IMG/VR virus record: IMGVR_UViG_3300017767_003307
Location: 1 to 25,088 of that record
Length of the DNA: 25,088 bases
Source of the DNA: a virus
Reading direction: 5' to 3' (one strand)
Both the position numbers and the translations under genes were made by a program. Shown piece by piece: positions 1 to 25,088 of the stretch. Numbering within the stretch: position 1 is the stretch's first letter; the number at the start of each line of letters is the position of its first letter. The notes under the pieces are model-generated. The model ran no database searches. It was not told the origin of the DNA and was given only the letters and a program-made list of their open reading frames with translations.

Positions 1-144
1 GCTTCTAATGCTACTTCAGCTACTGTAAACTACTTTATAGCAGGTGTATTCGATGGAACTGTTGCTGACGCCGCAACAGCTCAAGCAGATCATAGAGGTA
101 ACATTAGAGTAGATTCTTCTAATGATATCTTTATTTATGTATAA
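1..144 (+). CDS. C-terminal end of an unrecognised, probably structural, protein (partial)
   Basis: The first 47 codons of the window form an open frame that ends at TAA 142-144; its start lies outside the window. The visible residues are rich in Ala, Thr, Asn and Asp and end in a beta-strand-like stretch (RGNIRVDSSNDIFIYV). This resembles the C-terminus of a virion decoration or fibre-type protein, but I cannot assign a family. The next gene follows within 30 bases on the same strand. Composition and position before fibre genes suggest a structural role, which is inference. Confidence 0.6.
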   Translation, partial: ASNATSATVNYFIAGVFDGTVADAATAQADHRGNIRVDSSNDIFIYV

Positions 145-170
145 AAAATTAAATGTGGTTACGGAAAATT

Positions 171-344
171 ATGGGACTTATAGATAAAGTCAAAAAAGAT
201 AATAGAAAAGAGTCTGATCTTACAATTCAAGACTGCGAATTTTTACTCGCAAAATTAAGATCTGCAAGTTATACTGGTGATGAATTCGAACAATTCTATT
301 TAGTATTCAAAAAAGTTACAGAAATAATAGAAAAACAGAAATAA
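171..344 (+). CDS. Small helical protein of unknown function
   Basis: A 57-residue charged protein beginning MGLIDKVKKDNRKE, predicted by eye to be mostly helical, with no signal peptide or membrane segment. An upstream in-frame ATG at 153 would add six residues (MWLRKI). I prefer 171 because MGLIDKVKK is a natural phage-style N-terminus and the purine-rich ACGGAAAA lies just before it, but neither start has a true Shine-Dalgarno. The gene is the last one before the terminator at 350-368, so it closes the preceding transcription unit. I do not recognise the family and propose no function. Confidence 0.6.
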   Translation: MGLIDKVKKDNRKESDLTIQDCEFLLAKLRSASYTGDEFEQFYLVFKKVTEIIEKQK

Positions 345-349
345 AATTT

Positions 350-368
350 GGCCTTCGGGCCTTTTTTT
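350..368 (+). terminator. Rho-independent terminator
   Basis: A GGCC stem, a TTCG tetraloop and a GGCC stem (350-361) are followed directly by seven T residues (362-368). It starts 6 bases after the stop of the small gene and lies 15 bases before the TATTTATTT motif, so it separates two transcription units. The UUCG loop makes the short stem unusually stable. Confidence 0.88.
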
Positions 369-382
369 ATTATATTATTAGT

Positions 383-395
383 ACTATTTATTTAA
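383..395 (+). promoter_or_regulatory. Candidate phage promoter element, copy 1 (ACTATTTATTTAA)
   Basis: This is one of seven TATTTAT copies found in the gaps between structural genes. The 13-mer ACTATTTATTTAA is identical to the copy at 16883-16895. It lies directly after a terminator and 63 bases before the start of the 92-residue fibre-type gene, where a new promoter is expected. Promoter function is inferred from position and recurrence only. Confidence 0.42.
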
Positions 396-407
396 AACCT
401 ATTATTG

Positions 408-426
408 GCCCGTAAGGGAAGTGGGC
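408..426 (+). other. Possible 5'-leader hairpin before the fibre genes
   Basis: GCCC (408-411) can pair with GGGC (423-426) across an 11-base loop in the leader between the candidate promoter and the ATG at 458. The stem is short and followed only by CTCTTT, so it is weak as a terminator. The 345-457 gap otherwise holds only the terminator and the promoter motif. Confidence 0.22.
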
Positions 427-457
427 TCTTTGAGTAACCAACCGTAAATAGAATAAT

Positions 458-736
458 ATGCCAAACTGGAAAAAACTAATTGTAAGCGGCTCTGACGCTG
501 CTTTATCAAGTCTTAATGTTACAAATGCTGTTACAGCATCATACTTCAAAGGTGATGGATCTGCTTTAACAGGAATTGATGCCGGAGGATTTGGATACTC
601 TAATCCTATCAGTATGTCAGCAGATACTTCTACTACAGCCGGTAATTACACTTCAATATACGGACCAATGCAAATTAACTCTGGGGTAACTTTTACAGTT
701 GCCGCAACATCATTAGTAAAAGTAGAAACATTTTAA
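458..736 (+). CDS. Short tail fibre-type structural protein
   Basis: A 92-residue protein. The N-terminus (MPNWKKLIVSGSDAALSSL) and the segment TASYFKGDGSALTGI at about residues 26-41 have the look of marine phage fibre proteins, where such Gly/Ala/Ser/Thr-rich repeats form trimeric beta-structures. The C-terminus (YTSIYGPMQINSGVTFTV) resembles the small beta-helix cap seen on short fibre proteins. It is the first gene after the terminator/promoter gap, and the S74 fibre gene follows 3 bases later. I see no Shine-Dalgarno; the leader before ATG is TAAATAGAATAAT. The fibre role is a family-style judgement, not a motif proof. Confidence 0.6.
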   Translation: MPNWKKLIVSGSDAALSSLNVTNAVTASYFKGDGSALTGIDAGGFGYSNPISMSADTSTTAGNYTSIYGPMQINSGVTFTVAATSLVKVETF

Positions 737-739
737 GAT

Positions 740-1879
740 ATGAGTACAATAAAAGTAAATTCAATAGAACCAGCTTCAGGAGCAACAGTAACTGTAACAG
801 GACTTAGTCTTGCAGGTACTGGAATCGTTTCCGGTTCATCCATAGCAACTTCAGCACAAGGAGCAATAGCATTAACTACCAATGGAGTAGCAGCAACAGC
901 ATTAGATTTAGGAGTCAAAACAGACGATAGTCCTCAATTTACAGGAATAAATTTAGGTCACGCTTCAGACACAACTCTAACTAGAGCTTCATCTGGTGAT
1001 GTAAATATAGAAGGTAATATAATATACCGTGCAGGTGGTACTGATGTTCCAGTTGCCGATGGAGGTACAGGAGCATCTACTTTAACTAACGGTGGGGTCT
1101 TACTTGGCTCAGGAACTGGTGCTATTACGGCTATGGCGGTACTAGGGGACGGTGAGATGATTGTGGGAGACGGAACAACTGATCCTGTTGCAGAAAGCGG
1201 TGCGACATTACGTACTTCTATTGGGGTTGGTACTGGAGATTCACCGCAGTTTACTAATCTTGTTTTAAGCGGCGACTTAACTGTAGCAGGTACTAGAACT
1301 GAACTTCAGGTAGCTAACCTGAACGTTGAAGATCTTAATATTACAGTAGCTTCTGGATCAGCAGATTCAGCAGCAGCAGACGGTGCAGGACTTACTGTAG
1401 CCGGAGCTTCAGCTACATTTACTTATTCCCATTCCGGTACGAAATGGAACATGAATAAAAAATTAGATTTAGGGTCTAATGATTTTCATGCTCAAGATGC
1501 TGAGATAGATAGTTTAGGTGTTGGTACAGCAGCATCTGGAACTACAGGAGAGATTAGGGCTACAGGTGATATTACAGCATACTATTCTTCTGACGAAAGA
1601 TTAAAAGTTAACTTTGTACCACTAGCAGGAGCTTTAGATAAAGTTAAAGCAATAGGAGGATACGAATTTGATTGGAAAGACGGAATCGAAGATGCTACTA
1701 GCAAAACAGGACACGATATTGGAGTAAAAGCACAAGAGATACAAGCACAATATCCAGACTTAGTTCACGAAAGAGAAAATGGATATCTAGCAGTCGATTA
1801 TATTAAGCTAAGTGCTGTATTAATCGAAGCAGTAAAAGAATTATCAAATAAAATAGATATTTTAGAAAGCAAAATTTAA
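740..1879 (+). CDS. Tail fibre protein with C-terminal S74 endosialidase-type intramolecular chaperone
   Basis: A 379-residue fibre. Residues 1-280 are Gly/Ser/Thr/Ala-rich repeats, including two copies of a DSPQFT motif (about 64-69 and 168-172) and the widespread marine fibre module around DGGTGAS...GVLLGSGTGAIT (about 107-130). Residues 281-379 form a peptidase S74 (endosialidase chaperone) domain. SDERLK at 284-289 holds the Ser and Lys expected for autocleavage, followed by GYEFDW, GHDIGVKAQEIQ and a terminal helix (LIEAVKELSNKIDILESK). In this family the domain trimerises and folds the fibre, then cuts itself off just before the Ser. The mature fibre would therefore be about 283 residues. 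It is probably a receptor-binding or accessory fibre. The DNA of residues about 102-164 is richer in GC than its surroundings. Confidence 0.88.
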   Translation: MSTIKVNSIEPASGATVTVTGLSLAGTGIVSGSSIATSAQGAIALTTNGVAATALDLGVKTDDSPQFTGINLGHASDTTLTRASSGDVNIEGNIIYRAGGTDVPVADGGTGASTLTNGGVLLGSGTGAITAMAVLGDGEMIVGDGTTDPVAESGATLRTSIGVGTGDSPQFTNLVLSGDLTVAGTRTELQVANLNVEDLNITVASGSADSAAADGAGLTVAGASATFTYSHSGTKWNMNKKLDLGSNDFHAQDAEIDSLGVGTAASGTTGEIRATGDITAYYSSDERLKVNFVPLAGALDKVKAIGGYEFDWKDGIEDATSKTGHDIGVKAQEIQAQYPDLVHERENGYLAVDYIKLSAVLIEAVKELSNKIDILESKI

Positions 1880-2392
1880 GTGGGGCTATTATTTAATTTA
1901 GATACCGATACAGTAAAAGGTCCAACAGCAAGCCTTTATTGTAGAATAGATCAAATAACTATTCAGAAAGAAGTAAACAGAATAATTATAAGTCTTTCAT
2001 ATTTTAACGATATTGAAAAAACTTCTAGAATAGATTCTGTTTCGTATGAAGTCTTAGTTTATGAAAATGGAGATACTGAAGGTAAAGAAATAAGATTACC
2101 TTCTACTTTAAAGTTTGATCTGGGTGAAAAAGTAGTCATTAAAGAGCCTATTTATAAACAAGAGCTAGTTAAGGAAAAAGTTCCTTACGTAAGTTTTGAT
2201 AGTCAAGGAGACGAGATTACAAAATATAGAGAGGTAGAAGTAGAAAAAAATATTAAAATAGGAGAAGAAGAAAAAGAAGTTTTAATTCCTTCTTTTAACG
2301 CCATTGAAAAAGATTTATTTCAATATTGTTATGGCAAAATAAAAGAAGAACTTTTAAAAACTTTTCCATATTTAAAAATAAAAGAAGTATAA
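1880..2392 (+). CDS. Virion-associated protein of unknown function
   Basis: A 170-residue protein with a GTG start at 1880, directly abutting the TAA of the fibre gene; no ATG lies nearby in frame. The N-terminal two thirds read as alternating beta-strands (for example NRIIISLSYFND and SYEVLVYENG). A charged Lys/Glu-rich stretch follows (EVEVEKNIKIGEEEKEVL, about residues 115-135), and the C-terminus is helical (YCYGKIKEELLKTFPYL). There is no signal peptide or membrane helix. Its place between fibre genes suggests a small tail or fibre accessory protein, but I do not recognise the family. The next gene starts 1 base after its stop. Confidence 0.6.
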   Translation: MGLLFNLDTDTVKGPTASLYCRIDQITIQKEVNRIIISLSYFNDIEKTSRIDSVSYEVLVYENGDTEGKEIRLPSTLKFDLGEKVVIKEPIYKQELVKEKVPYVSFDSQGDEITKYREVEVEKNIKIGEEEKEVLIPSFNAIEKDLFQYCYGKIKEELLKTFPYLKIKEV

Positions 2393-2393
2393 A

Positions 2394-3092
2394 ATGGCAG
2401 TAGCAGAATACGGAACTACAAATATAACTTTTCAATCAACAGATACTTGGGCTAATAACGTAGACGGGAATGATAATATTTCAGTATCTGGATCAAATGG
2501 CTGGGCTAGAGATATTGTAGACGATCCAGGAGCAAACAATATAAGTGTTAGTGGGGAATTGAGAGGTAATAAACTATTTTACGGTAATGTTGTAACTAAA
2601 ACTAATATTACTGCTCAAGTTACTTTACCATATACTAGTGGGACAGTAAATGCTTCTAGTACTCTTGCTATAAAAAATAACTCTTTTAATGATAATACAA
2701 CAGTTAGATTAGTAGCATCTCCTACATATCCTTATATATTCCAAAAATGGACATCAGATTCTGGAGGTTCTACTAGCATCTCTACTGATGCTACTTTAAA
2801 TTTAACTGCTACTGATCATACATCAGTAACTAATTTTTACTGTTGGTCAACCTCTCCTGCAAGTAATAATGCAAGCTTAGGTTATCATGCTTCAGATGCA
2901 GCAACTGCGTGTGGTGCTTCAGGTACTACAGTGTACTGGAATGCTGATGATGGGTCTAATTTTGATGATGCATTTGCATTCTATACTGACGCTACATTAA
3001 CTACTACAGTATCAGCAGGTAAGTATTCTGACGGTACATCTGTACTTACAGTAGATTCAAGTGGAGTTATAACTAGCGGTACTATTTGTTAA
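2394..3092 (+). CDS. Adhesin-like beta-rich structural protein
   Basis: A 232-residue protein dominated by Ser, Thr, Asn, Gly and Ala, which is typical of phage adhesins. About residues 115-150 (PYIFQKWTSDSGGS... then LNLTATDHTSVTNFYCW) resemble an InlB-type B-repeat or similar small beta domain. The C-terminal part (about 160-232: HASDAATACGAS, VYWNADDGSNFDDA, FYTDATLTT, AGKYSDG, SSGVITSGTIC) resembles a beta motif common at the ends of marine phage and bacterial surface proteins. Three Cys residues lie in this half. It lacks the S74 domain of its neighbour. The likely role is host recognition, inferred from composition and position. It is the last fibre-type gene before the glycan genes. 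Confidence 0.6.
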   Translation: MAVAEYGTTNITFQSTDTWANNVDGNDNISVSGSNGWARDIVDDPGANNISVSGELRGNKLFYGNVVTKTNITAQVTLPYTSGTVNASSTLAIKNNSFNDNTTVRLVASPTYPYIFQKWTSDSGGSTSISTDATLNLTATDHTSVTNFYCWSTSPASNNASLGYHASDAATACGASGTTVYWNADDGSNFDDAFAFYTDATLTTTVSAGKYSDGTSVLTVDSSGVITSGTIC

Positions 3093-3105
3093 AAATTAAG
3101 TTTTA

Positions 3106-3972
3106 ATGGTAAATGTTATATGGGTATTAGAAAATATCAAAAAACACTCTAGCTTTTATACTGAACTAAAAGTATCTTTACTATTAGCATCAGTAATTCA
3201 ATGGAAAAAGCATAATCCTAATACTAAAACTACTTTATATTGTGATAAATTAACTTATAAGTTTTTATCTGATATAAAAGGGTTAACTTTGTGGGATAAT
3301 TCGTTCAAATGTAATTTTAATGAGAATATTAGTAAGAATATCTTTTGGGCTAGTTCTAAATTAAGTATACTATCTTCTATTGAACAACCTTCAGTAGTTT
3401 TAGATCACGACTTTATAGTATATAAGTCTTTTGAACCTTTTTTGAATAATAAAGTTATAGTTGGTCACGATGAAAATGGTGAAAATTACTATCCTCATGC
3501 ATTAGACGAATACGTAAGGAGAACTAGTCATATATTAAACCGTCCTAACCATAAATCAGTTAATTGTTGTTTTAATTATTACCCTAATCCTGCATTCGCA
3601 AGATCATATGCTAATACTTCATTAGAATTAATGAAGGAATTAACTAAGTTAAACGCTCCTAACTCTAAATACTTAGTTTATGCTGAACAATTACTACTTA
3701 AACACTTATTAGATTTACATAATATTGAATATAATCCTTTAATAACTAATATATGGCATAGTAGTAATAGAAAATGGTTAAAAGGTACTAAAGGTTTAAT
3801 AAATAGTAAAGAAGCTAACTTATACTTTAGACATTATTGGATGGAAAAGAACAAAATATTAGATTCTTCGGAAGGATTTACTTACATTAATGAAATAAAT
3901 ACTTTAAGAAAGATAATCTCTAATTATAGTAACGTTAATATGCAATCTCTTAGTAAACTATCAAAAAGATGA
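3106..3972 (+). CDS. Putative GT-A type glycosyltransferase
   Basis: A 288-residue protein. An N-terminal Rossmann-like half (MVNVIWVLENI...) is followed by the block WASSKLSILSSIEQPSVVLD and a DHD motif at residues 100-102 (VVLDHDFIVYKSF), the expected DXD metal and nucleotide-sugar site. Later features include VNCCFNYYPNP and a helix-rich C-terminus. This fits a cytosolic enzyme of the DUF6734/capsule-synthesis-like glycosyltransferase type; donor and acceptor are unknown. It opens the glycan module, 13 bases after the adhesin-like gene with no terminator between, so it is probably co-transcribed with the fibre genes. The stop overlaps the next ATG as ATGA. Confidence 0.6.
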   Translation: MVNVIWVLENIKKHSSFYTELKVSLLLASVIQWKKHNPNTKTTLYCDKLTYKFLSDIKGLTLWDNSFKCNFNENISKNIFWASSKLSILSSIEQPSVVLDHDFIVYKSFEPFLNNKVIVGHDENGENYYPHALDEYVRRTSHILNRPNHKSVNCCFNYYPNPAFARSYANTSLELMKELTKLNAPNSKYLVYAEQLLLKHLLDLHNIEYNPLITNIWHSSNRKWLKGTKGLINSKEANLYFRHYWMEKNKILDSSEGFTYINEINTLRKIISNYSNVNMQSLSKLSKR

Positions 3973-4142
3973 CAGGAAGCGATATAACTTTTAAGGACCA
4001 GTACGGTAATATTAAAGAAGGTGTAGTAGTTAGTAGCGATAGTTCTAATATACAAGTAAAATACTACGAACCTATATTAAATATGGGATGGATGAATACT
4101 ATAATTAAAAGATCTCAAATAATTAACTGCACTAAATGCTAA
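3969..4142 (+). CDS. Small 57-residue protein of unknown function
   Basis: This short frame begins with ATG at 3969, overlapping the TGA of the upstream glycosyltransferase gene as ATGA, and ends at TAA 4140-4142, four bases before the next ATG. It fills an otherwise empty 173-base gap. The protein (MTGSDITFKDQYGNI...) looks like a small beta-barrel: DQYGNIKEGVVVSSDSSNIQ, then KYYEPILNMGWM and a basic end KRSQIINCTKC. The C-terminal CTKC could bind metal, but two Cys are not enough to claim this. The tight coupling and gap-filling fit make it a convincing gene; the function is unknown. Confidence 0.55.
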   Translation: MTGSDITFKDQYGNIKEGVVVSSDSSNIQVKYYEPILNMGWMNTIIKRSQIINCTKC

Positions 4143-4145
4143 TTT

Positions 4146-4883
4146 ATGAGTATTTTAAATAAAAACTATATTAAGAGTAGTATTACTAATAATAAAGATA
4201 AACCTGTTAACTATAGATGGACTCATGGTGCTACAGACAATGACTTAGGTGATGGTTTATTAGTATATTCTATTATCCAGTATATGAGAGCTAAAGTATG
4301 CGTATGTTTAGGTTCAGGAGGTGGATTTATACCTAGAATAATGACTAAAGCAAGGCAAGATCTACATGAAGCTGGTATATTTGAAGGTAATAATGATATG
4401 AGCTGGGGGGATATAGGGGCAACGTTCGTAGTTGATGCATCTAATAACATAGGAGGTAAAGTAGACTGGTTAAATAAAGATTCTTACTTTAGAAAGACGT
4501 TTTGTCCACGTATAATAAACGAAACTACTGAGAAAGCTTATTATAACTTCTTTGTTAAAGAGGATATTAAGATAGATTACTTGCATATTGACGCAGGCCA
4601 CTCATATAAAGACGTAAAACAAGATTTTAACCTATATATTAAGTTATTATCTAAGAAAGGTATAGTATCTATTCACGATACTGATAAATCTTATTCAAAA
4701 GACTATATAGTTACTAAAGATATAAAAGATCAAGATAATTTCCAAGAATTTACCGATGGTCCATCTAAGTTTATAGTAGATTTAAAGAAAGATACTAAGT
4801 GGAACGTATTTAACTTATTTAATAACGGTATATTAAAATCAAAACCTAGTTCAACAGGGTTAACTATAGTACAACATGCTTAA
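4146..4883 (+). CDS. Class I SAM-dependent methyltransferase
   Basis: A 245-residue cytosolic protein. VCVCLGSGGGFIPR (about residues 51-64) is the glycine-rich SAM-binding loop (motif I). FVVDASN (94-100) carries the acidic residue at the end of strand 2. YLHIDAGHSYKDVKQDF (145-161) and IVSIHDTD (173-180) match the strand 4/5 region of the Methyltransf_24 family, whose members often methylate sugars or are found in polysaccharide clusters. It sits between two glycosyltransferase genes and overlaps the next by 8 bases, so O-methylation of a sugar is the most likely role. The acceptor cannot be read from the sequence. There is no Shine-Dalgarno before ATG 4146. Confidence 0.75.
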   Translation: MSILNKNYIKSSITNNKDKPVNYRWTHGATDNDLGDGLLVYSIIQYMRAKVCVCLGSGGGFIPRIMTKARQDLHEAGIFEGNNDMSWGDIGATFVVDASNNIGGKVDWLNKDSYFRKTFCPRIINETTEKAYYNFFVKEDIKIDYLHIDAGHSYKDVKQDFNLYIKLLSKKGIVSIHDTDKSYSKDYIVTKDIKDQDNFQEFTDGPSKFIVDLKKDTKWNVFNLFNNGILKSKPSSTGLTIVQHA

Positions 4884-5715
4884 TTTAGTTACAGTAGTAG
4901 GTGAGAATACTCATATTCTACCTCATATGCTCAAACATTACGAGAATATAGTAGATAAAGTATATGTTGGAGTATACAGACAGTCATCTGACGATAGTAT
5001 ATTAGAAGAAATAGAAGAATTAGGTATAGAACCGTTTATGATCTATACTGAACCTAAATATAACTGGGAAAGAGTGACTGAAATCTACAATAGTGTAAAA
5101 CAAACTAAAAAAAATGACTGGTGGATAGTATCAGACGATGATGAACTTCAAGTATACCCTGATAATATAGAGTATATTATTAAACAATGTGATAAACATG
5201 GTTATTCTTTTGTTACCGGAGGGTTTATAGATAGAATAGGTATAGACGGTAGATTTCCTAAAGTAAGCAGAGAAACGAATATACATAAGGCTTTCCCCAA
5301 TGCAGGATTCTTTAGATACCCTATGTCTAACGCCTGTCCTAATAAGGTAACCTTAATGAAAGGTAAAGTAAAAGTAACTTCTGGTCAGCATTACGTAGAT
5401 TTTGGTAATAATCAAACTAGCTGGGGTATTAAACACCCTAATAGAATGCCTATAGAAGAATGTTTTACTCAAGTACATCATTTTAAGTGGGATAGCACCT
5501 GTATTAGTAGATTAAAGAAGGTAGCTGATGTTAAAAAGGACTATTCTTTCTCTTCTGAATACGAAATCATGTATAATGCTATAATGAACTCTAATAGTAA
5601 AATTGATATTGCTAATCCTGAGTATTTAGTTGAAAAATTAAAGGAATTTTCGTATATTAATTACTACGATTATACCAATTGGAATAAATTAAGAGATAAA
5701 ATAGTAAAAATATGA
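4876..5715 (+). CDS. Family 2/92-like glycosyltransferase
   Basis: A 279-residue GT-A enzyme. It begins with VTVVGENTHILPHMLKHYENIVDKVYVGV (the 'leave home, walk to a distant interlocutor' start typical of Glyco_tranf_2_4/GT92-like proteins). WWIVSDDDELQVYP at 82-95 follows, with the DDD providing the metal-binding DXD. The block GGFIDRIGIDGRFP and the HHFKW segment near residue 200 are also typical of the group. The last 60 residues are helical. The reaction is transfer of a sugar from a nucleotide donor to an unknown acceptor. It overlaps the methyltransferase by 8 bases and the next small gene by ATGA, which suggests translational coupling. Confidence 0.74.
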   Translation: MLNLVTVVGENTHILPHMLKHYENIVDKVYVGVYRQSSDDSILEEIEELGIEPFMIYTEPKYNWERVTEIYNSVKQTKKNDWWIVSDDDELQVYPDNIEYIIKQCDKHGYSFVTGGFIDRIGIDGRFPKVSRETNIHKAFPNAGFFRYPMSNACPNKVTLMKGKVKVTSGQHYVDFGNNQTSWGIKHPNRMPIEECFTQVHHFKWDSTCISRLKKVADVKKDYSFSSEYEIMYNAIMNSNSKIDIANPEYLVEKLKEFSYINYYDYTNWNKLRDKIVKI

Positions 5716-5942
5716 GTTTAGAACTTGAAAAACAGCTTTTAGAAGAAAGAAAAGTAAAAGCGTTAGAAAAAATAGGTGATACTTTAGATGCTCTTACAAT
5801 ATGGTTTGAAGAAATAGATAAAGATGAATGGAGCAATAGATTACAGTTTTATTTAGGTGAATTTCATAAAATAGTACCAAAAGAAGTAGATGAAACAGAA
5901 ACACAAACTGGGAGTGATAGTTCCATACAGGAACAGACCTGA
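5712..5942 (+). CDS. Small acidic helical protein overlapping the next gene
   Basis: A 76-residue protein starting at an ATGA overlap with the upstream glycosyltransferase. Residues 1-57 are helical and charged (MSLELEKQLLEERKVKALEK ... WFEEIDKDEWSNRLQFYL). The last 18 residues (DETETQTGSDSSIQEQT) are low-complexity and acidic and are read from DNA that also encodes the first 17 residues of the downstream GT7 enzyme in another frame (5890-5942). The disordered tail suggests the downstream gene's constraint shapes that stretch. I do not recognise a family. It may be a small partner of the glycosyltransferases, which is speculation. Confidence 0.6.
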   Translation: MSLELEKQLLEERKVKALEKIGDTLDALTIWFEEIDKDEWSNRLQFYLGEFHKIVPKEVDETETQTGSDSSIQEQT

Positions 5943-7305
5943 TCAACTTAAGGTTTTTAAAGAGTACATTTCAAATTATCTTTATAGTAAGCAGATTACT
6001 CATGAAGTTATAGTAGTTGAACAGCAAGATGATAAACCTTTTAACAGAGGATTACTTCTTAATTGGGGGTGTAGAAAAGCTGAATGGGCAGAATGTGATT
6101 ACGTAGTTTTCCACGATATAGATATGCTTCCAGTTAATGTGGACTACTCTTATAGTGATAAACCACTTCACTTAGTACAAAATTTAGAGATACCAGATGA
6201 AGAGGACTCTCTCTTTTATGATTATTTTGGGGGTGTTACTATGTTTACGTTAAAGGATATTAAAAAAGTAAATGGATATTCTAATAATTACATAGGTTGG
6301 GGATTTGAAGATGATGATTTATTCTTAAGATGCCTTAGAAATGGAGTAAAGATGGATACTTTAGAGTGGGGACAGAGAAGACATTCGGGCATCGGTCTTC
6401 AATTCAATGGTAAAGATTCTTATGTAGCTATAGATAACCCTATTTTAAGAAATAAAGAGTTTAGTATATTTGGTAGCTTCACTACAGATAGTTTAGAGTG
6501 TAATTTAGATTACGAATTCGACGAAATGAGTATTTTTTCCTTTCCTGGTCGAGATATTGCACTTAGTTATCGCTCATTTATGAACTTTAACTTTCAACTT
6601 TGGGATAAATTTATGAATTCTCATTCTATCTATACTAAAAAATATCCATTCGGTAGTTATAATTACGTTATTACTTTTAATTTATCAGGAGAAACGAAAG
6701 AAGTAGAGTTTTATATTAACGGTAGTTTTGTAGGAAGTAAAACTTTGGATTCTTTTGTAAATATTAGTCGTAGTAACAAAAAATTACTTTACCTAGGTTC
6801 AGGAGATCCTAATAGAGAAGTAAAACCTAATTTCTTTAAAGGGCTCATAAATAATTTTGCTATTTACGACAAAGCTCTTACTAATAGTGATATAGCTGAT
6901 ATAAGTAATAACACCAAATATAGTTTATTCGAATATAAAAGTGGTCGAAATTTAATCTTATACTTTGATAGTAAGTTTATTTCTAATAATTCATTTGTTG
7001 ATTTAGCAGGAAGTAGTAATAATATTATAAAAAATTGCAAAAAAGTAGTTACTACTGAACAAACTAGAAAAAAGGTTCCTGTACCTTTTAGAAGACCAGG
7101 AATATTCAAAGCTATACCTCATAAAAATTCTGGTTTTACAGATACTTGGGCGGATTGGTCTAGTAGAACTAATCAACATAAATATTTTAGAGTATTAGAC
7201 AACGAATCTTCTCTTGATAAAGAAGATGGGCTGTCTACTTATTGGGGAGAACTTACAAAAGAAGATAAAGGTAACAATTTTAACCATCTATATGTCAAAT
7301 CATAA
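5890..7305 (+). CDS. GT7 (beta-1,4-galactosyltransferase-type) enzyme with an inserted LamG-like domain, copy 1
   Basis: A 471-residue protein. The N-terminal part carries the GT7 hallmarks in order: LGVIVPYRNR (7-16), VVEQQDDKPFNRGLLLNWG (42-60), the HDID metal site (75-78), DYFGGVTMFTL (111-121) and NGYSNNYIGWGFEDDDLFLR (128-147). In animal beta4GalTs the C-terminal catalytic segment with the metal-binding His follows at once. Here residues about 165-345 instead form a LamG/concanavalin-like domain (GLQFNGKDSYVAI, EVEFYINGSFVG, NFFKGLINNFAIYDKALTNS). The catalytic tail resumes near residue 400 with FKAIPHKNSG (His411) and EDGLSTYWGEL. It should transfer a hexose or HexNAc, while the insert could bind a glycan acceptor. 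Specificity is unknown. It overlaps both neighbours and has no signal peptide or membrane helix, so it should be cytosolic. Confidence 0.82.
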   Translation: MKQKHKLGVIVPYRNRPDQLKVFKEYISNYLYSKQITHEVIVVEQQDDKPFNRGLLLNWGCRKAEWAECDYVVFHDIDMLPVNVDYSYSDKPLHLVQNLEIPDEEDSLFYDYFGGVTMFTLKDIKKVNGYSNNYIGWGFEDDDLFLRCLRNGVKMDTLEWGQRRHSGIGLQFNGKDSYVAIDNPILRNKEFSIFGSFTTDSLECNLDYEFDEMSIFSFPGRDIALSYRSFMNFNFQLWDKFMNSHSIYTKKYPFGSYNYVITFNLSGETKEVEFYINGSFVGSKTLDSFVNISRSNKKLLYLGSGDPNREVKPNFFKGLINNFAIYDKALTNSDIADISNNTKYSLFEYKSGRNLILYFDSKFISNNSFVDLAGSSNNIIKNCKKVVTTEQTRKKVPVPFRRPGIFKAIPHKNSGFTDTWADWSSRTNQHKYFRVLDNESSLDKEDGLSTYWGELTKEDKGNNFNHLYVKS

Positions 7306-8656
7306 GCTAGGAGTATGTGTTCCTTATAGAAATAGAGAGTTACATCTTAATGAATTTATTCCTAAAGTAGGAAAATTCTTAAAAGATGCAGGAATAGACT
7401 TTCGAATGTACTTTGCTCATCAAGTTGATGATAAATTATTTAATAGAGGTGCTATGAAAAATATAGCAGCTAAACATGCCTTAGAAGACGGGTGTGATTA
7501 TATAGTATGGCATGATATAGATATGATTCCGGAAGATAATTCTTGTGATTATTCGTTTCCTGGAGACTTTCCACAGCATATAGCAGTTAGAATATCTCAA
7601 TCTGATTATAAACTTAAATATTTTGAATATTTCGGTGGTGCAGTAATCTTTTCTAAAGAACAAGTAGAAAAAACTAATGGTTATTCAAATGAATACTGGG
7701 ATTGGGGTATGGAAGACGATGATTTATTTTGGAGATGTTATTTAGAAGGTTTATTAGACGTAACTACTAGTAGTATGGATACATTTCCACAACATTATTA
7801 CTTTGACGGCAAAGATAGTAAGATACAAATACCTCACAGTATATTACCTGATAGCTTTTTTCAAAGAGAATTTGAAATATCAGTACTTGTAAGAGCTGAA
7901 CATCAACAAGATAAAGCTCCTATTCATCTTATAGGGGATAATGACTCTAAATTTTTTGAATACCCTATATTTAGAATACCAGGAGAAGATTTTGGTATAT
8001 CTTTTAATAACTCTAGAGCATATACATTACAGTTTTTCAATACTTTTCACCAACATAACTATATGTGGGTAAAAAGATATGCAAATTTATGGACTTGGAT
8101 TACTGCTAAATTTAATCCTCGTGCTAGAAAAGTAAATTATTATCAAAATGGAATCGAAGCTGATGTTGATTTAGGGCATGGAACTGAATCTCCTTTACTT
8201 TATAACGGTAGATTAAGCAGTAAATATAAAGGAAAAGATATTTTCTTAGGTTATACTCCTTCCTTTACTGAAGATTACCCAGGTAAAAGATTTAAAGGAG
8301 GAATAGGTGAAGTTATTATAAAAAGTCAAGGAGAAACTATATGGAAACTTTCTGAGAGTAGTGTAGATACTAAAGATAATGTAGAAATAGTAAATGAAGA
8401 TATGACAATATTTAATACTATTATTCCTCACCGTAGAAACGGTAAATTTAGATGCTTACCTCATAAAGATGAAGGTTTGGTTAACGGCAGATGGTCTAAA
8501 GGAGCTACTACTGCAAAAAATGAACGTAGATATGTATTAGAAATGCAGCAAGGTAAGTATAACTACAAAAATGAAGGTATAAATAGTTTAAAATATAGTT
8601 TAGTAAACGAAGAAGTACTAACTCCTTGGGCTAAAATGTTAAATGTAAAGGTTTGA
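7292..8656 (+). CDS. GT7 (beta-1,4-galactosyltransferase-type) enzyme with an inserted LamG-like domain, copy 2
   Basis: A 454-residue paralogue of the preceding gene. An in-frame ATG at 7214 would add 26 residues lying inside the upstream gene. I chose ATG 7292 because MSNHKLGVCVPYRNR then aligns with MKQKHKLGVIVPYRNR of copy 1. GT7 motifs: VDDKLFNRGAMKN (45-57), WHDIDMIP (73-80), YFGGAVIFSK (113-122) and NGYSNEYWDWGMEDDDLFWR (129-148). Residues about 168-352 are a LamG-like insert (YYFDGKDSKIQIPHSI, YYQNGIEADVDLG, FKGGIGEVIIKS). The tail FRCLPHKDEG (His391) and NEGINSLKYSLVNEE match the end of animal beta4GalTs (H...NSLTY) better than copy 1 does. It overlaps copy 1 by 14 bases and its TGA overlaps the next ATG. 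Confidence 0.82.
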   Translation: MSNHKLGVCVPYRNRELHLNEFIPKVGKFLKDAGIDFRMYFAHQVDDKLFNRGAMKNIAAKHALEDGCDYIVWHDIDMIPEDNSCDYSFPGDFPQHIAVRISQSDYKLKYFEYFGGAVIFSKEQVEKTNGYSNEYWDWGMEDDDLFWRCYLEGLLDVTTSSMDTFPQHYYFDGKDSKIQIPHSILPDSFFQREFEISVLVRAEHQQDKAPIHLIGDNDSKFFEYPIFRIPGEDFGISFNNSRAYTLQFFNTFHQHNYMWVKRYANLWTWITAKFNPRARKVNYYQNGIEADVDLGHGTESPLLYNGRLSSKYKGKDIFLGYTPSFTEDYPGKRFKGGIGEVIIKSQGETIWKLSESSVDTKDNVEIVNEDMTIFNTIIPHRRNGKFRCLPHKDEGLVNGRWSKGATTAKNERRYVLEMQQGKYNYKNEGINSLKYSLVNEEVLTPWAKMLNVKV

Positions 8657-10116
8657 TGGAAGAAAAAAAAATGTTAACCAAGTATAAAAAAAAACTCGAT
8701 AAAGTCGGCTGTGGGTTTTGTATAGCTAAATGGACTCAAGTTACTATTCACCTACAAATGGGTGAAACTCATTCCTGTCACCATCCTAAAACTCATAAAA
8801 TTAACTTACATGAAATAAAACGTAATCCTTCTGCATTACACAATACTCAATATAAAAAACTTCAAAGAAAAAAAATGCTTGAAGGAGAACGTCCTTCTGA
8901 ATGTGAATACTGTTGGAACGTAGAAGATAATTCAACCGAATTTTCTGATAGAATTTATAAATCTTCAGAACCCTGGTCAAGACCTTTCCTAAAGCAGATC
9001 CAAGACTTAGGTTGGAGAGCTGATTTCAATCCTAAATATGTAGAGGTAGCATTTTCTAACGCATGTAATTTTAAATGCTCTTACTGTGGTCCATCGTTTT
9101 CATCCTCATGGGTACAAGAGATAAAAAAATATGGGCCCTATCCTACTGAAGATAATTTTAACGACTTGGGCTGGCTAGAGAAAGAAGGTAAAATGCCAAT
9201 CAATCATAAAGAACATAACCCCTACGTAGAAGCTTTTTGGAAGTGGTGGCCAGATTTGTATAGAGATTTACATACATTTAGAATTACTGGTGGTGAACCT
9301 TTATTAGCTAAAGATACGTGGAAAATTTTAGATTATATAATTACTAATCCCGACCCGAATAAGAAATTAAAATTAGGTATAAATTCAAATCTCGGCGTAC
9401 CTGACAACTTAGTTGATAATTTGATAGAAAAGTTAAAAATAATAGAAGAAAACAATCTTGTAAAAGAAGTTATAATTTATACATCTGTAGATACTGCTGG
9501 TTCTCATGCAGATTATATTCGCAACGGATTAGATTATGATAAATTTTGTGGCAACGTAAATAAAATACTTGGGAATACTACTAAAGTAGCTTTCGTAATT
9601 ATGTCTACTTTTAATTTACTTTCTATTCCACGTTATAAAGAGATGTTAGGTTTTGTTTATAATATGAAAAAAGAATACAATAGCGATTTAAGATACTGGA
9701 ATCCAGCAATTATGGTTGATTCTTCTTACTTAAGATATCCTCTTCACCAGGCAGTTAATTTACTTCCTAAAGAGTGGGCTAAAAAAGTAGAAGATATAGC
9801 CGACTTCGCTGAAGGTTTAAGAGCAGTAAATAGAACTTCAGATGAAGAAAAATATCTTCCTCGTCATACAGGATTTACAGATATAGAAATTTCTAAAATA
9901 AAAAGGATAGCTGACTGGATGAGAGGAGATCATGATGAAGAAAGAATAAAGAAATCTAGAATAGATTTTTATAACTTTATGAAAGCTCATGATGAACGTA
10001 GAGGTACTGATTTCAAAAAAACATTTCCTGAATTAAGTCAATTTTATGAATTTTGTAAAAGGTTAAAAGAACATGAGAGTCGCAGTTTGCTTCAGAGGAC
10101 AGCTAAGGACGTATAA
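8656..10116 (+). CDS. Radical-SAM enzyme with N-terminal twitch-type cysteine region
   Basis: A 486-residue protein. The radical-SAM cluster motif CNFKCSYC lies at residues 137-144 (Cys 137, 141, 144), preceded by YVEVAFSNA and followed by the SAM-binding TGGEPLL (211-217). The N-terminal 90 residues hold Cys 19, 22, 41, 83 and 86 (CGFC, SCHHP, CEYCW), with NLHEIKRNPS and MLEGERP between. This is the layout of 'twitch domain-containing' radical-SAM proteins with an extra Fe-S cluster. The reaction is unknown; in glycan clusters such enzymes often oxidise, epimerise or rearrange sugars. ATG 8656 overlaps the upstream TGA (TGATG) and has AAAGG 5 bases before it. A TTG at 8653 is possible but less likely. 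Confidence 0.8.
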   Translation: MEEKKMLTKYKKKLDKVGCGFCIAKWTQVTIHLQMGETHSCHHPKTHKINLHEIKRNPSALHNTQYKKLQRKKMLEGERPSECEYCWNVEDNSTEFSDRIYKSSEPWSRPFLKQIQDLGWRADFNPKYVEVAFSNACNFKCSYCGPSFSSSWVQEIKKYGPYPTEDNFNDLGWLEKEGKMPINHKEHNPYVEAFWKWWPDLYRDLHTFRITGGEPLLAKDTWKILDYIITNPDPNKKLKLGINSNLGVPDNLVDNLIEKLKIIEENNLVKEVIIYTSVDTAGSHADYIRNGLDYDKFCGNVNKILGNTTKVAFVIMSTFNLLSIPRYKEMLGFVYNMKKEYNSDLRYWNPAIMVDSSYLRYPLHQAVNLLPKEWAKKVEDIADFAEGLRAVNRTSDEEKYLPRHTGFTDIEISKIKRIADWMRGDHDEERIKKSRIDFYNFMKAHDERRGTDFKKTFPELSQFYEFCKRLKEHESRSLLQRTAKDV

Positions 10117-12241
10117 ACATACTTTAGAAAATTTAAAAAGATTTTTTAATACTATAGATAATGGCAACGCTACTATAGACTACTTTTATCATACTTGGAA
10201 TGACAATTTATATTTTCCTAGTGATGGCCATAAATTATCTGCAATTGAAAATAATGCTTATGAATTAGCTGATTATGATAAGACTTTTTTAGAAAAGCAG
10301 TTAAACCCTAAAATGTATATAATAGAAGATTATAATAAGTATAAGAGAAGATCTACTACTATCGAACATTGGGGAGCAATATTTTATTCTATCTTCCAAG
10401 TTAATGAACTAAAAAAAAAATATGAAAAAATAAATAAGTTTACTTATGACTTAGTAATTAATACTAGATTTGACTTAGTATTCCCCTTGACTGCTAAATT
10501 CCCAGATTTAAAATTACATGAAAATACCGGGTACTCGTTTATGCCTATGGACGAACTAACTGGTGAAGAAGGGTATAGAAATTTTGATGATATGATTTTT
10601 TACGGCAGTTCTAATTCTATAGATATAATTACTAAAATTTACCCTAAATTTATTTTACCTGAATTAAATCAAAAAAGGTTTGATAGTTATTTTAATAAGA
10701 ATGAAAATTGGAATGACGTTCCAGAAGTATATAGATTAGGCCCCGGATCTCTACTATATTCTTATATGAATAAGAAAGAGATAAACTACTCAAATAAGGA
10801 ACTTAGATCTTTTTTAGTAGCAAGAAAAGAAGTTGAAACAAAAAATTTAGATGGAATAAAAGACTATTCTGAAATAAGGAAACTTCATTTAGATTATTAT
10901 AAAAAGAATAAATTTAAAGTTATAAAAGATAACTTTGCTATGAAAAGTCATTGTTTAAATATTAATGACGAAAGTGAGTTTGGTGGTGTATTTTATCCAA
11001 CTTTTCAAAGAGGACAGCTCGATACATCTAATCTTAAATTTACTACTTATGCTAATAGTCAAATACATAAACTTATCAAAGTTGATTTAGACTTATATGA
11101 TCATGAAATTCCTGATGATGCTTTTAATGATAAAGAGTTTATTTGTATATACCCTTTATTTGTAGCTCTGCATTTACCTTGGCACTCATCCTTAGAAACT
11201 TTACCTAGTAATGTTTTACAGGCTTGCAGAGAAAATAGATTATGGATTTTATTTGAAAACTTGTTAGAAGGAGACACAGTACCACCAGCTGAATGGTCTA
11301 GTCTACATTTAACTTTACAAAAACTTGGTTTACCCCCTAGAAATATAATTTTTACTAATAATGATTTTAATTTAACTTTTTCCTACGATGAATGGTTTAA
11401 AAGTCAAGATTTATTCGAAGAAAAAATAAAAGCAATCTTTATACCATATGATATTTTAAATATACCGAAATTAATAAGTGATGGTCTTCTTTATGAAGAA
11501 GTAAAATTTGATACTTTATTTAAATATAAATCTAAAAATATTGATAAATGTAAACATTTTTTAAAAATTAACCGTACACCTAGAAATGAACGAATAGCTG
11601 CAAGTATATATTTGATGGAAAATGATATTTTAAAAAATACTAAATTAAGCTGTACTGAATATCTTTGGGATAATAATGATAAGGCTTTTGATCATTTTTC
11701 TTGCTTAAATAGTAATACAAGAAAAAAATTTAAAAATTTACTACCCCTAGGTACTTCTAAAAAAGATTTAAAAAATACAGGAATGATAGGCTTAGGGAAT
11801 AATTTTTTCGATCCTAATAAACCTTACGAAATAAGTACGTATTTAGATACTTTTATTAGCATAGTTTCTACACCATTTCCTAGAAATCAAAACGAAATGC
11901 ATCTTCATTGCTCAACTTACAACCCAATGTATAATATGCAACCAATTATACAATATGGACCTTTGCATGCTCTGGGTACACTTAAGGAATTAGGATTTAA
12001 AACATTTGATAAATGGTGGTCTGAAAAGTATGATTTTATAGAAGATGATAGTTTTAGACTATTAGAAGTTTTAAAAGTTGTAAAGAAAATTAACAAATTA
12101 TCTAAACAAGAAATGTTAGAGATGTATCTTGATATGAAAAGTACCTTAATCTATAATTATAATTTACTTAAATCATTTGAAGGTAAGTTTGACATTGGCA
12201 GCGGTATAAAAATTAAAAGTAATGGAAAATATAATTCTTAA
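10073..12241 (+). CDS. Large two-domain putative glycosyltransferase
   Basis: A 722-residue protein in two parts. Residues 1-240 open with AVCFRGQLRTYK (4-15), then HWGAIFYSIFQVNELKKKYE (99-118), INTRFDLVFPL (129-139) and DDMIFYGSSNSID (172-184). This is the pattern of a phage and giant-virus glycosyltransferase-like family beginning 'RGQ.RT'. Residues about 270-722 form a second region with INRTPRNER (near 500-510). It ends with QPIIQYGPLHALGTLKELGF and KTFDKWW (643-649), a C-terminal signature shared by fucosyltransferase-like (GT10-type) phage enzymes. It may therefore carry two transfer activities, though neither active site is proven. There are no membrane segments. It overlaps the radical-SAM gene by 44 bases, and the conserved start of the RGQ motif supports ATG 10073. 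Confidence 0.62.
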   Translation: MRVAVCFRGQLRTYKHTLENLKRFFNTIDNGNATIDYFYHTWNDNLYFPSDGHKLSAIENNAYELADYDKTFLEKQLNPKMYIIEDYNKYKRRSTTIEHWGAIFYSIFQVNELKKKYEKINKFTYDLVINTRFDLVFPLTAKFPDLKLHENTGYSFMPMDELTGEEGYRNFDDMIFYGSSNSIDIITKIYPKFILPELNQKRFDSYFNKNENWNDVPEVYRLGPGSLLYSYMNKKEINYSNKELRSFLVARKEVETKNLDGIKDYSEIRKLHLDYYKKNKFKVIKDNFAMKSHCLNINDESEFGGVFYPTFQRGQLDTSNLKFTTYANSQIHKLIKVDLDLYDHEIPDDAFNDKEFICIYPLFVALHLPWHSSLETLPSNVLQACRENRLWILFENLLEGDTVPPAEWSSLHLTLQKLGLPPRNIIFTNNDFNLTFSYDEWFKSQDLFEEKIKAIFIPYDILNIPKLISDGLLYEEVKFDTLFKYKSKNIDKCKHFLKINRTPRNERIAASIYLMENDILKNTKLSCTEYLWDNNDKAFDHFSCLNSNTRKKFKNLLPLGTSKKDLKNTGMIGLGNNFFDPNKPYEISTYLDTFISIVSTPFPRNQNEMHLHCSTYNPMYNMQPIIQYGPLHALGTLKELGFKTFDKWWSEKYDFIEDDSFRLLEVLKVVKKINKLSKQEMLEMYLDMKSTLIYNYNLLKSFEGKFDIGSGIKIKSNGKYNS

Positions 12242-12929
12242 TGGCTGTAGCTTTATAGCCGGACATGTTGAACAGACTTCCACTACTCTTGGTTATCATT
12301 TAAAAAACTTATCAGGAAAAGCACCTATAAATTTAGCTTTACATGGTAGTGGTAATGAAAGAATGTTTAGAACTACATATGAATATTTAAGTAATAATAA
12401 AATTACTAACAGCTTAGTAGTTTTAGGCATAACTCATTGGGCAAGAATGGAACTTTATGATGAAATTAAAGAAAAATTTTATCATATAAATTTTTGGAGT
12501 AATAATTTTAAAAGTATGTTAAATGAGGTTTTGACTAATATTAAATCTAAATACGTAGATAATGAAATTGAATTAATAGATAATAAAGGATGGGATAGTA
12601 CTTTCTTAAAAAAATTTATAATATTTTATTTAGCTGCTTTTAAAAACGAAAAAATTGAAAGAGAGAAAATTGAAAGAGAAATCATACTTTTTGAACATTA
12701 CTGTAAGGCTAACAACAATATATTAATTACTTTTAATAGTCTAGACGGCGCATCAGAATCTTTTAAAAGCCAAAGTTATATTAAAATACAAAATTATAAT
12801 AACTGGAGTGATATAGTAGAGACTAAAAACCTACACCATTCTGATCCAGACTTTTCAGCACATCCAAACAGTGAATCTAATCTACAAGTAGCTAAATTAA
12901 TTCTCAAAGAATATGAGATACGTAATTGA
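12222..12929 (+). CDS. SGNH/GDSL-like hydrolase family protein
   Basis: A 235-residue protein. LNGCSFIAG (6-14) sits where SGNH enzymes have GDS(L), so the nucleophile would be Ser10, with Cys in place of the usual Asp. Gly42 and Asn45 in LHGSGNERM (block II/III region) and the C-terminal DPDFSAHPNSESN (DXXH-like: Asp followed by HP) complete the pattern. Members act as esterases, deacetylases or, within polysaccharide clusters, as acetyl-transfer partners. The lack of a signal peptide argues for a cytosolic role. It overlaps both neighbours (20 and 17 bases). A 15-base in-frame duplication encodes KIEREKIERE. The catalytic state is uncertain because of the GCS substitution. Confidence 0.6.
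   Translation: MENIILNGCSFIAGHVEQTSTTLGYHLKNLSGKAPINLALHGSGNERMFRTTYEYLSNNKITNSLVVLGITHWARMELYDEIKEKFYHINFWSNNFKSMLNEVLTNIKSKYVDNEIELIDNKGWDSTFLKKFIIFYLAAFKNEKIEREKIEREIILFEHYCKANNNILITFNSLDGASESFKSQSYIKIQNYNNWSDIVETKNLHHSDPDFSAHPNSESNLQVAKLILKEYEIRN
12651..12680 (+). repeat. 15-base in-frame tandem duplication
   Basis: Two adjacent 15-base units, at 12651-12665 and 12666-12680, differ only in their last base. They encode KIERE twice within a helical part of the SGNH-like protein, so the change preserves the frame. Confidence 0.8.
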
Positions 12930-13212
12930 CATTGACGGTACTATATGTTCAGAAGAAGGACCTGTAGAGAAAAGAATACCAATTCCGGAACGAATAAAAT
13001 ATATTAATAAACTTTACGAAGAAGGGCATCATATAGTTTATTGGACAGCTAGAGGATTAAAAAGTGGAAAAGGAGAAAAATATTATAGACCTATTACCGA
13101 AAAGCAATTAAAAGCATTTGGTTGTAAATATCATGCATTAGGTTTTAAATCTCATGATGCTGATATATTTATAGATGATAAGGCTATCAACGATAAAGAT
13201 TTTTTTAAATGA
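12913..13212 (+). CDS. Small HAD-superfamily phosphatase of the capsular-biosynthesis type
   Basis: A 99-residue minimal HAD protein. YVIDIDGTIC (3-12) is motif I with nucleophile Asp6 and Asp8. VYWTARG (42-48) is motif II with Thr45. Lys79 in GFKSHDADIF is the likely motif III Lys. IFIDDKA (85-91) is motif IV with Asp88/Asp89. There is no cap domain, as in small phosphatases annotated as 'capsular biosynthesis protein'. The expected reaction is hydrolysis of a phosphate from a sugar or small-alcohol phosphate. It lies directly before a nucleotidyltransferase gene (ATGA overlap), so both probably act on the same building block. The overlap with the upstream gene is 17 bases. Confidence 0.78.
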   Translation: MRYVIDIDGTICSEEGPVEKRIPIPERIKYINKLYEEGHHIVYWTARGLKSGKGEKYYRPITEKQLKAFGCKYHALGFKSHDADIFIDDKAINDKDFFK

Positions 13213-13940
13213 ATCAGTTTATGAATATAGTTTTGCCTATGGCAGGACAAGGTTCTAGATTTAGGAAAGCAGGTTATAAAAATTCAAAACCTTTTATAGA
13301 TGTAGATGGGCTACCTATGGTAGCTAAAGTTATTAAAAATTTAAATATTGAATTTAATAATAAATTTAACTTTGTTATAGTGTGTCTAAAAGAAGATTAT
13401 ATTAATTATGACATTAAAAACAAATTAGATTCTTTATTTAAAAAAGCTAACTTTAAATATGTTGTATTAGATAAAATGACTGAAGGAGCAGCTCAATCAG
13501 TACTAGTTGCTAAAGAATATATAGATAATACCCATCCGTTATTAATTTTTAACTCTGATCAACTTATCGAGTATGCTCCAAATATTGCTTTTTCTCAATT
13601 GAGTTTACATGATGGAGGAATATTATGTTTCGAAGGTACTGGTCCTGAATGGAGTTATGCAAAATTAGATGATGACGGCTATGTAATAGAAGTTGCAGAA
13701 AAAGTTGAAATTTCAAATTGTGCAACTGCAGGTTATTATTACTGGAACAGAGGAAAAGATTTTGTAAAGTATGCAGAGCAAATGATTTATAATAATGACC
13801 GCTCTAAAAATGAGTTTTATGTAGCACCTGTTTTTAATTATGCTATAAAGAACGGTAAAAAAATCGTAACATATATGGTAGATAAGGTATATCAGCTAGG
13901 TACTCCTGAATATTTAAAACAGTACTTAAGTGGTAAATAA
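13209..13940 (+). CDS. Nucleotidyltransferase (sugar or small-molecule phosphate NTP transferase)
   Basis: A 243-residue protein of the NTP_transferase fold. VLPMAGQGSRF (8-18) is the nucleotide-binding GXGXR loop. KNSKPFIDVDG (24-34) carries the signature Lys27-Pro28. TEGAAQSVL (91-99) and FNSDQ (114-118, with metal-binding Asp117) follow. GTPEYLKQYL near the end is also typical of the family. It should couple a phosphorylated building block to NTP, releasing pyrophosphate, to make an activated donor. Relatives of this compact type act in capsule pathways with HAD and PLP enzymes. The base and substrate cannot be told from sequence. The ATGA start overlap with the HAD gene supports 13209 rather than Met5. 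Confidence 0.8.
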   Translation: MNQFMNIVLPMAGQGSRFRKAGYKNSKPFIDVDGLPMVAKVIKNLNIEFNNKFNFVIVCLKEDYINYDIKNKLDSLFKKANFKYVVLDKMTEGAAQSVLVAKEYIDNTHPLLIFNSDQLIEYAPNIAFSQLSLHDGGILCFEGTGPEWSYAKLDDDGYVIEVAEKVEISNCATAGYYYWNRGKDFVKYAEQMIYNNDRSKNEFYVAPVFNYAIKNGKKIVTYMVDKVYQLGTPEYLKQYLSGK

Positions 13941-14856
13941 ACCTATAACATACGCATATTTAGAGACAACAAACTACTGCAATTTACAGTGCAGTTTTTG
14001 TAATAGAGAAGAAGTCATAGGTCATCTTCAACATATGCCGATAAGTAAATGGCGTTCATTATTAGATTCTATTAAACATCACCCTATTAACGAAGCTAAA
14101 TTAATGGGAATGGGCGAACCATTATTACATCCTCAATTCGATGAAATATGTAAAATATTTAAAGAATATTTTCCTAATGCTTTTCTTATAGTAGCTACTA
14201 ATTGTCAATACCCAGTAAAACCTAATACTAAAATGGGTATAAAGTTTGAAAAAACTATGAAATATGTAGATTTACTGTATTTTAGTATTGATGGCTATAA
14301 AAAGTCTTATGAAAGAGATAGAGCTCCTGCTAAATGGTCTAAACTAATGAGTTTTTTAGAAGATTTTAAATCTATGAATAGAAGTTCGTGTAGAGTTACA
14401 GTTAATTATGTAGTAAACCCTGATAATATAGATGATATACGGAAGATTAAAGATAGTATAGTAGATAAATATAATTTAGAAGAGTTGAGACTAAATATAG
14501 CTCAAAATTGGTCAGAAGATGAATCAATGCCTCTTGGATACTCTAAAGACCAAATAAAATTTTTAAAAGAAAATTGGATAAGCAATATTAAAGGTAGAAG
14601 TGTTTGGGAGTTTAAAGATTGTTTTTGGGTAAACGAAGGATTATATACAACTGTAGAAGGAGATGTAAAAATGTGCTGTATGAATACAGGAGCTACTTCG
14701 CTTGGTAACTTATTTAAACAGTCTATAGATGATATAAGACTACAAGATAGTTATCAAGAAATTAAGTTAGGATGTAATAGTAACGAACCAACTAATCACT
14801 GCAAAAATTGTTCTTATAAGGAATTAGTTCCTATACTTAACGAAATAGGAGTATGA
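13930..14856 (+). CDS. Radical-SAM enzyme with C-terminal SPASM domain
   Basis: A 308-residue protein. TNYCNLQCSFC (14-24) gives Cys17, Cys21 and Cys24 for the radical-SAM cluster; LMGMGEPLLHP is the GGEP-like SAM-binding motif. The C-terminal part has the SPASM layout for auxiliary Fe-S clusters: DCFWVNEGLYTTVEGDVKM, CCMN, LGNLF, CNSNEPTNHCKNC. Unlike the radical-SAM protein encoded at 8656-10116, its extra cysteines are at the C-terminus. SPASM enzymes include peptide-modifying and sugar- or alcohol-oxidising members. In this setting oxidation or rearrangement of a sugar or amino-alcohol is most plausible. The start is GTG 13930, 11 bases inside the nucleotidyltransferase gene; the conserved TNYC motif lies too close to the N-terminus for a later start. 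Confidence 0.82.
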   Translation: MVNKPITYAYLETTNYCNLQCSFCNREEVIGHLQHMPISKWRSLLDSIKHHPINEAKLMGMGEPLLHPQFDEICKIFKEYFPNAFLIVATNCQYPVKPNTKMGIKFEKTMKYVDLLYFSIDGYKKSYERDRAPAKWSKLMSFLEDFKSMNRSSCRVTVNYVVNPDNIDDIRKIKDSIVDKYNLEELRLNIAQNWSEDESMPLGYSKDQIKFLKENWISNIKGRSVWEFKDCFWVNEGLYTTVEGDVKMCCMNTGATSLGNLFKQSIDDIRLQDSYQEIKLGCNSNEPTNHCKNCSYKELVPILNEIGV

Positions 14857-15656
14857 AAAAAGTAATAATTTGTTTTGGTGATAGTTGGACTTCAGGTCAT
14901 TTTTTAGACCCAACAGTTGAATATATTCATTTACTACATGATAATAATAAAGAGTACTGTATTAGTAAGTCTTGGGTAAGGCATCTAGAAAACGAAACTA
15001 AAATTAAAACTATAAATTTAGGAGAACCTGCTAGTTCTAATGATAGGGTAGTTGAAAGAATAGATAACGAATTAGATACTATACTTAATACGTATAAACC
15101 AGAAGATATACTTTGCTTAATAGGTTGGTCTTCACCTGAACGAAGAGATTTTAACATAAAATTTAAAGAATTTAACGAAAGGATAACTTTACTTCCTGCT
15201 GAAGGATTAAATACCGAACAAAAAGAAAGGTTTAAAGATAGTTTTGGTAGTTTTGATGGAAGTCGAATTTCGGATTTTTATGATAATTATTTTTATTATT
15301 TTTGGTGTTTCGAAGAGTATATTCCTAGACATCGTAATAATATAGTATTAACTGATATTATTCTTACTAATCTTAACATAGATGTAATTTATTTTGACGC
15401 ATTTTACCAAACTTCAGGATTTGCAAATAAAGAAACTAAACAAAGTCATTACCAACTAGCTACTTATGGTCAGGTAGGTAAGTTATATAGCCGTATCTAC
15501 AAAAGCAAATTCATACCTTATACTTTTAGAGAGTATTTAGAAAGTATCAATGATAACACTCTTTTTGAAAAAGACGATTATCATCCAACTGAATTAGGTC
15601 ATAAGTTATGGGCTAAACATTTAACTCAGATTTTAAATGATAGAAAGAAAATTTAA
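14853..15656 (+). CDS. SGNH/GDSL-like hydrolase family protein, second copy
   Basis: A 267-residue protein with a canonical start: IICFGDSWTSGH (5-16) gives block I GDS with Ser11. INLGEPASSNDRVVERI contains the block II Gly and the block III-like Asn. CLIGWSSPERRDF follows in the core. DDYHPTELGHKLWAKHL near the C-terminus supplies the Asp/His of block V. The catalytic set looks complete, in contrast to the GCS-bearing protein at 12222-12929. No signal peptide is present. It could remove or transfer an acyl group on a glycan intermediate, but the substrate is unknown. It begins at an ATGA overlap with the SPASM gene and overlaps the next gene by 20 bases. Confidence 0.72.
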   Translation: MKKVIICFGDSWTSGHFLDPTVEYIHLLHDNNKEYCISKSWVRHLENETKIKTINLGEPASSNDRVVERIDNELDTILNTYKPEDILCLIGWSSPERRDFNIKFKEFNERITLLPAEGLNTEQKERFKDSFGSFDGSRISDFYDNYFYYFWCFEEYIPRHRNNIVLTDIILTNLNIDVIYFDAFYQTSGFANKETKQSHYQLATYGQVGKLYSRIYKSKFIPYTFREYLESINDNTLFEKDDYHPTELGHKLWAKHLTQILNDRKKI

Positions 15657-16599
15657 TAAAGATATTCCATTTAATAAAATTAGGTTACATTCTTCAGAAA
15701 GAAACCAAAGTTGGAACGATCTATTTGAATTATTTAAAACCAGTATTAATGATTCTGATATAAGATATTATCCTAATTTAGATAAACTATATTTAAAGTG
15801 CAAAAAATTTTTTAAATGCAATAACCTTATCATAGGTTCAGGTAGTGATAGGTGTATAAAGTATTTTTTTGAAGCTAATCAAAAATATAACAACGTTATT
15901 ACTACTGTTCCATCATTTCCAATGTATAAAGTTTATAGTGATATGTTTGGGTTTAATTTTACAGGAGTAAAGTATAAAACTTTGAATTTTCCTGAAGAAG
16001 AATTTTTGAATACTATTACTGAAGACAGTATAGTTATACTATCTAATCCTAATACTCCAATAGCTCATAAACTTGATATAAGTTTAATCAAAAAAATACT
16101 TGAAAAAAATGTTCCTACTCTAATTGATGAAGCATATATTGAATTTGCAAAAGTTAAATCTATTTCACGCTATATAGAAAAGTATCCTAATTTATACGTT
16201 ACTAGAACTTTTTCAAAAGCATTAGGAAGCGCAGGTATAAGAGCAGGAGTACTATTATCTAATAAAGAAAATATTGAAAACGCTCTTCAGTTTAGAGATA
16301 TGCACGAAATAACAGGACTTTCTGCTAAATGGATTTATATTCTTATTAACAATTACCATTATATAAAGGACTATGTCGATTCTGTTTTATATACTAAACA
16401 AAATATAGAAAAAGTTTTAAAAGAGAAAAATATTTCTTATATTAATTCTTATAGTAACTGGTTACATATTAAAGAACCATTTAAAGTACCAAACGATATA
16501 CTGGTTAAGAAAAATTGTACTATACCAGGCTCAGATGTAACATGGACTAGAATGAGTATTTGTAGCTCAGTTAGCTTTGATTGGTTAAATAAATTATAA
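15637..16599 (+). CDS. HisC-like PLP-dependent aminotransferase or decarboxylase
   Basis: A 320-residue fold-type I PLP enzyme. GSGSDRCIKYFF (67-78) matches the PLP-phosphate loop. SNPNTP (136-141) and DEAYIEF (164-170, with Asp164 for the pyridine nitrogen) follow. TRTFSKALGSAGIRAG (189-204) has the Schiff-base Lys194 and phosphate-contacting Arg202, and TRMSICSS holds a late Arg305 like the substrate-carboxylate Arg of HisC. The family includes histidinol-phosphate aminotransferases and CobD-type phospho-amino-acid decarboxylases. No other histidine or cobalamin genes are present, so a role in making an amino-alcohol or amino-sugar building block is more likely. This is inferred. It is the last gene of the overlapping chain and slightly shorter than typical HisC (about 350). 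Confidence 0.78.
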   Translation: MIERKFNKDIPFNKIRLHSSERNQSWNDLFELFKTSINDSDIRYYPNLDKLYLKCKKFFKCNNLIIGSGSDRCIKYFFEANQKYNNVITTVPSFPMYKVYSDMFGFNFTGVKYKTLNFPEEEFLNTITEDSIVILSNPNTPIAHKLDISLIKKILEKNVPTLIDEAYIEFAKVKSISRYIEKYPNLYVTRTFSKALGSAGIRAGVLLSNKENIENALQFRDMHEITGLSAKWIYILINNYHYIKDYVDSVLYTKQNIEKVLKEKNISYINSYSNWLHIKEPFKVPNDILVKKNCTIPGSDVTWTRMSICSSVSFDWLNKL

Positions 16600-16602
16600 T
16601 AT

Positions 16603-16863
16603 ATGGCAAATAAAACTTCAAAAAAACTTACGTCGGACGAGCTTAACAAATTTAAAAATTTTATAGCTAAACGTCAACAGTTATTAAGTGATTTAGGTAG
16701 CATAGAACTACAGCTTGATACTCTAAGCAAACAAAAAGAAAGTATATTTAACGGTATACAAAAACTTAGCGTTTTAGAAAGTGAATTTACTCAAGAACTT
16801 ACTACTAAATACGGAAAAGTATCCGTTGATATGAATACTGGAGAGATTACTTCCGAACTATAA
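16603..16863 (+). CDS. Small coiled-coil protein of unknown function
   Basis: An 86-residue protein. Residues 9-70 read as one or two long helices with heptad-like Leu/Ile spacing (LNKFKNFIAKRQQLLSDL, IELQLDTLSKQKESIFNGI, KLSVLESEFTQEL). It ends in YGKVSVDMNTGEITSEL, a 'YG...I/V-D...TGEI' ending seen on small coiled-coil proteins in other marine phages. It follows the PLP gene by 3 bases and precedes the sheath transcription unit, so it could be a small structural or chaperone protein. I recall the type but not a named function. Confidence 0.62.
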   Translation: MANKTSKKLTSDELNKFKNFIAKRQQLLSDLGSIELQLDTLSKQKESIFNGIQKLSVLESEFTQELTTKYGKVSVDMNTGEITSEL

Positions 16864-16882
16864 GTGTTTTAGATCTCTCTGC

Positions 16883-16895
16883 ACTATTTATTTAA
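16883..16895 (+). promoter_or_regulatory. Candidate phage promoter element, copy 2 (ACTATTTATTTAA)
   Basis: Identical 13-mer to the copy at 383-395. It lies 77 bases upstream of the sheath ATG and 19 bases after the stop of the preceding gene. Copy 1 is likewise about 60-75 bases from its gene, which suggests these two form a subclass with long leaders. Confidence 0.42.
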
Positions 16896-16915
16896 GTAGG
16901 TATCCACACTACTTA
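16893..16915 (+). other. Hairpin in the sheath-gene leader
   Basis: TAAGTAG (16893-16899) pairs with CTACTTA (16909-16915) across a 9-base loop. It directly follows the promoter-like 13-mer. No T-run follows, so it is not a terminator. A leader hairpin or operator is possible. Confidence 0.35.
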
Positions 16916-16941
16916 TACAATTGGTTTAGAATAAAGCACGA

Positions 16942-16950
16942 TATTTATAT
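16942..16950 (+). promoter_or_regulatory. Candidate phage promoter element, copy 3 (TATTTATAT)
   Basis: TATTTATAT lies 22 bases before the sheath ATG, inside the inverted repeat of the leader. This is the second copy in the same gap, giving the sheath gene a possible tandem pair of start sites. Confidence 0.42.
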
Positions 16951-16972
16951 AAAAACACTTAAATAACACAAC

Positions 16973-18748
16973 ATGGCAGAGACTATAATTTCACCTGGTA
17001 TCCTGACAAGAGAGAACGATATTTCCTTCGTTTCCCCTGCTCCAACAGCAGTAGGCGCAGCTTTTATTGGACCAACGGTTACCGGGCCAATCGAACAACC
17101 AACAACAGTTACTTCGTTCGGTGAATACTCAAGAAAATTCGGAAGAACTTTCACTTCAGGGTCTACTACTGTTGAATATTTTACTTCTCTAGCAGTAAAG
17201 AACTATTTCGATCAAGGTGGTACTCAAGCATTGGTTACAAGAGTTGTTTCTGGATCTGCCGGATGGACAGCAGCAAGTGCAACTCCTATCTCAGGATCAG
17301 GAGGTTTTGCAGCTACTAAAATATTTGATATTGAGACTATAGGAAAAGGTAAGCAATACAACAACGTAAACGGGAGTGTTTATTTAGCTTCTGATGAATT
17401 ATCAAACGGATCATTGAAAAGCGGATCAACCGATAATGTAAGATGGGAAGTAACTAATGTTGATACCACAAAAGGTACTTTTTCTCTATTAGTACGTAGA
17501 GGAGATGATAATCACAAAAGTAAAATAATTTTAGAAACGTTTAGTAACCTAAGTTTAGATCCTAATCAAGATAATTATATCGAAAGACAAATAGGTACAT
17601 CTACTACTTCAAAAACATCAGACGGGACTAATACTTATTTAACTTCAAACGGAGAATATCCTAACAGATCTAATTATATTAGAATATCAGCAGTTCATAA
17701 ACAAACTTCTGATTACTTAGGAACTGACGGAATTACTATTAATTCAGATACAGCAGGAAATAGTTATACTGCTTCTATTCCAATCGCATCATCTGGAGCA
17801 TTTGCTAGTGCTACTGGAACTAACGTTACCGATGCAGCAACATTCTTCAAAGATATCTCTAACAGTACAGCAGGTATACAAGGATTAATAGGAGCTGATT
17901 ACAACGATGCTATTTCGATACTAGATAATAAAGACGAATATAGCTTTAATATTATTTCAGCACCAGGTCTTATTCACGCATTTGCAACAAACGGAGCTAC
18001 ACAAACAGATAATATAATCTCACTAGCAGAGTCTAGAGGAGACTGTATTGCAGTTATAGATTTAGTAGCCCATGGAACTTCAGCTACTTCTACAGTAACT
18101 TCTGAAGCATCTGAAATAAATTCTTCTTATGGAGCGACTTACTGGCCTTGGGTTCAAGTAGGTAGTGCAACGGGTAAAAACGTCTATGTACCAGCATCCA
18201 CAGTAATACCAGGAGTATATGCATTTACTGACGGAGCAGCAGCTCCTTGGTTTGCACCTGCTGGATTAGTAAGAGGAGGTATTCCAACAGTACTACAAGC
18301 AGAAAGAAAATTAACAAGATCAGAAAGAGATACTTTATATTCTAGTAATGTAAATCCAATCGCTACTTTCCCTGGACAAGGTATTGCAGTATTTGGTCAG
18401 AAAACATTACAGAAAAAAGCTTCAGCTTTAGATAGAGTAAATGTTAGAAGATTGTTAATTGAATTGAAAAAATTCGTAGGAGATCAAGCTAACTCATTAG
18501 TATTTGATCAGAACACTATTACAACTAGAAATAAATTCTTAGCTGCAGTAAATCCATTCTTGGATTCAGTAGTTCAAAGACAAGGTTTATTTGCATTTAG
18601 AGTAGTAATGGATGATACAAATAATACAGCCGATGTAATCGATAGAAATCAATTAATAGGCCAGATCTTTATACAACCATCTAAAACTGCCGAGTTTATA
18701 GTTCTAGACTTTACTTTAGAACCAACTGGTGCAACTTTTGGAGGATAA
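16973..18748 (+). CDS. Contractile tail sheath protein
   Basis: A 591-residue tail sheath. The N-terminus (TIISPGILTRENDISFVSPA) and GAAFIGPTVTGPIEQPTTVTS are classic for T4 gp18-like sheaths (Phage_sheath_1). The variable middle (about 80-330) is Ser/Thr-rich and would face outward. The conserved C-terminal part carries YWPWVQV, FAPAGLVRGG, VNVRRLLIELKK, TRNKFLAAVNPFLDSVVQRQG and the end EFIVLDFTLEPTGATF, which joins neighbouring subunits (Phage_sheath_1C). It polymerises around the tail tube and contracts at infection. It has its own promoter-like motifs and a long leader, fitting high-level late expression; the tube gene follows 34 bases later. Confidence 0.95.
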   Translation: MAETIISPGILTRENDISFVSPAPTAVGAAFIGPTVTGPIEQPTTVTSFGEYSRKFGRTFTSGSTTVEYFTSLAVKNYFDQGGTQALVTRVVSGSAGWTAASATPISGSGGFAATKIFDIETIGKGKQYNNVNGSVYLASDELSNGSLKSGSTDNVRWEVTNVDTTKGTFSLLVRRGDDNHKSKIILETFSNLSLDPNQDNYIERQIGTSTTSKTSDGTNTYLTSNGEYPNRSNYIRISAVHKQTSDYLGTDGITINSDTAGNSYTASIPIASSGAFASATGTNVTDAATFFKDISNSTAGIQGLIGADYNDAISILDNKDEYSFNIISAPGLIHAFATNGATQTDNIISLAESRGDCIAVIDLVAHGTSATSTVTSEASEINSSYGATYWPWVQVGSATGKNVYVPASTVIPGVYAFTDGAAAPWFAPAGLVRGGIPTVLQAERKLTRSERDTLYSSNVNPIATFPGQGIAVFGQKTLQKKASALDRVNVRRLLIELKKFVGDQANSLVFDQNTITTRNKFLAAVNPFLDSVVQRQGLFAFRVVMDDTNNTADVIDRNQLIGQIFIQPSKTAEFIVLDFTLEPTGATFGG

Positions 18749-18761
18749 TTTTAATAACGTA

Positions 18762-18770
18762 TATTTATAA
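18762..18770 (+). promoter_or_regulatory. Candidate phage promoter element, copy 4 (TATTTATAA)
   Basis: The motif occurs as CGTATATTTATAA in the 34-base gap between sheath and tube, 12 bases before the tube ATG. A TTTG lies 19 bases upstream of the TATATTTA form, as in Bacteroidota -33/-7 promoters, but the other copies lack it. Confidence 0.38.
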
Positions 18771-18782
18771 TAAAGAAAAAAA

Positions 18783-19268
18783 ATGGCAATATTAGATACT
18801 AACGAGATAATGTTTAGAGCTTTCGAACCGAAAGTACAGAACAGATTTTATATGGTAATAGATGGAATAGAATCGTTCATGGTAAAGAACGTTGCTGCTC
18901 CTAACTTTACTGACAATGCAATAAAGCTAGATCATATAAACTCCTATAGAAAAATAAGAGGAAAGAGAGAGTGGGGAGAAATGACAATGACGTTATATGA
19001 CCCGATTACTCCTTCAGGAGCACAACAATGCATGGAATGGGCTCGTCTATCTTATGAGTCTGTAACCGGTCGTGCTGGTTATTCTGACTTCTACAAAAAA
19101 GATGTTACTTTAAATCTTTTAGGACCAGTAGGAGACATTGTTTCTGAGTGGATAATTAAAGGTGCTTTTATTACTAACTTTAACCAAGGATCTTTCGATT
19201 GGGCTACTGATGAAACTGCAGAGCTTGCAATTACAGTGAATATGGATTATTGCATCTTGAACTACTAA
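18783..19268 (+). CDS. Tail tube protein (T4 gp19-like)
   Basis: A 161-residue tube subunit. It has the gp19-like order: EPKVQNRFYMVIDGIESFMVKNVAAPNF at the N-terminus, KLDHINSYRKIRGKREWGEMTMTLYDP in the centre, and GPVGDIVSEWIIKGAFITNFNQGSFDW near the end (Phage_T4_gp19 type). It forms the inner hexameric tube through which DNA passes. Its place directly after the sheath gene is the usual order. It is followed by a terminator 23 bases downstream, so sheath and tube may form a strongly expressed unit separate from the chaperone and tape-measure genes. There is no Shine-Dalgarno; ATG follows AATAAAGAAAAAA. Confidence 0.93.
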   Translation: MAILDTNEIMFRAFEPKVQNRFYMVIDGIESFMVKNVAAPNFTDNAIKLDHINSYRKIRGKREWGEMTMTLYDPITPSGAQQCMEWARLSYESVTGRAGYSDFYKKDVTLNLLGPVGDIVSEWIIKGAFITNFNQGSFDWATDETAELAITVNMDYCILNY

Positions 19269-19291
19269 AATCAGATACATATATATTGAAG

Positions 19292-19315
19292 ACCCGGATC
19301 TATTCCGGGTTTTTT
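19292..19315 (+). terminator. Rho-independent terminator after the tail tube gene
   Basis: ACCCGGA (19292-19298) pairs with TCCGGGT (19304-19310) across a 5-base loop, followed by a T-run to 19315. It closes the sheath/tube unit, and a TATTTATAT motif follows 26 bases later. Confidence 0.9.
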
Positions 19316-19341
19316 GTTGTTTAATAAATTTTTTATTCGTA

Positions 19342-19350
19342 TATTTATAT
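19342..19350 (+). promoter_or_regulatory. Candidate phage promoter element, copy 5 (TATTTATAT)
   Basis: The motif occurs as CGTATATTTATAT, the same flank as copy 4. It sits between a terminator and the ATG at 19380 (29 bases away), where a promoter for the chaperone/tape-measure unit is required. Confidence 0.45.
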
Positions 19351-19379
19351 AAAATAACTATAGTTTGTAAAAAAAGTCT

Positions 19380-20117
19380 ATGTCAAAATTTAGCTTACCT
19401 ACCGAAACGGTAGAATTACCCTCAAAAGGATTATTATATCCTGAATCTTCTCCTCTTAAAAAAGGTACTGTCGAAATGAAATATATGACAGCCAGAGAAG
19501 AAGATATACTTACCAATAATAACTATGTTCAAGACGGTACTGCATTAGATAGAGCTATTAAATCTTTAATAGTAGATAAATCCATCAACTATGACGAATT
19601 ATTAGTAGGGGATAAAAATGCTTTAATGGTGGCTGCTCGTATATTAGCATACGGTAAAGATTATCCAATCTACTGGGATGGTCAACCTTATACTGTTGAT
19701 TTATCTAAATTAGATAATAAACCTATAGATGAAGAGGTATTTAAAAACGGAAATAAAGTAGAATTTAAATTACCAAATACTGATAATATAGTGACTGTAA
19801 AACTCCTATCTCATGCAGACCAGTCTGCTATTGATGAGGAAGTAGAAGGAAAGAAAAAAATAGAACCTGATTCTGATTATAGCAATTCTACTAGATTAAA
19901 ACATATTATTACTTCAATTAACGGAGAAACAGATGCTGCTACTATAAGAGACTTTGTAGATAATGGACTTACTGCAAGAGATGGTAGATGGTTAAGAGCT
20001 AAATATAACGAAATTCAACCAGATATTTTATTGACACATCAACCAGATGGTCCAGGGAGTGAGGAGGTTCCAATCCCGATTGGGATAGGGTTTTTTTACC
20101 CAAGCCTGTCCACCTAG
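19380..20117 (+). CDS. Tail/baseplate hub assembly chaperone, T4 gp26-like
   Basis: A 245-residue protein of the T4 gp26 family (NCBI 'T4 family baseplate hub assembly chaperone'). Its start TETVELPSKGLLYPESSPL and MKYMTAREEDILTN (about residues 34-47) are the family hallmarks, followed by RAIKSLIVDKSINYDELLVGD and VAARILAYGKDYP. The C-terminal third (HADQSAIDEEVEGKKK, LKHIITSINGE, RDGRWLRAKYNEIQPDILL) is helical and also usual. It lies between the tube and tape-measure genes, the position of tail-assembly chaperones (lambda G/GT) in other phages. Its last codons read GFFYPSLST. A T7 run 18 bases before the stop would let some ribosomes shift into the frame ending at 20355, giving a 324-residue form. 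Confidence 0.88.
   Translation: MSKFSLPTETVELPSKGLLYPESSPLKKGTVEMKYMTAREEDILTNNNYVQDGTALDRAIKSLIVDKSINYDELLVGDKNALMVAARILAYGKDYPIYWDGQPYTVDLSKLDNKPIDEEVFKNGNKVEFKLPNTDNIVTVKLLSHADQSAIDEEVEGKKKIEPDSDYSNSTRLKHIITSINGETDAATIRDFVDNGLTARDGRWLRAKYNEIQPDILLTHQPDGPGSEEVPIPIGIGFFYPSLST
20088..20099 (+). other. Probable programmed ribosomal frameshift site
   Basis: The zero-frame codons are GGG TTT TTT TAC, with seven T residues at 20091-20097. The +1 frame is closed by TAG at 20086-20088 and open from 20089 to 20355, so any shift must occur between 20089 and the zero-frame stop at 20115. A peptidyl-tRNA on TTT can re-pair on the T-run after +1 (or -2) slippage. Upstream lie AGGAGG (20062-20067) and a hairpin ATCCC-GATT-GGGAT (20073-20086), which could stimulate it. 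The evidence is indirect. Confidence 0.6.
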
Positions 20118-20355
20118 AACATCTTTATTCCGACAGATACATGAAATAGTTTTTCATGGTAACGGAGGATATGACTGGCATACTGTTTATAACATGCCTA
20201 TATGGTTAAGAAAGTTTACTTTTCAAACTATTCAAGAACATATGGATAAGTTAGCTGAACAAGCTAAAAAAGCTAGCGGTCAAGCTTCTACTAAAGCCCC
20301 AGTTAAAGGGCCAAACGTTAAACCAGATTTTACTACAAAGAGGAGCTCTAAATAA
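20089..20355 (+). CDS. Frameshift extension of the tail assembly chaperone
   Basis: The +1 frame continues for 85 residues after the T-run, with FRQIHEIVFHGNGGYDWHTV, YNMPIWLRKFTFQTIQEHMD and a Lys/Ala-rich tail ending KRSSK. The HEI.FHG.GGYDW.TVYNMP.WLR pattern is one I recall from the short frame following gp26-like genes in other T4-type marine phages, so the stretch looks conserved. No ATG, GTG or TTG occurs in this frame between the stop at 20086 and ATG 20194, which is past the conserved block; a separate start is therefore unlikely. By analogy to lambda GT, the fusion would bind tube and tape measure during tail assembly. A homopolymer sequencing error is the main alternative. Confidence 0.65.
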   Translation, partial: GFFTQACPPRTSLFRQIHEIVFHGNGGYDWHTVYNMPIWLRKFTFQTIQEHMDKLAEQAKKASGQASTKAPVKGPNVKPDFTTKRSSK

Positions 20356-20366
20356 AAGAGCTCTTC
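20340..20366 (+). other. Hairpin at the end of the chaperone extension
   Basis: GAGGAGCTCT (20340-20349) pairs with AGAGCTCTTC (20357-20366) across a 7-base A-rich loop, ten pairs with one G-U. The loop contains the stop codon TAA (20353-20355). No T-run follows, so it is at best an atypical terminator; RNA processing or 3'-end protection is possible. A promoter-like motif begins 2 bases later. Confidence 0.45.
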
Positions 20367-20367
20367 C

Positions 20368-20376
20368 TATTTATAT
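20368..20376 (+). promoter_or_regulatory. Candidate phage promoter element, copy 6 (TATTTATAT)
   Basis: It follows a strong hairpin by 2 bases and lies 20 bases before the tape-measure ATG. The hairpin-then-motif arrangement mirrors copies 1 and 5. Confidence 0.42.
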
Positions 20377-20395
20377 TATATAACTCTATATAATT

Positions 20396-23107
20396 ATGGC
20401 AAGAGAAAGTAGTGGGTTTAGTAAGGGAGATTTAGATAATGCTCTAGGAGTAAGAGATGCAACTAAACAAATAGGGCAATTTCTTAAAGCTATTGGTGCT
20501 GATACTAATAACTTTTCAAGAGATTTTGCAACAGTTTCTAGAGAAGCTAATAATTTTGCTACTTATCAAGCTAATGCTGTAAAGAGTACCAAAAATGTAA
20601 ATAAGTTATTAGAAAAAGCTAACAATTTAAGAGGTTTAGCTAATAAACAACAAGCAGAAGCTAGTAGATATTTTACTCGAGCTCAAAAAGCTGAAAAACA
20701 GGCCTATGATTTAACTTTAAAAGGAACTAAAGAAGCAAAGCAAAAAGCAAAAGTTTTAAAAGCCCAAGCAAAAGAGCAGGAAGATATAGCGAAAGCTTTA
20801 GACGCTCAGGTAGGAAACAGTACAGCTTTAGCTGATCAATTTGAAACTTTAGGAAAAACTTCTCAAGATTTATCAAGAAATGTTTATGGTACTGCCGCAG
20901 CTATATCTGATACTTTAGGTTTAAGTAATCATTTAACTACTTCATTTGAAGATGCAAACGAAATACAGCGTCAAAAACAAATTATTCAGGAAGATGAATT
21001 AGAACTTCAAGGAAAAATTAACGCAGCATTTGAGGATTATTTAAAGATGAATCATGAAAATGTTGAAGATCAAAAAGAAATAAATAGATTACAAAAGGAA
21101 TTTGTAGAAGAAGGAAAAGGAATGACAGCTGATAGACTAAGTCAGTTCGACTTAGAAGGAATTACAGGAGGAGGAGAAAATGATGTAGCTGCTGAAAGAA
21201 TAAAATCAGCACAAAAGGGTATGTCTAATACTAAAACAGCACTTCCTTCCGAATTAGGAACCATGATGAAAGGTCTTGGGAAAGCAATAGGTGCTTTAGC
21301 TAAAAGTTTAATAGTACTTAAAGGTATAGCGAAGGTTGTAGAATTTATTGAGTATTCAATTTTCGGAGTAGAAAACGAAGCTGTAGATTTAGCTAGAGCT
21401 TTTTCAATATCTAAAAGAGAAGGTCATGAATTACGTAAATCTATAGATGCATCAGCTCAAGCAGCAGGTTTATTAGGAGCAAATACTGAAGATTTTATTA
21501 AATTACAGTTAGAGTTTACTAAACAGACAGGAATGGTGACCAGATTAAACACTGATCAGCTCAAAACTATGTCTCTTATGACCAAACAGCTTGGTTTTAG
21601 TAACGAAGAAGCTGTGCACTTAACTGAATCTTTTAAAGCACAAGGTACTTCCTCGGAACAAGGATTAGAATCTTTAATCGAAGGTTATAATACAATGAAG
21701 CTCCAAGGTAAAGCAACTGCGACGTTTAAAGCTTTGATGGGAGATATTACCTCAGATGCAGAATTACAAAGAACATTTCTTACTCAAGGAGCTGATGCTG
21801 CAATGAGACAAGCTCAAGCAGTAAGAAGAACAGGTTTAAGTCTGTCACAGCAACGTTCAACAGCTGAAGGTTTACTTGACTTTGAAAAGACTATGTCAGA
21901 TCAATTAGAGCTTCAGATATTTACCGGTAAAGATATTAACTTATTAGATGCTCAACGATTAGCTGCAGCAGGAGATACCCAAGGTGCATTTAAACTTATA
22001 CAAAAAGAAATGGGTAAACTAAGTGCTGCTGAAATGAAAATGCCTATGATAAGAAACAAAATGCTTAGTGTATTAGGTATGAGTTATGAACAGTATCTAG
22101 AAACCCTTAACGTTCAGCAGCAACAAAATGCAGCTTTACTAAAAGAGCAAAAAATAGTCAAAGCACTTGCTGCTGAAACTGGTAAGCTTCATTTAGCAAA
22201 AACGAAAATCTTTAATGATGAAGAATCCTTCAGAAAGACTTTGAATGAACAACAGCAAAAAGATTTTGATATTGCATTAGAAAAATATAAAAATGATCAA
22301 AGGTACATTTCTGATATTAATGTTGCTAAATTATCTGGGATAAGTGAAGAAAAAGCTCAGACTAAAGTTCTAAATGATATGATTAATGAATTTAGTGAAG
22401 CGCAAATCCAAAACGCTAGAGCTAGAGCAGGTTATGTAGATACAGAAATAAAAGATTTTACTAATTTAAGAACTACCTCGGAAGCTTTTGAAGATACGAT
22501 GCGGATGGTAAAAAGTCAATTTGCTAGCTTAGTTAACACAGATGTAATAAATAAATTAACTACTAGCTTAGTTGATTTTATGAAACGAGTAGCTGAAGTA
22601 GGTTTGGTTAGTGCTCTTTTTGGTGGAGGAACTACAGAAGTAGCTGATAAAGAAACAGCTGCATTACTTAATAATAAAGATTTAAGTGTTGCCGATAAAA
22701 AATTAGTAGAAGAGCTAGAAAGAATTCGTAATTCAGAGGATAACACTGGAGTTCAAGCAAACCGAATAAAACTAAGAGAAGACAAACAAGCAGCAGCAGC
22801 TGAATTAGGAAGGTTAACCGCTATATATAACGATCCTGAAACAAAAAGAAACAGATTAGAAGAACAAGCAAAAGCCGCTGCTGGGTCCGATCAAGGTGAT
22901 TTTATATTAAGACCAGGTCAACCTCCTATAAGCTTTAACAAGGGGGACTTAATAATGGGCGGTACTCAACTTGGTATGGGTGGTGGTAAAGTAGAAAGAC
23001 TACTTGAAGAACTATTAGCTGAAACAAAAGCAGGTAAAGTAATAAAAATGGATACCGTTACTGTTGCACAAAGCTTAAAACGTAATGCTATAAAGATGAA
23101 TTCTTAA
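20396..23107 (+). CDS. Putative tail tape measure protein
   Basis: A 903-residue protein, the longest in the window, placed directly after the chaperone pair where tape measures are found. Residues about 60-160 are Ala/Lys/Gln-rich coiled coil (LLEKANNLRGLANKQQAEAS, KEAKQKAKVLKAQAKEQED). A hydrophobic segment lies near 290-320 (GLGKAIGALAKSLIVLKGIA). Long helical stretches follow (about 330-700). A short block near 834-855 (DFILRPGQPPISFNKGDLIM) occurs at the end of tape-measure-like proteins in other marine phages. I see no lysozyme or peptidase domain. At about 1.5 A per residue the length would set a tail of roughly 130 nm, a textbook rule applied here, not a measurement. Confidence 0.75.
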   Translation: MARESSGFSKGDLDNALGVRDATKQIGQFLKAIGADTNNFSRDFATVSREANNFATYQANAVKSTKNVNKLLEKANNLRGLANKQQAEASRYFTRAQKAEKQAYDLTLKGTKEAKQKAKVLKAQAKEQEDIAKALDAQVGNSTALADQFETLGKTSQDLSRNVYGTAAAISDTLGLSNHLTTSFEDANEIQRQKQIIQEDELELQGKINAAFEDYLKMNHENVEDQKEINRLQKEFVEEGKGMTADRLSQFDLEGITGGGENDVAAERIKSAQKGMSNTKTALPSELGTMMKGLGKAIGALAKSLIVLKGIAKVVEFIEYSIFGVENEAVDLARAFSISKREGHELRKSIDASAQAAGLLGANTEDFIKLQLEFTKQTGMVTRLNTDQLKTMSLMTKQLGFSNEEAVHLTESFKAQGTSSEQGLESLIEGYNTMKLQGKATATFKALMGDITSDAELQRTFLTQGADAAMRQAQAVRRTGLSLSQQRSTAEGLLDFEKTMSDQLELQIFTGKDINLLDAQRLAAAGDTQGAFKLIQKEMGKLSAAEMKMPMIRNKMLSVLGMSYEQYLETLNVQQQQNAALLKEQKIVKALAAETGKLHLAKTKIFNDEESFRKTLNEQQQKDFDIALEKYKNDQRYISDINVAKLSGISEEKAQTKVLNDMINEFSEAQIQNARARAGYVDTEIKDFTNLRTTSEAFEDTMRMVKSQFASLVNTDVINKLTTSLVDFMKRVAEVGLVSALFGGGTTEVADKETAALLNNKDLSVADKKLVEELERIRNSEDNTGVQANRIKLREDKQAAAAELGRLTAIYNDPETKRNRLEEQAKAAAGSDQGDFILRPGQPPISFNKGDLIMGGTQLGMGGGKVERLLEELLAETKAGKVIKMDTVTVAQSLKRNAIKMNS

Positions 23108-23115
23108 TTAAAAAC

Positions 23116-23124
23116 TATTTATAA
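23116..23124 (+). promoter_or_regulatory. Candidate phage promoter element, copy 7 (TATTTATAA)
   Basis: The motif occurs as ACTATTTATAA in the 32-base gap after the tape-measure gene, 15 bases before the next ATG. No terminator precedes it. The same CTATTTATAAAC string also occurs inside a gene near 2149-2160, which shows that a single copy is weak evidence. Confidence 0.33.
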
Positions 23125-23139
23125 ACAAAACTTTATATT

Positions 23140-23340
23140 ATGTCAATTTTAAACAACCAAACATTTAATACAGTATTAGGATTAAGAGATACTCAACCAT
23201 TATCTAAAGGAGGTAGGGATACTACTTCTCAAACACATGCCAAAGGTTCTGGGACAGATATTTCTGTACCGTCTAAGGCATCTAAACTTGATCTTGACGG
23301 AGGAATACCTTCTAAATATACTGATAATTTACCTAAATAA
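23140..23340 (+). CDS. Small tail-region protein of unknown function
   Basis: A 66-residue polar protein (MSILNNQTFNTVLGLRDTQP) rich in Ser, Thr, Lys, Gly and Asp and probably largely disordered; GSGTDISVPSKASKLDLDGG lies in the second half. There is no membrane segment or known motif. Its TAA shares a base with the next ATG (TAATG), so it is translationally coupled to the baseplate gene downstream. A role as a baseplate accessory or linker is possible from position only. Confidence 0.58.
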   Translation: MSILNNQTFNTVLGLRDTQPLSKGGRDTTSQTHAKGSGTDISVPSKASKLDLDGGIPSKYTDNLPK

Positions 23341-24968
23341 TGCCTTTAATCAATAGCTTAAAAAGTACCACGTTAAAAAACTTAAGGTACTCTGGGTTAG
23401 GACCAGCTGTACAGAAGGATATAAATAATCCTCCTGTATATAACTCTTTTAGTAGAGATGCTGAAGCTAGAGGAGATGATGCTCAAAGACTCAGTCGTGC
23501 AATAGTCTTTGGTAGCCCTCAATTCGCTACTAATCTATTCCAACTTAATGCTATTGATCAAGGTAGAAGAAATAAGCCTGTACAGAGAAATGCTAATGAT
23601 GTACCTAGAGGAGTTGCAAGTAATAATATAGGTAAATTTTTTAATGCTTTAGCTCAAGGTATAAGAGATATATCTAATATAGTTAAAGACGAAACATTAC
23701 TATTAGCAAATGCTGCAGTTCAAACACCTACTATTCTTGCTGCTACGTTAGCTCAAGCAGCTGCAGAAGCAGGAACACATTTTGTATACGGCTTTGGAGT
23801 AAAAGGTAAATACATTCCTGGTACTGCAAATCCTCATGTACTTGCTAAATTAAGAGGTAAAATACCAATTCCTGCTGATTTCGATAGAAATCGAAGTGAA
23901 TTAAAAGAAGCATGGTCTTCATTAACTCCTAAACCTGGAGCAGATCATCCATTAGCTGATGGTAATTTACTACTTAATAACCAATTAAAAAATCCATCTA
24001 AAATATCAGCATATGATTTTGTAAAAAGTAAATCTAATGATACTATAGGAGATGGTGTAATAAAAGATTTTACTAAAACTGAAGATACTCCAACTGGAAT
24101 AGCCCCTCAGAAAATAAGTAATGAGGTAAAAAAAGAAACTAGAATAGGATTATCTAAAAATAAAAGACTAGCAAAATATACTGATTCATATGTATCTTTC
24201 GATACTCAATTTAGTGATTTAAGAAACCTGTTAGAACCTACAACAGATCCAGCTACAGTAAAAGATCACATAAAATTTAAATTTAGTATAATTAACCCTG
24301 ATGAAGACGATAATATAAATCTTTATTTTAGAGCATTTTTATCTAATTTTAGCGATAGCTATCAAGGATCTTGGAATAACACTAAATATTTAGGTAGAGC
24401 AGAAGATTTTTATACTTATCAAGGATTTAGTAGAACTATTAATTTAGGGTTTAAAGCAGCTGCTTTTAGTAGAAGAGAATTAGAACCCATATTTAAAAAA
24501 TTAGTTATGCTTGCTTCTACTACTGCACCTACTTATTCTAATAATAACGGATTTATGAGAGGTACTTTAGTTACTACAACTGTTGGAGACTATATAGTAG
24601 ATCAACCAGGATTTATAAGTTCAGTAGATTATTCTTGGCAAACTGATTATCCTTGGGAAGTAAAATTATCAGGTATTGAAGATTTTGGTGTACAGCAACT
24701 ACCCCATGTATTAGACGTATCGTTATCGTTTACTCCTATTCATAGATTCTCAGTACAGACTGGACAGCTACACTATATAACTAATAAAGATGCTGGAGTA
24801 AACTTTTTAGATGGAGTTCCGATTAATGAACCAAAACCTGAGCCTTTTGATACTGATGCTGCTATGCTAAAATTAGGCGGAAAAGAAGCTGCTGCAGATT
24901 TTTCAAAATTTACTGGAGTACAGCAACCATCAGCACCGGATGATTTTTCTAGATTTTTAGGAAATTAA
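23340..24968 (+). CDS. Baseplate/tail-tube-cap protein, T4 gp48/gp54-like
   Basis: A 542-residue protein. The N-terminal half has a polar start (RYSGLGPAVQKDINNPPVYN), an Ala-rich helical patch near 125-150 (LLANAAVQTPTILAATLAQA) and a linker to about residue 270. The C-terminal domain (about 300-500) reads FKFSIINPDEDDNINLYFRA, FLSNFSDSYQGSWNNTKYLG, RAEDFYTYQGFSRTINLGFK, TVGDYIVDQPGFISSVDYSW, LDVSLSFTPIHRFSV. This order (DSY..SW....YLGR.E.FY.Y, then GD....PGF) is that of the T4 tail-tube-initiator/cap proteins gp48 and gp54, which sit on the baseplate and nucleate the tube. Whether it corresponds to gp48 or gp54 cannot be decided. Confidence 0.7.
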   Translation: MPLINSLKSTTLKNLRYSGLGPAVQKDINNPPVYNSFSRDAEARGDDAQRLSRAIVFGSPQFATNLFQLNAIDQGRRNKPVQRNANDVPRGVASNNIGKFFNALAQGIRDISNIVKDETLLLANAAVQTPTILAATLAQAAAEAGTHFVYGFGVKGKYIPGTANPHVLAKLRGKIPIPADFDRNRSELKEAWSSLTPKPGADHPLADGNLLLNNQLKNPSKISAYDFVKSKSNDTIGDGVIKDFTKTEDTPTGIAPQKISNEVKKETRIGLSKNKRLAKYTDSYVSFDTQFSDLRNLLEPTTDPATVKDHIKFKFSIINPDEDDNINLYFRAFLSNFSDSYQGSWNNTKYLGRAEDFYTYQGFSRTINLGFKAAAFSRRELEPIFKKLVMLASTTAPTYSNNNGFMRGTLVTTTVGDYIVDQPGFISSVDYSWQTDYPWEVKLSGIEDFGVQQLPHVLDVSLSFTPIHRFSVQTGQLHYITNKDAGVNFLDGVPINEPKPEPFDTDAAMLKLGGKEAAADFSKFTGVQQPSAPDDFSRFLGN

Positions 24969-24974
24969 TAAAAT

Positions 24975-25088
24975 ATGTTTAGACGATATAATAATATAAA
25001 AAAATTAGTTTCCGACGAAGGAAAAAATTACTATCTTAATCCTGTATATCCTGATATACCAGATAGTGAAGAGGATATATATGTCATA
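24975..25088 (+). CDS. N-terminus of a baseplate protein, gp53/LysM-type (partial)
   Basis: Thirty-eight codons from ATG 24975 run off the window end. The residues MFRRYNNIKKLVSDEGKNYY and PVYPDIPDSEEDIYVI match the start of small baseplate proteins of T4-like marine phages, in which 'YP.IP.S..D.YVI' leads into a gp53/LysM-like fold. Six bases separate it from the upstream baseplate gene. The assignment is tentative because only the start is visible. Confidence 0.55.
   Translation, partial: MFRRYNNIKKLVSDEGKNYYLNPVYPDIPDSEEDIYVI

Follow-up and report, generated by a model that had tools for sequence, protein, structure and literature searches.

A predicted LamG-like domain nested within the GT7 fold of two tandem phage glycosyltransferases

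Two neighbouring genes of an uncultured virus encode proteins in which GT7 glycosyltransferase sequence is interrupted by a long lectin-like stretch, raising the question of whether the separated pieces still make one enzyme and what a domain in that position would do. The window, meaning the whole stretch of DNA analysed, is a 25-kb virus record (25,088 nucleotides) with contractile-tail genes for sheath, tube and baseplate. Its closest sheath in the phage records belongs to Flavobacterium phages immuto (63% identity), so a Bacteroidota host is plausible from the sequence. The two genes are:

5890..7305, + strand: GT7a, nested GT7-LamG protein P0001, 471 aa (ORF, Pfam, AlphaFold2 model)
7292..8656, + strand: GT7b, nested GT7-LamG protein P0002, 454 aa (ORF, Pfam, AlphaFold2 model)

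They overlap by 14 nt, and P0002 most likely starts at the ATG at 7292 rather than at the TTG at 7214. The first-pass annotation had described them as tandem GT7 paralogues with the motifs PYRNR, FNRG, HDID, YFGG and WG.EDDD in both proteins, a metal-binding His in each tail (H411 in copy 1, H391 in copy 2) and NSLKY in the tail of copy 2. Both ORFs are real and lie in tandem, and all of these residues were found at the positions claimed. The proteins divide as follows:

5890..6366, + strand: GT7a catalytic front, residues 1-159, with PYRNR/FNRG/HDID/YFGG/GWG.EDDD (Pfam GT7N/GT7C; phmmer)
6385..7071, + strand: nested LamG/pentraxin-like domain of GT7a, residues about 166-394 (Laminin_G_3, fold match)
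7084..7302, + strand: GT7a tail, residues 399-471, with metal-site His411, codon 7120-7122 (alignment to beta4GalT1)
7292..7768, + strand: GT7b catalytic front, residues 1-159 (Pfam GT7N/GT7C)
7784..8416, + strand: nested LamG-like domain of GT7b, residues about 165-375 (fold match, insert profile)
8429..8653, + strand: GT7b tail, residues 380-454, with metal-site His391, codon 8462-8464, and NSLKY (alignment, model)

Profile searches with the GT7N and GT7C models, proposed earlier as a check, assign both proteins to GT7: the Pfam matches had E-values of 2.6e-18 and 3.7e-17 in P0001 and 2.4e-17 and 1e-18 in P0002, with bit scores of 66.4/62.2 and 63.2/67.2 against curated cut-offs of 27/23. 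Both models were placed within the first 160 residues of each protein. The GT7a front also matched beta4GalT1 directly (phmmer, 1.2e-24), and the tail aligned to the beta4GalT1 tail in sequence order as a second domain match that is weak alone. With single-sequence tools the GT7 match is confined to residues 1-160, as would be expected of a plain C-terminal fusion, meaning a GT7 front with LamG and then an unrelated domain behind it. That reading is opposed by the order of the tail match, by the invariance of His411 (67 of 67 rows of the P0001 alignment), by the three-dimensional alignments and by the contiguity of bacterial GT7s across the insertion site.

Structures were predicted with AlphaFold2 from alignments of 67 (P0001) and 43 (P0002) sequences, the relatives having been thinned to below 75% identity (66 of 101 kept for P0001, alignment A1; 42 of 120 for P0002, alignment A2). 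The models had pLDDT values of 92.8 and 91.9 and pTM values of 0.90 and 0.84, respectively. The P0001 model aligned over residues 1..471 with chain 176..398 of beta4GalT1 (1tvy; 216 residues, Z 26.6, rmsd 2.3), an alignment that places the C-terminal segment within the GT7 core, and the P0002 model aligned over 1..454 with beta4GalT7 (4irq; 210 residues, Z 26.9, rmsd 1.9). Both models contain a complete GT-A fold, including the C-terminal tail. The P0001 insert, residues 166..394, best matched the LamG-like structure 4dqa (Z 22.0, 203 aligned), followed by PAPP-A (21.5), PTX3 (18.9) and CRP (17.9); the P0002 insert, about 165..375, matched the PAPP-A LamG domain (Z 17.6, 178 aligned) and PTX3 (17.1). 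Both inserts therefore take up the jelly-roll fold of a LamG-like domain in the predicted models, as the first-pass annotation had expected, and the earlier claim of a nested domain rather than a C-terminal fusion agrees with alignments that run from the first to the last residue, with the C-terminal piece joining the GT7 core in both. Sequence and predicted structure together confirm one GT7 fold split by one nested jelly roll in each protein, and the insertion site is the turn just before the modelled strand bearing the metal-binding His.

The insert, about 210-230 residues long, lies between the WG.EDDD part and the tail with the metal-binding His. Its position had been given correctly, and its extent needed revision from residues 165-345 and 168-352 to about 166-394 and 165-375, on the basis of the fold alignments. 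In P0001, Pfam Laminin_G_3 matched residues 173-336 (5.2e-11, 43.3 bits against a cut-off of 27.6); P0002 alone gave no LamG match in Pfam. The same model was found in 62 of the 67 members of the P0001 alignment and, at E 0.01 or better, in 36 of the 43 members of the P0002 alignment, so that the proposed LamG search succeeded directly for P0001 and through aligned relatives and the insert profile for P0002. The GT7a and GT7b insert profiles match each other (9.7e-16 and 1.7e-22), and the two inserts are therefore homologous. Laminin_G_3, the sialidase N-terminal lectin domain and pentraxin were the sequence matches of the insert, which resembles these lectin-like families (PF13385, PF02973, PF00354) in both fold and sequence; it differs from them in lying inside a glycosyltransferase, where its lectin role is a prediction. 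Chance resemblance is ruled out by the E-values and by conservation across relatives. Weak matches of P0001 to InvG (about 0.001), and of a few members to DUF6169 and Toxin_R_bind_N, were taken as chance or as shared membership of the jelly-roll superfamily, with no sign of a toxin.

Relatives lacking the insert show where it was placed. The loci of relatives were the best 80 of 187 for the P0001 query and the best 80 of 182 for the P0002 query. Together with loci from MAGs they form a set of 163, obtained mostly with nested queries, and locus counts from it are not independent because the same contig often appears twice across the P0001 and P0002 loci. Among the matches listed, the insert is present in 342 of the 345 GT7 ORFs of this set, the other three being cut by locus ends. 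A scan of a genome collection with two patterns gave 60 loci. When the bacterial ORFs were scored with the phage profile (L163-L165 being set aside), 58 of 61 had a tail match downstream, and in 42 of the 61 the match jumps from 150-158 to 400-403 of the profile across a gap of -3 to 6 residues. Seventeen aligned insert-free bacterial ORFs are continuous from the ED.D helix to R.G.F..L.H. The insert-free bacterial profile, applied to viral contigs, matched 110 ORFs in 83 loci (the best 80 of 503 plus three from another search); among these listed matches, 63 ORFs are contiguous, 44 carry the LamG insert and 3 are incomplete, and in nested phage ORFs the profile breaks near position 180. The contiguous match of the insert-free relatives thus fixes the boundaries of the insert. 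Such relatives, whether bacterial or from other uncultured phages, have the same core and no LamG insert, and animal beta4GalTs likewise have a short turn before the metal-site His instead of an inserted domain. Contradicted by the fold alignments and by the contiguous bacterial GT7s, the C-terminal fusion is very improbable and was dropped.

A bacterial origin of the nested form was also rejected, the only full-length matches among the 60 genome loci being L163, L164 and L165, which lie in MAGs that bear the labels Flavobacteriales and Pelagibacterales. These loci have the cassette in the same order as in phages and are probably phage contigs binned into MAGs; rarer bacterial nested forms may escape the two-pattern scan.

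Phylogenies of the GT7 core were computed twice, first with 34 of the 67 A1 rows (every second), all 43 A2 rows and 42 of the 61 bacterial ORFs, and then with 38 nested rows, 16 contiguous viral rows and 20 bacterial rows; the bacterial rows were taken alternately, and four that were long or partial had been named for exclusion. The B copies formed one clade (99*), as did the A copies if L119, a copy first labelled T, is counted in. Once insert-free viral GT7s were included, the unconstrained search did not group all 38 nested rows, and seven insert-free viral rows were placed, relative to the main branch, on the same side as the nested forms; the best tree holding the 38 nested rows together had a log-likelihood 5.5 higher (AU p 0.63). 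The insert tree likewise parts A from B. The nested forms are thus compatible with one clade on these sequences, and the simplest reading, which is also a probable one, is that the domain entered a phage lineage once and that duplication came afterwards. Some contigs carry a third nested copy, which among the matches listed has lost catalytic residues in 14 of 15 rows (L025, L028, L030, L035, L044, L045, L047, L050, L055, L057, L058, L077, L136 and L143); the fifteenth, L119, is an intact GT7a-like copy.

The catalytic residues of the pair itself are well preserved. Among the matches listed, counting ORFs of at least 400 aa, 102 of 102 GT7a rows and 103 of 106 GT7b rows have all 14 sites of a signature (R, N, R, DxD, Y, GG, W, ED, His, N, G). 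Animal beta4GalT1 and beta4GalT7 share with the phage proteins the GT-A fold, the DxD, YFGG and WG.EDDD motifs, the metal-site His and the DGL/NSL tail. The position three residues before the His, which we take to be that of the metal-ligand Met in bovine beta4GalT1, is Cys in 36 of 43 rows of the P0002 alignment and variable in that of P0001. The Tyr preceding FGG (67 of 67 rows of the P0001 alignment, 40 of 43 of the P0002 alignment) presumably corresponds to Tyr289 of beta4GalT1, with its role in the choice of UDP-Gal as donor. Since this donor-pocket Tyr is kept, UDP-Gal is suggested and is probably the donor, by analogy with the animal enzyme. The split fold and the intact residues imply active GT-A transferases, and P0001 and P0002 are most likely hexosyltransferases, an activity predicted from sequence and models.

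The pair belongs to a conserved cassette in the order DUF6734 (optional), MTase24, GT2, 76-aa protein, GT7a, GT7b and twitch radical SAM, sometimes ending with a free LamG ORF after the radical SAM. In the window its other members are:

4146..4883, + strand: Methyltransf_24 (Pfam 6.2e-10; homologue in 139 of the 163 loci listed)
4876..5715, + strand: GT2-like glycosyltransferase (Pfam Glyco_tranf_2_4, 3.2e-06; homologue in 157 of the 163 loci listed)
5712..5942, + strand: 76-aa protein directly upstream of GT7a (homologue in 160 of the 163 loci listed, overlapping loci included)
8653..10116, + strand: twitch-domain radical SAM protein (NCBIfam NF033640, 355 bits against a cut-off of 170; homologue in 153 of the 163 loci listed)

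Among the matches listed, GT7a and GT7b are adjacent in 100 of 103 distinct pairs, with a spacing of -4 nt in 63 and -1 nt in 27, again for ORFs of at least 400 aa. The 76-aa protein retains W31, W40, R43 and Y47 in all 106 rows listed; it was rejected as a RiPP precursor, its conserved part being a helical middle and not a core peptide with Cys, Ser or Thr. The GT2, 76-aa and radical SAM neighbours occur in none of the 63 contiguous viral loci listed, whose flanks are mostly 2 kb. Among the matches listed, 40 free LamG-like ORFs, 27 of them distinct, follow the radical SAM gene and encode about 190-270 aa (for example, L133:6914-7645 and L165:8593-9393). GT7 matches were present in 25 of 25 larger contigs; 16 of the 25 also had a sheath gene, and the cassette lay upstream of it on the same strand in 16 of 16. 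Elsewhere in the window (12913-16599), HAD, nucleotidyltransferase, radical SAM/SPASM, GDSL-like and HisC-like aminotransferase genes resemble a sugar-nucleotide or small-molecule pathway.

The best explanation, to which we give a probability of roughly 0.6, is that the locus encodes two soluble GT7 (beta4GalT-kind) GT-A enzymes in which the nested lectin-like domain keeps hold of the acceptor or product; acceptor positioning and product recognition were also the roles suggested in the first-pass annotation. The pair would add beta-linked hexoses in succession to a glycan or glycoprotein begun by the neighbouring GT2. In beta4GalT1, a loop near the strand with the metal-site His closes over the donor; the phage insert would keep the acceptor or product next to the active site, close to the donor-closing loop, and this holding could govern acceptor choice or processivity. 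In protein O-mannosyltransferase, the MIR module sits inside the chain. That luminal carbohydrate-binding module is reported to affect processivity (PMC7759382), and the nested phage domain could hold an acceptor as lectin modules do in other transferases such as this one. Protein O-mannosyltransferase differs in being a membrane enzyme of another GT family whose MIR module has a beta-trefoil lectin fold.

Mean pairwise identity is 33% (GT7a) and 36% (GT7b) in the insert against 59% and 62% in the catalytic front, which fits a recognition part; it is also 38% and 47% in the C-terminal GT7 tail, and insert variability is weak evidence for recognition because the tail varies too. LamG/ConA-like folds are often protein-binding or purely structural. 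The insert might be a docking or virion-anchoring domain that keeps the GT7 in a complex without recognizing sugar; its partner protein could be a tail fibre, one of the other enzymes of the cassette or the 76-aa protein. The third copies that have lost catalytic residues (14 of 15 rows listed) retain the insert, which would be expected if binding were also a function of the fold, and the 76-aa protein is tightly conserved next to the pair. LamG domains in phages have been reported in connection with tail fibres and virion components (PMC7824862). We nevertheless regard docking as unlikely, since the closest insert sequence matches include sialidase lectin domains besides pentraxins and no given partner is tied to the insert.

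For the acceptor-holding reading, the acceptor is most likely a surface glycan, on either the phage's own virion proteins or the host envelope. If the latter, the enzymes would remodel host LPS or capsule against superinfection, with the insert as acceptor module for that polysaccharide; this overlaps the preferred explanation and differs by naming the host envelope as target. Jumbo-phage glycosyltransferase clusters are so interpreted (PMC7824862), and genes of sugar-nucleotide type also occur in the window. However, the constant placement of the cassette upstream of the sheath fits virion decoration too, and gene placement is not decisive by itself; we hold the host-envelope target to be possible, at somewhat less than even odds. 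Virion decoration could go further, in that the nested GT7-LamG pair might form the core of a modification system not yet described in phages, together with the methyltransferase, GT2, 76-aa partner, twitch radical SAM and sometimes a free LamG protein. Such a system would build a distinctive glycan on the particle; the nested lectin would read every newly added sugar ahead of the following step, and the dead third copy would serve as a reader subunit in some lineages. We consider this scheme unlikely.

GT7 and LamG are each known; a literature search, with most subscription-journal papers and all preprints outside its scope, found no description of the nested GT7-LamG architecture. In the Aureococcus anophagefferens virus, an algal giant virus, LamG proteins and a putative beta-1,4-galactosyltransferase are reported from the particle as separate proteins (PMC7507832). 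GT7a, GT7b, the radical SAM, GT2 and 76-aa proteins, as well as two insert-free viral GT7s, had no match in 50,697 phage records, 2,606 of which were matched by the sheath. The nested form was not found in the phage records searched and is widespread in uncultured myovirus contigs. It provides a clear case of a lectin-like module within a well-studied glycosyltransferase fold, with insert-free relatives that allow direct comparison, and the pair marks a conserved gene cassette. The nested arrangement, common to many uncultured phages, suggests a built-in grip on the molecule being decorated.

Follow-up and report, generated by a model that had tools for sequence, protein, structure and literature searches.

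A gene of the T4 gp26 type and the start-less reading frame behind it very probably form a tail assembly chaperone pair comparable to G/GT of lambda, in which the long product would arise by a +1 frameshift on a run of Ts; this reading is drawn from comparative sequence analysis. The pair lies in a stretch of viral DNA of 25,088 nucleotides (hereafter the window), whose relevant features are the following:

18783..19268, + strand: tail tube gene (gp19-type; PF06841 E 7e-7, phrog_4542 E 1e-23).
19380..20117, + strand: gp26-type tail assembly chaperone, short form (TAC-N), 245 aa in the zero frame, with TAG at 20115-20117.
19380..20355, + strand: putative fusion (TAC-NC) of 324 aa, joining 19380-20096 with 20098-20352 through one four-base step in translation.
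20061..20067, + strand: GAGGAGG, Shine-Dalgarno-like proposed stimulator (GGAGG at 20063-20067), 26 nt before shift codon 2.
20086..20088, + strand: TAG in the +1 frame directly before the shift site, read from the sequence.
20091..20099, + strand: shift site TTT TTT TAC; UUU in the P site would re-pair with UUU after the +1 shift, with ACC next.
20098..20355, + strand: C-domain (TAC-C) of 85 aa, to be read in +1 once the shift has taken place; TAA at 20353-20355, no start of its own.
20140..20223, + strand: best-conserved portion of the C-domain, HEIVFHGNGGYDWHTVYNMPIWLRKFTF, from comparison with relatives.
20396..23107, + strand: probable tape measure protein, 903 aa, named by position and length only.

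The frames were read correctly in the preliminary description. The zero frame ends at 20117 and its translation closes with GIGFFYPSLST, the +1 frame is free of stops from 20089 to 20355 (88 aa; P0001), and a scan of that frame for ATG, GTG and TTG finds none until the ATG at 20194; the conserved C-domain block HEIVFHGNGGYDW occupies 20140-20178. The seven Ts stand at 20091-20097, and a start of the C-domain upstream of the site is excluded in the window because of the +1-frame TAG at 20086-20088. The placement of the pair between tube and tape measure genes, as in G/GT systems, is borne out as well: the tube gene upstream is recognised by its family matches, and the 903-aa ORF downstream, which had no match in the family search (Pfam, PHROG), is in the tape-measure position and has counterparts annotated as tape measure in the immuto phage and SP-15. 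Elsewhere in the window, Pfam matches identify a tail-fibre-like protein with a Peptidase_S74 chaperone domain at its end (740-1879) and, within the phage structural region, a block of sugar- and surface-type enzymes (4146-16596) with a galactosyltransferase carrying a laminin-G domain, two radical SAM proteins (one with SPASM), a nucleotidyltransferase, an aminotransferase and a methyltransferase.

By its sequence matches and its fold the gene belongs to the T4 gp26/gp51 chaperone family. The 245-aa zero-frame protein matches PF12322 (T4_baseplate, E 7e-6) and phrog_150 (baseplate hub, E 4.5e-10), the latter being matched also by all 41 of the fusions that we assembled in silico with the four-base step. 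The structures of TAC-N and TAC-C were predicted separately. The AlphaFold model of TAC-N (pLDDT 94.6, pTM 0.90) finds in BFVD the SP-15 baseplate hub (E 9e-17) and a T4-like baseplate hub assembly protein (E 2e-12), and that of TAC-C consists of three helices with pLDDT 87-91 across the core; structure searches of the PDB with either model gave no meaningful match, and the fusion profile matched no PDB sequence. T4 gp51 is 25% identical to gp26, and it alone has an additional C-terminal element, NYS..I..M.P.ER. An hhalign comparison of the fusion with a T4 gp51 profile gave E 0.0013 at a probability of 18%, TAC-C alone aligned to the last 30 residues of gp51 at a probability of only 1.3%, and one member matches phrog_634 (E 0.003). 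Homology between the C-domain and the extra C-terminus of gp51 is suggestive only.

The comparison with relatives covers 335 loci from public contigs and phage records, some contigs having been retrieved twice, and almost all of them come from uncultured phages; a distinct set of 217 loci was defined at no more than 85% nucleotide identity over -120 to +60. By a profile search, the C-domain lies in +1 and overlaps the end of the gp26-type gene in 309 of the 335 loci and in 203 of the 217 distinct ones, and the loci outside this layout are contig ends or the exceptions explained below. A tblastn search with the +1 peptide of the window matched almost every relative, a degree of conservation well outside what chance would give. 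Between close relatives, the substitutions at codon positions 1, 2 and 3 of the +1 frame number 4275, 2659 and 10640; because the differences concentrate on position 3, this frame is translated and selected. The layout is found in the isolates immuto (Flavobacterium), Mel-JY01 (Microcystis), SP-15 (Bacillus), LIS04 (Listeria) and GXN1 (Streptococcus), and was seen by eye in RM378 (Rhodothermus), which, used as a query, matched only itself. The alignment of gp26-type loci, which the preliminary description had proposed as a check, thus demonstrates a conserved two-frame gene, with frame, site and missing start common to very divergent phages. Two loci flagged as in-frame fusions (L098 and L230) proved to be one contig that ends 85 nt past the stop and were rejected. 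In every annotated isolate examined the long product has been split or missed, the C-domain being entered as a short "hypothetical protein" or omitted.

The site TTT TTT T, or a close variant, is present in nearly all +1 loci. Among the 203 distinct ones it reads TTTTTTTGG in 157 and TTTTTTTAC in 25 (one or the other in 182/203); TTTTTTTTC and TTTCTTTGG occur four times each, TTCTTTT(GG/AC/TT) five times, CTTTTTTGG twice, and TTCCTTTGG, TTTTTTTAT, TTTCTATTC, TTTTTTCAC, TTCTTTCGT and TTTTTTAGT once each. At nearly all of these a P-site UUU or CUU is able to re-pair in +1 with UUU or UUC, and with TTTCTATTC and TTTTTTAGT such re-pairing is possible at codon 1. The Phe at codon 2 is encoded by TTT in 153 of 153 representatives and never by TTC, although 22-25% of the Phe codons are TTC in these genes as a whole (naive P values: 3e-19 with 80% protein clustering, and 4e-7 counting only loci below 60% nucleotide identity), and the base after codon 2 is T in 53 of 56 loci clustered at 60% nucleotide identity. 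The slippery site is conserved and under selection, and the claim that the T run is the junction of a G/GT-like system is upheld by the layout and by this selection across the 203 distinct loci. The run is preceded by a further T in only 6/203 loci, and the codon before it favours C-ending synonyms (AAC:AAT 45:3, GAC:GAT 38:1, AGC:AGT 21:1) over a general C usage of 24-33%; a C at this position would hinder -1 slippage. In SP-15, LIS04 and the Streptococcus phage the second UUU is followed by C or A, and the shift may lie elsewhere in these phages.

The variant sites also bear on the direction of the shift, which the preliminary description had given as +1 or -2. A -2 frameshift as in Mu, with the P-site tRNA moving two bases back in the T run, gives the identical frame, and the commonest site, TTT TTT T, would permit it. 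However, at the sites TTC TTT T, TTC CTT T and TTC TTT C such a move would set UCU against a Phe or Leu anticodon, and a -2 shift needs neither a T as the third base of codon 2 nor a T next, whereas TTC never occurs at codon 2 in loci with the +1 layout. The shift is read as +1 and not -2 because TTC YTT sites cannot re-pair two bases back; the -2 half of the earlier claim, which we consider very unlikely, is dropped. The same variants argue against an origin of the long product in transcription or in sequencing. Slippage of RNA polymerase on the T run, leaving six (or eight) Us in a fraction of the mRNA, would suit the seven Ts found in most loci, but TTTCTTT, TTCCTTT, TTTCTATTC and TTCTTTC keep the +1 layout with no run of four or more Ts, and the lineages that leave +1 take up a ribosomal -1 heptamer and no other homopolymer. 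Homopolymers are also error-prone, and a base-calling or assembly error that concealed six Ts would leave a plain ORF of 324 aa; yet the same frame break recurs in all 203 distinct loci and in the isolates immuto, Mel-JY01, SP-15, GXN1, LIS04 and (by eye) RM378, the zero-frame stop always lies 5-9 codons from the site, and seven Ts are also read in L001-L003, from three further metagenome assemblies whose gp26 protein is identical. Because variants without the T run keep the +1 layout, we exclude both transcript slippage, which is extremely improbable, and read error, whose probability is practically negligible; the seven Ts in the window are genuine.

An alternative explanation is that internal initiation or coupling yields the C-domain as a protein of its own, with GGAGG serving as its Shine-Dalgarno sequence. 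The conservation of GGAGG upstream, the ATG in front of the C-domain in L011 and perhaps in L088 (see below), and the commonness of Shine-Dalgarno sequences near gene ends in phage operons (PMC5009743) would all agree with this explanation. However, 74 of the 203 distinct +1 loci have no ATG, GTG or TTG before the conserved block, 71 of 203, the window among them, have a +1-frame stop no more than 12 nt upstream of the site, and the invariant TTT TTT T, the preceding C and the switch to A AAU UUC described below would be left unexplained. We consider separate initiation a very improbable account of the family, and a +1 shift on the T run the better one.

The exceptions to the +1 layout are informative. 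In one group (L148 and L260-L268) the C-domain lies in the -1 frame, L266 ending too early to tell. The site of these loci reads TTC TTC or TTC TTT, and the last 15 codons of their gp26-type gene contain A AAU UUC without exception. This is a textbook -1 heptamer (X XXY YYZ) with the C-domain in the matching frame, whereas AAATTT occurs in 0/203 distinct +1 loci and the window likewise has no canonical -1 heptamer. On the tree the members form one clade inside the +1 loci (SH-aLRT 100), and hence have one origin: the clade as a whole exchanged +1 for -1 frameshifting in the chaperone pair. The megaphage L088 (LR756511, 595 kb) has U UUU UUC, likewise of the canonical -1 type, an open -1 frame and a weak C-domain match; an ATG overlaps its gp26 stop (TAATG). 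In L011 a GIY-YIG homing endonuclease gene (3793-4760; PF01541 E 1.6e-8) is inserted between the chaperone parts, the site reads TTC TTC, and the C-domain begins with its own ATG (METNEKLRNQLALFGIT...). An Rfam search of the insert found no intron, so L011 is probably not a spliced gene, and it shows that a separately started C-domain has been tolerated at least once. None of the -1 loci has GGAGG upstream of the site, nor does L011. Given the -1 clade and the split gene, the T run is therefore kept only where the +1 shift is needed.

Upstream of the site, GGAGG is found at -48 to -12 in 113 of the 203 loci, compared to 17.8 ± 3.5 expected (maximum 26 in 100 draws) under synonymous resampling with the proteins held constant; in a control stretch of the gene the same resampling gives 1.5 expected and 2 are observed. 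The element itself is under selection. The excess of anti-Shine-Dalgarno pairing is highest between -34 and -28, a second and small one lies near -8, and the gap from GGAGG to codon 2 is 29, 26 or 20 nt in most loci. This position, mostly 20-29 nt upstream, is new in that it lies outside the distances of known Shine-Dalgarno stimulators, which are 3 nt (+1) or 9-14 nt (-1) where characterised (PMC5009743). Because the spacing exceeds these distances, a role of GGAGG as stimulator is conjectural. Hybrids between Shine-Dalgarno and anti-Shine-Dalgarno sequences can hold the ribosome over several codons (PMC5009743), and GGAGG may hold it in this way through several codons, or act outside the ribosome. 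Pairing of GGAGG with a downstream CCTCC, present in L007, was not upheld in other loci.

RNA structure around the site gave weak z-scores overall in sliding windows, and we therefore split the loci by GGAGG. A stable downstream fold is predicted in 27 of the 41 loci that lack the Shine-Dalgarno-like element versus 17 of the 162 that have it (Fisher 2e-12, relatedness ignored), and a strict hairpin of at least 6 bp in 20/41 versus 1/162; 21 of the 41 have neither element at the thresholds used. The window, with its element at 20061-20067, has no strong hairpin downstream of the site. A conserved hairpin, GGGCCUA-NNNN-UAGGCCC, begins 13 nt after the site start in L115, L171-L174, L181, L184, L198, L237 and others, in which the upstream GGAGG is absent. 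In the 15 loci with the stem GGGCCUA/UAGGCCC, 5 of 7 pairs show changes on both sides, compared to 0/500 shuffles, the rows having been chosen for the stem so that the test leans toward it. The hairpin label requires about 10 changes on the tree, and the hairpin has thus been gained or lost repeatedly. In independent pairs the two elements are nearly always opposite, with only five supported pairs (p 0.06). We propose tentatively, with somewhat less than even confidence, that the +1 shift is driven throughout the family by an unconventional stimulator, a GGAGG whose distance behind the P site is 20-29 nt while the A site holds a sense codon, and which would act through anti-Shine-Dalgarno pairing prolonged over several codons or after leaving the ribosome. 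In this proposal GGAGG is evolutionarily interchangeable with a downstream stem-loop, and one lineage has reversed to -1 without a change of the fused protein.

Frameshifted tail chaperones are well known, mostly in -1 and, in Mu, -2. The pairs of lambda (gpG/gpGT), P2 (E/E'), HK97 and Mu lie between tube and tape measure as here, but their shifts are mostly -1 (Mu -2), whereas the present one would be +1 on UUU U in the T4 gp26/gp51 family. T4 itself has proteins of the same family (PF12322, phrog_150, fold); however, its short and long forms are two separate genes on opposite strands, whereas here the long form would come from a frame change of the gp26-type gene. The preliminary description knew of no well-described case in this family. 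Tail chaperones with a +1 shift are in fact not without precedent: a review considers it very likely in Halorubrum virus HSTV-2, and in some SEA-PHAGES genomes the shift is annotated as forward. These cases share the direction, but come from other hosts and are not shown to be of the T4 gp26 type. A review names T4 itself as the exception to tail-chaperone frameshifting, which is otherwise nearly universal, and the T4-type gene in the window is the more interesting because of it. Vladimirov 2022, as cited, describes the T4 solution as separate short and long genes; the authors of the phage Adele study cite it for poly-T -1 sites, and it may mention frameshifts in some T4-like groups. In phage Adele and the Vandenendeviridae/Andersonviridae a T-rich site at the end of TAC-N was likewise recognised by comparative genomics, but with the motif GTTTTT and in the -1 direction (PMC12846349). 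A parallel to the proposed shift outside tail genes is bacterial prfB (release factor 2), whose +1 shift takes place at CUU U or UUU U and is stimulated by an internal Shine-Dalgarno-like sequence (PMC5009743). There, however, the A site holds UGA and the Shine-Dalgarno sequence is 3 nt away, whereas here the A site holds a sense codon (UGG/UAC) and the element is mostly 20-29 nt away; a prfB-type element 3 nt before the shift codon was not found, the main peak being 20-29 nt before codon 2 with the minor excess near -8.

In the mechanism that we infer for the window, the majority of ribosomes would end at 20115 and release TAC-N (245 aa). In a minority, the Phe tRNA on the P-site UUU (20094-20096, or equally 20091-20093) would slip one base forward onto UUU, ACC would be decoded next, and TAC-NC (324 aa) would result, with the junction ...GFFTQACPPR, so that short and long chaperones would be made in a ratio. 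A C or G preceding the T run would restrict backward slippage, and the stimulator may be GGAGG, most often placed 20-29 nt upstream, and elsewhere in the family the downstream hairpin. Judging from position and family, TAC-N and TAC-NC would cover the tape measure and bring in tube subunits like gpG and gpGT of lambda; they are probably absent from the virion.

On this reading chaperone frameshifting is used, in the rarer +1 direction, by a numerous and very diverse group of large tailed phages of the T4 type, most of them uncultured. The unusually spaced GGAGG, and the hairpins that replace it, provide a natural variant series for the stimulation of +1 shifts. As +1, -1 and split-gene arrangements stand side by side, together with the separate genes of T4, a change of recoding direction is directly testable in this family.
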